Of a stretch of DNA of 64,000 nt, positions 1 through 64,000 are shown piece by piece (positions within the stretch are counted from its first letter, which is position 1; each line of letters begins with the position of its first letter). The notes beneath the pieces are model-generated. The model was given only the letters and a program-made list of their open reading frames with translations, made no database searches and was not told the origin of the DNA. Made by a program: the position numbers and the translations under genes. The DNA is from Parabacteroides acidifaciens. Its GTDB lineage: Bacteria > Bacteroidota > Bacteroidia > Bacteroidales > Tannerellaceae. The stretch is from NCBI RefSeq assembly GCF_003363715.1, contig NZ_QREV01000010.1, positions 1-64,000 on the forward strand. Reading direction: 5' to 3'.

Positions 1-61
1 CGGATCTGTCATGAGACAAATGTAAGCATTGTAAGGAAAATCTAAAAGAACGACCCCCAAG

Positions 62-172
62 AAATATCGGGTGAGCCGGAAAGCAATTGTCAGTGTAGTT
101 AAAAGCAATTTATTTCGCATTCAAAAATAATTGTTTTTATAGTTACAGACAATTGTTTTCCTTTCCGGATAT
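62..172. repeat. 22-bp periodic repeat array A
   Basis: Four copies of a CAATTG-like core lie exactly 22 bp apart, starting at 84, 106, 128 and 150 (CAATTG, CAATTT, TAATTG, CAATTG). Each core sits in a similar frame of A-rich sequence before it and T-rich sequence after it, so the units approximate TTCAAAAACAATTGTTTTC. The same architecture occurs at 29091-29162 and 57865-57959. The array ends about 100 bp before the promoter of the toxin-antitoxin pair. Function is unknown. Confidence 0.75.
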
Positions 173-254
173 CTATTCCTGGCATTAGCTGGTGGCCGGC
201 AAAGACCTTTCTGAGAAAAAAAGAAATGATTATAAACCATATAATATATTCACT

Positions 255-286
255 ATTGGTTATGTCACAAATTATAAATACTTTTG
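255..286 (+). promoter_or_regulatory. Promoter of the toxin-antitoxin pair
   Basis: TACTTTTG at 279-286 matches the Bacteroidetes -7 box TAnnTTTG. ATTG at 255-258, 20 bp upstream, is a one-mismatch -33 box. The promoter lies inside the long open frame that begins with GTG at 192, which argues that translation starts at the ATG at 318. Confidence 0.6.
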
Positions 287-317
287 TCTCAGAGATAAAA
301 ACAATAAAGAATTGACT

Positions 318-623
318 ATGACAACTTATTTACAACCAAACAACTGCCAAAGTTGGGACGAAGTACAAGATGAACTCTTTGGTGCTACCGGAACTCCTCT
401 ACGCGAACAACTTGAGAAGGAAAGCGAATTTTTTCGTATTAGCGAACGATTGAAACTGGCCAGAAAAGAAGCAGGGTTAACTCAACAGGAACTTGCCGAA
501 AAGGTCGGTTTGAAACGAAGTGATCTTTCTCTTATAGAAAATGGAAAGATTGACGTCGGGATTACAACACTATTCGATTTATTCAGGGCCTTAGGCAAAA
601 AACTTAGTTTTACCATTTTATAG
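318..623 (+). CDS. HigA-like helix-turn-helix antitoxin
   Basis: This 101-residue protein has an XRE-type helix-turn-helix in its C-terminal half: RLKLARKEAGLTQQELAEKV followed by GLKRSDLSLIENGK, then a short hydrophobic tail. Such proteins neutralise a cognate ribonuclease toxin and repress their own promoter. The partner is the gene 25 bp downstream. The open frame extends upstream to a GTG at 192, but a promoter at 255-286 makes the ATG at 318 the likely start. The order antitoxin-then-toxin is reversed relative to most higBA pairs, where the Gp49-like toxin comes first. Confidence 0.8.
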   Translation: MTTYLQPNNCQSWDEVQDELFGATGTPLREQLEKESEFFRISERLKLARKEAGLTQQELAEKVGLKRSDLSLIENGKIDVGITTLFDLFRALGKKLSFTIL

Positions 624-648
624 CAACAAAGAAAAACAAACTGAAACT

Positions 649-990
649 ATGGAAAATATACGTAATATCTTCTTTTATGGCAATTACGCTAAAGAGTTTA
701 TCAAGGAACAGCGCTTCCCTATACAAAAGAAAATAAAGTTTGTGTTCGATTTAATACGTTATGAATCACGTGTATCCAAACAATTCCTAAAACATATAGA
801 AGGGGCTAAAGGACTATATGAAATACGCATAGAAGCGGATAGGGATATCGTCCGTATCTTCTGCTGTTTTGACGAGGGTCAACTTATTGTTTTGTTTAAT
901 GGATTTCAAAAGAAAACCCGTAAAACACCAACTAAGGAAATACAAAAGGCTCTTTTGCTAATGGAGGAATATTTCACAAATAAAAGATAA
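649..990 (+). CDS. Gp49/HigB-like toxin of the RelE superfamily
   Basis: This 113-residue protein fits the phage-derived Gp49-like / HigB toxin family, ribosome-dependent mRNA interferases. Family hallmarks seen are the GLYEIRIEADRDIVRIFCCF strand pair near residues 55-75, a hydrophobic LIVLFNGFQKKTRKTP segment, and a terminal helix starting at KEIQKAL. The size is typical for the family. It follows the XRE antitoxin by 25 bp and is presumably co-transcribed from the promoter at 255-286. No other gene lies between it and glycerate kinase, so the pair is self-contained. Confidence 0.8.
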   Translation: MENIRNIFFYGNYAKEFIKEQRFPIQKKIKFVFDLIRYESRVSKQFLKHIEGAKGLYEIRIEADRDIVRIFCCFDEGQLIVLFNGFQKKTRKTPTKEIQKALLLMEEYFTNKR

Positions 991-1017
991 CATTGAAAAC
1001 ATTCCACAAACTTTAGA

Positions 1018-1025
1018 TATATTTG
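1018..1025 (+). promoter_or_regulatory. Candidate -7 box for glycerate kinase
   Basis: TATATTTG matches TAnnTTTG and lies 39 bp before the start codon at 1065. The upstream TTTG is degenerate (ATTG at 992-995, spacer 22). Confidence 0.4.
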
Positions 1026-1064
1026 AACACTCAAGTTATCTGATACTTAAATAAGACGGAAGAA

Positions 1065-2210
1065 ATGAATAAAGTAGTAATAGCTATGGACTCCTTCAAA
1101 GGTTGCCTGACCACTGAAGAGGCCGGGAAAGCGGCGGAGGCAGGAATAAAGGCGGTCTTTCGGGATTGTGAAACACTTCTTTTCCCTATCGCCGACGGAG
1201 GCGAAGGTATGTTGGATGTACTTCTTTCCACGACAAACGGGACGTACGAAAGCCTGACGGTACACGGTCCTCTGATGGACCCCGTAGAAGGCAGATACGG
1301 CCTCTCGGGGGACGGACGGACAGCTTTGATCGAGATGGCGACAGTCAGCGGACTGCCACTCGTGCCGCGGGAGAAAAGAAACCCGATGCTAACTACGACC
1401 TACGGGACAGGCGAACTGATCCTCGATGCACTCCGGCGAGGTTGCCGCAAGTTCATTGTCGGTATCGGAGGCAGTGCAACCAACGATGCCGGACTGGGAA
1501 TGCTGCAAGCGTTAGGATTCCGCTTTCTGGACAGGGATGGTAATCCGTTGGGAATAGGTGGAAGGATTATGTCGGAAGTGGCAGCCATAGATACGTCTGC
1601 TGTTCATCCGGCCTTAAAAGAGGCACATTTCACAATTGCCTGCGACGTGGAGAATCCTTTCTGCGGTCCTGATGGGGCGGCTTATATCTTCGCCCCTCAA
1701 AAAGGGGCTGATTCCGATATGGTGAAAGAACTGGACGCCGGTATGCGTTCTCTTGCACAAGTCATCCGGTCAGTAACAGGCAAAGAGATTGCCGATTACC
1801 CCGGAGCCGGAGCAGCCGGAGGCATGGGCGGCGGTTTCCTCGCATTCCTGAATGCCGAATTGAAGCCGGGTATCCGCCTGATGCTCGAAGCACTGGATTT
1901 TGAAGAAAAGGTAAAAGGGGCCGATCTGGTTATCACCGGTGAAGGACGGGTAGACGGGCAAACGGCCATGGGGAAAGTCCCTTCCGGTATCCTGAAAGAG
2001 GCACAGAAACAGAATATTCCCGTCATCGTGATAGCCGGAAGCATAGAAGATACGGAAAAGATGAACCGGGCAGGTTTCCAGGGAGTATTCTCTATCACGC
2101 CAGGCCCGATCTCATTAGAAAAAGCGATGCAACCGGAGTTTGCCAAAGCAAACATCCGCCGGACAGTCAGCCAAGTCTGCGCGGCGATCCGTCCGTTTAT
2201 TACCCGATAA
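1065..2210 (+). CDS. glxK: Glycerate kinase (GlxK/GarK family)
   Basis: The 381-residue protein belongs to the two-domain glycerate 2-kinase family, which phosphorylates D-glycerate with ATP and feeds the product into lower glycolysis. Visible family motifs are DSFKGCLTTEEA at the N-terminus, PIADGGEGMLD near residue 42, GIGGSATNDAG near 133, GAGAAGGMGGG near 247, and DLVITGEGRVDGQTAMGK near 287. Length is normal. It is a single gene with its own candidate -7 box; the next reading frame downstream is a truncated remnant. Whether the product is 2- or 3-phosphoglycerate cannot be told from the sequence. Confidence 0.93.
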   Translation: MNKVVIAMDSFKGCLTTEEAGKAAEAGIKAVFRDCETLLFPIADGGEGMLDVLLSTTNGTYESLTVHGPLMDPVEGRYGLSGDGRTALIEMATVSGLPLVPREKRNPMLTTTYGTGELILDALRRGCRKFIVGIGGSATNDAGLGMLQALGFRFLDRDGNPLGIGGRIMSEVAAIDTSAVHPALKEAHFTIACDVENPFCGPDGAAYIFAPQKGADSDMVKELDAGMRSLAQVIRSVTGKEIADYPGAGAAGGMGGGFLAFLNAELKPGIRLMLEALDFEEKVKGADLVITGEGRVDGQTAMGKVPSGILKEAQKQNIPVIVIAGSIEDTEKMNRAGFQGVFSITPGPISLEKAMQPEFAKANIRRTVSQVCAAIRPFITR

Positions 2211-2247
2211 AATAAGATTTACATAATCACTTATAAAGAATGAAAAT

Positions 2248-2385
2248 ATGAAAGAAATCAAAGAGAAGGCTGAACAGATGCTACAGCAGTGTGAGGTAGT
2301 CACCATCGCATCCATTAACGAGAACGGTTATCCCCGTCCTGTTCCCATGAGCAAAATCAAATCGGAAGGCTATTCAACGGTTTAA
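2248..2385 (+). pseudogene. Truncated pyridoxamine-phosphate-oxidase-like flavoprotein
   Basis: An ATG at 2248 opens a 45-codon frame reading MKEIKEKAEQMLQQCEVVTI and then ASINENGYPRPVPMSK. This matches the N-terminal part of general-stress / PNPOx-like split-barrel flavin-binding proteins, which normally run about 140-160 residues. It ends at TAA 2383-2385, only 10 bp from the convergent glycosyltransferase stop. The rest of the barrel is absent, so this is a remnant, probably left by a deletion that brought the two genes together. Confidence 0.7.
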
Positions 2386-2395
2386 GCCTCCTTGT

Positions 2396-3334
2396 TTAGA
2401 AGTTCATCTTCTCATCGATGATATATTCCGGACGTGCTTTGATTTCATCAAACAGGATTCCGACGTATTGTCCTAACACCCCGACTGTCAGCAATTGGAC
2501 GCCACCAAAGAAAATGACGGAAGTCATGATGGATGTCCAGCCTGTTTCGGCTTTGCTGAAACCGTATATCTTGCCTAAGGTAAACCAGATTGCCAATACG
2601 ATACCGACCAGCACGGCTATAAATCCCAGGCTCGTAGCCAGTCGCAGCGGCTTCTTGGAGAAATAGAGCATGGCAGTCGTGGCAAACTTCCACATCTTGC
2701 TAAACGGGTATTTCGTCTCGCCGGCAATACGCGCCTCACGCTCGTAATAAAAGGGAACTTGCTTAAAACCCACCCAGCTGATCAGCCCGCGAATATATTT
2801 ACCCCGCTCCTGGAAACGGTCGAACTGGTCCATCACTTTACGGTCTATCATACGGAAATCGCCCGTATCCAAAGGGAAGCTGACATCACTCATATAGTTG
2901 AGCATACGATAAAAGGCTTTCGCTGTAATTTTCTTAAAAAGCCCCTCACCTTCCCTCGACTTGCGGACACAATAGACCACGTTAGCCTCTTCCTTCTCTT
3001 GCAAAGCCAGGATATCGGAGATCAGTTCAGGAGGGTCTTGCATATCGGCATCCAGGATAACAGCCAGGTCGGCATCACAATTATTGATGCCTGCCGTCAC
3101 TGCCGGCTGGTGGCCGAAGTTGCGGGAGAAATGGATCACTTTCACCTGCGGATCGGTTGCTGCAATCTCGTTCAGCATCACACGCGTGCGATCCCGGCTA
3201 CCGTCGTTGATGTAAATAATTTCCGTTTGAACCGGAAGCTGTCTCAACGCTTCCCGTGTACGCCGGTACGATTCGGCAATAACCAATTCCTCGTTATAAC
3301 AGGGAACTATAACCGCAAGTTTCTTCATCTGCAT
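2396..3334 (-). CDS. GtrB-like membrane glycosyltransferase (GT2)
   Basis: The 312-residue protein has a GT-A catalytic domain (VIVPCYNEE at the N-terminus, the DAD metal site in VILDADMQDPPE near residue 95, HFSRNFGHQPAV) and two C-terminal membrane helices around 230-252 and 265-290. This is the DPM1/GtrB/ArnC layout: the enzyme moves a sugar from a nucleotide donor onto polyprenyl phosphate at the inner membrane. It starts directly after the GtrA stop codon (TAA then ATG); a second ATG two codons in is an alternative start. The pairing with a GtrA-type protein supports lipid-linked sugar supply for surface glycan decoration. The acceptor is unknown. Confidence 0.88.
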   Translation of the reverse strand: MQMKKLAVIVPCYNEELVIAESYRRTREALRQLPVQTEIIYINDGSRDRTRVMLNEIAATDPQVKVIHFSRNFGHQPAVTAGINNCDADLAVILDADMQDPPELISDILALQEKEEANVVYCVRKSREGEGLFKKITAKAFYRMLNYMSDVSFPLDTGDFRMIDRKVMDQFDRFQERGKYIRGLISWVGFKQVPFYYEREARIAGETKYPFSKMWKFATTAMLYFSKKPLRLATSLGFIAVLVGIVLAIWFTLGKIYGFSKAETGWTSIMTSVIFFGGVQLLTVGVLGQYVGILFDEIKARPEYIIDEKMNF

Positions 3335-3718
3335 TTAAGCCTTAAACGTATAGAACTTATTCATTATAAAATTAATCACCGTATAGAAAGCCATTGCTAT
3401 CAACTGGTTATAATACGGATCGATCGGCAGGCAGGGATTCAGGACATACACTAACAATCCCAACTGCAGCAAATAGCACACTCCGAACACTACGCCAAAA
3501 CGGACGGCACTGCCGATCCATCCTGCCGAGCTCCGGAATGTCCATTGCTTATTCCATATAAAACTATTTAATACGCCTGCCACATAACCGACTACGTTCG
3601 AGACTACATCCGAACACCCGAACAACTTCATCATAACCCAGATGACAACGGCGGTTATTACCGTATTACTTACTCCAACTATGCCATATTTAATGGCTTG
3701 CTTGACTGTTTCCTCCAT
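3335..3718 (-). CDS. GtrA-like small membrane protein
   Basis: The 127-residue protein has four predicted membrane helices and the GtrA features: IKYGIVGVSNTVITAVV at the N-terminus, NVVGYVAGVLNSFIWNKQWTF in the middle, and a final helix ending NFIMNKFYTFKA. GtrA-family proteins are thought to flip polyprenyl-linked monosaccharides to the periplasmic face. Its stop abuts the GtrB start. Its first 29 bp overlap the 3' end of the upstream gene in another frame, so the three genes form one translationally coupled operon. Confidence 0.88.
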   Translation of the reverse strand: MEETVKQAIKYGIVGVSNTVITAVVIWVMMKLFGCSDVVSNVVGYVAGVLNSFIWNKQWTFRSSAGWIGSAVRFGVVFGVCYLLQLGLLVYVLNPCLPIDPYYNQLIAMAFYTVINFIMNKFYTFKA

Positions 3719-4448
3719 TCTTCTTTATAATCTCGTCCACTTCCTCCGCCGACAATTCCTTCACATTTGTGATTGTGAAGACATCGGAAAGGAAGTTTCC
3801 ATACTGGTTACATTCGCCGATCACCAGATCAAGCGTCAACTTGATATCAGTCCGGACCGGAATCAGAAAAACCAGCTCCAAATAATTCTCATTGATTGTC
3901 AACCGTTCGATCTCACAGTCCGCTTTCCCGAGGGAATACGGAAACTCACGTTCGATCACTGTCCGCTGATAATCCTGAAACGGCTTCAGTTCATTCGCCA
4001 GGATCAGGACATAAAAACGTAACTTCTCTCCTTTTCCACCCAAACCGGTGGAGATATAAACCTGCTTCTCGTCAGACAGTTCGGACTCCAACGCGATACG
4101 GCTCTCCATTAACGCCATATAAGCCCAATCCGCCACATCCGGATCAGGGGCCTGCGCATATTCTTCCAGGATCCGGTAAGCTTTCACCTTACGGGAAGTA
4201 GCCAGCATGGACAATACATATCTCTTATGTTCCGTAGACGATTCGGGATCATCCAGACTATTTTCGAAAATGGTAAAATCCATATTCGAGATATCCGGCT
4301 TGTCTTTATCTTTCCTGATCTTCTCAGAATATTTAAAATATTCCATCTGCCGTTCTACCGGTACACGCTGTTCTAATATATGGAAATGTCCGTCAATCCT
4401 ACTAAAAGAGTCCCGGAACTTCTTGAAAATGTCATTATCCTCTTTCAT
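3690..4448 (-). CDS. Conserved hypothetical protein, 252 aa
   Basis: I do not recognise a named family. The protein is soluble and acidic with no signal peptide. Residues 60-120 look helical-repeat-like (ALMESRIAL, ILEEYAQAPDPDVADWAYMA), recalling HEAT-type elements, and the C-terminal half is beta-rich with alternating hydrophobic strands (YLELVFLIPV, IKLTLDLVIGE). It is the first gene of the gtrA-gtrB operon and overlaps gtrA by 29 bp, so it probably acts with that lipid-sugar system or merely shares expression. A -7 box sits at 4497-4504. Confidence 0.7.
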   Translation of the reverse strand: MKEDNDIFKKFRDSFSRIDGHFHILEQRVPVERQMEYFKYSEKIRKDKDKPDISNMDFTIFENSLDDPESSTEHKRYVLSMLATSRKVKAYRILEEYAQAPDPDVADWAYMALMESRIALESELSDEKQVYISTGLGGKGEKLRFYVLILANELKPFQDYQRTVIEREFPYSLGKADCEIERLTINENYLELVFLIPVRTDIKLTLDLVIGECNQYGNFLSDVFTITNVKELSAEEVDEIIKKNGGNSQASH

Positions 4449-4496
4449 AAGCCTACTTTTTAGTTTTGTACATATCCATTAAACAAGAAACTAAGA

Positions 4497-4504
4497 CAAA
4501 TGTA
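4497..4504 (-). promoter_or_regulatory. Candidate -7 box for the 252-aa gene / gtrA / gtrB operon
   Basis: On the minus strand this reads TACATTTG, a TAnnTTTG match 48 bp before the ATG at 4448. No clear TTTG is seen 20 bp upstream. Confidence 0.45.
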
Positions 4505-4511
4505 AGGCTTT

Positions 4512-4535
4512 TTCCCGATAAATAACTATCGGGAA
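4512..4535. terminator. Hairpin after the sugar permease gene
   Basis: TTCCCGATA and TATCGGGAA form a 9-bp stem around a 6-nt loop. It lies just beyond the stop of the permease gene (minus strand). No T-tract follows on that strand, so it is a weak terminator or an mRNA 3'-end structure. Confidence 0.4.
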
Positions 4536-4553
4536 GGTAAAAACGGGATATTA

Positions 4554-5555
4554 TTATGCTCCGGCATAGATCAAAAATCCTAAACCGATCACAAACAGGA
4601 CAAACATTCCGGCATTCAGATAGTCCGACGAACGCGGAGCTCCCTTAAACTCATGCCAGATCAAAATCCCCCACAAAGCAGAGACTAAGGTTGCCCCCTG
4701 TCCCAAACCGTAAGAGATGGCAGCTCCTGCCTTTTCGGATGCGATCATACTGAAAGACTGCCCGATACACCAGATTACACCGCCCAACATACCGACAAGG
4801 TGCGTTTTGGCATTTCCTTTGAAATAACCGGAGATGGATACCGGAGCGCCTTCCACCGGACGTTTCATCGCTATCGTATTGAACAGGAAATTACTGATAA
4901 ACACACCCAGGGAGAAGATAAAGACTGCCGTATAGGGAGTCAGCTTGCCCGGAGCCGGATTGGCAAAATTCCCCAGGTCCATCGAAGCGGCAACGAAACG
5001 GTAGAAGAAAGCCATGATTACACCTGCGGCAACAGAAATGAAGATACCCTTTCCGGAAACCTTCTTCGAGCCGACCAATGCTTTTTTATAGGCCAGCCCG
5101 TTCAGGAGGATGGCAACAGTGATCAATGCCACGCCGATAAAGATATACATCGGTTCACCTTTGGCCGCCCCGAAATAGTTGACCAATACGCCCAACACTA
5201 ATGCCAACCCGATCCCTACCGGGAAAGCGACCGACATCCCGCATATCGCAATAGCCGCCGACAAGAGGATATTGGCAGCATTAAAAACGATACCCCCCAG
5301 GAAAGCGCTTCCCAGCGAGCCCATATCGGCTTGTGCCAGATTGGGCAAGAAGCTCTGTCCTTCAGTGCCGATGCTTCCTAACGTAAAGGCGGACAATATG
5401 GAAAAGAGCAAAACTCCGATCACATAATCCCAGTAAAAGAACTCATACCGCCACGTTCTGGAAGCCAGCTTCTGCGTATTTCCCCACGATCCCCAACAGA
5501 GCATTGTTACAACGCAGAACAGGATCGCCAACGAATAATCTTGTACTATAAACAT
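4554..5555 (-). CDS. DMT-superfamily sugar/nucleoside permease
   Basis: The 333-residue protein is almost entirely hydrophobic, with about ten membrane helices, and resembles the GRP / RhaT / ureide-permease branch of the drug/metabolite transporter superfamily (N-terminal LCWGSWGNTQKLASRTWRYE; GMSVAFPVGIGLALVLGVLVNYFG in the middle). It is the last gene of the operon ribokinase - ADP-ribosylglycohydrolase - nucleoside hydrolase - permease, only 7 bp after the nucleoside hydrolase. That placement suggests it brings ribose or a nucleoside released in the periplasm across the inner membrane. Substrate is inferred from context only. Confidence 0.8.
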   Translation of the reverse strand: MFIVQDYSLAILFCVVTMLCWGSWGNTQKLASRTWRYEFFYWDYVIGVLLFSILSAFTLGSIGTEGQSFLPNLAQADMGSLGSAFLGGIVFNAANILLSAAIAICGMSVAFPVGIGLALVLGVLVNYFGAAKGEPMYIFIGVALITVAILLNGLAYKKALVGSKKVSGKGIFISVAAGVIMAFFYRFVAASMDLGNFANPAPGKLTPYTAVFIFSLGVFISNFLFNTIAMKRPVEGAPVSISGYFKGNAKTHLVGMLGGVIWCIGQSFSMIASEKAGAAISYGLGQGATLVSALWGILIWHEFKGAPRSSDYLNAGMFVLFVIGLGFLIYAGA

Positions 5556-5562
5556 AATATTC

Positions 5563-6579
5563 TTATTTTGAAACAGGTTGATGCATCATGTAATTCTCGA
5601 TCAAAGCCGCCATTTCCGTCGGCGGCACTTTCTCTATCAGGCGAAGGTCCCTGCCTCTCTCGTCCGGTGTCCAGCTATTCGTTCCTTCATCGTCCACGAC
5701 ACGGAAAGTTCCGCGCTCTACATTGTAATAGGGTTCATATCCTTTGATAGCAACCAATACAGCCGTAAGGTCCCAACTCATCCGCCCATCCGGATCACCT
5801 TCGGCAAAACAGAGGGAATAGGCCTCTTTCACCGGGCTGTTCTCCACATTCATCTGAACGAGCTTCTTTCCGGTAAGGATCACATTCCCGATCTTCCAGC
5901 CACTGAATACGATTTCCGTAGGCCACTGTTCTGCCACTACACGGGAAGACGGGACATCACAATAAACATTAAACTCTTTCCCTTCCGGAAAGAAACCAGC
6001 CATCGAAACCAAACGTTTCACCTTCTTAGCCACCAACTCGCGGCCGGAAAGAGGACTGTATTCGTCACCCTGCGAGAGCAAAAGATCTTTCAGGTTTGTG
6101 AAAAAGCCGATCGTACAAACCACGACACTGTTATCGGGCTGTGCACTCAAAATCCGGCGATACACCTTCACTGCATCGGGAGCATCCGATGTTTTAGCTG
6201 TCTTATGCGGATAGTTGGCGGGAAGCGCTTCCGTCCATTTAACCTTATGCCAGGTAGTCAAGGAGGCGCCCCCTTCACTTTTCGGAGCTCCGACAGGGAT
6301 ATCCGGCCGCTTGAAATAGGTATTCAACACTTCGATACAAGGCACGACATTCTCATCCTTATTGGAAGAAACAGTCGCCAGAATATTCACCTGCCCGCTA
6401 TCGGCCAGCGCATGCATCAGGGCCATTGCCCCTACATCGTCATAATCCGGTCCCAGGTCGGTATCCAGTATCAGGTTGACAGGTTGTGCAGCCGGCTCTT
6501 CTGCGGTTGTTGCCGCCGGCTTACCGGTACAGGCAGCCAATAGTGCGGCCAAACAGATAAAAAGAATTGATTTCTTCAT
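5563..6579 (-). CDS. Exported nucleoside hydrolase (lipoprotein)
   Basis: The 338-residue protein belongs to the inosine/uridine-preferring nucleoside hydrolase fold, which splits a nucleoside into base and ribose. The calcium-binding signature is clear: LILDTDLGPDYDD with aspartates at 39, 41, 45, 47 and 48. The N-terminus is a lipoprotein signal (LAALLAACTG, Cys17), so it works in the periplasm or at the membrane, unlike cytosolic relatives. It lies between the ADP-ribosylglycohydrolase and the permease genes with gaps of 11 and 7 bp. Together they would free ribose from scavenged nucleosides. Confidence 0.88.
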   Translation of the reverse strand: MKKSILFICLAALLAACTGKPAATTAEEPAAQPVNLILDTDLGPDYDDVGAMALMHALADSGQVNILATVSSNKDENVVPCIEVLNTYFKRPDIPVGAPKSEGGASLTTWHKVKWTEALPANYPHKTAKTSDAPDAVKVYRRILSAQPDNSVVVCTIGFFTNLKDLLLSQGDEYSPLSGRELVAKKVKRLVSMAGFFPEGKEFNVYCDVPSSRVVAEQWPTEIVFSGWKIGNVILTGKKLVQMNVENSPVKEAYSLCFAEGDPDGRMSWDLTAVLVAIKGYEPYYNVERGTFRVVDDEGTNSWTPDERGRDLRLIEKVPPTEMAALIENYMMHQPVSK

Positions 6580-6590
6580 GGTATTATAAT

Positions 6591-8144
6591 TTATTGATGA
6601 ACAACTTGAAGAGGCGCATCAGAATAGACCAATGCCTCATTAAAATGAACGGAAGCATCCGGTGCCGGATTCAGCCATTTGAATGTAAAGATATGCTTTC
6701 CTTTGGGAATCTGATATTTCCAGAACAAATCATTTCTGCGGGTTCTGGAAGCGGCAGGCAGATTAGCCGTTTCGACACATTCGCCGTCCATATACATTTC
6801 GACGCGGGCAACATAACGCTCATCGGCAGCCCGTACATATCCTTTGAATACGATTCCTGTTCCGTCGAGCACAATCTCCCCGACATCGGTTACTTGTTTA
6901 TTCACACGAATGAGATTTTGGGGAAATAATCCTTCAAACGCTTTCTCATAACGCACCGGAACTGGCGATTGACAAGCAATCGTGACCTCTTTTTCCCCTA
7001 CCTTTCCACCATTCCGTTCGATCATCTGCAAGGCCTGCTTGAATGACATCTCATAAGTCCGGTTCAGCGATATATCCGTATAGGCAAAATTCAAATCCTC
7101 CACCTCCTTGAGATTCGTCAGCCAGTATTCCGGAATCCCGCTATAGCCCAGGACAGTTCCTAAGATACCGGCTGCCGAAGCAGGATTACAGTCCGAGTCC
7201 TGGCCGCAACGGGTGGCAATATCCATTGTCTTGAAGAAATCACCCTCGCCATACAACAGCCCGATCAGGATATAAGCACTGTTAATAACAGCATCGATAT
7301 TAAACGGGACAAAGACGCCATCCGGACAACCGATATCCTCACTCCATTTCTTTTCGCATTCAAACCAGGTACGTTTCCAATCGTCCGGAAATTCTGCATG
7401 CCAACGGATCACATCGCTCATGCATTCGTAGTAACGGCTTTGTTCCGGTATCGTTTTCAGTGCTTCCGTCACAATAAATCCGATATCGTCCGACACGAAG
7501 GCAAGCGAATACATAGCACCGACATATACGCCGCCATACCAGCCGTCCCCATAATTCATGATATGTCCGATCTTGTCGGATATTTCGGAAGCCGCATTCG
7601 GCATTCCCGGCGACATCAGACCGGAATAGTCCGCCTCTATCTGGTAATCCAGATCGTCTGCATGAGGATTATTCAACCAATGCCCGGAAGCGGGCGGCAT
7701 GATTCCCTGCAGAATATTATAACGGGCCGACTGGTTCGCATGCCAGAGAGGATAGCCGGCTGTTGCAAAAGCCATTGCAAACGAATCGACCGGAGCATCC
7801 AGTCCTAACCGGTCGAAGACATCGACAAACGTCAGGTCCATATAAACATCGTCATACAACCCGGGCGAGTTCTCATACCACCACTTGATATAGCCATCCG
7901 CCCAAGGAATCGGGACATACTCCTGGATCATCGTCCCGTTATACCTGAACTCTGTCGGTCCGCCATAGGTACAACCGATCGTTTGTCCGGCCCAACCGCC
8001 TTTTATCTTATCCAATAATCTTTCCCGGCTGATTGTAAATGTTTCGGGAAGAGTTGCCGCTTTTTGTCCGGCCGGTTGCTGCGAACAAGAGATCGCTCCC
8101 CCTATCAAAACAACAGCCAACATTTGTAATATTGCCTTTTTCAT
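6591..8144 (-). CDS. Exported ADP-ribosylglycohydrolase (lipoprotein)
   Basis: The 517-residue protein has a lipobox (VLIGGAISC, Cys20) and an ADP-ribosyl-glycohydrolase core: GGWAGQTIGCTYGGPTEF near residue 50, YDDVYMDLTFVD near 96, and GQDSDCNPASAAG near 315, where the acidic residues ligate magnesium. The last 120 residues form an extra beta-rich domain (FKGYVRAADERYVARVEMYM), possibly carbohydrate- or substrate-binding. It sits second in the ribose/nucleoside operon, 20 bp after ribokinase. The probable role is release of ribose from ADP-ribose or NAD-derived substrates outside the cytoplasm. Confidence 0.88.
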   Translation of the reverse strand: MKKAILQMLAVVLIGGAISCSQQPAGQKAATLPETFTISRERLLDKIKGGWAGQTIGCTYGGPTEFRYNGTMIQEYVPIPWADGYIKWWYENSPGLYDDVYMDLTFVDVFDRLGLDAPVDSFAMAFATAGYPLWHANQSARYNILQGIMPPASGHWLNNPHADDLDYQIEADYSGLMSPGMPNAASEISDKIGHIMNYGDGWYGGVYVGAMYSLAFVSDDIGFIVTEALKTIPEQSRYYECMSDVIRWHAEFPDDWKRTWFECEKKWSEDIGCPDGVFVPFNIDAVINSAYILIGLLYGEGDFFKTMDIATRCGQDSDCNPASAAGILGTVLGYSGIPEYWLTNLKEVEDLNFAYTDISLNRTYEMSFKQALQMIERNGGKVGEKEVTIACQSPVPVRYEKAFEGLFPQNLIRVNKQVTDVGEIVLDGTGIVFKGYVRAADERYVARVEMYMDGECVETANLPAASRTRRNDLFWKYQIPKGKHIFTFKWLNPAPDASVHFNEALVYSDAPLQVVHQ

Positions 8145-8164
8145 AATAACAAATAAGATTTATA

Positions 8165-9094
8165 TTAACCGAAAATATCCACTTCATTCCGATAAGGTGC
8201 CGATGATTGCGCCCCTACACGTGTCACCGATATAGCCGAAGCCTTACAGGCAAAACGGGCAGCTTCCTTCAGGTCGCGCCATTCGGAAAGGGCTACGGTC
8301 AAGGCTCCGTTAAACACATCGCCGGCTGCCGTCGTATCGACAGCCTCCACTTTCCAAGCCGGGACAATCTCAGACTTTCCGTCACAGTAGATAAGCGCTC
8401 CTTTCGATCCGAGTGTAATGATCACGTTCTGCACTCCCATCCCGGAAAGGACACGGGCGGCTTCACAGGCGGAAGACTCGTCTGTTATCTTCACGCCGGA
8501 AATCATTTCCGCTTCCGTCTCATTCGGTGTGATCAAGTATAAACGGCGAAGCAGTTCGGCTGATAACGGATGAGCGGGAGCCGGATTCAGGATCACCTTC
8601 TTTCCCTTCTCCCAAGCCAGATCGGCGACATAACAGACTGTCTCCATCGGGATCTCCAACTGCATCAAAACCAGATCGGCCTGCTCGATGGCCTCCTCCG
8701 CCCTGGCCAAATCGGAGGGCATCAGGTTGGCATTCGCTCCGGAGGCAACGACAATACAATTTTCGGCCTTCTCGTCCACCGTGATCAGCGCCACACCGGA
8801 AGGATGCTCGGAATCTGAAAATATATAAGAAGTATTGATACCCTCCTCCTCGAAAAGCTGTTGCGACTGATGGCCGAATATATCACTTCCGGTCTTGCAG
8901 ATAAAAGTAACCGGACCACCCAGGCGTGCAATGGCAACTGCCTGGTTTGCCCCTTTCCCACCGGGATTCATGAAGAAGGTTCCGCCTAAAATCGTCTCGC
9001 CCGGCCGGGGCAGATGTGCGGCTTTTATGACCATATCGGTATTGCTGCTACCGACCACCAGTATTTGTTGCCTGATTGACTGTGTTGTATCCAT
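8165..9094 (-). CDS. rbsK: Ribokinase
   Basis: The 309-residue protein is a PfkB-family ribokinase that phosphorylates D-ribose to ribose 5-phosphate. Seen are the substrate motif NPGGKGANQAVAIARLGG near residue 43, the ATP-binding NPAPAHPL, and the catalytic DTTAAGDVFNGAL with its Asp near 255. The open frame extends upstream to 9199, but that part is not conserved and contains the -7 box, so the ATG at 9094 (MDTTQSIRQQ) is the real start. It opens a four-gene operon for ribose and nucleoside salvage and is divergent from a likely regulator. Confidence 0.93.
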   Translation of the reverse strand: MDTTQSIRQQILVVGSSNTDMVIKAAHLPRPGETILGGTFFMNPGGKGANQAVAIARLGGPVTFICKTGSDIFGHQSQQLFEEEGINTSYIFSDSEHPSGVALITVDEKAENCIVVASGANANLMPSDLARAEEAIEQADLVLMQLEIPMETVCYVADLAWEKGKKVILNPAPAHPLSAELLRRLYLITPNETEAEMISGVKITDESSACEAARVLSGMGVQNVIITLGSKGALIYCDGKSEIVPAWKVEAVDTTAAGDVFNGALTVALSEWRDLKEAARFACKASAISVTRVGAQSSAPYRNEVDIFG

Positions 9095-9138
9095 GCCTGT
9101 ATCTCGTATTAAATATAATTGTCTACAATGAAGCGTTA

Positions 9139-9146
9139 CAAATATA
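9139..9146 (-). promoter_or_regulatory. -7 box of the ribokinase operon
   Basis: On the minus strand this reads TATATTTG (TAnnTTTG), 44 bp upstream of the ribokinase ATG at 9094. No obvious -33 TTTG is present, as is common for regulated promoters. Confidence 0.55.
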
Positions 9147-9180
9147 ATCGTATATCTTTTCTCTTTTTCTGCATAATTCT

Positions 9181-9211
9181 TTTGTAAAGATAAACCCAAA
9201 TCTTACTTTTG
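9181..9211 (+). promoter_or_regulatory. Promoter of the 512-aa divergent gene
   Basis: TTTG at 9181-9184, a 19-bp spacer, then TACTTTTG at 9204-9211 give a full Bacteroidetes promoter. It starts 47 bp before the ATG at 9259 and diverges from the ribokinase promoter, so a shared operator could lie in between. Confidence 0.7.
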
Positions 9212-9258
9212 CAAAAGAAGTTTGCAAGAATAAAACTCATATACAAGCAGATAAGTTC

Positions 9259-10797
9259 ATGAAACAAGCCACAAAACTCAACCAGATCATTCTACTGATC
9301 CAATCGCTCTCCAAAGCGGAAAAACGGTATATCCGGCTCTGCTCCAATCTGCAAAACGGGGATAAGAACTATATGATCCTGTATGATCTGATATGTGAAG
9401 GCATCTCTCCCGACCAGATATTCGAGAAATTCTGCGACGAAGTAAATGAAAAAAGCTTCGAGATGGCAGCCAAACATCTCTACCAGGTATTGTTGGACAG
9501 CCTTGTGCAATTGCGTGAAAAGCAGGATATACAGACAGCCATTTTCAATTACATCACCAAAGCCGGTATCTTGTTTGAACGCGAACTATTCGACAATGCG
9601 TTTGACGAATTAGATAAGGCCCGGAAGCTGGCTGTCACGTATGAAAACGACCCGCTGCTTCTATTGATCCGCCGTACGGAGCTGAAATATATGAGTGCAC
9701 TCGGCTTTGAAGGTATCAGCGAGAAAGAGTTGGTAAATAAACAGATGCAGATTAACGACGTGATGAAATACGCCCGCAACACCAACCTCCACCTGCAATT
9801 ATATGACATTCTGAAACACCGCATCACTTACAAAGGATATGCCCGTTCCGACAAGCAGAAAGAAGACCTGAACGATCTTGTTTTAAGTGAACTAAACCTG
9901 GTTGCCAACCATTCCTACCAGGGATTCGAGGCTCGTAAGCTTCACTTGCTGTTCCAGGCAACCTATTACCTGAACACGGGAAACTACAAATCCGCCATCC
10001 GCTTCTATCAGGAATTGATCACCCTGTTTGAAGCCAACCGCCATCTGATTCTCAACCCGCCGATCTACTATCTCAGCGCCATCGAAGGGGTACTGGATAG
10101 CCTGCACGTCGCCGGATTATATCAGGAAATGCCTTTCTTCCTGTCCAAACTCGAAGAAATCAGCACAGGCGACTATCCGTCGGAATTTCTGATAGAAGTG
10201 CAAGCCCGCCTCTATTTGTATAGACTTTCAAGCTTGCTCAATACAGGACAATTCGAAGCGGCTTCAGATCTCACAGAAGAGAACAACGAACTTGTATCAA
10301 AAAAAGCCACGACAGCGGGACCGGAAACACAATTGCGGCTGGCCCTTTATTCCGCCATCCTCCATCTTTGCCTGGGAGAACCGGCAAAAGCCCGTAAGAG
10401 CATGAAAAAGATATTCGGCTCCGGCAAATCATTCCACACATTGCCCTCTTATAAAACAGCCCGTCTTGTCAATCTGCTGATACAGGCGGAATCGGGCAAT
10501 TATGACTTTTTTGCAAACGAAATCAACTCCATCAAACGCAATATCCGCTACGAGAAACAAACATACAGAACCGAAAAACTCCTGTTCCGTTTCCTGATGG
10601 CCCATCCGTTGCCCGTCTATAAAAAAGACAGGGAAAAACTTTGGCAGCAATACCGGAAAGAGATCACACTAATCCGACAAGACAAATATGAAAAACAACT
10701 CCTTAAAACATTCGATTTTACAGCCTGGGTCGAAAGCCGATTAACCGGCACACCTCTCCGGGAGATACTGACCGGCACAAAAAAAGGGGCCGTGTAA
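9259..10797 (+). CDS. Helical-repeat protein, candidate ribose-locus regulator
   Basis: The 512-residue protein has no signal peptide or membrane helix. The first 90 residues (LIQSLSKAEKRYIRLCSNLQ, then helices) could be a small winged-helix-like domain. Residues 100-500 are a run of amphipathic helices with TPR-like spacing (ALYSAILHLCLGEPAKARKS, FYQELITLFEANRHL). It is divergent from the ribokinase operon with its own promoter. In Bacteroides ribose-utilisation loci a dedicated regulator gene lies beside the catabolic genes, and this is a plausible equivalent, but I cannot confirm homology. No DNA-binding motif is certain. Confidence 0.65.
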   Translation: MKQATKLNQIILLIQSLSKAEKRYIRLCSNLQNGDKNYMILYDLICEGISPDQIFEKFCDEVNEKSFEMAAKHLYQVLLDSLVQLREKQDIQTAIFNYITKAGILFERELFDNAFDELDKARKLAVTYENDPLLLLIRRTELKYMSALGFEGISEKELVNKQMQINDVMKYARNTNLHLQLYDILKHRITYKGYARSDKQKEDLNDLVLSELNLVANHSYQGFEARKLHLLFQATYYLNTGNYKSAIRFYQELITLFEANRHLILNPPIYYLSAIEGVLDSLHVAGLYQEMPFFLSKLEEISTGDYPSEFLIEVQARLYLYRLSSLLNTGQFEAASDLTEENNELVSKKATTAGPETQLRLALYSAILHLCLGEPAKARKSMKKIFGSGKSFHTLPSYKTARLVNLLIQAESGNYDFFANEINSIKRNIRYEKQTYRTEKLLFRFLMAHPLPVYKKDREKLWQQYRKEITLIRQDKYEKQLLKTFDFTAWVESRLTGTPLREILTGTKKGAV

Positions 10798-10804
10798 GCC
10801 CCTT
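10779..10804 (-). terminator. Rho-independent terminator of the FucP-type transporter
   Basis: On the minus strand, AAGGGGC, a 7-nt loop, and GCCCCTT are followed by a run of T residues. The stem overlaps the last codons and stop of the convergent plus-strand gene at 10797. Confidence 0.75.
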
Positions 10805-10825
10805 CATCTATTTATTATTATCAGG

Positions 10826-12037
10826 TCAAACCCGAATCTTATGCCCGCTCAACGCGTAATAGAAAATCATCAGATAAGCCGGGAAGCAGATCCAGTAAGC
10901 CTGTTGCAAGTCGCCGAACACATCAGCCAACCAACCGAACAGTAACGGGAAGATAGCGCCACCCACGATAGCCATCACCAACAGCGAAGAACCCGTCTTG
11001 GTGAACTTGCCCAGGTCTTTCATGGCAAGCGGCCACAAAGCCGGCCACATCAACGAATTGGCAAGACCCAACAGGGCGACGAACCAGATGGAAACATGAA
11101 CCGGAAGGAATACGACCAGCAAAGAACTTATCACACCTATTATAGCACAGATAAACATAGCCTTTTCCTGTGAGAGATATTTCGGAATAAAGAATACGCC
11201 GACCAGATAACCGGCCACCATACCGATCACCGTATAAGAAGTATATATCTGCGGGTCGGCCAGACCTATCGATTTGGCATAGTCCACGATACTTGCCATT
11301 GCCAACGTCTCAACGCCCACATAACACAGCAAAGACACCAGACCTAACAGCAGGTGCGGGAACTGCCAGATACTTGTCTTTGTGGAGGCATAGGAAGAAG
11401 AAGCTTCCTCATCACTCTCGTCCTCCCCTTCCGCTTTCACTTCGGGCAGCGGGACAAAAGCAACCAAAACGCCCAACAAGACAAAAATACCGGAGATAAA
11501 GTAGAACGGCAACTTAATGTCATCCAACTGCACATCGCCCAGATTCAGGAATACGCCCAGGAAAATAGGGGCGATCGCCCAAGCCGCCTTATTGGCAATC
11601 CCCATCATGCTCATACGGGTAGCAGCGCTTTCCAGCGGTCCGAGAATTGTAATATAGGGATTTACAGCCGCCTGCAACATCGTATTACCGATACCGCTTA
11701 CGAACGAAGCCAACAGGAACATGGCAAAACTCTGGTTCTCAGCAGACGGGATAAACAGATACAGGCCGACAGCAAAAAACAGAAACGAAAGAATCATCGT
11801 CTTCTTATACCCGATCGCCTTGATAATAAGCCCGCAGGGATAACCGAAGATAACAAATGTAGAGAAAGTAGCGGCCAGAACCAGATAGGATTCAGCGGTA
11901 GTCAAATCCAATGCCGTACGCAGGAACGGAATAATCAATCCGTTAATACCTAAAGCGAAGCCGATCATAAAGAACAGTACGCCAATTACAACCAAAGGGA
12001 ATAAATACCCTTTTGAAGCAGAGTTTGTGTTTTTCAT
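10826..12037 (-). CDS. FucP/GluP-type sugar:proton symporter (MFS)
   Basis: The 403-residue protein has about twelve membrane helices and the FucP-branch signatures GNTMLQAAVNPYITILGP near residue 117 and RMSMMGIANKAAWAIAPIFLG. This family imports L-fucose, glucose, galactose or related sugars with protons. A charged loop around 205-220 (EGEDESDEEASSS) separates the two six-helix halves. It has its own -7 box and terminator. Placement next to the ribose/nucleoside genes makes ribose or a released hexose plausible, so the substrate is open. Confidence 0.88.
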   Translation of the reverse strand: MKNTNSASKGYLFPLVVIGVLFFMIGFALGINGLIIPFLRTALDLTTAESYLVLAATFSTFVIFGYPCGLIIKAIGYKKTMILSFLFFAVGLYLFIPSAENQSFAMFLLASFVSGIGNTMLQAAVNPYITILGPLESAATRMSMMGIANKAAWAIAPIFLGVFLNLGDVQLDDIKLPFYFISGIFVLLGVLVAFVPLPEVKAEGEDESDEEASSSYASTKTSIWQFPHLLLGLVSLLCYVGVETLAMASIVDYAKSIGLADPQIYTSYTVIGMVAGYLVGVFFIPKYLSQEKAMFICAIIGVISSLLVVFLPVHVSIWFVALLGLANSLMWPALWPLAMKDLGKFTKTGSSLLVMAIVGGAIFPLLFGWLADVFGDLQQAYWICFPAYLMIFYYALSGHKIRV

Positions 12038-12072
12038 GTTTATTTGTTTTTACGTTTATAAATTATTCTCCG

Positions 12073-12080
12073 CAAATGTA
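12073..12080 (-). promoter_or_regulatory. -7 box of the FucP-type transporter
   Basis: Minus-strand TACATTTG (TAnnTTTG), 36 bp upstream of the start at 12037. No -33 TTTG was seen. Confidence 0.5.
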
Positions 12081-12191
12081 CTGATATTTTTGGATTCTAT
12101 CGTCATATATTTTATAATCCGGCATTGAAACCTTTTTCTTCTTATAAAACTAAAAAATACACTTATCTAAACAACATTTCCACCTTTTCCC

Positions 12192-12199
12192 TATATTTG
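12192..12199 (+). promoter_or_regulatory. -7 box of the MATE pump
   Basis: TATATTTG, a TAnnTTTG match, lies 27 bp before the ATG at 12227 and inside the longer open frame that begins at 12125. It therefore helps fix the downstream start. Confidence 0.6.
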
Positions 12200-12226
12200 C
12201 ACCCAAATTGTTTAGGGATCAAATTT

Positions 12227-13579
12227 ATGGCAACTACTACTAAAGAAATGACGGCGGGAGCTCCCCTTCCGCTTATTCTCAATTTTACCTTCCCACTGTT
12301 GCTTGGAAATATATTGCAACAAACCTATTCGCTTGTCGATGCCGCTATCGTTGGAAAATTCTTAGGGATTAACGACTTGGCTGCAATCGGGGCAAGTACG
12401 TCGGTCGTGTTCCTGATACTGGGATTCTGTAACGGGTGTTGTTGCGGGTTCGGGATTCCGGTTGCACAGAAGTTCGGGGCGAGGGATTACAAGACAATGA
12501 GGCGTTATGTGGCGGTCAGCCTGCAACTGGCAACCCTGATGTCTGTCGTTATTGCTATTCTGACAAGTATCTACTGTGCAGACATTCTGCGTAATATGCG
12601 GACGCCGGATACTATTTTCCGCGGAGCCTATCTTTACCTGTTGGTGACGTTTATCGGAGTACCCTGTACGTTCTTCTACAACCTGCTATCGAGTATCATA
12701 CGTGCACTTGGAGACAGCAAAACGCCATTCTGGTTCCTTCTTTTCTCGACCGTATTGAATATCGTGCTCGACCTCTTCTGTATCCTCGTACTGGGATGGG
12801 GCGTGTTGGGTGCGGGAATTGCAACCGTTGTGTCACAAGGCGTATCGGCCTTGCTATGTTACTTCTATATGTACCGGCATTTCCCGATTCTAAGAGGGAC
12901 TCCCGAAGATCGGAAATTCCGCCTGCCATTGGCAAAGAACTTACTGTATATAGGCGTCCCGATGGGGCTCCAATTCTCGATTACGGCTATCGGCAGTATC
13001 ATGTTGCAAAGTGCCAACAACGCACTGGGAACCGCCTGTGTAGCCGCCTTTACCGCCGCCATGCGAATCAAGATGTTCTTTATCTGTCCTTTTGAAAGCC
13101 TGGGTATCGCGATGGCGACCTATGCGGGACAAAACTACGGGGCGGGTAAGCCGGAACGTATCTGGCAGGGCATCAAAGCCAGCTCCCTGATGATGATGCT
13201 CTATGCCGTGGTTACTTTCATCATATTAATGTGGGCTTCCGACAAGATTTCCCTGCTGTTCGTAGATGCTTCGGAGACGGAAATACTGGAAAACACGGTC
13301 TTGTTCCTCCATGCCTCCTGCTATTTTTTCCCGATTTTAGGATTGCTTTGTATCCTGCGCTACACCATACAAGGAGCGGGCTACACCAATCTCGCCATGC
13401 TTTCCGGCGTGTCCGAGATGATAGCTCGCGGACTGGTCAGTGTCTTTGCCGTACCGGTATTCGGGTTCCTTGCCGTCTGCTTCGGTGACCCGACAGCTTG
13501 GGTCGCTGCCGACCTGTTTCTGGTTCCAGCGTTCATCTATGTCTACCGCAGGTTGAAAAAGACGGTACGGAGCGCCTGA
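12227..13579 (+). CDS. MATE-family efflux transporter
   Basis: The 450-residue protein has twelve predicted membrane helices in two halves typical of MATE pumps, which exchange sodium or protons for drugs or metabolites. The N-terminal half holds NFTFPLLLGNILQQTYSLVD and AAIVGKFLGINDLAAIGAS, and the second half IGVPMGLQFSITAIGSIMLQ and FTAAMRIKMFFICPFESLG. The frame is open from 12125, but the -7 box at 12192 and loss of family resemblance place the start at the ATG 12227. It converges on the FKBP gene with stop codons touching at the palindrome TGATCA. Confidence 0.9.
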   Translation: MATTTKEMTAGAPLPLILNFTFPLLLGNILQQTYSLVDAAIVGKFLGINDLAAIGASTSVVFLILGFCNGCCCGFGIPVAQKFGARDYKTMRRYVAVSLQLATLMSVVIAILTSIYCADILRNMRTPDTIFRGAYLYLLVTFIGVPCTFFYNLLSSIIRALGDSKTPFWFLLFSTVLNIVLDLFCILVLGWGVLGAGIATVVSQGVSALLCYFYMYRHFPILRGTPEDRKFRLPLAKNLLYIGVPMGLQFSITAIGSIMLQSANNALGTACVAAFTAAMRIKMFFICPFESLGIAMATYAGQNYGAGKPERIWQGIKASSLMMMLYAVVTFIILMWASDKISLLFVDASETEILENTVLFLHASCYFFPILGLLCILRYTIQGAGYTNLAMLSGVSEMIARGLVSVFAVPVFGFLAVCFGDPTAWVAADLFLVPAFIYVYRRLKKTVRSA

Positions 13580-13981
13580 TCAGGCAATGCCCAGTAGCTC
13601 AACTTCAAAGACCAGCGTAGAGAAACCGGGGATCGGACCGGATGCACGTGTGCCGTATCCAAGCGTATAAGGAATATAGATCATCCAACGGTCCCCTACA
13701 TGCATGTGCCGAAGGGCTTCCTGCCAGCCTTCGATCACCTGGTTCAGCCGGAAAGCCTCCGGATATCCTCGTTTCCAGGAGTTGTCGAACTCACGTCCGT
13801 TAATCAACGTGCCGCGATAATGGACGGAAACTACATCACTCAACCCCGGCGAAACCATACCGGAACCTTTCTCTATTTCTTTATATAACACGCCGCAAGG
13901 AAGTTTCATAACTCCCGCCTGTCCGGCCATCTCATCCATAAACAGCAAATTCTGTTCCTTATATTCTTCTTTCTTTCCCAT
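13580..13981 (-). CDS. FKBP-type peptidyl-prolyl isomerase
   Basis: The 133-residue protein has a complete FKBP domain: VSVHYRGTLINGREFDNSW, FRLNQVIEGWQEALRHMHVG, IPYTLGYGTRASGPIPGFST and a final LVFEVELLGI. Bacteria use such proteins to speed proline isomerisation during folding. The open frame runs to 14044, but the extra 21 residues are not family-like; the ATG at 13981 (MGKKEEYKEQ) is chosen. No signal peptide is seen with this start, so a cytosolic location is likely. It is a single gene. Confidence 0.9.
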   Translation of the reverse strand: MGKKEEYKEQNLLFMDEMAGQAGVMKLPCGVLYKEIEKGSGMVSPGLSDVVSVHYRGTLINGREFDNSWKRGYPEAFRLNQVIEGWQEALRHMHVGDRWMIYIPYTLGYGTRASGPIPGFSTLVFEVELLGIA

Positions 13982-14107
13982 TCGAATTTCATTTAATTCA
14001 TGGGCAAAGATACATAAGTATTCGGAATGAACTGCGCACCGCATTTTATCTATAGTCTGCTGAAACGAAATGGTTCATAAATTGGCATATTTGAAACAAA
14101 CAGACCT

Positions 14108-14311
14108 CGTAGGGGCGGTTCGCGAACCGCCCAAAGCCCTATAAGGGCGATACATTGTGACACTGGATGTTACCGGTGCCGCCCTTACAGGGCTAAGAGG
14201 GGGAGGGAGACATTTTCCTTAACCCAAGGCTCACGCCTTGGGCTGAGATCTGCCGGGCTTACAGCCCTAAGACAACGTCGCTATTTGGGCGGTTCGCGAA
14301 CCGCCCCTACG
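14108..14311. repeat. GC-rich compound palindromic element
   Basis: Perfect 28-bp inverted repeats at 14108-14135 and 14284-14311 flank 148 bp. The central 20 bp of each end (GGGCGGTTCGCGAACCGCCC) is itself a perfect palindrome. Inside lie further short inverted repeats such as CCCAAGGC/GCCTTGGG and several GCCC-TTA-GGGC type motifs. No open reading frame is present. The structure resembles a REP/BIME or MITE-type non-coding mobile element. It sits between the FKBP gene and the RND operon and differs sharply in base composition from its surroundings. Confidence 0.7.
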
Positions 14312-14735
14312 GGGCCGTTATCCACATCCTGTTAAATCATCATTTACAGGCTCATTATTTCTTAAATGCGATCCCTTATAACTTTCAACTATCCCGGGGG
14401 GCTTATTGTATAAAACGTATTTTTCAGGCCCGAAAGACATCCGAAACAAAACAAATGTTAATGGCTTTTTTTGACCTCAAAAAGGAACTTTTTCACCTTT
14501 TTAGAGCGTTTCCAGCATTTACGACCGTCCTAATTGGAAAGATGACCGTTTTAAGGGCAAAAAAGCACCTAAATTTCCTTGGGATATTTGGAACCGCCGT
14601 CCGTTTTATTTTCAAATATTCGATTCTCCGGGAGTTAAGGTTTATCACTTTGTCGGCATTTATGCCTTCCGGTAATCAAAAAGAATGCATTTCAGAACGG
14701 GCTGCGCACCTCACCCCACCAGGAGGGGATAAACC
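14312..14735. other. Intergenic stretch without supported gene
   Basis: Nothing convincing was found here. The 94-codon frame at 14455-14739 has no family resemblance and low-complexity hydrophobic composition. The region contains poly-T/poly-A tracts and ends in a small C-rich/G-rich inverted repeat (CCCC then GGGG) near 14712-14728 just before a short ORF. Confidence 0.4.
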
Positions 14736-14852
14736 ATGAAAAGAGTCAAACCAAAATCGATCAAGATTTCGGACGAAATAGAAAAACAGTCAAAACAGGG
14801 GGTTATTGTAATTCATCTGGTTTGCAGGAGGTCCATTATTTGCCAGTATTAA
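14736..14852 (+). CDS. Possible 38-aa leader or decayed ORF upstream of RND operon
   Basis: An ATG 8 bp after AGGAGGGG, an unusually strong Shine-Dalgarno for Bacteroidetes, opens MKRVKPKSIKISDEIEKQSK and 18 more codons to TAA. The basic N-terminus and strong ribosome-binding site are suggestive, and the ORF lies 112 bp upstream of the efflux operon, so it may be a leader peptide or the stub of a lost gene. No homology is recognised. Confidence 0.25.
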   Translation: MKRVKPKSIKISDEIEKQSKQGVIVIHLVCRRSIICQY

Positions 14853-14964
14853 AACAACCCGACAAGGAAGGAAGGGAGGCTAAAATAAACAGAAAGAAAT
14901 AAAAAGAGACAAACAATTCTACCATAAGTCTGTTCTTTAATGGCTAAATCTAAACAAAAAAGTT

Positions 14965-16368
14965 ATGCACATACGTACATGGTGTTATGCTATGCTCTCC
15001 CTGATTTTGCCTATGACGGTACAGGCACAAGGGGAACACAAATACCTGGATCACGCATTGCCGGAGGCGTGGCAGGAAGACGACAGTAATTTCCAACAGA
15101 CATTACCGGTAGACGACCAGTGGTGGAAGAACTTCAACGACCCCGTACTGGATTCGCTGATCGAAGTGGCCGTCCGGCAAAACTACTCCGTACTGATGGC
15201 GGCAGACCGCATTGCAATGGCTAAGGCGAACCTGCGCATCCAACAAGGCAGCTACTCGCCCACCCTCGGGTTTTCGGCAGGCTGGACCCGCCAGCAAACC
15301 AGCGGTAACACCGGCAGCCTGCCGCGAACAACAACCCAATACAGCGATGCCACCCTCTCGATGAACTGGGAGATCGACGTATTCGGCAGTATCCGTAACC
15401 GTGTAAAGGCACAGAAGGAAAACTTCGCCGCCTCGAAAGAGGACTATAATGCCGTGATGGTGTCCCTCTGTGCACAGGTAGCCTCCGCCTACATCAACCT
15501 GCGGGAACTGCAACAGGAAGTGGAGGTTGTGAAAAAGAACTGCCAATCACAACTTGCCGTCGTCAAGATCACGGAAAAACGGTATGAGACAGGGCTTGTC
15601 TCCAAGCTCGACGTAGCACAGGCCCTATCCGTCTACTACGACACGAAAGCCTCCCTTCCGATGCTGGAAGCCGGGATTATCCAATACACAAACGCATTAG
15701 GCGTATTGATGGGACTCTACCCTCAGGATGCCCGTAAGATCATGGAGACACAGAAACCGTTGCCGGAGTATGTCGAGATGGTCGGTATCGGCATTCCGGC
15801 CAACCTGCTGCTCCGCCGTCCGGATATCCGGTCAGCCGAACGGCTGGTGAATGCACAGGCTGCCTCCCTCGGAGCATCCAAATCCGATTGGTGGCCAAAG
15901 GTATTTGTAAACGGTTCGGTAGGGTTCGCATCGCACGATTTGGATAAACTGGCGAACCACAATAGCCTCACGTACGAGATCGCCCCGTCCATCTCCTGGA
16001 GCTTCTTCCAAGGAGGTAAACTGGCACAGGCCACACGGCTTGCCAAAGCCCAACTCGACGAGTCGATCCGACAGTTCAACCAGGATGTGCTGACAGCCGT
16101 CCAGGAAGTGGACAATGCGATGAACGCCTACAAAAACTCGATCCGGCAGATCGTTGCCCTCCGGGAAGTGGTCAACCAGGGAAAGCAAACCCTGGAACTC
16201 TCCCTCGACCTCTATAAACAGGGGTTGACTCCTTTCCAGAACGTGCTGGACGCCCAACGCTCCCTCCTTTCCTACGAGAACGAGTTGACACAGGCGAAAG
16301 GATCTTCCCTTCTTAGCCTGATACAGCTTTATCAGGCGTTAGGGGGAGGTTGGGGAATTGAAGAATAG
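14965..16368 (+). CDS. TolC/OprM-type outer-membrane efflux channel
   Basis: The 467-residue protein begins with a signal peptide (MLSLILPMTVQAQ) without a lipidation cysteine and has the NodT/OprM duplicated architecture: WWKNFNDPVLDSLIEVAVRQ near the N-terminus, long coiled-coil helices, IPANLLLRRPDIRSAERLV near residue 275 and a matching helix repeat at the C-terminus. It forms the exit duct of a tripartite pump. It is the first gene of the efflux operon, followed after 50 bp by the adaptor. The intergenic gap contains a 7-bp tandem repeat. Confidence 0.92.
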   Translation: MHIRTWCYAMLSLILPMTVQAQGEHKYLDHALPEAWQEDDSNFQQTLPVDDQWWKNFNDPVLDSLIEVAVRQNYSVLMAADRIAMAKANLRIQQGSYSPTLGFSAGWTRQQTSGNTGSLPRTTTQYSDATLSMNWEIDVFGSIRNRVKAQKENFAASKEDYNAVMVSLCAQVASAYINLRELQQEVEVVKKNCQSQLAVVKITEKRYETGLVSKLDVAQALSVYYDTKASLPMLEAGIIQYTNALGVLMGLYPQDARKIMETQKPLPEYVEMVGIGIPANLLLRRPDIRSAERLVNAQAASLGASKSDWWPKVFVNGSVGFASHDLDKLANHNSLTYEIAPSISWSFFQGGKLAQATRLAKAQLDESIRQFNQDVLTAVQEVDNAMNAYKNSIRQIVALREVVNQGKQTLELSLDLYKQGLTPFQNVLDAQRSLLSYENELTQAKGSSLLSLIQLYQALGGGWGIEE

Positions 16369-16402
16369 TTGAAAGTTGAGAGTTGAAAGTTGAAAGTTAA
16401 GA
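16368..16402. repeat. Heptanucleotide tandem repeat (GTTGAAA)
   Basis: Five 7-bp units in register (GTTGAAA, GTTGAGA, GTTGAAA, GTTGAAA, GTTAAGA) fill most of the gap between the efflux channel and adaptor genes. Related heptad arrays occur at 25611-25652, 60984-61018 and 63598-63674. Confidence 0.75.
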
Positions 16403-16418
16403 ATTAAAAAATAAGAAG

Positions 16419-17537
16419 ATGAAGACGTATTTTAGAATAGGGATTGTGGGGCTGCTGGCAGTGGTGATGCTGGCAGGCTGCAAGGAGAAGAAACAGCAGA
16501 CGGAAACGCCGGCGCCTTCGATCAGCGTGGCGATGCCGGTTGTAAAAGATATAACCTTGACGAAGGATTATCCGGGCTATCTGAGTTCGGACAGGATGGT
16601 CAACCTTGTTGCACGTGTAAACGGATATCTGCAATCGTCCGAGCTTGTGCCGGGTGCCAAAGTGAAAAAAGGCGACCTGATATTCGTGATCGAGCCGGAG
16701 GTCTACCAGAATAATGTCACACAGGCGGAAGCCGCCCTCAACACGGCTAAAGCCCAAGTGGATTATGCCCGAAGTAACTACGAACGCATGAAAGAAGCCG
16801 CCAAAAGCGGTGCCGTCAGCCAGATACAGGTCTTGCAGGCACAGTCGACAGCCGCCGAGATGGAAGCCTCCGTACGTAACGCCGAAGCCGCCCTGAAAAC
16901 GGCCCGGACCAACCTGGGCTATTGCTTCATACGGGCTCCTTACGACGGACGCGTCACACGGGCAAGCTATGACGTAGGCAACTATATCAACGGAGCCGTC
17001 CAGCCCGTCACACTGGCCACCTTATATAAAGACGACCTGATGTATGCCAACTTCAACATCGAAGACAACCAGTTCATGCGCATGAAGCTGATTGCCGCAC
17101 AGAACGATCCCAGTATCAAGATGCCGACCCATGTCACCATACGCGCCGGACAGGACGGACGCCAGACCTACACCGGTACGCTGGACTACCTCTCCCCCAA
17201 CATCGACCTCTCGACCGGGACGCTGAACATCCGTGCCAACCTGAAGAACGAAGACGGCGAACTGAAGAGCGGCCTCTACGTCACCATCACACTGCCTTAC
17301 AGCGAACAGAAAGATGCCGTCCTGGTGCGCGACGCCTCCATCGGTACCGACCAGTTAGGGAAATTCCTGTATATCGTCAACGACTCGAACATCGTACGCT
17401 ATCGCCACATCGAAGCCGGACAGTTGGTGAACGACACGCTCCGGCAGATCGTCAGCGGCATCCGCCCGGATGAACGCTATGTGACAACAGCCCTGCTGAA
17501 AGTAAGGGACGGTATGAGTATTAAGCCTATAAAATAA
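16419..17537 (+). CDS. RND efflux periplasmic adaptor (lipoprotein)
   Basis: The 372-residue membrane-fusion protein has a lipobox (LLAVVMLAGC, Cys21) and the usual order of domains: barrel-sandwich half (RVNGYLQSSELVPGAKVKKG), helical hairpin rich in alanine (about residues 95-150), second half-motif (IRAPYDGRVTRASYDVGNYI), and beta-barrel (LDYLSPNIDLSTGTLNIRAN). It bridges the inner-membrane pump and outer-membrane channel. It lies 6 bp before the pump gene. Confidence 0.93.
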   Translation: MKTYFRIGIVGLLAVVMLAGCKEKKQQTETPAPSISVAMPVVKDITLTKDYPGYLSSDRMVNLVARVNGYLQSSELVPGAKVKKGDLIFVIEPEVYQNNVTQAEAALNTAKAQVDYARSNYERMKEAAKSGAVSQIQVLQAQSTAAEMEASVRNAEAALKTARTNLGYCFIRAPYDGRVTRASYDVGNYINGAVQPVTLATLYKDDLMYANFNIEDNQFMRMKLIAAQNDPSIKMPTHVTIRAGQDGRQTYTGTLDYLSPNIDLSTGTLNIRANLKNEDGELKSGLYVTITLPYSEQKDAVLVRDASIGTDQLGKFLYIVNDSNIVRYRHIEAGQLVNDTLRQIVSGIRPDERYVTTALLKVRDGMSIKPIK

Positions 17538-17543
17538 AAAGCT

Positions 17544-20500
17544 ATGGTAAAATTCTTCATCAACAGACCCATATTCGCTACCGTCCTCGCCCTCATCCTG
17601 GTGGTAGCCGGATTGGTCACGCTACATATATTGCCAATCGCACAATATCCGGAGATCACACCGCCTACCGTACAAGTCTCGGCCGTCTATCCGGGTGCGG
17701 ATGCGGAAACGGTCGCACAGACTGTCGGACTGCCCATCGAACAGCAGGTGAACGGTGTGGACGGCATGCTATACATGAGTTCCAATTCATCCAGCTCGGG
17801 AGCCTATTCGCTGACCATCACGTTTGCCGTCGGGACAGACATCGACATGGCAACCGTCATGGTACAAAACCGTGTCAGCATCGCACAAAGCAGCTTGCCG
17901 GAGGCGGTGATCGTTCAGGGCATCACGACTAAGAAACAATCGTCGAACATCGTCATGATGCTGACTTTAAGCTCCAAGAATCCCATCTACAACGGGCTTT
18001 ACCTCAGCAACTACGCCAACCTCAACATGACCGACGAACTGACCCGCCTGCCGGGTGTAGGCTCCGTCAGTGTCATGGGTGCAGGCAGCTACAGCATGCG
18101 CGTCTGGCTCGACCCTGACGCCATGCGTATCCGGAACCTGACTCCCGATATGATCTTCCAGGCCATCTCGACACAGAACACACAGGTCTCCGCCGGCTAT
18201 GTCGGGCAACCGATCGCCAAAGCGGACAACCCCTTCCAATACACGCTGACCGTAAAAGGACGCCTCACGACACCGGAAGAGTTCGGCAACATCATCCTCC
18301 GCACCGAAGAGGGTGGCAAGATCCTACGGCTGAAAGACGTCGCCCATATCGAACTGGGCAGCTCTTCCTATAACGTCACCTCCAGCCTGAAAGGCCATTC
18401 GAGTGCAGCCATCGCCATCTACCAGCTACCCGGCTCCAACTCGCTCGAAGTGGCCAAAGGGGTGCGCGACAAGATGAAACAGCTGGCCGCCAACCTGCCG
18501 GAAGACGTCACCTATGATGTAACCTTGGACACGACACAGGTCATCAACGCTTCCATCGACGAGGTGCTCGTCACCTTCCTCGAAACGACCGCGCTTGTGA
18601 TTCTCGTGATCTTCCTTTTCCTGCAAAACTTCCGGGCGGTCATCATCCCCTGTATCACCATTCCCGTCTCCCTGATCGGGACGTTGGCGGTGATGTCTGC
18701 ATTGGGATTCTCGATCAATACGCTGACACTTTTCGGGTTGATCCTCGCGATAGCGATTGTGGTGGACGATGCGATCGTGGTGGTGGAGAACTCGTCGCGC
18801 CTGATGGACACGGGGAAATACACCGCTCGCGAGGCGGTGACGGAGGCTATGGGTGAAATCGTCGGCCCGATTGTCGGTGTCGTGTTAGTACTGCTGGCGG
18901 TGTTTATCCCGACCACTTTCATTGGCGGCATCTCCGGACAGCTGTACAAACAATTCGCACTGACCATTGCAGCAGCCACCGTCCTGAGCGGATTCAACTC
19001 GCTTACGCTCACACCCGCCCTCTGCGCCCTGTTCCTGCAAGCCAACAAAGAGCCGAAGTTCTTCGTGTTCAAAGCATTCAACAAGGTATTCGGCAAGACG
19101 CAGAGCCTCTATGACGACATTGTCGGCCGTATGCTGAAACATCCGGTTGTCACCATGTTAGTGTTCGGTGTCATAACCGCCGTGGCTATCGTCATGTTTA
19201 TGCGCTGGCCGACCACCTTCATCCCTGAAGAGGACGACGGCTACTTCCTTGTATCCGCTCAGCTCCCTCCGGCTGCCAGCCTGAACCGTACGGAAGCGGT
19301 CGGGAAAAAGATAGACAAGATACTCGACAGCTACCCGGAGGTCAAGACCTATATTGGGGTAAACGGTTTCTCCATCATGGGCGGCGGCGAACTCTCCAAT
19401 GCCGGTACCTATTTTGTAATCCTGAAGAACTGGGACGAGCGGAAAGGCAAGGCGCATACAGCCTCGGCCGTCGTCAACCGCTTCAACCGCGAAGCCTATG
19501 GCATCGAGGAAGCCCAGATATTCGCAATGGTTCCCCCTGCTATCCCCGGACTGGGTGCTTCGGGCGGTTTGCAGCTGCAATTGGAAGACCGTAAGAACCT
19601 CGGTCCGACAGAGATGCAACATGCCATCGAGACCCTTCAGCAGACCTACCACAGCAAGCCGCAGTTGCTCAGCCTCTCGAGCATGTACCAGGCGAACGTC
19701 CCCCAGTATAAACTGGAGATCGACCGCGACAAGGTGCAGCTGTCAGGCCTCCAGCTCAACCAGGTATTCTCTACGTTGAGCTACTACATGGGAGCCGCCT
19801 ACGTCAACGACTTCGTTGAGTTCGGACGCATCTACCAGGTCAAGATCGAGGCTAACGGAGAGGCACAGAAGGTCATAGACGATGTCATGCACCTGAGCCT
19901 CGAGAACAATGCGGGAAAAATGGTTCCCTTCTCTGCTTTCACCGAAGTGAAAGACCAGTTGGGGCTGGACCAGATCAACCTCTATAATATGTATAAGTCC
20001 GCCTCCATCACCTGCATCGCCAACCCGGAATACAGCTCCGGTGAAGCGATACAGGCCATGGAAGAGCTGGTACAGGAACAGTTGGGTGATAATTTCGGAT
20101 ACGAATGGACCTCCGTCGCCTACCAGGAGACGAAAGCCGGTTCTACGACGATGCTCGTCTTTGCCATGGCGCTGTTGGTCGCCTTCCTGGTCCTTTCCGC
20201 CCAGTATGAAAGCTGGACAAGCCCGATTGCCGCCATTTTAGGACTGCCGATCGCCCTGTTGGGTGCGATCCTGGGCTGTTTCGTGATGGGTGTCCCGGTC
20301 AGTATCTATACGCAGATCGGTATCATCCTCCTGATCGCCCTCTCGGCCAAGAACGGTATCCTGATCGTCGAGTTCGCCCGCGACTACCACAAAGCCGGCA
20401 ATCCGATACGCGAATCGGCCCTCGAAGCCGGCCACGTCCGCTTGCGCCCGATCTTGATGACCTCGTTCGCCTTCGTGCTGGGTGTCATGCCTCTGCTGTT

Positions 20501-20660
20501 CGCTACGGGAGCCGGAGCGGGAAGCCGTCTGTCATTAGGTGCAGCCGTCGTATTCGGTATGGCGGTCAACACTATCTTTGCAACGATGTTCATCCCGAGC
20601 TTCTATGAGCTGATGCAAGATTTCCAGGAAAAGGTGTTGGACAGGTTCAGCCGGAAATAA
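17544..20660 (+). CDS. RND multidrug efflux pump, HAE1 family
   Basis: The 1038-residue protein matches AcrB-type pumps in length and layout, with twelve membrane helices and two large periplasmic loops. Proton-relay residues are present: the two aspartates in [13 protein letters not shown] (TM4) and the lysine in [16 protein letters not shown] (TM10). The N-terminus [20 protein letters not shown] and the segment [20 protein letters not shown] are diagnostic. It works with the adaptor and channel encoded just upstream to expel amphiphilic drugs or bile components. The operon ends at a strong hairpin. Confidence 0.95.
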
Positions 20661-20670
20661 AAGTGAAATT

Positions 20671-20718
20671 AACAAAGGTGTCTGACAAGAGTTCGTGCTC
20701 TTGTCAGACACCTTTGTT
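20671..20718 (+). terminator. Strong terminator hairpin after the RND operon
   Basis: A perfect 21-bp inverted repeat (arms 20671-20691 and 20698-20718) surrounds a 6-nt loop TTCGTG and is followed by TATTTTC. It can serve both the efflux operon and the convergent RhuM remnant. Confidence 0.85.
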
Positions 20719-20737
20719 ATATTTTCAACAGTTTGAC

Positions 20738-21336
20738 TTATTTTTCTGTATTATCAAAATCAAGTAGATTACCCGTATTATATCTGTCAAAATCAGACTG
20801 AAACAATCGGTCTTGAATGATACGATATTTCTCAAATTCACTTTCAGCGAATGCTTTGGCAACTTGTGCGGAGACTGTGCCTATATTGTTAAGTAGGTCA
20901 TACTCATTAAACTGTAAAAATGCGTCTAACTTCTTTGCCCAATCTTCCATTGACATAGGGATATGTCGCTCAGCTTGTTCTTCCGCATAATCCAAATACA
21001 TTGAAACGATTCTGTCCAAACGAAGAAGTTCTCGTAACGTCAGAATGCTGTAGCTCGTTTGCTGTTTATACGATAACCTACGGCAATAATAGCATCAAGG
21101 TTATAATGCTTGGTATTATAGTTTTTCCCATCGAAAGCAGTTACCGAGAAAGACTCGGTAACTGAAATTTCATCTAACTCACCTTCTTTAAAAATGTTTT
21201 TCAAATGCAGCCCTATATTATCCGTAGAACAATCAAAGAGTGTGGCCATCAGTTTTTGACTCAACCAAATCGTATCTCCTTGTAACCGCACCTCAATGCC
21301 ATCGCAGCTACCTTTTTGCGTCAATTCCTTTCCCAA
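20738..21336 (-). pseudogene. RhuM-family protein, internally deleted and frameshifted
   Basis: Two frames together encode both ends of a RhuM (virulence RhuM / Fic-associated) protein. The N-terminal part (from 21336) shows DTIWLSQKLMATLFDCSTDN and NIFKEGELDEISVTESF, and the C-terminal part (to 20738) shows RIVSMYLDYAEEQAERHIPM and AESEFEKYRIIQDRLFQSDF. Intact members are about 330 residues; here the central 120-150 residues are missing and the junction near 21035-21045 changes frame after RATAF. RhuM genes are usually mobile accessory genes of uncertain function. This copy is almost certainly inactive. Confidence 0.85.
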
Positions 21337-21468
21337 TATAAAACAAGTCTATCCAGGTATTGAAATTACCTATTTGACAAGTGTTTAATAACATCTTACT
21401 TTTACACCACAGTCAAAAACAATATCTGTAGACAGGCAGTTTTATTTTAAAGGATAAAGTGAAGCTGA

Positions 21469-21564
21469 AAGAATACGCAGACAGTAGGTCCGCGCGGTCA
21501 GGTCTTATTGCAAGATCCCTGGCTGATCGAAAAACTCGCACACTTGTTGAAAGAGACGCGCTGA
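21469..21564 (+). pseudogene. Catalase N-terminal shard
   Basis: One frame reads [20 protein letters not shown] and EKLAH, the highly conserved N-terminal segment of haem catalases ([29 protein letters not shown] in intact enzymes), then diverges and stops at 21562. Upstream the frame is closed at 21466. Only about 31 codons remain of a protein normally near 480-500 residues. It lies beside the RhuM pseudogene, in a stretch of decayed DNA. Confidence 0.7.
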
Positions 21565-21587
21565 CAGTAGCTATTTGAGTAAAACAG

Positions 21588-21613
21588 AAAGGGGAACCTC
21601 ACGGCCCCCCTTT
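21588..21613 (-). terminator. Probable terminator of the Wza-Wzc-CpsB genes
   Basis: On the minus strand AAAGGGG and CCCCTTT can pair around a GC-rich loop, followed by CTGTTTTA. It lies 40 bp beyond the stop of the tyrosine phosphatase gene. Confidence 0.5.
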
Positions 21614-21653
21614 CCCAAAACTCACTATTAAAACCTTGCTTAAAAAGCAAAGA

Positions 21654-22391
21654 TTACTTATGAAAAAAAATTACGTCATTATTTTTCAGTAATATCCTTA
21701 ACGCCTCCTGCTCGGAATCAGAGAGAGACAGATGCTCCAACCCCCGCCGATACTTCCCCAAATTATGAAAATCGGAACCGGCAAAATCATAGAGACCGTT
21801 CTTCAACAGATAGCGAGACTTATCAAGAGCCTGCTTCCCATAGAAACCTGCCAGTGACAGGATATTCAACTGGAACTTATACCCGCGCTCTTTCAGCGAT
21901 ACGTACTTCTCGTGCTCCATATAGATATACCGTTCAGGATGTGCGATAAGAGGCGTATATCCGCTCACAGTCAAGTCATACAACATCCCGTCCAACTCCG
22001 GGGGAGCCGACAGGTAAGAAGTCTCGACCAGCACCAACCTCTCGTCACCCATCGTTAGATACCCGTCTTTCTGATGGGAAGCAAACCCCGCATCCAGCAT
22101 ATACTCCGCCGCCAACTTCACCTGAATGCCCGGAGGAAGCATCTCCTGCAGCATCGCGAACCTTTCCGACAGGAAAGAGCGGTTGTTCATGGGCAAATCT
22201 TCCATCACATGGGGAGTCAGGTAAAAAGAAGCCACCCCCATATCGGACAAGGCGCGAAAAGCGGCCATCGCCTCCTCTTCCGTCTGTACACCGTCGTCCA
22301 CACCGGGAAGCAGATGGCAGTGCACATCCGCCATCCCTTCCAATAATCCGGTCTGAAGGATATTTTTCTTCCGGCTAAAAAGTGAAAACAT
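21654..22391 (-). CDS. CpsB/YwqE-type tyrosine-protein phosphatase (PHP domain)
   Basis: The 245-residue protein is a manganese-dependent PHP-fold phosphatase. Metal-site motifs are DVHCHLLPGVDDG near residue 22, LTPHVMED near 58, AAEYMLD near 95, LIAHPERY near 151 and FAGSDFHN near 213. It removes phosphate from the tyrosine-rich tail of the capsule co-polymerase Wzc, encoded 2 bp upstream, and so cycles the export machine. No signal peptide, as expected for a cytoplasmic enzyme. Confidence 0.92.
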   Translation of the reverse strand: MFSLFSRKKNILQTGLLEGMADVHCHLLPGVDDGVQTEEEAMAAFRALSDMGVASFYLTPHVMEDLPMNNRSFLSERFAMLQEMLPPGIQVKLAAEYMLDAGFASHQKDGYLTMGDERLVLVETSYLSAPPELDGMLYDLTVSGYTPLIAHPERYIYMEHEKYVSLKERGYKFQLNILSLAGFYGKQALDKSRYLLKNGLYDFAGSDFHNLGKYRRGLEHLSLSDSEQEALRILLKNNDVIFFHK

Positions 22392-22393
22392 TC

Positions 22394-24754
22394 CTATTCC
22401 TTATTTCCGTAACCATATCCATACCCGTAACCATACCCATAGCCATATCCGTAACCGATACGTTTATAATTGACACCGTTCAATATGACACACAGGTTAC
22501 GCAGTTTCTCCTGCCTGTACATGCGCTCCAGATCCGGCAGCTGGCGGCGGTCGAACAAGCCGGCGCGAATCACATAGATCGTCAGGTCCGCTACCCGGTT
22601 GACAATAGCCGCATCCGCCACGACCCCGCTCGGCACGTTATCCAGAATCACATAGTCGTACCGTTCCTTCAGCCCGGCTATCAGCGTTTCCAGACGGTCG
22701 CTCAGCAACAGTTCTGCCGGATTGGGCGGTACAGGCCCCGCATGGATAATATCCAGGTTCTCATGGAATTCATTTCTTGAGATGATCTCATCCACATCCG
22801 TCACCTTGCCCGAAAGGAAATTCGTCACCCCTTTACCCGAACCAGCCGTATGCGATGTCAAAGTTCCTTTCCGGACATCCAGGTCGACCAGCACCACCTT
22901 CTTCTTTGTCAGGGCAAAGCTCATCGCCAGGTTCATCGAAACGAACGTCTTACCCGCACCCGGGTTGAAAGAGGTGAACATCACCACCTTCAGGTCTTTT
23001 GCCTTCACACGCATGAAGTCCATGTTCGTCCGGACAATACGGAAGGCTTCCGATACGGAGTCGCGTCCTCCTTCCCGGACCACAATCTCATTCTTATCCT
23101 TTTTCTCGCGTGACGGGATCTCGCCAAGGAACGGGATCGTCATACGGCCTTCCAGGTCTTTGCGCGTACGCACCTTCGTATCCATCGTTGCCTGCATCCA
23201 GAAGACACCGGCCGGGATCATGCACCCTAATATCAGGGAAGCCAACATCACCATCATCGACTTCGGAGCCACCGGTTTCTTGCTTCCCGACGCCGGGTCG
23301 ATGATACGCGCATTGCTCTCCGTGATCGCTTGCGAGAGCGCGTTTTCCTCCCGTTTATTCAATAAGTAGAGATAAAGTTCTTCCTTGATTTTCTGTTGCC
23401 GCTCGATCGACAGGACCTGCTTTTGCTGTCCCGGCACGGCCGAGATACGGCGAACGTTCTGTTCCTCCCTGCTACGGACATTCTTTATCTGGATGTTCAG
23501 GCTTACAATCAGGTTGTCCACCGAACGGACAATCGTCTGTTTCATCGCCTGTATCGAGCTGTTCAGGCTCATGACCACCGGGTTCCGGTTGCTGCTGCTG
23601 CTGACCAGGCGGTCCCGTTTCAACAGCAAGGCGTTGTATTCCCCTATCTGCGACTCGACGTTCGAATCCGATATGCCCGTATTGGCCGGTATCAGTTCCG
23701 CCTCTTTCGACGGGTCGACCAGGTAACTGCGGATATACCGGGCCAACGTTAGCTGGTTCTCTAAGCTCAATCCCTCGCGGCTGTATTCGCTGCTCTCCTT
23801 CAGGTACATGCCTGTTTCCGAAACGATATCCGTCAGTTGGTTTTCCCGTTTGAACGATTCGATATGCGAGTCCACGTTCCCCAACTCCTTTTCGATAATG
23901 ATCAGACGGTCGTTAATGAAATCCGAGGTGTTGACCGTTATCTGGTTCTTATCGTTTATCACATCCTCGTTATAGATCGCGATCAGGGTATTGACAATAT
24001 CTTCCGCCCGCTGGATCGATTCGTCCTGCAAAGTCAGGTTGATGATCGTCGCCGTCTTGCTGGCAAGCGCCACCTGCAATATCCGGTTGAAATGCAAGAC
24101 CGTCTCGTCGAGGTCGCTTTTCGTCACCCGCACCGGCGTCCCGAAATACGCTGTCGTGTAGAACAAGGTAGGCGTCACCACCACGCGGCCGACAGGTGTC
24201 TGCACCGTGTCGTTCAACGCTACCGTCACAGCATCCGAGACATCCACTGAATCCGCTTCAAAATCGGACAAGGCCACCTTGCCTTCGTCTATCGCCGTCG
24301 CCACCAACCGGAACTGCTGGTTCGGCTCCGCATCCGGGAACTCCAGATGGACCGGGCTTTGCGTATATAGTTCCGTAGTTCTCAATCCCCTTTTCTGCGT
24401 ATAGCTGATATCCAACTTCAAGCGTTTAACGACATTCTGCATCAGTTGCCTCGACTGGAACACAAGTACCTCGTTATCCACGCTGCTCTTCATGCTAAAC
24501 ATTCCCAGGTCCGAAAAAGCCGATGCCTCGCTCATTGCCCCCGATCCCTTCGTGTCGTCTTTAATCAGGACCGATGCGGTACGTGTGTACTGTTTGGGGG
24601 CCCATTGCAAATAGACAAAAGCGGCCGACATACAGACCACTACCGACAAAGCAAACCAATACCAGTTGGCCCGTACGATCTGAATGATATCTCCCAGGTT
24701 CAGCTCGTTCTCTTCCTGCTGCTGTAAGTTTTCTAATTCCTGATTAGGTTCCAT
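22394..24754 (-). CDS. wzc: Wzc-type polysaccharide co-polymerase with BY-kinase domain
   Basis: The 786-residue protein has an N-terminal Wzz chain-length domain bounded by membrane helices (about 32-53 and 500-520), a long periplasmic coiled coil, and a C-terminal bacterial tyrosine kinase: Walker A FNPGAGKT near 596-603, Walker A' VVLVDLD near 620, Walker B YVILD near 701. It ends in eight consecutive Tyr-Gly pairs (residues 768-782), the cluster autophosphorylated to control capsule length. Those codons form a hexanucleotide repeat at 22406-22456. It is flanked by Wza (upstream) and its phosphatase (downstream). Confidence 0.94.
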   Translation of the reverse strand: MEPNQELENLQQQEENELNLGDIIQIVRANWYWFALSVVVCMSAAFVYLQWAPKQYTRTASVLIKDDTKGSGAMSEASAFSDLGMFSMKSSVDNEVLVFQSRQLMQNVVKRLKLDISYTQKRGLRTTELYTQSPVHLEFPDAEPNQQFRLVATAIDEGKVALSDFEADSVDVSDAVTVALNDTVQTPVGRVVVTPTLFYTTAYFGTPVRVTKSDLDETVLHFNRILQVALASKTATIINLTLQDESIQRAEDIVNTLIAIYNEDVINDKNQITVNTSDFINDRLIIIEKELGNVDSHIESFKRENQLTDIVSETGMYLKESSEYSREGLSLENQLTLARYIRSYLVDPSKEAELIPANTGISDSNVESQIGEYNALLLKRDRLVSSSSNRNPVVMSLNSSIQAMKQTIVRSVDNLIVSLNIQIKNVRSREEQNVRRISAVPGQQKQVLSIERQQKIKEELYLYLLNKREENALSQAITESNARIIDPASGSKKPVAPKSMMVMLASLILGCMIPAGVFWMQATMDTKVRTRKDLEGRMTIPFLGEIPSREKKDKNEIVVREGGRDSVSEAFRIVRTNMDFMRVKAKDLKVVMFTSFNPGAGKTFVSMNLAMSFALTKKKVVLVDLDVRKGTLTSHTAGSGKGVTNFLSGKVTDVDEIISRNEFHENLDIIHAGPVPPNPAELLLSDRLETLIAGLKERYDYVILDNVPSGVVADAAIVNRVADLTIYVIRAGLFDRRQLPDLERMYRQEKLRNLCVILNGVNYKRIGYGYGYGYGYGYGYGYGNKE
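22406..22456. repeat. Hexanucleotide repeat coding the Tyr-Gly tail of Wzc
   Basis: Eight in-frame six-base units of the pattern CCnTAn (plus strand) encode alternating glycine and tyrosine. Unit-number changes would keep the frame and alter the number of phosphorylatable tyrosines. Confidence 0.8.
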
Positions 24755-24766
24755 GCAATTCTTTTG

Positions 24767-25567
24767 TTATTTAGAGAGTGTTACAATCAATGAGATTACC
24801 GACGCCAGGACCGATATACCGGACAGCCATACGCCGACCGAATTATTCTGGTTAATGCCGCTCTGCCCCGCTTTCGCCTTATTGGGCTCTACATACACGA
24901 TATCGTTCTGCTGCAAGTAATAGCAAGGCGATTTAAAGAGATCGGCCGAACGGAGGTCATGGTAGAGGATCGTCCGCTTTCCGTCTTTCTCGCGTATCAC
25001 CGCCACCCGGTCACGTTTACCGTAGATGGTCAGGTCGCCCGCCATACTGAGCGCTTCCAACAGCGTGATGCGGTCTCCCGAAATATTGAAACTTCCCGGA
25101 CGCGCCACTTCCCCCATCACCGATATCTTATAGTTCAGGAACTGCACCGTGACGATCGGGTCCTTGATCAGGTCGCCTTCAATCAGTTTCTCCTTGATCT
25201 GGTCGGTCAGCTGCATACGCGTAAGCCCTTCGACATGCATCTTTCCGAGGATCGGGAAATCGATATCCCCGTTCGCATCCACCAGATAGCCCAACACGCG
25301 CTGCTGCCCGTTCAAGACGCCTCCCGTCGTACCCAACTGATAAGTCACCATCGGCATATTAAACGGCAAAGCCAACTCCGGCTCCTTACAATTCACCATG
25401 ATCGACAACAAGTCGTCACTATGGATAATCACCTTGTACTTTTGTTCGATCTCCTGCTGCTTGTACGGTTCCACATCCTGCAGGTACAAGACTTCCTTCG
25501 GAGAAGTACAGGCGGTAAACAATACCACCAGGCACAAAAGTGCCTCTTTCAAATACATCTTCATCAT
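24767..25567 (-). CDS. wza: Wza-type polysaccharide export lipoprotein
   Basis: The 266-residue protein has a lipobox (LVVLFTACTS, Cys20), a Poly_export domain (YKVIIHSDDLLSIMVNCKEP, YLVDANGDIDFPILGKMHVE) and an SLBB domain (VMGEVARPGSFNISGDRITL). Unlike enterobacterial Wza it ends in a single hydrophobic helix (SGISVLASVISLIVTL). It forms the outer-membrane exit of the capsule translocon with Wzc, encoded 12 bp downstream. It lies 87 bp after the primase gene; the gap carries a heptad repeat. Confidence 0.92.
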   Translation of the reverse strand: MMKMYLKEALLCLVVLFTACTSPKEVLYLQDVEPYKQQEIEQKYKVIIHSDDLLSIMVNCKEPELALPFNMPMVTYQLGTTGGVLNGQQRVLGYLVDANGDIDFPILGKMHVEGLTRMQLTDQIKEKLIEGDLIKDPIVTVQFLNYKISVMGEVARPGSFNISGDRITLLEALSMAGDLTIYGKRDRVAVIREKDGKRTILYHDLRSADLFKSPCYYLQQNDIVYVEPNKAKAGQSGINQNNSVGVWLSGISVLASVISLIVTLSK

Positions 25568-25610
25568 AAATCTCTCTTGTTTTAAATCATCATTTAATTA
25601 TGAATGCCCC

Positions 25611-25652
25611 AATTATTATTTCTTAATTCTTAATTTTTAATTCTCAATTCTC
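25611..25652. repeat. Heptanucleotide tandem repeat (AATTCTN)
   Basis: Six 7-bp units in register (AATTATT, ATTTCTT, AATTCTT, AATTTTT, AATTCTC, AATTCTC) lie between the primase stop and the wza start, belonging to the same heptad class as 60984-61018. Confidence 0.7.
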
Positions 25653-25654
25653 CA

Positions 25655-27037
25655 TCACCCCCTCCTATGCAACGCCAACGAAGCATCACGCAGCTCCAAG
25701 CGATAGCGTTGCAAGGAATCGATGCAAGCGGCACGGGCATCCTCGTCGGCAGTCCGGGCCAGACGGCGGCATTCGTTCCGGACATCCGTTTCCAGACATA
25801 TTTCCCGGTAGCAGAGATGCAGGTAACGGATCAGTTCGCCCTGCCGGACCGGTTCCGTATGGGACAGTTCCGTATGCTGCTCGTACAACTTGTCCAGCTC
25901 CGGGAAACAGCCGGTGAACGACTGCCTATCTTCCGGTAACGACATCTCCGGTATCTCTTCCGGGCCGTACCCCTCCGCTACGCTCTCCGGCCAACGCCGG
26001 CAAGCCGCCGACAAAAGCTCCCCGACCCTCGACCGGGCAGGCGGTATCATCGCCTTCCGTACCCAGGCGGCAAACGCCTCGCGTCCCATCCGGCGGAACA
26101 TCTCGTCGGGGTCTTTTCCCCCTTCCGGGACCAGGTTCACGACCTGCAAACCGGATTTCCGGAGCAGGGGGACCAACTTACCCGCCGTCTCGCGCCCTGC
26201 CCGATCGGCATCCAACAACAGGAAAACCGTATCCGCCGCCCCGCGTATCAAGGACAGATGCACTTCGGAAAGATTCACCCCGCACAGGGCGACTGTCCGG
26301 CCGAAACCCGCGGCATGCATCGCCAAAGCATCCTTATAGCCCTCGGTGATAAAAACCTGCCCGCTTTCGCGTATAGCCGCCTCCGCCTCATGCCAGGCAT
26401 AAAGCAGGTGATCTTTTTTATAAATCGAACTGGTTTTGCTGTTCATGTATTTGCGTTGCTTCAGCACTTCGGGGTCCGTACCCAGATAGCGTGCGGCAAA
26501 GGCGACAAGCTGCCCGGCGCCGTCCCGTATCGGGAATACAAGGCGTCCCTCGGTGAACCGGTACAAAGCAGGAGTAGCGGTATCCGCCCCCATCCGTACC
26601 CCGAACCGCTCATACGTCTCCCTCAACTCCCCGCACCCCGGGTCATAGGGAAGCAAAGTCTTCCAAAAACGCTCGTTGCCGGAGACCGTCGGCGCTTCGT
26701 CATGCAGGTCCTTTATCTTCGTTTCCGGTTGCCGAACCTCCGGCTCCCGGGGAATATAACCGGTATGGCAGAGGTCCGCACAAATCCGGACAGCTTCCCC
26801 GAAACCGCATCCCTCGCGCTTTTGCACGAAGGTGAACGCATCGCCTCCCGCCTCGCAACTGAAACAATGGTAGAGCCCCTTTGCAGGGTTGACCTGCAAA
26901 GAGGGGTGTTTATCCTCATGGAACGGGCAAAGCCCCACGTAGCCCGCCCCCTGTTTCTGCAAATGCAGGTAATGGCCGATCACCTGCACGATATCGATCC
27001 GTCCGCGTAGGGACGCTATGTCTATCGGATTATTCAT
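25655..27037 (-). CDS. DnaG-like primase (CHC2 zinc finger plus TOPRIM)
   Basis: The 460-residue protein starts with a CHC2 zinc finger (Cys37, His40, Cys58, Cys61 in CPFHEDKHPS and YHCFSC) and has the primase core and TOPRIM domain (VFITEGYKDALAMHAAGF near 230, FLLLDADRAG near 276). It is shorter than chromosomal DnaG (about 600-700) and lacks the usual helicase-binding tail, as in phage and element primases. It overlaps the DnaB-like gene by 4 bp (ATGA), so both are translationally coupled. This is a second, accessory primase rather than the housekeeping one. Confidence 0.85.
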   Translation of the reverse strand: MNNPIDIASLRGRIDIVQVIGHYLHLQKQGAGYVGLCPFHEDKHPSLQVNPAKGLYHCFSCEAGGDAFTFVQKREGCGFGEAVRICADLCHTGYIPREPEVRQPETKIKDLHDEAPTVSGNERFWKTLLPYDPGCGELRETYERFGVRMGADTATPALYRFTEGRLVFPIRDGAGQLVAFAARYLGTDPEVLKQRKYMNSKTSSIYKKDHLLYAWHEAEAAIRESGQVFITEGYKDALAMHAAGFGRTVALCGVNLSEVHLSLIRGAADTVFLLLDADRAGRETAGKLVPLLRKSGLQVVNLVPEGGKDPDEMFRRMGREAFAAWVRKAMIPPARSRVGELLSAACRRWPESVAEGYGPEEIPEMSLPEDRQSFTGCFPELDKLYEQHTELSHTEPVRQGELIRYLHLCYREICLETDVRNECRRLARTADEDARAACIDSLQRYRLELRDASLALHRRG

Positions 27038-28392
27038 CTACTTTCCATGTTTAATTTCCGGTCGGGATTCCAGAAATAGGTGAACGATTTATTGCGATAC
27101 ACATCGGCCACGCCGCGCGCGCCGTTTCTTGTCTTCAGGACATACATCCGGATCAGGTGATGGGTACTCCGCCCTTCCGCGGTTTTCGGAATCCCGTACT
27201 CCTCCGGACGATGAAGGATGACCACGTTGTCGGCCACCTGTTCGATCGCACCCGAATCGCGCAAATCGCTCAAAACCGGTAGATGTTCTTCCCGTTTGTG
27301 TACTTCACGGTTCAACTGCGAGACGACCAGTATGGCACAATTCAGCTCCGTCGCAATCTTTTTCAAGCCGCGGATGTAATTGTTCACCAGGCTTTCCATC
27401 GTCTCTCCCTTGCCCGGCTGTCCGACCATCTGGTGGAGGTAATCCACCAAGATCAAGTCACACTGCCCTTTGCGGTGCATCAACTGTGCCTGTGCACGCA
27501 ACGATTCGAGGCTCGAAGAGGCCGGATTGATGAAATGATAGGGCAAGTCCTCCAATGTCCCGGCATATTTTTCCATCTTCTCCAAGTCTCGCGTCTGCAA
27601 GCCCCCGATACGCAGCAGCTCCGGCTCCACACCGGCATAACCGGCAAAAATGCGGTTCATCGTCTGCAACCCCGTCATCTCGTAGCTGAAATGGAGCACA
27701 TGCCGGCCGGACAACGCGGCAGACATGGCCATAAACATCGCCAACGAGGTCTTGCCGTCACTCGTCAGACCGCCGAGCACCACGATTTCACCCATGTAGA
27801 ATCCGCCCGTAATGCCGTCGAACTCATCGACCCCGCTCCGGATGCGGTGGGGGTCGGTCTTATGTTCCATGCGGTTCCGCTGGATACCGATCGTTTCGGC
27901 CGCCAAGCGGGAGAGCGGCACCATCGGTTCATCCTCATTGCAGTCTTCCCGCAAACCGAGCAGCAGGTTCTCCGTCTCGCCTATCAGTTGCATATAATCC
28001 GTCTCGTACTGGTTGGCTTTCAGCTCTTGTTTCTTAAAGATTTTGTCCAGGCAGTCCAGCATAAAAAGGCGTTTTATTTCCCGTGCATACGAAACGGCGT
28101 TGAAGTCCAGGCGATACTTCGACATATCGCCCGACAAATACGACAATCCGCCCATCCGGGCACAACGGTCCATATCCGTTTTCTTCATTTCCGTTTCCAC
28201 CAACATCATATCCGGCTGTTCTCCCCTCCCATACAAGGACAAAAACGCAGCATAGATAAACCCCAAGTTCACGTCCCGGAACATCTCCGGGCGAACTACC
28301 GCCATCACCTCCGTCAGCACTTCCCCATCCAGGAAGAGGGCGCACAGCAACGCACGCTCGATATTCATTTCTTCTTCCATGGCATCTTTCAA
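27034..28392 (-). CDS. DnaB-like replicative helicase
   Basis: The 452-residue protein has a DnaB N-terminal helical domain (IERALLCALFLDGEVLTEVM) and RecA-like motor: Walker A GGLTSDGKTSLAM near residue 207, Walker B DLILVDYLHQM near 313, VVSQLNREVHKREEHLPVLS and DLRDSGAIEQVADNVVILHR typical of DnaB. It overlaps both neighbours by 4 bp, giving a compact winged-helix - helicase - primase operon. The set looks like the replication module of a phage or integrative plasmid now sitting next to capsule genes. Confidence 0.88.
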   Translation of the reverse strand: MKDAMEEEMNIERALLCALFLDGEVLTEVMAVVRPEMFRDVNLGFIYAAFLSLYGRGEQPDMMLVETEMKKTDMDRCARMGGLSYLSGDMSKYRLDFNAVSYAREIKRLFMLDCLDKIFKKQELKANQYETDYMQLIGETENLLLGLREDCNEDEPMVPLSRLAAETIGIQRNRMEHKTDPHRIRSGVDEFDGITGGFYMGEIVVLGGLTSDGKTSLAMFMAMSAALSGRHVLHFSYEMTGLQTMNRIFAGYAGVEPELLRIGGLQTRDLEKMEKYAGTLEDLPYHFINPASSSLESLRAQAQLMHRKGQCDLILVDYLHQMVGQPGKGETMESLVNNYIRGLKKIATELNCAILVVSQLNREVHKREEHLPVLSDLRDSGAIEQVADNVVILHRPEEYGIPKTAEGRSTHHLIRMYVLKTRNGARGVADVYRNKSFTYFWNPDRKLNMESR

Positions 28393-28889
28393 TCTAACAG
28401 GTCCGTACGCGGTTTCTGATCTCCAAAACGCCGTAATTCTTCCTCCTTCAGCTTCTCGGCCGACCGGTTATTCTTTTCCTGATACCCGGCAAACGAACGC
28501 GTCTCCATGTTACGCATAAACTTTTCATATCCGAAAACACGAAAACAGGTAGCCTCCCCGGCCCGGCGGACATCTATCAACCCTGCATCTTTCAGCGACT
28601 TCACACAACGTCTGAACGCTGTAACACTCAAGCCTACACTTTCTGCCAGCTTATCATAGGTCGAAACGACCTCCCCGATGCCGGAAAATTTCATATTCCC
28701 GTTTACAACAAAAGTACTGTCTGCATAATTGCAGTTAGCAAACAGAGCCAGGTGTACAAGCCCGATGCGGCGTTCACGCTGGCGCATATCCAGCATGCGA
28801 TTAAGGATTGGCCAAGGAATTTTTATATATGCCTTCCCCAAATATTGGACAGCCTTAAGATCCTTCTCAGCTAAATCATTGTCATTCAT
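28389..28889 (-). CDS. Winged-helix replication-initiator-like protein
   Basis: The 166-residue protein contains a helix-turn-helix/winged-helix segment (STYDKLAESVGLSVTAFRRC, VKSLKDAGLIDVRR) like those of DnaD/phage replication organisers. The charged C-terminal tail (EKNNRSAEKLKEEELRR) may bind partners. It is first in an operon with DnaB-like helicase and primase, overlapping the helicase by 4 bp, so a loader or origin-binding role is likely. Two copies of a 14-bp direct repeat lie just upstream at 28912 and 28967. Confidence 0.65.
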   Translation of the reverse strand: MNDNDLAEKDLKAVQYLGKAYIKIPWPILNRMLDMRQRERRIGLVHLALFANCNYADSTFVVNGNMKFSGIGEVVSTYDKLAESVGLSVTAFRRCVKSLKDAGLIDVRRAGEATCFRVFGYEKFMRNMETRSFAGYQEKNNRSAEKLKEEELRRFGDQKPRTDLLD

Positions 28890-28911
28890 AGCTTTTTTTT
28901 CTTTTGAACAG

Positions 28912-28980
28912 AAAGCGGTTTTTCCTATGCCTTGATAATCATACCCCAGAGTAGCAACCTGAATTAAAAGCGGTTTTTCC
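28912..28980. repeat. Iteron-like direct repeats upstream of the replication operon
   Basis: AAAGCGGTTTTTCC occurs at 28912-28925 and 28967-28980, spaced 55 bp (five helical turns). The adjacent 28985-29010 is almost pure A/T. Repeats plus an A/T block next to an initiator-like gene recall a small replicon origin or an autoregulatory operator. Confidence 0.5.
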
Positions 28981-29090
28981 CTACCATATATAATATATAT
29001 AAAATATAGGCTCTCTCTTTTTTTATCAGATCAAAGGTCAACAACATTCATGTTTCTTGTTTGTAATTTAATTTCCTTTTAGCGCAAAGA

Positions 29091-29168
29091 CAATAGTCTA
29101 CGGTTCCAAAAACAATTGTTTCCGTTTTCAAAAACAACTGTATTTAAATCTGAAAATAATTGTTTTCC
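29091..29168. repeat. 22-bp periodic repeat array B
   Basis: Cores start at 29091 (CAATAG), 29113 (CAATTG), 29135 (CAACTG) and 29157 (TAATTG), exactly 22 bp apart, with A-rich left and T-rich right flanks as in arrays A and C. It lies between the DUF4248 stop and the replication operon. Confidence 0.75.
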
Positions 29169-29178
29169 CTTACCGAAA

Positions 29179-29409
29179 CTATGGTTCACCCAGATAATCC
29201 ACGATTAATTTCACTTGTACGGGTGTCAACAGACGTTGTCCCTTAACCCACCCTTTTCCCTTCAGGCTTTCGATTAAATCCGGAATATTCTTCACCCATA
29301 AGGTTAACCTTTGCGTGGCTGCCCGGGGTGTGATCCCGGGAGCGTAGAGGATCGCTAATTCTTGCCATCCGTAACTCTTAACTTTAAAAATTTCATTCAT
29401 TTTGTCCAT
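29179..29409 (-). CDS. DUF4248 domain protein
   Basis: The 76-residue protein fits DUF4248: VKSYGWQELAILYAPGITPR at the N-terminus, a LWVK segment, and a conserved close LLTPVQVKLIVDYLGEP. Family members are small, uncharacterised, and characteristically sit near HU-like and muramidase genes at the edge of Bacteroidales capsule loci, as here. A DNA-binding role has not been shown. It diverges from the HU-like gene. Confidence 0.85.
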   Translation of the reverse strand: MDKMNEIFKVKSYGWQELAILYAPGITPRAATQRLTLWVKNIPDLIESLKGKGWVKGQRLLTPVQVKLIVDYLGEP

Positions 29410-29560
29410 CTATTTTATGGTTAATAATAACGCTATAAATATAAGGACTAAATACCATTAAAAGAAATTTTATCGACATAAAACATAGCATTATACGAAA
29501 ACATATCATAGTTCGTATTCAATTGTATAATTTCATCAAAATACCCCTACACTCCATCCG

Positions 29561-29568
29561 TATATTTG
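29561..29568 (+). promoter_or_regulatory. -7 box of the HU-like gene
   Basis: TATATTTG (TAnnTTTG) lies 47 bp before the ATG at 29616 and inside the longer open frame starting at 29523, supporting the downstream start. Confidence 0.6.
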
Positions 29569-29615
29569 TACTATTATTTACAACAAGTCTTTTATTTATT
29601 CTAAAAACAATCCTT

Positions 29616-30062
29616 ATGGCGTTAAAGTATCGTATCGTCCTGAAAAGGGACATGAGCAAAGGTGCCGCAGCCGATGCCAAACTATTCTACGGTCAAGTCC
29701 GTTCGATAGAAAAAACCGATTTCAAAAAATTGTGCGAATTAGTGTCGGGCTACTGCACGGCCAAAAAGGGCGAAGTCGAACTCGTCGTCGACGGCCTGAT
29801 CAACATCATGAAAAACGAACTCGAAAGCGGCAACATCGTCCAGATGGGTGCATTCGGCAACTTCCGCATGCTTGCCGGCAGCCGCGGTTCGGCTACCCTG
29901 AGAAATTTCGATCCGTCGATGTTCAAAAAGGGCCGTATCGTTTTCACCCCCGGAGCCATTCTGCAAACCATCATCTCCAAACCGTCTTTCATGAAACTCG
30001 AACCGTTCGAAGATCCGGACGAAAACCCTAACGGCGGCGTAGAACGCCCGGGAATATTATGA
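29616..30062 (+). CDS. HU-like DNA-binding protein
   Basis: The 148-residue protein is of the Bacteroidales HU-related type found next to capsule loci: MALKYRIVLKRDMSKGAAAD, then IEKTDFKKLCELVSG, VELVVDGLINIMKNELESGN and VQMGAFGNFRMLAGSRGSAT, ending in an acidic proline-rich tail. It should bend or coat DNA. The start is set by the -7 box at 29561. It overlaps the muramidase gene by 4 bp (ATGA), so both are co-expressed. Confidence 0.88.
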   Translation: MALKYRIVLKRDMSKGAAADAKLFYGQVRSIEKTDFKKLCELVSGYCTAKKGEVELVVDGLINIMKNELESGNIVQMGAFGNFRMLAGSRGSATLRNFDPSMFKKGRIVFTPGAILQTIISKPSFMKLEPFEDPDENPNGGVERPGIL

Positions 30063-30535
30063 AACAGGCAGACTTTATATCTTTTCTCCTTCCCCTTGCC
30101 CGAAAGGCGGGGGAAGCTTTCCGGATCAACCCGGTAGTCATCCTGGCACAGGCAGCTATCGAATCCGGCTGGGGACAGAGCGACCTGTCCACCTTGTACC
30201 GCAACTATTTCGGCATCACCGCCTACGGCAAGAAAAACGTCTGGTGGAAAGGCGAAAGTATCAGCTTGGGCCCCCACTCCCTCCGCTTCCGTGTCTACGA
30301 CACACCCGGAGACTCCCTCATGGACTACGCCCGCCTGATCCGCCACGCCTATCCCTCGGCCGCCGATGCCAGCAACGACCCGCCGACCTTCGCCCGCATA
30401 ATCTCCTGCAGCAAATACATCAGCGAAGTCAACGGCGACAACCGCACCGCCTACCGCCAAGCACTGGTCAAGATCTGTAGGCAGGTTGGGAAGATTTTTT
30501 ACACATATCAAATTAATAATCAATTAATCAATTAA
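30059..30535 (+). CDS. GH73-type N-acetylglucosaminidase/muramidase
   Basis: The 158-residue protein is a single FlgJ-like glucosaminidase domain: ILAQAAIESGWGQSDLSTLY (catalytic Glu in AAIESGWG, near residue 40) and NYFGITAYGKKNVWWKGES. It would cut the glycan strands of peptidoglycan. There is no signal peptide or binding domain, so export needs another route, as for phage lysins released by a holin. A small membrane protein frame follows directly. Confidence 0.88.
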   Translation: MKQADFISFLLPLARKAGEAFRINPVVILAQAAIESGWGQSDLSTLYRNYFGITAYGKKNVWWKGESISLGPHSLRFRVYDTPGDSLMDYARLIRHAYPSAADASNDPPTFARIISCSKYISEVNGDNRTAYRQALVKICRQVGKIFYTYQINNQLIN

Positions 30536-30538
30536 AAA

Positions 30539-30835
30539 ATGAAATATCTTGAAACCATTCTCAACTTCCTCACCACCCTCGCCCGAATCATCTTCCCGCG
30601 ACGGAAAAGACCGGTTACCGGTGACAACCTTTGTCCTGATCCTCTGCCTCAGCCTCCTCAGTCTCCTCTCCCTCTGGAAAGGGGAAGCGGAAATAGCCCT
30701 GACAGCCTTAGGCGCAATCCTCTCACTCCTGCCCACCCCGAAACCTCCGCCCTCGAAGCCGACTGGCTCGGCCTCTCCGGATACACACTGATGCTGCTGG
30801 GTGGCACGGGGTATTTACTGAAATATTGGTTGTAG
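30539..30835 (+). CDS. Small membrane (holin-like?) protein, possibly frameshifted
   Basis: The 98-codon frame begins MKYLETILNFLTTLARIIFP and ends SGYTLMLLGGTGYLLKYWL, a membrane-helix-like segment, but its middle is an unlikely proline-rich stretch. The +1 frame at 30549-30791 carries another clear membrane helix (TFVLILCLSLLSLLSLWKGE). A shift after RRKRP near 30612 would join the basic N-terminus to that helix. I therefore suspect a two-helix membrane protein broken or shifted. Position after a lysin suggests a holin-type partner, but this is a guess. Confidence 0.35.
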   Translation: MKYLETILNFLTTLARIIFPRRKRPVTGDNLCPDPLPQPPQSPLPLERGSGNSPDSLRRNPLTPAHPETSALEADWLGLSGYTLMLLGGTGYLLKYWL

Positions 30836-30842
30836 TTTCCCG

Positions 30843-30859
30843 AGGGGGCAAAGCCCCCT
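30843..30859. terminator. Hairpin between convergent genes
   Basis: AGGGGGC, loop AAA, GCCCCCT form a 7-bp stem between the small membrane protein gene (plus) and the toxin gene (minus). No T-tract follows, so termination strength is uncertain. Confidence 0.45.
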
Positions 30860-30872
30860 TGGCTTGTTATTG

Positions 30873-31169
30873 CTAAAAAGTAACCTTATCCGGATCCATA
30901 CGTGTATCTTCAAAAGCCAGGATAATAATGTCATGCTCTTCAATCTCATAGTACAGGATATTTAACGGAGTCACAACACACTGTCTTATTTCCGGATAAC
31001 GAATATTTGCCTGGAAAGCGAATGGATAATCTTGTATTATATTAAAACAACGTTCCAATTCATCTATCAAATTGTTATAGCATTTTATACCCCAGGCATT
31101 TAACACCTTATCACATACATCATCAATAGACTTCTGAGCTTTAGGAGTAATGACTAAATTATACTCCAT
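30873..31169 (-). CDS. ParE/RelE-family toxin
   Basis: The 98-residue protein has RelE/ParE fold features: ITPKAQKSIDDVCDKVLNAW helix pair at the N-terminus, NIIQDYPFAFQANIRYPEIR in the centre, and the strand pair LNILYYEIEEHDIIILAFED close to the end. Such toxins attack gyrase or mRNA. It overlaps its antitoxin gene by 11 bp. The pair lies at the distal end of the capsule operon, same strand, and has its own -7 box. Confidence 0.85.
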   Translation of the reverse strand: MEYNLVITPKAQKSIDDVCDKVLNAWGIKCYNNLIDELERCFNIIQDYPFAFQANIRYPEIRQCVVTPLNILYYEIEEHDIIILAFEDTRMDPDKVTF

Positions 31170-31371
31170 CTTTATACTTTTTCATGAAGTCCGAAACCGG
31201 AATAGCCAATCCATTCTTATATTCTTCCCGACTTACTTGTATATCATTCAATATATATTCAGGTATTTCCCTTGATGAAATATCCCTTTTATATGAGACA
31301 ATAGGTTCCTGAACGGAAGAAGAGCTCTTTTCCGGGTATTGATATTCTACATTTTTTTTCTTCATAGTCAT
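31159..31371 (-). CDS. Antitoxin of the ParE/RelE pair
   Basis: The 70-residue protein is charged and likely disordered at the start, with a C-terminal half (IPEYILNDIQVSREEYKNGL, PVSDFMKKYKD) that would wrap the toxin. No standard DNA-binding fold is obvious. It precedes and overlaps the toxin gene by 11 bp, the usual order for such pairs. The product is assigned mainly from that arrangement. Confidence 0.75.
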   Translation of the reverse strand: MTMKKKNVEYQYPEKSSSSVQEPIVSYKRDISSREIPEYILNDIQVSREEYKNGLAIPVSDFMKKYKDGV

Positions 31372-31398
31372 AATTATTTAATATTTAAAGTGTCGGAA

Positions 31399-31406
31399 CA
31401 AATATA
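31399..31406 (-). promoter_or_regulatory. -7 box of the toxin-antitoxin pair
   Basis: Minus-strand TATATTTG, 28 bp before the antitoxin start at 31371, located in the 66-bp gap after the last capsule gene. It lets the pair be transcribed when the capsule promoter is off. Confidence 0.55.
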
Positions 31407-31437
31407 GGAACTATTTTCGAGATTATGATTCTCATTT

Positions 31438-32211
31438 CTACCTCTTCACAAACTCCAGCACCTTATACGCATATCTTAGTGACAGAATAAAGCGGTTGGT
31501 ATAGATATTGTTTTCACGGAATGCCCGCAGATGTTCTTTCATGATCTGCAGGCAGGCAGACAGCCCGGAGGTACTGACTCCTCCCATACGCATCGTCACG
31601 AAATCCATCGGCAGATAACGGACACGTATCCGGTGGACAAACAGATACCGCAGCAGCAATTCAAAATCCGCACATATCCTATAGTCCGTCTTATACAACC
31701 CTAACCGCTCATAGCACGAACGCCGCACATAAAACGAAGGATGGGCGGGCATAAAGCCAAGCCGCATCAGCCAGCAACGAAAGACCCTCGACGAATAATA
31801 CCTGACACATTTCGTCAAGTCCTCCGGATAGACATAATGGATATCCCCATACACCGCCTCCAGCGTCTCATCTTCCTCAAACGCCTCCGCCACCTTCTCC
31901 AGCACATCCGGCGCAGTAAAGAAATCATCCGAATTCAAGATCCCGACCACCTCCCCGGCCGCCATCCTGATCCCTTTATTCATCGCATCATAAAGCCCCT
32001 CATCCTTCCCGCACACCACCTTCCGGCACACCGGACAAAGCGCCCCCTTCCCCTCATCCACCCTTTCCACCACCTCCAACGTCCCATCCGTCGACAGCCC
32101 GTCCACAATAATATGTTCAACCTCCCGATACGTCTGCCCATTCACAGAAAGCAACGTATCAGAAATAGTCCGCGCACTGTTATAGGCGGGGGTGATGAGG
32201 GAGATAAGCAT
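31438..32211 (-). CDS. Glycosyltransferase family 2 (WcaA/SpsA-like)
   Basis: The 257-residue protein is a GT-A enzyme with LISLITPAYNSARTISDTLL at the N-terminus, HIIVDGLSTDGTLEVVE, and the metal-binding GILNSDDFF near residue 97. It would add one sugar of the capsule repeat unit on the cytoplasmic face. It is the last biosynthetic gene of the operon and is more GC-rich than the genes before it. Donor and linkage cannot be told. Confidence 0.88.
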   Translation of the reverse strand: MLISLITPAYNSARTISDTLLSVNGQTYREVEHIIVDGLSTDGTLEVVERVDEGKGALCPVCRKVVCGKDEGLYDAMNKGIRMAAGEVVGILNSDDFFTAPDVLEKVAEAFEEDETLEAVYGDIHYVYPEDLTKCVRYYSSRVFRCWLMRLGFMPAHPSFYVRRSCYERLGLYKTDYRICADFELLLRYLFVHRIRVRYLPMDFVTMRMGGVSTSGLSACLQIMKEHLRAFRENNIYTNRFILSLRYAYKVLEFVKR

Positions 32212-32225
32212 GGGGAAAAGAAGGG

Positions 32226-32774
32226 TTATATTCTATTTATTATTCTTATTTTTACAGCAGGAATGCCTTGATATATACTATTCGCATCCAAATCCTTTGT
32301 CGCGACAGAAGATACAGTTAACACAGCCCCGGCATTTACAATGACACCAGGACAAACTACAGCACGCGCCCCAATCCATGCGCCCTCTTTCACTATAATC
32401 TCCCCAATCATCAAATCAAATGTCTCTTTTTTATAGTTGTGATTACCACAAAGCAACATCGCTCCTTGAGAAATACAGACATTATCTTCAATCATAACAT
32501 CCGCCAGATTATCAATCCAGACAGATTCGCCAACCCAAACATTGTTTCCTATTTTTAAACGCCAAGGATATTTGATATTTACGGAAGGCTTTATACAAAC
32601 CCCTTTCCCTATCTTCGCTCCGAACAATTTCAACAAAGCGACTTTTAAAGAAGAAAAGGGATTCAAAGGACATTGAAAAAATATTGCATTGACTATAAAC
32701 CAAAACGTTCTTTTGATAAATCCTCTTCCCGGATCATACCAGGAATTGTCGTATTTAGAAAGATCTGTTTTCAT
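32226..32774 (-). CDS. WcaF-type hexapeptide acetyltransferase
   Basis: The 182-residue protein shows left-handed beta-helix hexapeptide repeats (KPSVNIKYPWRLKIGNNVWV, EIIVKEGAWIGARAVVCPGV, VIVNAGAVLTVSSVATKDLD) and the closing GIPAVKI typical of colanic-acid-type acetyltransferases. It would O-acetylate the repeat unit using acetyl-CoA. It overlaps the upstream SGNH gene by 4 bp. Confidence 0.88.
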   Translation of the reverse strand: MKTDLSKYDNSWYDPGRGFIKRTFWFIVNAIFFQCPLNPFSSLKVALLKLFGAKIGKGVCIKPSVNIKYPWRLKIGNNVWVGESVWIDNLADVMIEDNVCISQGAMLLCGNHNYKKETFDLMIGEIIVKEGAWIGARAVVCPGVIVNAGAVLTVSSVATKDLDANSIYQGIPAVKIRIINRI

Positions 32775-33664
32775 TGATTAATAGAGGATTGTATAAATCG
32801 GGTTATTTCAGACGCAATAACCTTTTGTCCAATTTCGTTCACATGAATACCATCCCTATAATCAGCCAACCGCATCACTTCTAAACCTTTGATTAAGGGA
32901 ATAGAATCCCGCTCACAAAAAGAAATAATCTCCTCTCCTTCCTGATTGTATGTCCCTTTCTCCACTTCTACCCGATCAGGATGCAACCAGATAAAGAACG
33001 GAATACCTTCCTTTTTAAAACGGTCAGCCAACGCCTGAAAACCGGGGTTAAAGACTTTCCCATCCTTACTAATCTCGGAAGGAGCTTCCTGTTTCAAAAT
33101 CCGGGGCAACAAATAACGGTGTATCAATTCCCAATAAGCCAATTTATACTGATGACTCGGAAAACTCGGGTTCACGTCCACAACCGGCTGATAATTGATA
33201 TTATCATGTGCATCATGCGAACTACAAAGCAAAAAAGCAACCTTAGCCCCAAACGTCCCATATCGTTTCAAATAAGCCTCACAATTATCCGGTCCCCAAC
33301 TACCGGCAGAGATATTCAGTACCTGTACTTTCTTTCCGAACAGCTTCGACAATGAAGCACATAACCGGGAAGTAGCCATGCTATCCTGCTCTGTCTGCAC
33401 TCCCCCATTGATCACGGAATCTCCTAATCCCAATATAATAAAAGCAGAAGAATCAACCGATTCACTCCGCTGACTATATTCATTATATCGGACATGTTTC
33501 TTGAAACGATACTGGTTTTGATTAGGCTGGGCAATATATTCAAAATCCGGATCCGACTGTATTAATACAGTATCGCAAAGCCCCCAGGCTTTGCGGAGAT
33601 AAATCTCCCCACCTACTAAAACAAGAACAAATGCCACTATGGCAATCCCTATTTTCTTTTTCAT
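32771..33664 (-). CDS. SGNH-hydrolase-like membrane-anchored protein
   Basis: The 297-residue protein has one N-terminal membrane helix (IGIAIVAFVLVLVGGEIYLR) and an SGNH/GDSL domain: block I GLGDSVINGG near residue 79, SAGSWGPDN near 118, and the catalytic pair in DGIHVNEIG near 272. In capsule loci such proteins deacetylate or, like AlgJ, help acetylate the polymer on the periplasmic side. Here it is next to a hexapeptide acetyltransferase, so it may trim or transfer acetyl groups. Confidence 0.75.
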   Translation of the reverse strand: MKKKIGIAIVAFVLVLVGGEIYLRKAWGLCDTVLIQSDPDFEYIAQPNQNQYRFKKHVRYNEYSQRSESVDSSAFIILGLGDSVINGGVQTEQDSMATSRLCASLSKLFGKKVQVLNISAGSWGPDNCEAYLKRYGTFGAKVAFLLCSSHDAHDNINYQPVVDVNPSFPSHQYKLAYWELIHRYLLPRILKQEAPSEISKDGKVFNPGFQALADRFKKEGIPFFIWLHPDRVEVEKGTYNQEGEEIISFCERDSIPLIKGLEVMRLADYRDGIHVNEIGQKVIASEITRFIQSSINQ

Positions 33665-33671
33665 GATTCAG

Positions 33672-34802
33672 CTACTTCAAATACACAAACTCAGGTTTCT
33701 CACCTCCATATAGAATCCACTCATACAACCGCTTCATCTTACCGGCAACCATTTCTACGGAATAATTATCTTTAATCAACTGTTTACCCCGCTCTCCCAT
33801 CGCCAGCCTTTCCTCTTCGGAAGTATTCAATGCCTCCCGGATCGTCGTAGCTAACGTATCCACATCATTATCCACCCACCAACCACAAGAATGTGTGTTG
33901 AGCTCTTCCCAAGGGGTACCTTTAGAGGCGATGACAGGGACACCTTTTACTAATGCTTCAGTAATAATATTACCAAAGTTTTCAAAATCACTGGGAACAA
34001 CCAAGTAAGAAAGAGATTCTAATGCTTTCTCTTTCTCTTTACCACTTAAGAAACCCGTAAAAACAACGTTATTTAGTTGTAAGCGTTTTACTTCTTGTTG
34101 TAGGTATTGCATATAACCGGCATCCCCATCTCCAATAACCAAAACCTCCACATCTTTACACTGTAAAGCATTTACAGCATAAAAGATACGTTCCACATGT
34201 TTACGGGGATGGATACGTCCTAAATAGCCTATTCTCTGTTTATCCGGCGAAAGTCCCCCTGTTTGCTGATTACAGGATTGAATCGGATTAGGAATAACAG
34301 CTACAGGAGACTTAATCCCCATATTTCGCAAATGCTCCATCTCTTCCATACAAGTAGCGTGCAAGCAAGCAGCCTTTTGCAAATCCGATTTCAGATATAG
34401 CCACAACGATAATTTCTTAATCATTGCAGACTTTTCAAAACACTGAGGATATAACATTCCTCTCAATGTTATCACATAAGGTTTATGTTCTTTTCTTGCC
34501 CATGAAGCTGTACAAACAGACGGATATTGCCAGATGCCCTGGATATGATAAACATCCGCCTGTTCCTTTTCCAATGCCTTACGAAAATGAGAAGAATAAC
34601 CAAACCGTTGTTCTTTCGGACGCGGAACCAAATGGATAAACGCTGAAGAATCTATCAATTGATCTTTTTCTTTATCAATATCGTATGTCAATATAACAGA
34701 AGACAGACCAGCAGCAATCTCACCTTTAACAGATAATAAAGTGCTTAAGGCAGGACCGCCCGATAGAACTCCCATAGAGGGGATTGAATGTAATATCTTC
34801 AT
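33672..34802 (-). CDS. Glycosyltransferase family 4
   Basis: The 376-residue protein is a GT-B enzyme: glycine-rich N-terminus (SIPSMGVLSGGPALSTLLSV), RIGYLGRIHPRKHVERIFYA near residue 190, and the donor-binding LVVPSDFENFGNIITEALVK near 270 with the retaining-enzyme E-x7-E spacing. It adds a sugar to the lipid-linked repeat unit. It is part of the capsule operon, 7 bp before the SGNH gene. Confidence 0.9.
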   Translation of the reverse strand: MKILHSIPSMGVLSGGPALSTLLSVKGEIAAGLSSVILTYDIDKEKDQLIDSSAFIHLVPRPKEQRFGYSSHFRKALEKEQADVYHIQGIWQYPSVCTASWARKEHKPYVITLRGMLYPQCFEKSAMIKKLSLWLYLKSDLQKAACLHATCMEEMEHLRNMGIKSPVAVIPNPIQSCNQQTGGLSPDKQRIGYLGRIHPRKHVERIFYAVNALQCKDVEVLVIGDGDAGYMQYLQQEVKRLQLNNVVFTGFLSGKEKEKALESLSYLVVPSDFENFGNIITEALVKGVPVIASKGTPWEELNTHSCGWWVDNDVDTLATTIREALNTSEEERLAMGERGKQLIKDNYSVEMVAGKMKRLYEWILYGGEKPEFVYLK

Positions 34803-34849
34803 TTTTTCCCAGAAAAGATTTTATAATTTAAATCGTCATATTCAAAACA

Positions 34850-35833
34850 TTAAACGCTTCTGTTTGGAGAATAACTCATTCTTTTACGAAAACGATGCGT
34901 ATACTTGTATTTTATCTTTCTTATAAGAAAAGATAATTTAAGACGTGGGAGCCAATATGAAAAATATATTCTATTTCTTCCATACTTCAATAATAAATCA
35001 ACCGTTATTTCTTGATATGGCAAAAAACGATTTGGTACGATCAGGAACTTTCCATCATAATCGATTTTCAAATCCACTTTCATAGGCCGTTTCAAAAAAT
35101 GTATATATAAAAACTCTTCTCTTTGTATATGTCTTTCTTTATCTAAATAATAACGGTAAAGACTCCCTGAATCCCATACAAAAACCTGATAATCATTCTT
35201 ATAATCATCTTCACTTTTATAATGAAGTAACTTAAAGTTATAACTTCGTATCTTTAAATCAGCAAAGGGTACATTCTCATATATAGGAATTCCAACAGTT
35301 TTAAAATAATAGTTTATTCCAACTTCATCTATAAAATAATATCCTAATTCAGAAGTAATATTTTCTTTATAAGAAGGTATCCCTGATAAGTTCATTTTAT
35401 AAATAGCATTAATATCTTGATTATTTCTAAATAATGTCATGTGTCCTCTCCAAGATATTTTATCGTATTCTTTATATACATATTCTTCTATCATAGAATT
35501 AAAATTGCCCCAGATCAAATCATTATCACAATACCCCCAAAAATCATATTGTTTAATATATTCACTAAACAGCTCGCCATAAGCGACCCTAAAAGCACAT
35601 ATATCATAAGGTTTATTCAGTTGAATAGGATAATCATAACAAGATTGTATATATTCCTGCAACTCTTCAAAGTTCATATAATTCACTTTAACATTAGGAG
35701 GATAATCATAGCTTGATCGATCATCCGTAAAAATAATCCAATCAATTTCAGGATTATATTGACATGACTTCAGCCATAGAGGAAAATAATTTGGGAATTT
35801 TCCAAAATATGGAAGAATAAAGACTATTTTCAT
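34850..35833 (-). CDS. DUF6625-type putative glycosyltransferase
   Basis: The 327-residue protein resembles the DUF6625 group found in capsule clusters: MKIVFILPYFGKFPNYFPLW at the N-terminus, IDWIIFTDDRSSYDYP, and FWGYCDNDLIWGNF near residue 98, whose DND could be the metal site. The fold looks GT-A-like, but activity is not demonstrated. The gene is strongly A/T-rich, like its upstream neighbours, and lies 2 bp after a GT4 gene. Confidence 0.75.
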   Translation of the reverse strand: MKIVFILPYFGKFPNYFPLWLKSCQYNPEIDWIIFTDDRSSYDYPPNVKVNYMNFEELQEYIQSCYDYPIQLNKPYDICAFRVAYGELFSEYIKQYDFWGYCDNDLIWGNFNSMIEEYVYKEYDKISWRGHMTLFRNNQDINAIYKMNLSGIPSYKENITSELGYYFIDEVGINYYFKTVGIPIYENVPFADLKIRSYNFKLLHYKSEDDYKNDYQVFVWDSGSLYRYYLDKERHIQREEFLYIHFLKRPMKVDLKIDYDGKFLIVPNRFLPYQEITVDLLLKYGRNRIYFSYWLPRLKLSFLIRKIKYKYTHRFRKRMSYSPNRSV

Positions 35834-35835
35834 AA

Positions 35836-36870
35836 TTATATAATGCTTAATAAAGTTTGAGCCACAATCTCCGGATTAATCCGCCTGGACAATTCACGAC
35901 TTTTATACGACATACGTATCAATTCTTCATCGGAAGAATTGATCAACGATTGAAGAGCCTTACGAATAGAAGATACATCTCCCGGAGTAAACAAATGACC
36001 GTTATAGTTTTCCAAAACAAAATAAGGAACTGCCCCACAACAATTGGAAGAAAGAATAGGCAATCCGCCTGCAGCAGCCTCATGCAAAACCAAAGCCCAA
36101 GGTTCAAAGACAGAAGGAAGAATAAAAGCTCCGGAGTTTTGCATTTCAACAGCCAGTTCTTCTTGTGACATAAAATCTTTGATTTCCACATCAGGGAAAC
36201 CATCCAATGTATCACGCAACGGACCATTCCCGATCAAAGTCAATACCCAATCTTTCCTATCAGGAATAGATTTCCATGCATTTAATAAAAAAGATAAACC
36301 TTTCACTTTAGCAAAACGGCCAATAAACAGAAGCCTACGAGGATAACTTATTTCCTTTGATGAAATAGATACTTTCTGGAATATATTCGTATCAGCAGAG
36401 TAGAAAGGCTCAATAATTTGAGATCGTTTAAAACCCAACCTTCGAGCATATTCATATTGCCATATTCCCGCTATTTGAATATGACTAAACCAACGTTTAT
36501 GTCTAAGCGGAGAAAACAGAACATTCAGCCATTGTTTTCCTCCCTGCCATTGAGTATCGCAACCAGCAACAATCGGTATATTACATTCCTTACGATAAGA
36601 GCCGACTACTTTACAATACAGTTTATCAATCCAACCAGAAACCCAAATCAGATCAGGTTTAATATTTCGAACTTGATTTAGTAGAGAAGAAGGATCGGAA
36701 AATGAATTACGATCATAATAAACTACATTCGGCAATTCAGGTGGTATATAAGGAGTCTTACATTTTGTCCATCTAACAATGTGGGCTGTACAATCCATTC
36801 GTAAAAGTTCTTTTATAACAACGATGTTATAAGGCATCAATTCCGAATATAGGATTAAGATTGTTTTCAT
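35836..36870 (-). CDS. Glycosyltransferase family 4
   Basis: The 344-residue protein is a GT-B transferase, with PRRLLFIGRFAKVKGLSFLL near residue 175 and the donor site ILPSVFEPWALVLHEAAAGG near 252, where the two glutamates are spaced as in retaining GT4 enzymes. Its ATG shares one base with the stop of the upstream GT4 gene. Specificity unknown; role in repeat-unit assembly inferred from the operon. Confidence 0.9.
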   Translation of the reverse strand: MKTILILYSELMPYNIVVIKELLRMDCTAHIVRWTKCKTPYIPPELPNVVYYDRNSFSDPSSLLNQVRNIKPDLIWVSGWIDKLYCKVVGSYRKECNIPIVAGCDTQWQGGKQWLNVLFSPLRHKRWFSHIQIAGIWQYEYARRLGFKRSQIIEPFYSADTNIFQKVSISSKEISYPRRLLFIGRFAKVKGLSFLLNAWKSIPDRKDWVLTLIGNGPLRDTLDGFPDVEIKDFMSQEELAVEMQNSGAFILPSVFEPWALVLHEAAAGGLPILSSNCCGAVPYFVLENYNGHLFTPGDVSSIRKALQSLINSSDEELIRMSYKSRELSRRINPEIVAQTLLSII

Positions 36871-37853
36871 TATAATGTATGATAAATTTGTAAATATGCA
36901 TTTGCCACGTAAGAAGGAGTATATTTCTCAACATTATACAAGCCTTCTTTTACGATTTTATCCCTTAGTTCTCCATTCTCAATAATAGAGATAAAACCTT
37001 TCTGGATAGCAGATACATCATAAGGATCAACAAGGACAGCCCCATTTGCTGCAATCTCTTTCATTGGAGAGATATTAGAAGTTAAAACAGGACGTCCTAT
37101 CGCCTGAGCTTCAATTATAGGCATCCCAAAACCTTCATACCAGGAAACAAAACTTACAATATCACTTTGTACATATTCATTTATGATCTCCGCATCAGAA
37201 AGATGATACACGTTTGAATAATTAATCTGATAAAATTGCAAATGCTCTTGTAAAGCGGTACTGATAATTCCTACTATTCTCAAATGGCAGGGTATCCCAT
37301 GTAATGCTTCTATTGTTCGATACAAATTCTTATTTTCTCCTGTACCAATACACAAAATCCGAGGGCAAATAGTATTAAAAGTATTTTCAACCGATTTGAA
37401 CGAAGCATCTATGGCATTTGGTATGACAGTCAGCTTATGAGGAGAACATAATTTATACTTTATAACTTTCTGCTTAGTCTCTTCTGAAATACAAATGACT
37501 TTAGCAGACCTCCAAAAAGGAAGATAGAACCAAAATATTTTATACAGAAAATGCTTCATTCCTTTAGAATATTCCAAATAACCTATATCATGCAAAGTAA
37601 TAACAGTCTTTTTACGAGGTAAGACAAACGCTAAATAATACACATCCCCTGTAATATGGTTAATACCTTTTCTATTTCGATGCACAAAAGCAAATCTAAT
37701 ATTTTTCAATATAGAAAGAATATCTGCTTTAGCACAAGGCATATAAAAATTTTCAATATGCTCCTTTTTTTCGATTTCTGCAATATAAGTTTGAGAAACT
37801 TTACCAATGCTATAGCCGGAAGAAGGATTACGATGGAAGTAAGTTATATTCAT
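36870..37853 (-). CDS. Glycosyltransferase family 4
   Basis: The 327-residue protein has GT4 features: MNITYFHRNPSSGYSIGKVS, KTVITLHDIGYLEYSKGMKH, VICISEETKQKVI, and the acceptor/donor region FVSWYEGFGMPIIEAQAIGR near residue 235. The middle resembles mannosyltransferases of capsule loci. It overlaps the FkbM-type gene by 4 bp. A/T-rich codons suggest that this block was acquired. Confidence 0.9.
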   Translation of the reverse strand: MNITYFHRNPSSGYSIGKVSQTYIAEIEKKEHIENFYMPCAKADILSILKNIRFAFVHRNRKGINHITGDVYYLAFVLPRKKTVITLHDIGYLEYSKGMKHFLYKIFWFYLPFWRSAKVICISEETKQKVIKYKLCSPHKLTVIPNAIDASFKSVENTFNTICPRILCIGTGENKNLYRTIEALHGIPCHLRIVGIISTALQEHLQFYQINYSNVYHLSDAEIINEYVQSDIVSFVSWYEGFGMPIIEAQAIGRPVLTSNISPMKEIAANGAVLVDPYDVSAIQKGFISIIENGELRDKIVKEGLYNVEKYTPSYVANAYLQIYHTL

Positions 37854-38707
37854 GAATAAATAAATAAGATATTTCCAAAAAAATTGTCTGTTGATATTTT
37901 TTCAAAATCAAACGGTTTCATAGAACATCCACATCCTCTCCAGAAACGAGTAATAGGTTTAAGAGTATATGCTTTATATCCTCTATCTATAAAATAATTA
38001 TATAAATCCACTAAAGAATATCCTGCTTGATGAGCACTTTCACTATTAAATTCACACCAAACATCAGGATGGCAACAAGAAATCATCTCCTTTCCTCCTT
38101 GTACACATCCCCATTCAGCACCTTCTATATCAATTTTTAAAAAACGTACATTTAGCCTATTATTCTGTTTCCATATAGTATCTAATGTAATAGTTTGAAC
38201 TTGCTCTTCTTTTCCGGTAGGTTTATCATACAAAGAATTACAACCGCAAGTAAAATCAGATAAAGTAAGAGTTAATATCTTATTATCTTCATCCAAAATA
38301 GCTTTTTGATAAACTTCCACATTCTTAACTTGATTTTGAAATAACACCGTTTTGATAAAAGAAGCATTAGAAGAACTTGCTTCTATTGCATAGATTTTCT
38401 CAAAGCAAGGTACTAAATTAAGAGAATAAGTTCCTAAATTAGCCCCAACATCAATAAATACCCCCTTTGATTTTTTATATTTATCAAAAAAGTATCTAAC
38501 AAAAGAAACTTCATACGCACCATCCATATATATCCAATATTGAATAAAATCACCTATATTCAATAATACATGTAGTTTTGAAAACTTCAATTTTTTAGAC
38601 TTAAAAATATTCCTTCCTTTGCAAACAGATGATAGTTTAAATAAAAACTGATAAGGAATAAATTTACAATAACTAAACAAAAACAGAATCACATTCATTA
38701 TATTCAT
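37850..38707 (-). CDS. FkbM-family methyltransferase
   Basis: The 285-residue protein carries the FkbM SAM-binding core: GVFIDVGANLGTYSLNLVPC near residue 90, KIYAIEASSSNASFIKTVLF, and VRFLKIDIEGAEWGCVQGG near 185. It would methylate a sugar hydroxyl of the repeat unit. An N-terminal hydrophobic stretch (NVILFLFSYCKFIPYQFLF) may attach it to the membrane. It overlaps neighbours on both sides by 4 bp. Confidence 0.88.
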   Translation of the reverse strand: MNIMNVILFLFSYCKFIPYQFLFKLSSVCKGRNIFKSKKLKFSKLHVLLNIGDFIQYWIYMDGAYEVSFVRYFFDKYKKSKGVFIDVGANLGTYSLNLVPCFEKIYAIEASSSNASFIKTVLFQNQVKNVEVYQKAILDEDNKILTLTLSDFTCGCNSLYDKPTGKEEQVQTITLDTIWKQNNRLNVRFLKIDIEGAEWGCVQGGKEMISCCHPDVWCEFNSESAHQAGYSLVDLYNYFIDRGYKAYTLKPITRFWRGCGCSMKPFDFEKISTDNFFGNILFIYS

Positions 38708-39897
38708 TTTTTAATCACGTTTATTTCATTATAATATGAAACAAGAAGCATATACAAATAAGCAGTTTTAACTCCTGTGAAAATAATTCCAGAAATAGAA
38801 AACAATAGAAATATCAATAATATGTAATAGGAAAATGTTCGTTTTTTTAACATCCAGTAATAGAAATACGACAATGAAACTACCATCATACCTCCATATA
38901 AAAACAACAAATTTCCTAAATCACCATCCATACCCCAATAATGATAATAAGATTCAATAATATTCATTGAAAAATGTCCAAACAGATAATGTATCACAGA
39001 AACATCTGTCATCCACAAAAAATCGAATCCAGCCAATCGTCCTCCTAAACTCTCATCATCTATATCTATACTCAAACTACGCACTTCACCAACACTTTCC
39101 ATAACATAAAAATAGAAACCTCCTAAAATCAATAATAGCAGTATTACTTTTATTATATCCTTCATATATATACCTGCTCTTTGTTTATCATAACTAATAT
39201 CAAATAGCAAGAGTGAAAAATAAACGACCATTCCGGTTCGACTTCCTGTTAAAAAGACAGACAGGCCTATTAATATATAAAATAGCAACTTATGCAATAT
39301 TTTAGCACTTTGATTTTGTATTAGATAGATAGCAAACAGGAAAATCACCATAGAAGAATAAGCATTCGGATTTCTAAAAATCCCATAATACCTACTATTA
39401 GCAGCCAATAATAAATTGTCTGCCTTTGAAACATTACTTATTACATATGCTGCATTGTCTGTATCTAATGGATAATACGTATCAATAAAATCTTTAACAA
39501 AACCAATATCAAAAACCAATGCCATTTGTGACCCCACTAATAAAAACGTACATAAATAGATAAAATTATTATTTATCGTATCATCATATTTACAAAATGG
39601 GAACAACAGAAAAAGACTGATTAATTGCATAGACATAGCAACTGATTTAAAGTCAAGCATGTTTCCAAACGAAAAACAATAAACAATAAAACTAACAAAT
39701 ATAGTAGTTATTACTGCAACTGACCATTTTTTCAGTTTTAATGGATGTCGATTTTGACACCAATATAACACAAATGGCATCACTCCTTGTAGCGCAAAAG
39801 CATACATATTTACATTAGGAGCAAAAAAAGCAATAAACAAAGCTATACGAACAATATATTTTTTCAAATTTATTCTATCTATTTTTAAACAATACAC
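38704..39897 (-). CDS. wzy: O-antigen/capsule polymerase (Wzy-like)
   Basis: The 397-residue protein has about ten to eleven membrane helices and one large periplasmic loop (about residues 260-310), the usual Wzy shape. The segment FRNPNAYSSMVIFLFAIYLI and the following SRTGMVVYFSLLL recall the Wzy_C/O-antigen ligase region. Sequence similarity in this family is always low, so the call rests on topology plus location between GT genes and the flippase. It overlaps the GT2 gene by 23 bp. Confidence 0.8.
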   Translation of the reverse strand: MYCLKIDRINLKKYIVRIALFIAFFAPNVNMYAFALQGVMPFVLYWCQNRHPLKLKKWSVAVITTIFVSFIVYCFSFGNMLDFKSVAMSMQLISLFLLFPFCKYDDTINNNFIYLCTFLLVGSQMALVFDIGFVKDFIDTYYPLDTDNAAYVISNVSKADNLLLAANSRYYGIFRNPNAYSSMVIFLFAIYLIQNQSAKILHKLLFYILIGLSVFLTGSRTGMVVYFSLLLFDISYDKQRAGIYMKDIIKVILLLLILGGFYFYVMESVGEVRSLSIDIDDESLGGRLAGFDFLWMTDVSVIHYLFGHFSMNIIESYYHYWGMDGDLGNLLFLYGGMMVVSLSYFYYWMLKKRTFSYYILLIFLLFSISGIIFTGVKTAYLYMLLVSYYNEINVIKK

Positions 39898-40894
39898 TTC
39901 TATAGATCAAAAAAGTTCTTACAAATACAGGAAACTTCATGATTAAAATATAAATATATCCTTTTAAATTAAATGGTATCGTTTGAAACATTTTCCATAG
40001 ACTAATATCAAACTTAGTCCAGTTTTTATAATAGCTTGTTTTTTCATCTTTAGAGATACTATTAGACTGATATAACAATAAATAAGTACGACTAATTGAT
40101 TCTACCATAAATGCAAGATATTTTCCATATATGGAAGTATTCACATAGAAAGACAATATTTCTTTCCAAGCGTCAACCATTTCCGTATATTCTTTGGCAT
40201 TCCTTAGAGAAAAATTCCGAAATCGATTATATTCTGTTGAATTTTCTCGTTGATAATATGTTAATGTTATATTAGACAATAAAGAACAAGAACTTGCATA
40301 ATAAAAAACGAATGGAGTAAATATACCATCTTCATTAATATGATGTGGGAAACAACGTATATTGTTTTTTTTCAAAAAAGCAATTGAATAAAGTTTATTC
40401 CATGTAATCCCTGATATCATTATCTTTCTACTATACACACTCTCCGGAATTACATATTTACCTTTAAGTAATATATCCTTATAGTAACATCCTCCTTTTA
40501 TCAGTTTCCCGTCTAAATCGACCTTATCATAGGATCCAGCCACAAAATCCACTGGTTCCTTCATCATCGCCTTATACAACACCTCTATACAATCTGGCGT
40601 TATTTCATCATCACTATCCATAAAGAACAAATACTCTCCTTTTGCATTATCTATAGCTGTATTTTTAGTTGCCCCCGTTCCTATATTATGAGGATGCTCA
40701 ATGATCCGTACTTCTTTTCCTCGTGGATGCTCGGCTACGATTTTACGGACAATATCCATGCTATCATCCGTACCCCGATCATCCACAATCAGAAATTCGA
40801 TACTATCAAAAGTTTGATTCAGAGCAGAAAGCAAAGCGCGTTCCACATAAGGCGCCACATTGTAAATGGGCATTGATAAAGTTACTTTATACAT
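39875..40894 (-). CDS. Glycosyltransferase family 2
   Basis: The 339-residue GT-A protein reads VTLSMPIYNVAPYVERALLS at the start, FLIVDDRGTDDSMDIV, and a DXD-like site in LFFMDSDDEITPDC near residue 95. The C-terminal 100 residues are helical. It would transfer one sugar during repeat-unit assembly. The gene is A/T-rich and overlaps the polymerase gene by 23 bp. Confidence 0.9.
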   Translation of the reverse strand: MYKVTLSMPIYNVAPYVERALLSALNQTFDSIEFLIVDDRGTDDSMDIVRKIVAEHPRGKEVRIIEHPHNIGTGATKNTAIDNAKGEYLFFMDSDDEITPDCIEVLYKAMMKEPVDFVAGSYDKVDLDGKLIKGGCYYKDILLKGKYVIPESVYSRKIMISGITWNKLYSIAFLKKNNIRCFPHHINEDGIFTPFVFYYASSCSLLSNITLTYYQRENSTEYNRFRNFSLRNAKEYTEMVDAWKEILSFYVNTSIYGKYLAFMVESISRTYLLLYQSNSISKDEKTSYYKNWTKFDISLWKMFQTIPFNLKGYIYILIMKFPVFVRTFLIYRSVLFKNR

Positions 40895-40909
40895 GATTGG
40901 ATTTATTCT

Positions 40910-42325
40910 TTATATATGAAGACGAAGCAATGCTTCGCGATAGCCTTCTTTCAAAAAAGAAAGGCTTCCTATATTCATTTGTTTTAATATAACACGAGGC
41001 CAGTACCAGTTATTATAAGCCGACTGTGCTAATCCGGTAGACAAAACAATACCCCATAGGCCCAAATGAAGCCATGACAAAGAGATATAGCATCCGGCAG
41101 TTATTCCTAATCCCGTAAATAAGCAACTTTTAAGGAAGGGAAAATCGTTTCCTGCTATCACAGTCTGACATAAATTCCAAAAATTATGATCCAGCAACCT
41201 GAAGCCGGCACAGGCTAACAGAATAAAGGCACTTGGTAAAGTCGTATTTGAACCTATAAACCGAATAGCATAGGGAGCAACTGTTATGAGTAATATCGTT
41301 CCTACCACAAAAAAGGAATAGAATATAGTCATTGTATAAGCGACTTCTTTTCTAAACAGTGTTTTGTTATCCGATACACGAAGGGAAGCAAAGCGAGGTT
41401 GATAGATCGTGAACATGATACCGGAAATTCCCCCGATCAAACCGATCAACTGTATCATCAAGCCATACGAAGCAACTTCTTCCAAGGACAGGTAAATACC
41501 GGCCAGTAAAGTAGATGCACCATAGGTTAAATACCCGGATAATGTGGTTATCCCAAGTTTTTTCGAGTTATGCCACAGGGTCTTAAATAACGCTATCTTT
41601 TCTGTGACTGATACTTTATAAGACGATAAAGTTTGTCTTAGTCCTGCTGTAAAATAGTAGCGATATGACAAGTATCGGGTCAAGAATGGATAAATAAAAT
41701 TAGCTATCACCACCCCTAACAAACCATATCCGGCATATAACAAAACATAAGTAAGCACAATCTTCAAGACATTGGAATAGACCATCGCCTTCTTACTTTC
41801 TTTGATTTTACCTGAACCAGTCAATAATGCGCTATAGTAGGAGTAATAAATTTGAAAGAACACACCTGCTGAATAGATCAACCAAATAAGAAGACTGTTC
41901 GGGAGATTACTGAAACCGGCTGTCACTTGATAAACATATCCAGTGCCGGCTGTTAGCATAAGTAATAAGACAACACCTCCCATCAAACGGTATATCCAAC
42001 GGGCTGTCTGGATCAGTGCGGCTAAAAGAGAATAATTTATTTCAACCTTTACAAAACTGTCCAGTGTTTCTATTCCATTCTTCAACAATCGTTGTGCACC
42101 ACTATAGACATACGTTACATTCCGTCCGAATTGGGGAGAAAAACCAAAGTCAACCAAAGTAACCAACTGTCCCACCGAAAGCATCAAATAGTTCATACCG
42201 ACCTCTTCAGCAGAAAGCATTCTTAATACCATTGGCAATATAATAATCCCGGATGCAATAGAAAAGAACTGAGCAAAATAGCCCCAAATAATATCTTGTC
42301 GACTGACCTTTATTGTCTGAGACAT
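40910..42325 (-). CDS. wzx: Repeat-unit flippase (Wzx-like)
   Basis: The 471-residue protein has about twelve to fourteen membrane helices and belongs to the polysaccharide-transport branch of the MOP superfamily (IIWGYFAQFFSIASGIIILP at the N-terminus). It should move the lipid-linked repeat unit to the periplasmic side for polymerisation. It is 2 bp downstream of the UDP-xylose synthase gene. GC content rises again from here toward the operon start. Confidence 0.85.
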   Translation of the reverse strand: MSQTIKVSRQDIIWGYFAQFFSIASGIIILPMVLRMLSAEEVGMNYLMLSVGQLVTLVDFGFSPQFGRNVTYVYSGAQRLLKNGIETLDSFVKVEINYSLLAALIQTARWIYRLMGGVVLLLMLTAGTGYVYQVTAGFSNLPNSLLIWLIYSAGVFFQIYYSYYSALLTGSGKIKESKKAMVYSNVLKIVLTYVLLYAGYGLLGVVIANFIYPFLTRYLSYRYYFTAGLRQTLSSYKVSVTEKIALFKTLWHNSKKLGITTLSGYLTYGASTLLAGIYLSLEEVASYGLMIQLIGLIGGISGIMFTIYQPRFASLRVSDNKTLFRKEVAYTMTIFYSFFVVGTILLITVAPYAIRFIGSNTTLPSAFILLACAGFRLLDHNFWNLCQTVIAGNDFPFLKSCLFTGLGITAGCYISLSWLHLGLWGIVLSTGLAQSAYNNWYWPRVILKQMNIGSLSFLKEGYREALLRLHI

Positions 42326-42327
42326 TA

Positions 42328-43263
42328 TTATTCTAAGTCCTTAAAATACTCAATCGTCATCTTCAACCCCTCTTCCAGCTTCACCTTCGGTTCCCAACCA
42401 TTAAGCATTTCTTTTGCCAAAGAAATATCCGGTTTACGCTGTTTCGGATCATCGCCCGGTAACGGGCAATGTACGATTTTGGAATTGGAACCGGTGAGCT
42501 CGATTATCTTTTCAGCCAGTTCCAGCATTGTGAACTCGCCGGGGTTACCGATATTGACCGGGCCGATGAAGTCGTCGACTGTAGCCATCATACGGACCAT
42601 GCCTTCAACCAGGTCATCCACATATTGGAAGCTACGGGTTTGAAGGCCGTCGCCGTAAATCGTAAGATCTTCGCCTCGTAAGGCCTGCATGATGAAGTTG
42701 GAGACGACACGGCCGTCGTTCGGGTTCATATTCGGACCGTAGGTGTTGAAGATGCGGATGATTTTAATCCGTACGCCATTCTGACGGTGGTAGTCCATGA
42801 AGAGCGTCTCGGCAGAGCGTTTGCCTTCGTCGTAGCAGCTACGAATACCGATCGGATTGACATGTCCCCAATAGCTCTCTACCTGCGGATGGACAGCGGG
42901 GTCGCCATAGACTTCACTGGTGGATGCTTGGAGGATCTTCGCATTCGTACGTTTCGCCAACCCTAACATGTTCATCGCTCCGTAGATGGATGTCTTCATC
43001 GTCTTGATGGGGTTATATTGGTAATGGGGAGGGGACGCGGGACAGGCCAGGTTGTAGACTTCGTCGACCTCGGCATAATAGGGAGTGGTCACGTCGTGAC
43101 GGACCAGCTCGAAGTTATGACAGTCCAGCAGCTGCCGGATATTATCCTTGCTACCGGTAAAATAGTTATCCAGACAAATCACATCATTGCCTTCTCTGAC
43201 AAGACGCGCACAGAGATGGGAACCGATAAAGCCGGCGCCTCCCGTTACTAAAATCCGTTTCAT
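42328..43263 (-). CDS. uxs: UDP-glucuronate decarboxylase (UDP-xylose synthase)
   Basis: The 311-residue extended SDR enzyme has the NAD site [15 protein letters not shown], the UXS signature [32 protein letters not shown], the catalytic SCYDEGKR (YxxxK) near residue 147, and [20 protein letters not shown]. It converts UDP-glucuronate to UDP-xylose. Its substrate is made by Ugd, encoded upstream with a 4-bp overlap, so the capsule probably contains xylose or a xylose-derived sugar. Confidence 0.93.
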
Positions 43264-44576
43264 TTTTTCCCTATTCGTGAGTAAACAAAATATTCTTCTT
43301 CCAACTCTTTCGCATCATATATGTTACGACCGTCGACAATCACATTTCCACGCATCAGGCGTTTGATACATTTCCAACTGGGCAGGCGGAATTGTTTCCA
43401 TTCGGTGATCAGCAACAGGGCGTCTGCATCGATCACAGCCTCGTACATATCCTTGCAATATTCGACTACCGAACCGATCCGACGCTTACATTCGTCCATC
43501 GCCACAGGATCGTAGACTTTGACGATTGCACCGGCTTTCAATAGTTTGTCGATAATGACCAGGGCCGGAGCTTCACGCATATCGTCGGTTTCGGGTTTGA
43601 AGGAAAGGCCCCACAAGGTGATGATCTTACCTTTCAGTTCTCCACCGAACAGTTTATTTATCTTATCGAAGACTATGCTTTTCTGATTTTCATTCACTTC
43701 CTCTACCGCTTCTATCACGCGCATATTGTAGCCGTTCTCTTTTCCGGTGTGGATAAGCGCTTTCACATCTTTCGGGAAACAACTGCCTCCATAGCCGCAA
43801 CCGGCATACAGGAAACGGTTACCGATACGACTGTCCGATCCCATCCCCTTACGGACAGACTCAACGTCGGCACCGACGATCTCACAGAGGTTGGCAATAT
43901 CATTCATGAAACTGATACGGGTGGCAAGCATGGCATTAGCGGCATATTTTGTCATCTCGGCAGACCGGATATCCATAAATATAATGGGATAGCCATTCAG
44001 CAGGAAAGGACGGTAGAGACGTTCCAGAAGCTTACGGGCTTCTTCACTCTCCACACCGACCACGACACGATCCGGAGCCAGAAAGTCTTTGACGGCAGCT
44101 CCTTCTTTCAGAAATTCAGGATTGGAAGCGACATCGAAAGGGATTTGCACGCCCCGTTTATCCAATTCTTCGCAGATAGCGGCTTTGACTTTTCCGGCAG
44201 TTCCTACCGGAACCGTGCTTTTGGTGACCAACACGATATACCGGTTCATATGGCGTCCTACCGTACGGGCTACTTCCAATACATATTTCAAATCGGCACT
44301 GCCATCTTCGTCCGGAGGAGTCCCGACGGCACTAAAGACAACCGAAACCTTATCCAGGCAAGAAACCAAGTCTGTTGTAAAATGCAAACGGCCGGCCTGT
44401 ACATTCTTTTGCACCAGGCTTTCCAAACCGGGCTCATAAATCGGCATAACGCCTGCTTGTAAAGCTTTTATTTTAGCTTCATTAATATCTACGCAAGTGA
44501 CATCGACTCCCATTTCAGAGAAGCATGTACCTGTCACCAAACCGACATAGCCGGTTCCTACAATCGCTATATTCAT
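43260..44576 (-). CDS. ugd: UDP-glucose 6-dehydrogenase
   Basis: The 438-residue enzyme oxidises UDP-glucose to UDP-glucuronate. Seen are [20 protein letters not shown] (NAD site), [20 protein letters not shown], and the catalytic cysteine motif [13 protein letters not shown] near residue 262. It overlaps both the WecA-like gene and the UDP-xylose synthase gene by 4 bp. Confidence 0.95.
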
Positions 44577-45697
44577 ATTTTTTTATTTAAACTCAACACT
44601 GATGACGGATGGGCATCCCGTACCTTATCGATCCATAGGTTTATACCGGTATAGAGAACGATATCGACCAGGAGCAATACATTACAATTGATATAGGAGA
44701 CCAACGTCATATTTAAGACACAAAAAGCGCCAGACATAAAAAGAATAGTCAACATCGAGCGGCGGGGAGAGAAATCGATCGACAACAGTTTATGATGAAT
44801 GTGATTCTTATCTGCTATAAAAAGAGGTTTATGCAGGCGGGTACGCAGCAGCATCACCCGGAACACATCAAATATGGGGATCAGCAATGTTGTAAAAGCA
44901 ACCGTAAAAGTTTTCCCGGAGCAGGGCATCAGTTCCGGATGACAGGAAGAATAGCGGATGATCAAAAAGGCCAACAGATAGCCTAAGGTCAGACTGCCGG
45001 TATCTCCCATAAAGATCTTTCTACAGTGTTCGGCCCGTCCGAATACATTATAATAAAAGAAAGGAATCAGAGTTCCTAACACGGTAAAGACCAACATGGC
45101 ATAAATCAACATATCGTGATAAAAGAAAAGGCTGCCCATTATTATCAGGGAGATTCCACTTATACCGGAAGCCAGGCCGTCCAGACCGTCGATCAGATTA
45201 ATCGCATTAATAATAAAGACTGTAGCCAGAATGGTAAACGGGATACCGAGCCAGGGTGATAACTCGTGGATACCCAACAAGCCGTACAAATTGTTAATCC
45301 ACAAGCCGGATAGAGGTAACATACTGACAGCTACGATCTGTATCACAAATTTAGACCGGTAGCGAAGCCCTATTAAATCATCTTTTATTCCTGCTAAATA
45401 TAATAGAATTAGCCCACATATAAGAAAAAAGAATTCAGGCACTATAAAGCCCAATGATTTCACAGGTAATTGTAAACCAACCAAGTACCTAATACCAATA
45501 GAAAAGAAGAGGGAAAACAAAATCGTCGGAAGGAAGGAAAAACCGCCTAAACGGGGAATTGCCTGATTATGGACCTTTCTTTCGTCCGGGATGTCGAATA
45601 ATTTCTTTCGGTAGGATATCACCAAAATGCGAGGAATTATGATAAAGGATAGTGCTATCGAAACAGATAAACACAACAGTATCAGCAAATAAGACAT
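44573..45697 (-). CDS. WecA-like polyprenyl-phosphate sugar-1-phosphate transferase
   Basis: The 374-residue integral membrane protein (about eleven helices) has the WecA/MraY/TagO motifs: RKVHNQAIPRLGGFSFL near residue 40, NAINLIDGLDGLASGIS near 165, MGDTGSLTLGYLLAF near 225 and the HIHHKL motif near 305. It starts repeat-unit synthesis by transferring a sugar-1-phosphate, probably HexNAc, to undecaprenyl phosphate. It is the first gene of the capsule operon, 59 bp from the invertible promoter, with no UpxY or UpxZ gene in between. Confidence 0.92.
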   Translation of the reverse strand: MSYLLILLCLSVSIALSFIIIPRILVISYRKKLFDIPDERKVHNQAIPRLGGFSFLPTILFSLFFSIGIRYLVGLQLPVKSLGFIVPEFFFLICGLILLYLAGIKDDLIGLRYRSKFVIQIVAVSMLPLSGLWINNLYGLLGIHELSPWLGIPFTILATVFIINAINLIDGLDGLASGISGISLIIMGSLFFYHDMLIYAMLVFTVLGTLIPFFYYNVFGRAEHCRKIFMGDTGSLTLGYLLAFLIIRYSSCHPELMPCSGKTFTVAFTTLLIPIFDVFRVMLLRTRLHKPLFIADKNHIHHKLLSIDFSPRRSMLTILFMSGAFCVLNMTLVSYINCNVLLLVDIVLYTGINLWIDKVRDAHPSSVLSLNKKI

Positions 45698-45756
45698 ATC
45701 TATTAAGTATTAAGTGAACATGACAAAGTTCGTCAGTCACAAAGGGTGTACTAACT

Positions 45757-45949
45757 AAAATGACTAAAAAAAACGTTCCTTTTTTTTAGTCATTTTTTAG
45801 TTGATATATCCAAAAAAATTGCGTTAGACCTTATATTTCTTTATTCGTTGATCTACAAGTAATATATTATTATTTTATTTTGGTTGTTCTAAATTAAATA
45901 TCTACTTTTGCAATGACTAAAAAAAAGGAACGTTTTTTTTAGTCATTTT
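45757..45949. promoter_or_regulatory. Invertible promoter element of the capsule operon (OFF orientation)
   Basis: Perfect 38-bp inverted repeats lie at 45757-45794 and 45912-45949 around 117 bp. Each repeat is nearly self-palindromic: AATGACT, eight A, an asymmetric CGTTCC (left) or GGAACG (right), eight T, AGTCATT. The core AAACGTTCCT differs at one position from the ARACGTWCGT motif I recall for Mpi-inverted capsule promoters of Bacteroides fragilis. The enclosed promoter (45879-45910) reads rightward, away from the operon. Inversion would aim it at the gene starting at 45697. Confidence 0.9.
45879..45910 (+). promoter_or_regulatory. Capsule promoter inside the invertible segment
   Basis: TTTG at 45879-45882, a 20-bp spacer, and TACTTTTG at 45903-45910 form a textbook Bacteroidetes promoter that ends two bases before the right inverted repeat. 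It points toward fmt in this sequence, not toward the capsule genes. No second TAnnTTTG is seen on the opposite strand of the segment. Confidence 0.85.
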
Positions 45950-46244
45950 TTAAATGTTCATTTTTAACCATCCAATAGCGGAGTAGAGTTATTTATTTCC
46001 ACAAAACCACGTATAAACTTTCTTTTTGTTACCATTCTTTTCATATTGAAAACTAAATGATAATCTCAAAAAGTCTATTTTCAGGGGTGTGTAAAGAAAA
46101 TCCAGGTAAGAGAGTAAAGCACAAAGAATTTTTGTTCCCAGTTAAAGAATAACCAGAAACAAAAACTCTTGTAGATATATATACATTATTAATATAAGGA
46201 GAGAATAATACTGCGCAAAATCAAAGAAGAATAAAAACAGTAAT
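45950..46244. other. Intergenic stretch between invertible element and fmt
   Basis: About 295 bp of A/T-rich DNA without a supported gene; only ORFs of 30 codons or fewer are seen. In the sequenced orientation the flanking promoter would transcribe into it and then antisense to fmt. Confidence 0.5.
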
Positions 46245-47219
46245 CTATTTTACCGTATATTCCCCAATCTGCTTAAACCCATTCAAAAACTCCGTAATAG
46301 ACAGGCGTTTCTTTCCGGCGAGCTGGAGGGAGAGCAGACGGAGGTAGCCGCCTTCTACGGCGATGTCGACATAGCTTTTCTTGTCTGTGCAGATGGTGCC
46401 GACGGGAAGGTTATGGGTGGCGGGATGTTTTTCCGCCTGGTAGACCTTCAAAACGGTCGGGACGCCTTCGGGAGAGATGATCTCCGTCCAGGCGGCGGGA
46501 TAAGGTGACAAGCCACGGATGAAATCGTATATCTTTTTCAAGGGCTGGTGCCAGTCGATACGGCAGGTTTCTTTAAATATCTTCGGGGCGGGACGGAGTT
46601 CGACTGAGTCTTGATAGAACTCTTCCTGGGGTATGGCGTCTGTCTTGCCTTCCAACAGCAGGTCGACTGTCTCCAACACCAGGCCGGCACCCATCGTCAT
46701 CAGAGAGTCGTGCACAGTGCCGACATCGTCCGTATCGGCTATAGGGAGGTGTTTCTGGCGGATGATCTTGCCGGTGTCGATCTCATGTGTCAGGAAGAAG
46801 GTCGTCACGCCGGTTTCCGTATCTCCGTTGATGACCGCCCAGTTGATCGGGGCTGCTCCCCGGTACTGAGGCAAGAGAGAGGCATGGAGGTTAAACGTCC
46901 CCAGACGCGGCATGTTCCAGACCACCTCCGGCAGCATACGGAAGGCCACGACAATCTGCAAGTCAGCCTCCAACGCACGGAGTTCGGAGAGGAAAGCTTC
47001 GTCTTTGAGCTTCACCGGCTGGAGCACAGGCAGACCTTTCGAGACGGCATATTGCTTGACGGGGCTTGCCTGCAAGACACTACCATGACGGCCTACGGGT
47101 TTGTCCGGCATCGTGATCACGCCTACTACATTATATCCGCCTTCAACCAAGGCACGCAGGCTCTCCACGGCAAAGTCGGGAGTGCCCATATATACGATTC
47201 GCAAATCTTCTTTCTTCAT
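46245..47219 (-). CDS. fmt: Methionyl-tRNA formyltransferase
   Basis: The 324-residue enzyme formylates initiator Met-tRNA using 10-formyl-tetrahydrofolate. Motifs: RIVYMGTPDFAVESLRALVE at the N-terminus, FNLHASLLPQYRGAAPINWA near residue 113 (catalytic His and Asn region), GVTTFFLTHEIDTGKI near 137, and the C-terminal tRNA-binding domain (VLKVYQAEKHPATHNLPVGT). Last gene of the tsaC - sugar transferase - CLC - fmt operon, 4 bp after the CLC gene. Confidence 0.96.
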   Translation of the reverse strand: MKKEDLRIVYMGTPDFAVESLRALVEGGYNVVGVITMPDKPVGRHGSVLQASPVKQYAVSKGLPVLQPVKLKDEAFLSELRALEADLQIVVAFRMLPEVVWNMPRLGTFNLHASLLPQYRGAAPINWAVINGDTETGVTTFFLTHEIDTGKIIRQKHLPIADTDDVGTVHDSLMTMGAGLVLETVDLLLEGKTDAIPQEEFYQDSVELRPAPKIFKETCRIDWHQPLKKIYDFIRGLSPYPAAWTEIISPEGVPTVLKVYQAEKHPATHNLPVGTICTDKKSYVDIAVEGGYLRLLSLQLAGKKRLSITEFLNGFKQIGEYTVK

Positions 47220-47223
47220 TTTC

Positions 47224-49008
47224 TTAATCTCCTGAAAAGTTTTCTACCAGCACTTCGCGGTATGAGTTAAATATTTTCGACTTGGACATAAAGCCTATGT
47301 ATCGTCCTTCCTCGTCCACTACAGGGAGGTTCCAGGCTTTCGTATCGTCAAAGATACGCATAATCTGCTCCATTGGCGTCCCAACCTGTATCTTGGCGGG
47401 AGCCGACACCATGAACTTGGAGACATGGAACCGGTTATATAACTCCGGACGGAACATAATATTCCGGATATTGTCCAGCAGGACGAGCCCCAACAGGATT
47501 CCCCGCTCGTCAATGACCGGGAAGGTGTTTCGTCCGCTCTTGGCTATCACCTTCACCATATCGCCTAACGACATTTCGGGAGAGACGGTGAGGAAATCGC
47601 GTTCGATCACACTGTCTGTATTGAGGAGTGTCAGGACGGCACGGTCCTTATGGTGGGTCAGCAACTCGCCTTTCTGGGCCAGACGCATCGAGTAGATGCT
47701 GTGGGGCAGGAACATCTTGATCGTGATATAGGAGCTGACCGAGACAATCATCAGCGGAAGGAAAAGCTCGTAGCCGCCTGTCAGCTCGGCAATAAGGAAG
47801 ACACCCGTCAGCGGTGCATGCATGACACCGGACATGATGCCTGCCATCCCCAAGAGGGCGAAATTCTTCTCCGAGAGGTACATCGTAAAGGGGAAAAAGT
47901 TGGACGCATGGGCAAACACAAAACCGGCAATACAACCCAAATACAAGCTGGGAGCAAAAATACCACCGCATCCGCCTCCGGCGTTCGTCGCACTCGAAGC
48001 AAAGACTTTGAAGAGCAGGATCAGCGTCAGGAAGAGTTGCAAGCCCCAGTAAGTATCGTTCAGACCGTAGAACATACTCTTGTCCATGATATGGGAGAAC
48101 TGGCCGTTGAGCAGGGACGAGATCGTATCGTAACCTTCACCGTAAAGCGGGGGGAATACGAAAATCAATACGCTCAGCATGATGCCTCCGACGAGAAATT
48201 TCTTCCAATACTTACCGAGTTTCCGGTACATTCCCTCCACCCTGTTCATCACCTTCGTAAAATAGAGGGATACCAGGCCACAGAACACGCCGAGCAGAAG
48301 GACGTAGGGTATGCGTTCGATCACAAACACTTCGGTCTGCGAGAAGGGGAACATCGCTTCCGTCCCTGTAAAGATATAGGAGACAGTCGCAGCTGTCACT
48401 GAAGTGATAAGCAGAGGCAATACCGACGTCATCGTCAGGTCGAGCAACAGCACTTCCACCACGAAGACCACTCCGGTTATCGGAGCCTTAAAGATACCGG
48501 AAATGGCGCCTGCCGCCCCACAGCCGACAAGCAGCATCAACGTCTTTTGCTCCATCCTGAACAGGCGTCCCAGATTGGAACCGATCGCCGCTCCCGTCAG
48601 CACGATAGGCGCCTCCGCCCCGACCGATCCACCAAAACCGATGGTGACGGAACTGGCCACAATAGAGGTCCAGGTGTTATGGGGTTTGATACGGCTCTTA
48701 CGCTGGGAAATGGCATACAGGATTTTCGTCACCCCGTGGCTGATGTCGTCCCGCACGATATACTTGACGAACAAACCGGCAAGCAGGATACCAATCACCG
48801 GATAGAGCAGGTAGAGGTAGTTAGCCCCGTCCTGGTTAAAGTTTCCGGTCAACATATGTTGGATATGATGAATGATCCATTTCAGGATAATAGCAGCAGC
48901 TGCCGTGCAAATCCCGACCAAAAGACTGACGATCAAGATAAAATTTTTCTCTTTTATATGCTTGTCCCGCCATAGCAGGAACCGATAGAATAATCCTTCG
49001 TTTACCAT
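47224..49008 (-). CDS. CLC-family chloride channel/antiporter with CBS pair
   Basis: The 594-residue protein has an 18-helix CLC core (GFGGSVGAEAPIVLTGAAIG with the gating glutamate near residue 131; GGCGGIFAPSLYLGCIAGF near 350) and two C-terminal CBS domains (IERDFLTVSPEMSLGDMVKV; VSAPAKIQVGTPMEQIMRIF). At the internal proton-glutamate position the motif reads GVVFVVEVLLL, where E. coli ClC has an EE pair, so the inner proton glutamate appears replaced by valine. That pattern is known from CLC channels rather than exchangers. It lies 1 bp after the sugar-transferase gene. Confidence 0.9.
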   Translation of the reverse strand: MVNEGLFYRFLLWRDKHIKEKNFILIVSLLVGICTAAAAIILKWIIHHIQHMLTGNFNQDGANYLYLLYPVIGILLAGLFVKYIVRDDISHGVTKILYAISQRKSRIKPHNTWTSIVASSVTIGFGGSVGAEAPIVLTGAAIGSNLGRLFRMEQKTLMLLVGCGAAGAISGIFKAPITGVVFVVEVLLLDLTMTSVLPLLITSVTAATVSYIFTGTEAMFPFSQTEVFVIERIPYVLLLGVFCGLVSLYFTKVMNRVEGMYRKLGKYWKKFLVGGIMLSVLIFVFPPLYGEGYDTISSLLNGQFSHIMDKSMFYGLNDTYWGLQLFLTLILLFKVFASSATNAGGGCGGIFAPSLYLGCIAGFVFAHASNFFPFTMYLSEKNFALLGMAGIMSGVMHAPLTGVFLIAELTGGYELFLPLMIVSVSSYITIKMFLPHSIYSMRLAQKGELLTHHKDRAVLTLLNTDSVIERDFLTVSPEMSLGDMVKVIAKSGRNTFPVIDERGILLGLVLLDNIRNIMFRPELYNRFHVSKFMVSAPAKIQVGTPMEQIMRIFDDTKAWNLPVVDEEGRYIGFMSKSKIFNSYREVLVENFSGD

Positions 49009-49009
49009 C

Positions 49010-50410
49010 TTAAATACCTTTACCTGTAATTACTGTTTTAACTGTATAGATCAGAATTGTCAGATCCAGTGTCAGTGACATATTTTCGTAATATAATATA
49101 TCGTATTCCATACGCTCTATCATTTTATCCACATTCTCGGCATAGCCATACTTCACCATCCCTAACGAGGTGATACCCGGACGGACGTTGTGCAGCAGGT
49201 AATAATAAGGAGCCTTCTTCACAATTTCGTCAATAAAATATTTTCGTTCGGGACGGGGCCCGACGAGCGACATATCCCCTTTCAGCACATTCCAGAACTG
49301 GGGCAGCTCATCCAACCGATACTTCCGCATGATCCGCCCGAACGGCGTAATGCGGCAATCGTCTTCCGAGGCGAGCAACGGTCCGTTTTCCTCTGCATTC
49401 ACATACATGGTCCGGAACTTATACATCATAAACGGCTCGCCGAGATAGCCGATCCGTTCCTGACGGAAGAAGATGGGACCCGGAGAGTCTTTCTTCACCC
49501 GCCAAGCGATATAGGCGAATAACGGGGAAAGGAGTACCAATGCGGCAACAGAACAAACTTTATCCAGAAAAAGCTTAATATTCTGTGCGGCAGGCGAGAA
49601 ATTATTGTCCGTCACATCGACCAGGGGAATTCCCCGAATGGTCCGGATCTGGATCTTGGACAACATATTGAAGCGGTCTGCCAACACCTTTATCGGACGT
49701 TTATAACGGTAGAGCGAATAAAGGATGCCCAACAGCTCCTTATTGCTTTTCGACTCGACAGCCAGGACGAACTCGTCGACATTCCCTGTATCCATCAGGG
49801 CCGGGATATCCTCCACCGTCCCTAAGACATGGGCACGGTCGGCCTTGACAGGGATATTCCCGTTCTCCGATACGAAACCGTAAATATTATATCCCAGGCG
49901 GTACAGGTCACGGGCGATACGGACAGCCTTACCTCCGGCGCCGACCACAAGTACGTTCATCGCCCATTTCCGGCTCTTGATCTTACGGACACCGTCCTGC
50001 GTGATCAGCAGGCGCGGGATATAAGTCACGATAAACTGTAAGCCGAACAGGCCGAAAAACAGCTTGTAATATATCTTGAACGAATGGGGTATATCGTCGA
50101 GCATCAGGGCAAAGAATACGACAAGCGTACCGATCAACACCGTGATAAACGTCGAAAACAATTCGGTCAGACGGGATTTTCCAAACGGTTTATTATAATA
50201 CCCGGAGAAATAATAAAGAACCAGCCAGAAAAAAGGGATGATTGCCTGACCGGTAAGCACACCCGGATATTGCAGATAGTCGAGCAGACTGCTTGCCCCT
50301 TCGTCGATGGCAAACACCTCGTAACGAAGGATATTGAACAACAACCATGCAACGGAAGCCGATAGATAATCCGATAATATATATTTCCCTGCCTGCTTGC
50401 TCTTCTTCAT
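49010..50410 (-). CDS. Polyprenyl-phosphate glycosyl-1-phosphate transferase (WcaJ/WbaP type)
   Basis: The 466-residue protein has four N-terminal membrane helices, a central Rossmann-like domain (WAMNVLVVGAGGKAVRIARD), another membrane anchor near 285-300, and the C-terminal bacterial sugar-transferase domain: FFRQERIGYLGEPFMMYKFR, KYRLDELPQFWNVLKGDMSL and VGPRPERKYFIDE. It transfers a hexose- or HexNAc-1-phosphate to undecaprenyl phosphate, starting another glycan. It sits outside the capsule locus, in an operon with tsaC, CLC and fmt, so it may serve a constitutive glycan. Confidence 0.92.
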   Translation of the reverse strand: MKKSKQAGKYILSDYLSASVAWLLFNILRYEVFAIDEGASSLLDYLQYPGVLTGQAIIPFFWLVLYYFSGYYNKPFGKSRLTELFSTFITVLIGTLVVFFALMLDDIPHSFKIYYKLFFGLFGLQFIVTYIPRLLITQDGVRKIKSRKWAMNVLVVGAGGKAVRIARDLYRLGYNIYGFVSENGNIPVKADRAHVLGTVEDIPALMDTGNVDEFVLAVESKSNKELLGILYSLYRYKRPIKVLADRFNMLSKIQIRTIRGIPLVDVTDNNFSPAAQNIKLFLDKVCSVAALVLLSPLFAYIAWRVKKDSPGPIFFRQERIGYLGEPFMMYKFRTMYVNAEENGPLLASEDDCRITPFGRIMRKYRLDELPQFWNVLKGDMSLVGPRPERKYFIDEIVKKAPYYYLLHNVRPGITSLGMVKYGYAENVDKMIERMEYDILYYENMSLTLDLTILIYTVKTVITGKGI

Positions 50411-50412
50411 TT

Positions 50413-50973
50413 TTATCTGATTACCTGAATAACGCCACCATCTCCTAATTTAATGATATTGGAAGGTTTTGCCTTACTCATATCATCCTGGCGATACTTC
50501 ACTATATAATCGACACCGTTCTTAATCACATCCGACACTTCACTAAAATTAGTCGGAGAAGGTTCTCCGCTTACATTTGCAGATGTGGAAACCAACGGCC
50601 TCCGGAAACGTTCGCACAGCTTACGTGAGAACTCTTCGTTCGTGATCCGGATCCCGACGCTGCCGTCTTCGCCCAACAGGTTACCGGCAATATTCTTCGC
50701 ATGCGGATAAATAACCGTCAACGGTTTGTCGGCTACCTCGATCAGGTCCCAGGCTATATCGGGAATTTCCGACACGTACATGCTCAGTTTCGCCGTACTG
50801 TCAGTCAGGACCAACATAGCCTTATTGTCAATTCTTCTCTTCAGCTCGTACACTCTTTGCACGGCTTTCTCGTTGGTTGCATCACAACCAATCCCCCAAA
50901 TAGTATCTGTGGGATAGAGTATTATCCCTCCTGCCTGCATGATTTCACAGGCTTTTTGAATATCGTCTGTCAT
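50413..50973 (-). CDS. tsaC: Threonylcarbamoyl-AMP synthase
   Basis: The 186-residue protein is the YrdC/TsaC domain that makes threonylcarbamoyl-AMP for the t6A modification of tRNAs reading ANN codons. Motifs: GGIILYPTDTIWGIGCDATN near residue 14, KRRIDNKAMLVL near 45, and LVSTSANVSGEPSPTNFSE near 125. It lacks the extra Sua5 domain. It is first in its operon, with a -7 box just upstream. Confidence 0.94.
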   Translation of the reverse strand: MTDDIQKACEIMQAGGIILYPTDTIWGIGCDATNEKAVQRVYELKRRIDNKAMLVLTDSTAKLSMYVSEIPDIAWDLIEVADKPLTVIYPHAKNIAGNLLGEDGSVGIRITNEEFSRKLCERFRRPLVSTSANVSGEPSPTNFSEVSDVIKNGVDYIVKYRQDDMSKAKPSNIIKLGDGGVIQVIR

Positions 50974-50992
50974 TGTTTTTTAAATAATGTCA

Positions 50993-51000
50993 CAAATGTA
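50993..51000 (-). promoter_or_regulatory. -7 box of the tsaC operon
   Basis: Minus-strand TACATTTG (TAnnTTTG), 20 bp before the start at 50973. No clear -33 box. Confidence 0.5.
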
Positions 51001-51187
51001 CAAATCATTCGCGGACTTTATTATAAAAAGTAGAGAAAATGTATTTTAATAAAAATGTATGCGCCTGAACAGAAATATCCATTTATATTGTCTAACTTTA
51101 CGGATTGAAATATATTGGAGATTTTGTTGCTATCAGCTTCTATATCCAATATATCTGGGACGATAAAAAAGAAAAAAACAATATATA

Positions 51188-52912
51188 ATGATTACAAAAT
51201 GGAACTTTCAAACCCCAACAGAAGAAGAGTTACATAAAAGAGACAAGCTGGCAACCGAACTGGGCCTCAGTCCGGTCGTATGTCTTTTGCTCGTTCAACG
51301 AGGACTGACCACTGTTGAAGAGGTGAAGAAATTCTTTAAACCCAGCTTGAGCGACCTGCACGATCCATTCCTTATGCCGGATATGGAAAAGGCTGTCAAG
51401 CGTCTGAACAAGGCTCTGGGCAATAAAGAAAAGATTTTGGTTTACGGTGACTATGATGTAGACGGCACGACCGCTGTTTCTCTGGTCTACAAGTTTTTAC
51501 GCCCCTATTCGTCATCATTGGATTACTATATCCCGGATCGGTATGACGAAGGGTACGGGATCTCGTACAAGGGGATCAATTATGCCAAGGAGAATGGGAT
51601 TACGCTCATCATCTCGCTTGACTGCGGCATCAAAGCGATTGAGAAGATCGAGTATGCCAAGGAATTGGGTATCGACTTTATTATCTGTGACCACCATATG
51701 CCGGACGATACATTGCCGGATGCTGTGGCGGTGTTGGATGCCAAGCGGGTGGATTCGATCTACCCGTATGAACATCTGTCGGGATGCGGAGTTGGTTTCA
51801 AGTTCATGCAAGCGTTTGCCAAGAGCAATAACTTCCCGTTTGCCGACCTGGAGAAGCTGCTGGAACTGACGGCAGTCAGCATTGCATCGGACATCGTTCC
51901 CATCACAGGGGAGAACCGCATACTGGCCTATTACGGTCTGAAGCAACTCAACAGTAACCCGAGCCTCGGACTGAAGGGAATCATCGACATCTGCGGTCTG
52001 TCCGGAAAAGAGATCACCATCAGCGACATTGTTTTCAAGATCGGACCGCGTATCAATGCCTCCGGACGTATGATGAACGGAAAGGAAGCTGTCGAACTCT
52101 TGTTGGCAAAAGATGTGGACAGCGCAAGGGAGAAAAGCGAAAGCATCAACCAGTACAACGAAGAACGACGCGAACTGGACAAAAAGATCACGGACGAAGC
52201 GAATGCCATCATCGACGAGTTTCAGAACATGGAAGACCGGAAGGCGATCATTGTCTATAACCCGGGCTGGCACAAGGGTGTGATCGGTATCGTTGCATCC
52301 CGCCTGACGGAAAAGTATTACCGTCCGGCTGTCGTACTGACCAAATCTTCCGAACTGATCACGGGCTCCGCACGCTCGGTTACAGGATTCGATATCTATA
52401 AGGCAATCGAGAACTGCCGTGACTTGTTGGAAAACTTCGGCGGACATACTTATGCAGCCGGGCTCTCCCTGCGAGAAGAGAATCTGGAAGCTTTCACCGA
52501 ACGGTTCCTCAAGCTGGCTGCCGACGAGATTATCCCCGAACAGATGATACCCCAACTCGACGTCGACGCCGTATTGGACTTGCAGGATATCAATCCCAAA
52601 TTCATGAGCGAGCTGAAGAAAATGAATCCCTTCGGCCCGGACAACCAGAAGCCGGTGTTCTGTTCTTTCGGCGTAAAGGATTACGGAACCAGCAAGCTGG
52701 TGGGGAAAGAGCTGGAACATATCAAACTGGAACTGATTGATGACAAATCGAATACACCGATACATGGCATTGCCTTCGGTATGCACCAGCACAATACCCA
52801 TATCAAAAACATGAAGCCTTTCAATATCTGTTACACCATCGAAGAGAACACCTATAACGGCAACACCTCTCTACAACTTATGGTGAAGGATATCAAGGAG
52901 AACGATATGTGA
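51188..52912 (+). CDS. recJ: Single-strand-specific exonuclease RecJ
   Basis: The 574-residue protein has the DHH phosphoesterase motifs of RecJ: VYGDYDVDGTTAVS near residue 82, SLDCGIKAIE, CDHHMPDDTLPDAVAVLD near 158, and in DHHA1 KIGPRINASGRMMNGKEA near 285 and GHTYAAGLSLREENL near 418. It degrades single-stranded DNA 5' to 3' in recombination and mismatch repair. It precedes recQ by 9 bp, and RecJ and RecQ act together in end resection. Confidence 0.95.
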   Translation: MITKWNFQTPTEEELHKRDKLATELGLSPVVCLLLVQRGLTTVEEVKKFFKPSLSDLHDPFLMPDMEKAVKRLNKALGNKEKILVYGDYDVDGTTAVSLVYKFLRPYSSSLDYYIPDRYDEGYGISYKGINYAKENGITLIISLDCGIKAIEKIEYAKELGIDFIICDHHMPDDTLPDAVAVLDAKRVDSIYPYEHLSGCGVGFKFMQAFAKSNNFPFADLEKLLELTAVSIASDIVPITGENRILAYYGLKQLNSNPSLGLKGIIDICGLSGKEITISDIVFKIGPRINASGRMMNGKEAVELLLAKDVDSAREKSESINQYNEERRELDKKITDEANAIIDEFQNMEDRKAIIVYNPGWHKGVIGIVASRLTEKYYRPAVVLTKSSELITGSARSVTGFDIYKAIENCRDLLENFGGHTYAAGLSLREENLEAFTERFLKLAADEIIPEQMIPQLDVDAVLDLQDINPKFMSELKKMNPFGPDNQKPVFCSFGVKDYGTSKLVGKELEHIKLELIDDKSNTPIHGIAFGMHQHNTHIKNMKPFNICYTIEENTYNGNTSLQLMVKDIKENDM

Positions 52913-52921
52913 AGAGATGCG

Positions 52922-54574
52922 GTGGACGTCTACCATAAGATATTAGGGAAGTACTGGGGATACCCTGCTTTCCGTCCTTTGCAGGAAGAAATCATTCATG
53001 CTGTCTGCGAAGGAAAAGATACGCTCGGACTGATGCCTACGGGAGGTGGTAAATCCATTACCTTCCAGGTTCCGGCACTGATAATGGAAGGGATATGCAT
53101 CGTCATCACCCCATTGATAGCGTTGATGCGCGACCAGGTGGATAATCTACGCCGGGTAGGAATCAACGCTACGGCTGTCTACTCAGGCATGAGCCGACAG
53201 GAGATTGCCACAGAACTGGAAAGGTGCATTTCCGGAAACTGCAAATTCCTGTACATCTCGCCCGAACGTCTCGCCATGGAACAATTCCGGGAGAAGCTGC
53301 AAGCCATGAACGTCTGCCTGCTGGTTGTAGACGAGAGCCATTGTATCTCGCAATGGGGCTATGATTTCCGTCCCTCCTACCTTCATATAGCCGATGTCCG
53401 CAAACAGTTGCCCGGTGTACCGGTATTAGCGCTTACAGCAACGGCGACTCCGGAAGTGGTGGACGACATACAGGAACGGTTGCTTTTCAAAGAGAAAAAT
53501 GTTTTCAGGAAAAGCTTTGTCCGTCCGAACCTGGCGTATATTGTACGCCGCACGGAAGACAAACCGGGTACACTTGTCTATATACTCAGTAAAGTCCCGG
53601 GTACAGCCATCGTCTATGTACGAAACCGGAAACAGACAAAAGAGGTTGCCATTCTCCTGCAACAAGCCGGCATATCCGCCGATTACTTCCATGCCGGACT
53701 GAGCCGAGAAGAGAAGGAGATACGGCAAAACCGCTGGAAGAACAACGAATGCAGGGTAATGGTTGCCACCAATGCTTTCGGCATGGGGATCGATAAACCG
53801 GATGTACGTCTGGTCGTACACCTGGATATGCCCGGTTCGTTGGAGGAATACTACCAGGAAGCAGGACGCGCCGGACGTGATAACAAGAAAGCCTATGCCG
53901 TAGCCCTCTGTTCTGAGACGGACAGCCTCATACTGAAAAAGCGGATAGAAGATGAATTCCCCGATAAGAAACTCATCAAACAGATATATGAAGCCTTGGA
54001 CAGCTACGACCTGGCGCATAACTTCTCGTTAGCGGATTTCTGTTCAACCTATCAACTTCCCCCGTTGCAGGTCCATCATGCTCTGAAGCTATTGGAACTA
54101 TCCGGATATATCGAATACATCGAACAGCAGGATGAAGCCCTCCATAAGATAGCTCCACAAGTCACTCGCACCCATCCGGGGATAAAGGGAAACTCCCTTA
54201 TCATTCCCCCCTCCATCTATGAGAAGCGACGTGAAAGAGCCGGGAAACGCATCACCAAAGTCGTGGAGTACCTCGAAACAGAACGCATCTGCCGCAGCCA
54301 TTTGCTAATCTCTTACTTTGGAGAGAAGGACACGGAAGCCTGCGGATGCTGTGATGTCTGCCTCTCCAAGAACAGTTCAGGATTAAGCAACAGGGACTTC
54401 AACATGATACGCGACAAGCTCCTGAAACGCTTATCCGGGGAACAACCGCTCCCGGTCAATGCCATAACGGAATCCCTGCCTTTCCCGGCAGAGAAAAGCA
54501 TAACTGTCATCCGTTTCCTGGTGGAACACGACAGCCGCTTTCACATGAAAGACGGAGAAATCTGTATGAAATAA
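52922..54574 (+). CDS. recQ: RecQ-family DNA helicase
   Basis: The 550-residue protein has the superfamily 2 helicase motifs: PTGGGKSITFQ (Walker A, near residue 40), VVDESHCISQWGYDFRPSYL (DEAH-like), ATNAFGMGIDKPDVRLVVHL and EYYQEAGRAGRDN (motif VI), then the RQC zinc site ending ACGCCDVC. The C-terminal HRDC domain of E. coli RecQ is missing, giving a short form. Translation probably starts at GTG 52922; the only nearby ATG is in another frame. Confidence 0.93.
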   Translation: MDVYHKILGKYWGYPAFRPLQEEIIHAVCEGKDTLGLMPTGGGKSITFQVPALIMEGICIVITPLIALMRDQVDNLRRVGINATAVYSGMSRQEIATELERCISGNCKFLYISPERLAMEQFREKLQAMNVCLLVVDESHCISQWGYDFRPSYLHIADVRKQLPGVPVLALTATATPEVVDDIQERLLFKEKNVFRKSFVRPNLAYIVRRTEDKPGTLVYILSKVPGTAIVYVRNRKQTKEVAILLQQAGISADYFHAGLSREEKEIRQNRWKNNECRVMVATNAFGMGIDKPDVRLVVHLDMPGSLEEYYQEAGRAGRDNKKAYAVALCSETDSLILKKRIEDEFPDKKLIKQIYEALDSYDLAHNFSLADFCSTYQLPPLQVHHALKLLELSGYIEYIEQQDEALHKIAPQVTRTHPGIKGNSLIIPPSIYEKRRERAGKRITKVVEYLETERICRSHLLISYFGEKDTEACGCCDVCLSKNSSGLSNRDFNMIRDKLLKRLSGEQPLPVNAITESLPFPAEKSITVIRFLVEHDSRFHMKDGEICMK

Positions 54575-54599
54575 AATAATCATTAAACAACAAGAGTAT

Positions 54600-55298
54600 A
54601 TGCCATATCCCATTTGCTTCGTATCACTCGGTCCGGGAGAGCCGGAACTGATTACCCTGAAAGGTTTGAAAAAGCTCCAACAGGCCGATGTCATCTATTG
54701 CCCTGCAACCTTAAACAAGAGTGGGCAATCCCTCTCACGCGCAGCCAATATCGTAAAGGAACTCAATATCGAAGATTCGGCAATCCAGCTGTTCACACTC
54801 CCGATGAGCAAGGACCGTACCGAAGCCTGGAAAGCCTACGACAGACTATACGAAAAGGCTGTATCCGCCCGGCTGGAAGGGAAAAAGACTGTCATTGTAG
54901 CTGAAGGGGATGCAGGCTTCTACTCTTCCATCCAATATATATACGATAAATTCAAGGCTAATGACATCGAGGTGGAGCGTACCGCCGGAATCCCCGCCTT
55001 TATCGCAGCCGGAGCCCTTGCCGGCTTGCATATCGTCAAACAAGAAGAACAGATCATCGTCATTCCCGGAATGCTGACAGCGGAAGAACTGTCGGAAAAG
55101 ATCAAAGCCGGCTACGTAATCGTCATTATGAAACTGTCCCAATGCGTGGATGCCGTCCATGAATGCATCTGCAAGCACCCGCAAGCCCGGTTTCACTACT
55201 TCGAGAACGTCGGGACGGATAAAGAGTATTATACATCCGATAAAAAAATCATCAGTGAAAAACCGTTTCCTTATTTCTCACTGATGATCATACAGTAG
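54600..55298 (+). CDS. cobI: Precorrin-2 C20-methyltransferase
   Basis: The 232-residue protein has the tetrapyrrole methylase fold: ICFVSLGPGEPELITLKGLK at the N-terminus, VIYCPATLNKSGQ, VAEGDAGFYSSIQYIYDKF (SAM pocket) and VERTAGIPAFIAAGALAGL. This matches CobI/CbiL, which adds the C20 methyl group in cobalamin synthesis. No other cobalamin gene is near. It lies 25 bp downstream of recQ and may be co-transcribed with recJ-recQ. Confidence 0.88.
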   Translation: MPYPICFVSLGPGEPELITLKGLKKLQQADVIYCPATLNKSGQSLSRAANIVKELNIEDSAIQLFTLPMSKDRTEAWKAYDRLYEKAVSARLEGKKTVIVAEGDAGFYSSIQYIYDKFKANDIEVERTAGIPAFIAAGALAGLHIVKQEEQIIVIPGMLTAEELSEKIKAGYVIVIMKLSQCVDAVHECICKHPQARFHYFENVGTDKEYYTSDKKIISEKPFPYFSLMIIQ

Positions 55299-55320
55299 TT
55301 TATCATATAAATAGTAGAAT

Positions 55321-55767
55321 CTATTCGGATTCCAAAAGATTGCTCAATTGGATGATGTGATAGCGAAGGGATTGAACGGATTCCCAGTTCTGATGGCCGG
55401 ACTTGCAGAGTTCACGTGCACTCACCAGCACTCCCGAAATATGGCTGCCGATCTTTTCAATCCTTTTATTCGTGTCACTGTAAAGAGACTCCAAATCTTC
55501 CGGAGAATAGATGGAAGCCGATTGGGCCAATGATTCGAGCAACTTCATTTGATAGACACCTGCCTTTGGGATCAAGTCGCGGACTGCATAATGATGGAGA
55601 TCCTGGATTTCTTTCTGTTTAGTCACATCCCAACCTACATTATTCATACCACCGGAAGGATTCATCTTAGAAAATGCCTGAAAACCAAGACTATCTGCAA
55701 TAGTCTTTATCCATGAACTTGTTTCCCTTAACGCTACTTCCATCAAACTTAATCTCATTGTTGCCAT
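55321..55767 (-). CDS. Hypothetical protein, 148 aa
   Basis: No family is recognised. The protein is soluble and mostly helical, with a mid-segment PSGGMNNVGWDVTKQKEIQD and a C-terminal amphipathic helix (VQSLRYHIIQLSNLLESE). There is no signal peptide. The frame opens at a TTG six bases upstream, but the ATG at 55767 sits 7 bp after AAGGAGA and is preferred. It is monocistronic and convergent with cobI, 22 bp apart. A -7 box (minus TACATTTG) is at 55876-55883. Confidence 0.65.
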   Translation of the reverse strand: MATMRLSLMEVALRETSSWIKTIADSLGFQAFSKMNPSGGMNNVGWDVTKQKEIQDLHHYAVRDLIPKAGVYQMKLLESLAQSASIYSPEDLESLYSDTNKRIEKIGSHISGVLVSARELCKSGHQNWESVQSLRYHIIQLSNLLESE

Positions 55768-56162
55768 AATCAAATCTCCTTAAATTACATAAACCGTAGT
55801 TTTCTTATTTGTTACACTATTTACTTTTTATCACATTTAATCCTATGTTTCTTTCATTTTATCATCGTGACATTGCAAATGTAATCAATTTATCACATAC
55901 AACATGAACCTTTCCAGATTTTATAATTCTTTAAGACAAAAGATAACCAAAAGCCCATATTCTGCCAACTCAAGTTTACAAAATAACAACAAAATAACAT
56001 ATATACATAACACAATGACAATCTATCCCCACTTTTATTATCAATTATCAAACTGACATCTATTTTACGGAAGACTTGGCTTTCAACAACTATCCTCCCT
56101 TTCATTTTGTTATTATATAAAAATATAATTACATTTGTTTCTCACTTAAACTTACATCAAGC
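55768..56162. other. Divergent intergenic region with fhs promoter
   Basis: This 395-bp A/T-rich region separates the hypothetical gene from fhs. It holds the fhs promoter (56106-56137) and a minus-strand -7 box at 55876-55883. A 70-codon minus frame at 55893-56105 has no coding character and overlaps the fhs promoter, so it is not called. Confidence 0.55.
56106..56137 (+). promoter_or_regulatory. Promoter of fhs
   Basis: TTTG at 56106-56109, a 20-bp spacer, and TACATTTG at 56130-56137 form a complete Bacteroidetes promoter 25 bp before the ATG at 56163. Confidence 0.8.
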
Positions 56163-57830
56163 ATGAAATCGGACATAGAAATTGCAAGAGAGGTTTCCCT
56201 ACATAAAATAAAGGAAGTCGCAAGCGGGCTGGGTATCCCACGTGAAGAAGTTCAAAATTACGGCAGGTATATAGCCAAAATACCCCTTCACCTGATCGAC
56301 GATAAGAAAATCAAGGAGCATAACCTGATCCTGGTCACAGCCATCACCCCGACCAAGGCCGGTATCGGTAAGACTACCGTCTCGATCGGTCTGACATTGG
56401 GACTGAACAAGATCGGAAAAAAAGCGGTTGTCGCCCTTCGTGAGCCTTCATTAGGGCCGTGCTTCGGTATGAAAGGCGGGGCTGCCGGAGGCGGTTACTC
56501 GCAAGTGCTGCCGATGGAAAACATCAACCTCCACTTCACAGGAGACTTTCACGCGGTTACCTCCGCACACAATATGATCACGGCTCTGCTGGATAACTAC
56601 ATCTACCAGACCCGCAACACCTGCGAGGGCCTGAAAGAGATCAAATGGAAGCGCGTACTGGACGTAAACGACCGCAGCCTGCGCAATATCGTTTCTGGTC
56701 TGGGAGGCTCCGCCAACGGCGTCCCGACAGAGACAGGCTTCGACATCACCCCTGCTTCGGAAATCATGGCGATCCTTTGTCTGGCAACGGACATCGAAGA
56801 CCTGAAACGCCGTGTCGGCAATATCCTGTTGGGATATGCATACGACGGAAACCCGTTTACCGTAAACGACCTGGGAGTAGCAGGCGCCATCACTGTTTTA
56901 CTGAAAGACGCCCTCCTGCCCAACCTGGTGCAGACGACCGAGAATACTGCAGCATTTGTACACGGAGGCCCGTTCGCTAACATTGCACACGGTTGCAATT
57001 CGATCCTGGCAACAAAAATGGCACTCACATATGGTGACTATGTCGTGACAGAGGCCGGCTTCGGTGCAGACCTGGGAGCAGAAAAATTTTTCGATATCAA
57101 ATGCAGAAAAGCAGGACTGGCCCCGAAACTGACCGTTATCGTCGCAACGGCACAAAGCCTGAAACTGCATGGCGGCGTACCGGAAGACAAGATCAAAGAA
57201 CCGAACGTCGAAGGACTGAAGAACGGTTTTGAAAACCTGGACAAGCATGTAGAGAACATGAAGCGTTTCGGGCAGGAAGTAATCGTCACCTTCAACAAAT
57301 ATGCATCCGACACAGACGAGGAAATCAATCTGGTGGCCGAACACTGCCGCGAGATAGGCGTAGGTTTCTGTATGAATAACGTATTTGCAGCAGGTGGCGA
57401 AGGAGGTGCCGAACTGGCCAGACTGGTTGTCGATACCATTGAGAAGAAACCATCCGCCCCGCTCCAATATATATATGAAGACAATGACCCGGTCCGCACT
57501 AAGATCAAGAAGGTATCCGAACAGATCTACGGGGCTGCATCCGTCGTTTACACCACATTGGCCGACAAGAAGATCAAACAGATCGAAAGCCTGGGAATCT
57601 CGCACTATCCGATTTGTATTGCAAAGACGCAGTATTCATTCTCATCCGATCCGAAAGCCTACGGCGTTGCTAAAAACTTCGAGATGAAAGTACGCGATAT
57701 CATCATCAACAACGGCGCTGAAATGATCGTCGTGATTATGGGTGAGATCATGCGTATGCCGGGACTTCCCAAAGACCCGCAGGCAAAACGCATCGACATC
57801 GTGGACGGTGTGATCGAAGGATTGAGCTGA
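56163..57830 (+). CDS. fhs: Formate-tetrahydrofolate ligase
   Basis: The 555-residue enzyme joins formate to tetrahydrofolate with ATP, giving 10-formyl-THF for purine and fMet-tRNA synthesis. Motifs: [20 protein letters not shown] (P-loop) near residue 62, [20 protein letters not shown] near 97, and [14 protein letters not shown] near 125. Length is standard. It is a single gene with a strong promoter and a strong hairpin after it. Confidence 0.96.
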
Positions 57831-57856
57831 CCAAAAGAAAAGCGTTACATCCTATA

Positions 57857-57963
57857 AAACCAAACACTTATGTTGCGATTCAAAAACATAAGTGTTTGGT
57901 TTCAAAAACATAAGTATTTGTCGGTGAAAACATAAGTATTTCGACTTCAAGACATAAGTATTT
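57857..57963. repeat. 22-bp periodic repeat array C with terminator hairpin
   Basis: An 18-bp perfect inverted repeat (57857-57874 and 57885-57902, 10-nt loop) lies 26 bp after the fhs stop and can act as a terminator for both convergent genes. The right arm is the first of four CATAAGT units starting at 57887, 57909, 57931 and 57953, exactly 22 bp apart; the left arm is the same unit inverted and also in phase (57865). Flanks resemble arrays A and B, but the core differs (CATAAGT in place of CAATTG). Confidence 0.85.
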
Positions 57964-57964
57964 C

Positions 57965-58771
57965 TTATTTCCGGTCGAAAAATTTCTTGAAGAACATGAT
58001 CTGATAATCGATCGAGTTTTTCCAATACTCACCGTTATGGGCACCGGGACGGACCAGGAAATCATGGTCGATCTTATACTTCAGGAGTTTCTTGTGAAAG
58101 TCATTATTCACTTCAAAGAAGAAATCGCTGTAACCGCAATCAAAGATAATTGCCAATTCGCCATTCTTGATACGGTCAATCTGGTTGATTGCCGTATGGC
58201 TATTCCAGACATCCTGGTTGTCGCTCTCATTCCCCAGCTGCTTGCTCATCTCCCAGTTGTTCGGAAACGGACGGATATCGACACCTCCACTGGTACTGCC
58301 AACAGCCCCGAACACATCTTTATGGCGGAAAGCCAGCCACATGGCTCCATGTCCGCCCATGCTCAAACCGGTAATGGCACGGCCGCTACGGTCCTTGACT
58401 GTCTGATATTTGGAATCGATATATTTGACCAGTTCCCCGGAAACGAATGTTTCATAACGATACGAAGGATCTTTCGGGCTATCCCAATACCAACTGTTTT
58501 TACCATCGGGGCAGACAAATATCAGTCCGTCCCGGTCGGCAATATCTTTCAACTCCGGTTTCATGGAGATCCAGGTTTTCGCATTCCCGCCATATCCGTG
58601 CAACAGGTAGATCACAGGCTTAGGCGACCGGCTATTATCCGGAGAGACGACAACTACCTGGACATTTTTTTTCATCGCATCGCTGTAAACAGCCAACGTA
58701 TCGACAACAGCACCTTTTACTGAAAAAACAACCAGTATAAAAACAGCCAGAAAAGAGAATTTAAGTTTCAT
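57965..58771 (-). CDS. Secreted alpha/beta-hydrolase esterase
   Basis: The 268-residue protein has a signal peptide (FSFLAVFILVVFSVKG) and an esterase-D / feruloyl-esterase fold: PVIYLLHGYGGNAKTW (oxyanion), nucleophile elbow GLSMGGHGAM near residue 145, and the likely acid and base in IIFDCGYSD near 210 and PGAHNGEYW near 243. It would cleave acyl or feruloyl esters of sugars in the periplasm. Single gene, convergent with fhs across the repeat array. Confidence 0.88.
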   Translation of the reverse strand: MKLKFSFLAVFILVVFSVKGAVVDTLAVYSDAMKKNVQVVVVSPDNSRSPKPVIYLLHGYGGNAKTWISMKPELKDIADRDGLIFVCPDGKNSWYWDSPKDPSYRYETFVSGELVKYIDSKYQTVKDRSGRAITGLSMGGHGAMWLAFRHKDVFGAVGSTSGGVDIRPFPNNWEMSKQLGNESDNQDVWNSHTAINQIDRIKNGELAIIFDCGYSDFFFEVNNDFHKKLLKYKIDHDFLVRPGAHNGEYWKNSIDYQIMFFKKFFDRK

Positions 58772-58802
58772 GGTTTCAATTTATTAAGTTATTTATTAAG
58801 TC

Positions 58803-59903
58803 CTAACGATAGCCATCGGTCAGCGCCTGCATGAAAGCAACAATGGCAGCCTCTTCCTCCGGGCTAAGCCCCAGATTGCCCAATTCCTCCCGGTTGACCG
58901 TCGCGGCATATTCGGGCGCCGGATAGTCCTCCACATCACGTACGTTATAAAAATGGACAATCTCTTCGAGTGTCTTAAAATAGCCGTTATGCCCATAAGG
59001 GGCGGTCAAAGCGATATTACGCAAAGTGGGTACACGAAACTTGCCAAATTCCGCACTGTCACCGAGAAAAGCGCCCAACCCCAGGTCCATCGTATCCCGC
59101 CCTACCGTGTTATAAGGAGGCGAAACATGAAAAAACGGGTTGTCCGGATTGGAAGGGATCCCTAAGTTATCATACGTATGGTCGGTAAACAAAACACGTC
59201 CGGCACGTTCGTCTTTCTCCAGTACATGACATTCGGCACACATCCCTTTTTCCTTAAACAAAGCCAAACCTTTCTTCTCCTGTTTGGTAAGTTTGCATTT
59301 GCCCTCCAGATAGGCATCATATTTCGAAGTGTAGGGATTGACTTCCACCGAACGCTCGTAGGCAGCCAACGCATCCAATATTTTCGAAAAGAGAGAATCA
59401 TCAGACGCTATCTCGCCATAAAGGCGGACAAAATCAGGATAGTAGGCTGTACGGCGAAACTTCCCGACAACCATCCGGCTGTCCTTGTTACCCATCTCCA
59501 ACGGATTGATAAAAGGTTGGCCGGCCTGTTCTTCCAAAGAGTTCACACGTCCGTCCCAGAACAAACCGCCGACATATGTTTCATCCTCGTCATCGTAATA
59601 CAAGGCGGGGACATACGCCACATATGAACAGGTCATGGCATTCCGGTTGCTGAACAAACCTTGCACGGCCCCCTCCGAAGTGATCCGCCCATATTTATCG
59701 GCAAAGCCTTTAGACGGTTCATGGCAGGTTCCACAAGATTGTCCCGCCGGTTCCGAAAGCGATTCGTCGAAAAAGATTTGTTTTCCCAAGAGTTCTTTTT
59801 CACTTAACGCCGTACGAACTCCGGTAGTACACGAAGAAAGCAACATGGCGATCCCGACCGACCATGCAGCCATTGTTTTTCCATATACTACACAACTATT
59901 CAT
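58803..59903 (-). CDS. Di-haem cytochrome c peroxidase (lipoprotein)
   Basis: The 366-residue protein has a lipoprotein signal (GIAMLLSSCT, Cys25) and two c-haem sites, SCGTCHEPSKGFAD near residue 57 and CAECHVLEKDERAG near 215, with the CcpA/MauG layout (PFINPLEMGNKDSRMVVGKF, PTLRNIALTAPYGHNGYFKT). It reduces hydrogen peroxide with periplasmic electrons. Its ATG overlaps the TAA of the DUF4250 gene (TAATG), so the two are coupled. Confidence 0.9.
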   Translation of the reverse strand: MNSCVVYGKTMAAWSVGIAMLLSSCTTGVRTALSEKELLGKQIFFDESLSEPAGQSCGTCHEPSKGFADKYGRITSEGAVQGLFSNRNAMTCSYVAYVPALYYDDEDETYVGGLFWDGRVNSLEEQAGQPFINPLEMGNKDSRMVVGKFRRTAYYPDFVRLYGEIASDDSLFSKILDALAAYERSVEVNPYTSKYDAYLEGKCKLTKQEKKGLALFKEKGMCAECHVLEKDERAGRVLFTDHTYDNLGIPSNPDNPFFHVSPPYNTVGRDTMDLGLGAFLGDSAEFGKFRVPTLRNIALTAPYGHNGYFKTLEEIVHFYNVRDVEDYPAPEYAATVNREELGNLGLSPEEEAAIVAFMQALTDGYR

Positions 59904-60079
59904 TACCAGAACTTATTATTCTCCCGGCTATACTCGAATCCAACGTTTTTCAATTTCTGAACAAGTGTTTCTTTCTTGATATGCATATCGTCGCACAATT
60001 CATCAAGAGAAGAATAATCATCACGCAGTTTCATATTGATGACGCTAAACAGCATCATCGGATCTTCCGGCAATGTCAT
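59903..60079 (-). CDS. DUF4250 domain protein, 58 aa
   Basis: The short frame reads MTLPEDPMMLFSVINMKLRD, then SSLDELCDDMHIKKETLVQK and NVGFEYSRENNKFW, matching DUF4250: a tiny helical protein resembling a helix-turn-helix. Its function is unknown. It lies 3 bp after dapA and overlaps the start of the peroxidase gene by one base, making a dapA - DUF4250 - peroxidase transcription unit. Confidence 0.85.
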   Translation of the reverse strand: MTLPEDPMMLFSVINMKLRDDYSSLDELCDDMHIKKETLVQKLKNVGFEYSRENNKFW

Positions 60080-60082
60080 CTT

Positions 60083-60976
60083 TTAGCACTTTATACTAAG
60101 TTGGTTCAATACGTCACGGATCTTTTCAAATGTCGTAATACGGGTCGGAACCAATGGCAAACGCAACTTGTTTTCGATAAAGCCCATTGCATTCAGCATA
60201 CTCTTCGCCCCTGCCGGATTACCGTCTACAAACAAAAGGTTGAACAACTCCGTAAAACTATGGTGAATCGTACGGGCACTGTTGTAGTCACCTGCCAATG
60301 CCAAGCGTACCATACGGCTAAATTCACGCGGGAAAGCATTCCCGATTACGGAGATCACGCCGACAGCACCCAATGTGATAAGCGGGAACGTGATACCGTC
60401 GTCACCGGAAATCACGCTGAAGTTAGCCGGCTTGTTCTTGATGATATCATCCATCTGGGTAATATTGCCGGAGGCTTCCTTGACTGCAATCACATTCTTA
60501 AATTCACGGGCAATGCGGAGAGTCGTTTCGGCCGTCATGTTCACACCCGTACGTCCGGGGACGTTATACAACACGATCGGCAACGTAGTCGCTTCGGCAA
60601 TCGCTTTATAGTGCTGGTAGATTCCTTCCTGGGAGGGTTTATTATAATAAGGTACGACAGACAGGATCGCGTCTATACCGTCGAAATTGTCGTTCTTCAG
60701 TTTTTCGACAATCGACCGCGTACAGTTTCCGCCCAGTCCCAACACAATGGGGATGCGACCGCTAACCTTCGTTACTACTAAATCAACTATATTCTTCTTT
60801 TCTTCTTCTGTAAGTGTAGGGGTTTCCGCAGTGGTACCAAGCACAACCAGATAATCGGTTCCATTCTGCAACTGATAGTCTACAAGCCTTCCTAACGCTT
60901 CGTAGTCAACACTTTCATCTTCTTTAAAGGGAGTGATCAACGCCACACCCATTCCTTTTAAGTTTATGTCTGCCAT
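60083..60976 (-). CDS. dapA: 4-hydroxy-tetrahydrodipicolinate synthase
   Basis: The 297-residue aldolase condenses pyruvate with aspartate semialdehyde in lysine and diaminopimelate synthesis. Motifs: GVALITPFKEDESVDYEALG at the start, LVVLGTTAETPTLTEEEK near residue 42, PIVLYNVPGRTGVNMT with the active tyrosine near 137, and VIAVKEASGNITQMD with the Schiff-base lysine near 166. The open frame reaches 61006, but those ten residues are translated heptad repeat; the ATG at 60976 (MADINLKGMG) is correct. Confidence 0.95.
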   Translation of the reverse strand: MADINLKGMGVALITPFKEDESVDYEALGRLVDYQLQNGTDYLVVLGTTAETPTLTEEEKKNIVDLVVTKVSGRIPIVLGLGGNCTRSIVEKLKNDNFDGIDAILSVVPYYNKPSQEGIYQHYKAIAEATTLPIVLYNVPGRTGVNMTAETTLRIAREFKNVIAVKEASGNITQMDDIIKNKPANFSVISGDDGITFPLITLGAVGVISVIGNAFPREFSRMVRLALAGDYNSARTIHHSFTELFNLLFVDGNPAGAKSMLNAMGFIENKLRLPLVPTRITTFEKIRDVLNQLSIKC

Positions 60977-60983
60977 GATTATT

Positions 60984-61018
60984 AATTGACAATTGATAAT
61001 TGACAATTGATAATTGAA
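60984..61018. repeat. Heptanucleotide tandem repeat (AATTGAN)
   Basis: Five 7-bp units in register (AATTGAC, AATTGAT, AATTGAC, AATTGAT, AATTGAA) lie immediately upstream of the dapA start. The same units recur at 63598. Confidence 0.85.
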
Positions 61019-61069
61019 AGAAAAATAGCAACAATTATCAATCAGCCTTGCAAAAATAAGGAATTTATA

Positions 61070-63674
<2,605 letters not shown>

Positions 63675-63680
63675 AATTTA

Positions 63681-64000
63681 TTAATATATAAGTTCTACGT
63701 TATCGATCCACATCGTATTACCCGGCGAACCGATATAGGCACCGCCATGGCTGGAAGTAAACTGCAGGATCAGATGAGTCGGCATTTCGTCTTCCTCCGC
63801 CCAGCCTATTTCCTGAATCGGGACGCTTTCTCCCCGGCTGTTCAAGGCATACCGTTCTTCCACCTGAATCTGCATATAGGGTTTATATTCCGGATGATGG
63901 GATATATCTCCATAAAGAATCGGATAAGTAGCGTCGTTCGTCCAGCCGTCTGTGGACTCCGTATAACGCTGCACCATTGTCCCGACACGCTTGGCATATA
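63681..64000 (-). CDS. PCMD-like protein, C-terminal part (cut by window edge)
   Basis: The minus frame is open from the window edge to the stop at 63681, leaving about 106 residues. It ends LTLQFTSS-like and NTMWIDNVELIY, the close of carbohydrate-metabolism PCMD domains of Bacteroidales lipoproteins, preceded by YMQIQVEERYALNSRGESVP. Such domains form jelly-roll folds on surface proteins that handle glycans. The start lies outside the window. Confidence 0.65.
   Translation of the reverse strand, partial: YAKRVGTMVQRYTESTDGWTNDATYPILYGDISHHPEYKPYMQIQVEERYALNSRGESVPIQEIGWAEEDEMPTHLILQFTSSHGGAYIGSPGNTMWIDNVELIY

Follow-up and report, generated by a model that had tools for sequence, protein, structure and literature searches.

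Our computational analysis of a 64,000-nt stretch of Parabacteroides acidifaciens DNA (referred to in its entirety as the window) suggests that a surface-polysaccharide operon on its minus strand is governed by a phase-variation switch, which in all likelihood is flipped by a serine recombinase of the Mpi family whose gene lies elsewhere in the genome. As the first-pass annotation of this DNA had proposed, two perfect inverted repeats (38 nt each, 100% complementary, 117 nt apart) enclose a TTTG-N20 promoter of the Bacteroides type, with the genes of the operon running leftward from a first ATG at 45697 (Table 1). The TTTG-N19..21-TANNTTTG pattern has 5 matches in the 64 kb against 0.84 expected. 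Both window sites reach 55 bits on a weight matrix of the 36-bp site, where the next best score in the window is -14.5 and the maximum in random sequence -10; the sites are beyond chance. A single nucleotide separates the end of the -7 box from the right-hand site, a placement common to the homologous switches L228, L229, L230 and L238 in relatives. Each repeat is itself a near-palindrome, also in keeping with the earlier description, with stems of 17 and 15 nt flanking CGTTCC or GGAACG, and its inner half-site has GG in place of CG beside the centre, departing there from the AAACGTTCGT core. With the promoter directed to the right and the operon to the left, an invertible promoter in its OFF orientation, the reading first offered, is still the best one. 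When 45757-45949 is inverted in silico the -7 box comes to lie on the minus strand at 45796-45803; its distance from the ATG of the wecA-like gene is then 98-99 nt, close to the 'about 95 bp' originally estimated. The contig, in which the OFF orientation was assembled, is unbroken through the switch, and one orientation therefore dominated the sequenced DNA. The invertible promoter is genuine and very probably functional.

Table 1. Features of the switch and its surroundings, in window coordinates.
Feature	Position	Strand	Details
Remaining operon: glycosyltransferases, FkbM methyltransferase, DUF6625, hexapeptide transferase	31438..40894	-	
Wzx-like O-unit flippase	40910..42325	-	NF041503, 415.9 bits vs cut-off 300
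NAD-dependent epimerase/dehydratase	42328..43263	-	
UDP-glucose/GDP-mannose dehydrogenase family gene	43260..44576	-	
WecA/MraY-like sugar-phosphate transferase, first gene, 374 aa	44573..45697	-	PF00953
Conserved leader motif TTTGTGACTGACGAAC	45728..45743	-	3' strand of predicted RNA/non-template hairpin
Left inverted repeat	45757..45794	.	36-bp recombinase site 45759-45794; core CGTTCC; central TT 45776-45777
117-bp segment, predicted to invert	45795..45911	.	enclosed by repeats
Bacteroides-type promoter TTTG-N20-TACTTTTG	45879..45910	+	-7 box 45903-45910
Right inverted repeat	45912..45949	.	36-bp site 45912-45947; core GGAACG; central AA 45929-45930
Strong terminator-like hairpin downstream of fmt	46124..46170	-	folding z -5.1
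fmt (methionyl-tRNA formyltransferase)	46245..47219	-	3' end toward switch

In the mechanism that we propose, an Mpi-family serine recombinase would bind the two 36-bp dyad sites, cut at their central TT/AA dinucleotides and, through rotation and rejoining, flip the promoter. In the assembled orientation the promoter would fire away from the operon (OFF), and after inversion, with its -7 box ~98 nt from the wecA-like start codon, it would be ON; from its putative start the transcript would comprise a leader with two hairpins, that of the site and a second, conserved one, and would continue into the wecA-led Wzx-type operon. Its genes include a WecA-like initiating transferase, a Wzx-like flippase and several glycosyltransferases, as in Wzx/Wzy-dependent operons, besides modifying enzymes, and by this content the operon from 45697 to 31438 is a wecA-led Wzx-type surface polysaccharide operon. 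For a Wzy/O-antigen ligase there is a weak Wzy_C match at 38704-39897 (22.6 bits, below the cut-off of 31.7), and export and chain-length genes lie further left (Wza-like 24767-25567, Wzc-like 22394-24754 and CpsB-like 21654-22391). The product may be a true capsule. The genes upxY and upxZ were not found as the first operon genes, that place being taken by the WecA-like gene, and a genome-wide search for NusG domains found no such protein in the window operon.

The promoter had also been described as facing fmt, and the direction given was right; fmt however is convergent and has its 3' end facing the switch, which leaves the outward-pointing promoter with no obvious gene to drive. The closest relatives of this fmt are from Parabacteroides, and a search across that genus is in agreement. 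Downstream of fmt the terminator-like hairpin probably stops fmt transcripts before they enter the capsule genes, and such a block to read-through is a requirement of an OFF state. An Rfam search on the dyad and the fmt hairpin returned only chance-level microRNA models. No switch-type sites were found beside fmt in other Parabacteroides and Bacteroidales, and thus the placement of the switch is not a conserved fmt feature.

Additional support comes from the family of sites to which the two repeats belong. Its 36-bp dyad consensus, AATGACTAAAAAAAACG(NN)CGTTTTTTTTAGTCATT, occurs at ~20 loci of this genome (G000) as matched pairs of copies and in 20 of 39 Parabacteroides genomes, and the reversed control pattern has zero matches in G000. 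Sites were scored by a weight matrix with a neutral centre on stretches from G000 and eight relatives (nine genomes), in which 69 of 70 neighbouring site pairs were inverted, with family pairs spaced 140-186 bp apart. The single pair that is not inverted is a direct one, part of a cluster of three sites in another genome (two direct and one inverted; L243 3565-3951, G013:C11), an arrangement that could permit deletion besides inversion. In all 69 inverted pairs the central dinucleotide is the same in inverted register (against a mean of 19 and a maximum of 34 pairs in permutations), the centres being AA/TT in 34, AT in 15, TA in 14 and AC/GT in 6, and the arms within a pair differ on average at 6 of 36 positions. 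In fact positions 18 and 19 are the only ones that both vary between loci and match perfectly within pairs (69/69, with 33 and 41 expected); positions 21 and 28 have a partial excess of matches, and outer arm positions little or none relative to permuted pairs. Such a pattern is not what one would predict from chance, or from common ancestry of the arms by itself. Serine recombinases of the Hin/Gin class have a 2-bp overlap, and for tyrosine recombinases an overlap of 6-8 bp is expected. On this evidence a matched dinucleotide between divergent arms reads as the signature of a serine recombinase whose overlap is 2 bp, and it provides a simple rule by which true switch pairs can be recognised: their two sites have identical central dinucleotides when compared in inverted register. 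The first-pass annotation had suggested that the asymmetric core sets the polarity of strand exchange, which is plausible for the window, where TT/AA would permit only inversion, but is not general, since 29 of the 69 pairs have self-complementary AT or TA centres. The signal for strand exchange is predicted to be the central dinucleotide, here TT/AA, the fuller asymmetry of CGTTCC not being general. We also considered the central dinucleotides as an address code that isolates loci from one another, an idea weakened by the finding that at least 8 loci of G000 share TA.

As to the enzyme, a gene at G000 C35:35440 matches the Mpi equivalog model NF009949 at 321.9 bits (cut-off 272), and along its length its protein shares 47% identity with Mpi of B. 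fragilis Q1F2, whose gene stands head-to-head with a tyrosine recombinase gene, as in PMC4747536. There are four Mpi-family genes in the genome and none adjoins the window, and for both reasons the enzyme is not uniquely assigned; their distance from the window is as expected for a master invertase. One of the three paralogs (G000:C134:45869, G000:C5:475 or G000:C123:94842) might perform the inversion in place of the C35 equivalog. These match the same family at 184.6, 187.1 and 92.8 bits, the C134 paralog is 43% identical to B. fragilis Mpi, and the sites fall into sub-types (CGTTCC as opposed to CGTACG and CGATCG cores). We nevertheless regard a paralog as the unlikely choice: the curated cut-off is passed by the C35 gene only, and a gene of this type is present in nearly all members of the genus (over the cut-off in 32 of 39 genomes).

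Other readings of the locus fare considerably worse. The segment could be a relic, a former switch frozen in the OFF orientation, given that OFF is the sole orientation in the assembly and that the wecA-associated switches of relatives are likewise OFF. These are found in G008 (L228 and L230) and G013 (L238), beside WecA homologs 60-64% identical to that of the window, with the -7 box again 1 nt from the site; L295, with a 54% identical WecA, also appears OFF, judged only by its aligned promoter position. The sister switch L229, however, has a wecA homolog on its left, a CapD-like gene and the leader motif on its right side only, and a promoter pointing right, that is, ON. Orientation calls followed an automatic rule of thumb by which the longest divergent ORF is the target, the side being decided at L229 by the leader motif, and promoter calls below about 8.8 were treated as unclear. 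Relative to the leader, then, sister switches are found in both orientations. Moreover, the window has an intact promoter and arms that match perfectly along all 38 bp, where decay would be expected of a neglected site, and a true Mpi gene is present in the genome; a frozen relic is for these reasons very improbable. Because L229 (2384-6289, G008:C13) lies between divergent polysaccharide genes, WecA-like on the left and CapD-like on the right, inversion there might choose between two operons.

Inversion by a tyrosine recombinase of the Tsr type seems to us slightly more improbable still, as the signal of matching within pairs spans exactly two bases at the centre and not a 6-8-bp overlap, no integrase gene lies next to the switch, and the core resembles that of the B. 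fragilis Mpi switch. The genome does contain nineteen PF00589 matches, and some invertible polysaccharide promoters of Bacteroides use tyrosine recombinases (PMC4747536). Finally, that there is no switch, but a fixed promoter between dyads that serve as transcription terminators or hairpin elements, can be dismissed almost entirely. RNA from each dyad could indeed fold into a 15-bp hairpin, and the sequence 3' of it is U-rich. Terminators, however, leave the strict dinucleotide match in inverted register and the paired sites 140-186 bp apart unexplained, and a fixed promoter pointing at the end of fmt would be without a target.

The favoured reading, inversion by an Mpi-family serine recombinase, places the window switch close to known systems. 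In B. fragilis Mpi controls seven polysaccharide promoters among 13 regions (PMC4747536), and similar to its capsule promoters of the PSA-PSH type the window has a promoter of the -33/-7 form between inverted repeats with an AAACGTT core that matches in part, an invertase gene that, as for most B. fragilis switches, is far away, and a polysaccharide operon downstream. A B. fragilis Q1F2 switch (L336) has AAACGTTCGT-core repeats upstream of upxY/upxZ-like genes, which ties this core to the classical Mpi system. Its arms however are 168 nt apart as against 117 here, its outer arms read TGTTTCAAAA... as against AATGACTAAAAA..., and its first genes are upxY/upxZ where the window has a wecA-like gene; the outer half and centre of the window site match AAACGTTC of L336, whereas the inner half has GG instead of CG. 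Within the same genus, Parabacteroides distasonis also has invertible promoters before polysaccharide loci (PMC12118408, PMC10773633), which usually come with a UpxY/NusG-type gene (PMC9409006, PMC12118408), unlike the window operon. In the IP-ARG study of gut Bacteroidales glycan operons near resistance genes, wecA likewise lies immediately downstream of an invertible promoter and the TTTG / TANNTTTG promoter is the same, although those switches are directly beside an invertase gene (PMC8748976) and the window switch is not. Here we find an Mpi-family gene, an enclosed promoter before a surface-structure gene, dispersed sites of the same type and an identical 2-bp centre; this is a known type of switch, Mpi-like DNA inversion, and no novel system. 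Mpi-like control of surface polysaccharides, a trait that in this order has been linked to phage resistance and host interaction (PMC12118408, PMC10939037), gains with it an example from Parabacteroides.

A by-product of this work, the leader between the switch and wecA, is perhaps of greater interest than the switch. On the ON side of L229, as in the window, L228, L230 and L238, the 3' strand of a predicted hairpin reads (T)GTGACTGACGAAC, GTGACTGACGACC or GGGACTGACGAAC, and the motif recurs 56-57 nt from the switch before the CapD-like operons L232, L240, L280 and L297. It also precedes a wecA-like operon of the same genome that has no switch sites (G000:C35:12681, motif 12635-12650), with similar unswitched loci in G009, G012, G014, G015 and G022; the distance from the unswitched wecA operon to mpi is about 23 kb in G000 and 18-20 kb in G009, G012 and G015. 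Copies of TTTGTGACTGACGAAC, some with one or two changes, were seen at L329, L330, L331, L318 and L310 as well. Only two genes of the genome encode a NusG domain, nusG itself (C57) and an orphan paralog (G000:C134:48494-48769; L225 6297-6899, minus strand), which lies ~2 kb from the Mpi-family gene C134:45869 and whose product shares 29% identity across 75 residues with the UpxY-like protein next to the B. fragilis switch. An attractive reading is that the leader would act as an ops-like element for this paralog, and we tentatively raise the possibility of two layers of control, in which promoter inversion would be followed by recruitment of the orphan NusG paralog (G000:C134:48494) by the ops-like GTGACTGACGAAC hairpin. 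UpxY and leader DNA are reportedly the subject of work by Saba et al. in 2024 (cited in PMC13114119). If true, a NusG paralog acting in trans would replace the operon-encoded UpxY of Bacteroides, and the leader layer would connect the core wecA operon, which has no switch, to the polysaccharide operons that have one; the shared hairpin makes trans-acting antitermination in polysaccharide operons lacking UpxY directly testable.

Several further observations concern the site family at large. Seven G000 contigs (C62, C73, C74, C78, C80, C102 and C118) end within or near family sites, perhaps owing to mixed orientations or to short shared repeats; as evidence of mixed orientation these ends are only suggestive, as identical stretches of 76-77 bp common to some loci may explain them. 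A search of a plasmid collection gave one match to the switch, whose site is matched over 41 bp (97.6%) by the Phocaeicola massiliensis plasmid OY725999.1 (11282-11321); this hints at mobile copies of such switches, and a phage collection gave none. The targets of family switches also include very large proteins ending in DUF6383 (among them those at L012, L014 and L017), which account for 4 of the 7 other own-genome targets scanned and for 15 of 39 in relatives, and these switches would amount to a large phase-variable surface repertoire.
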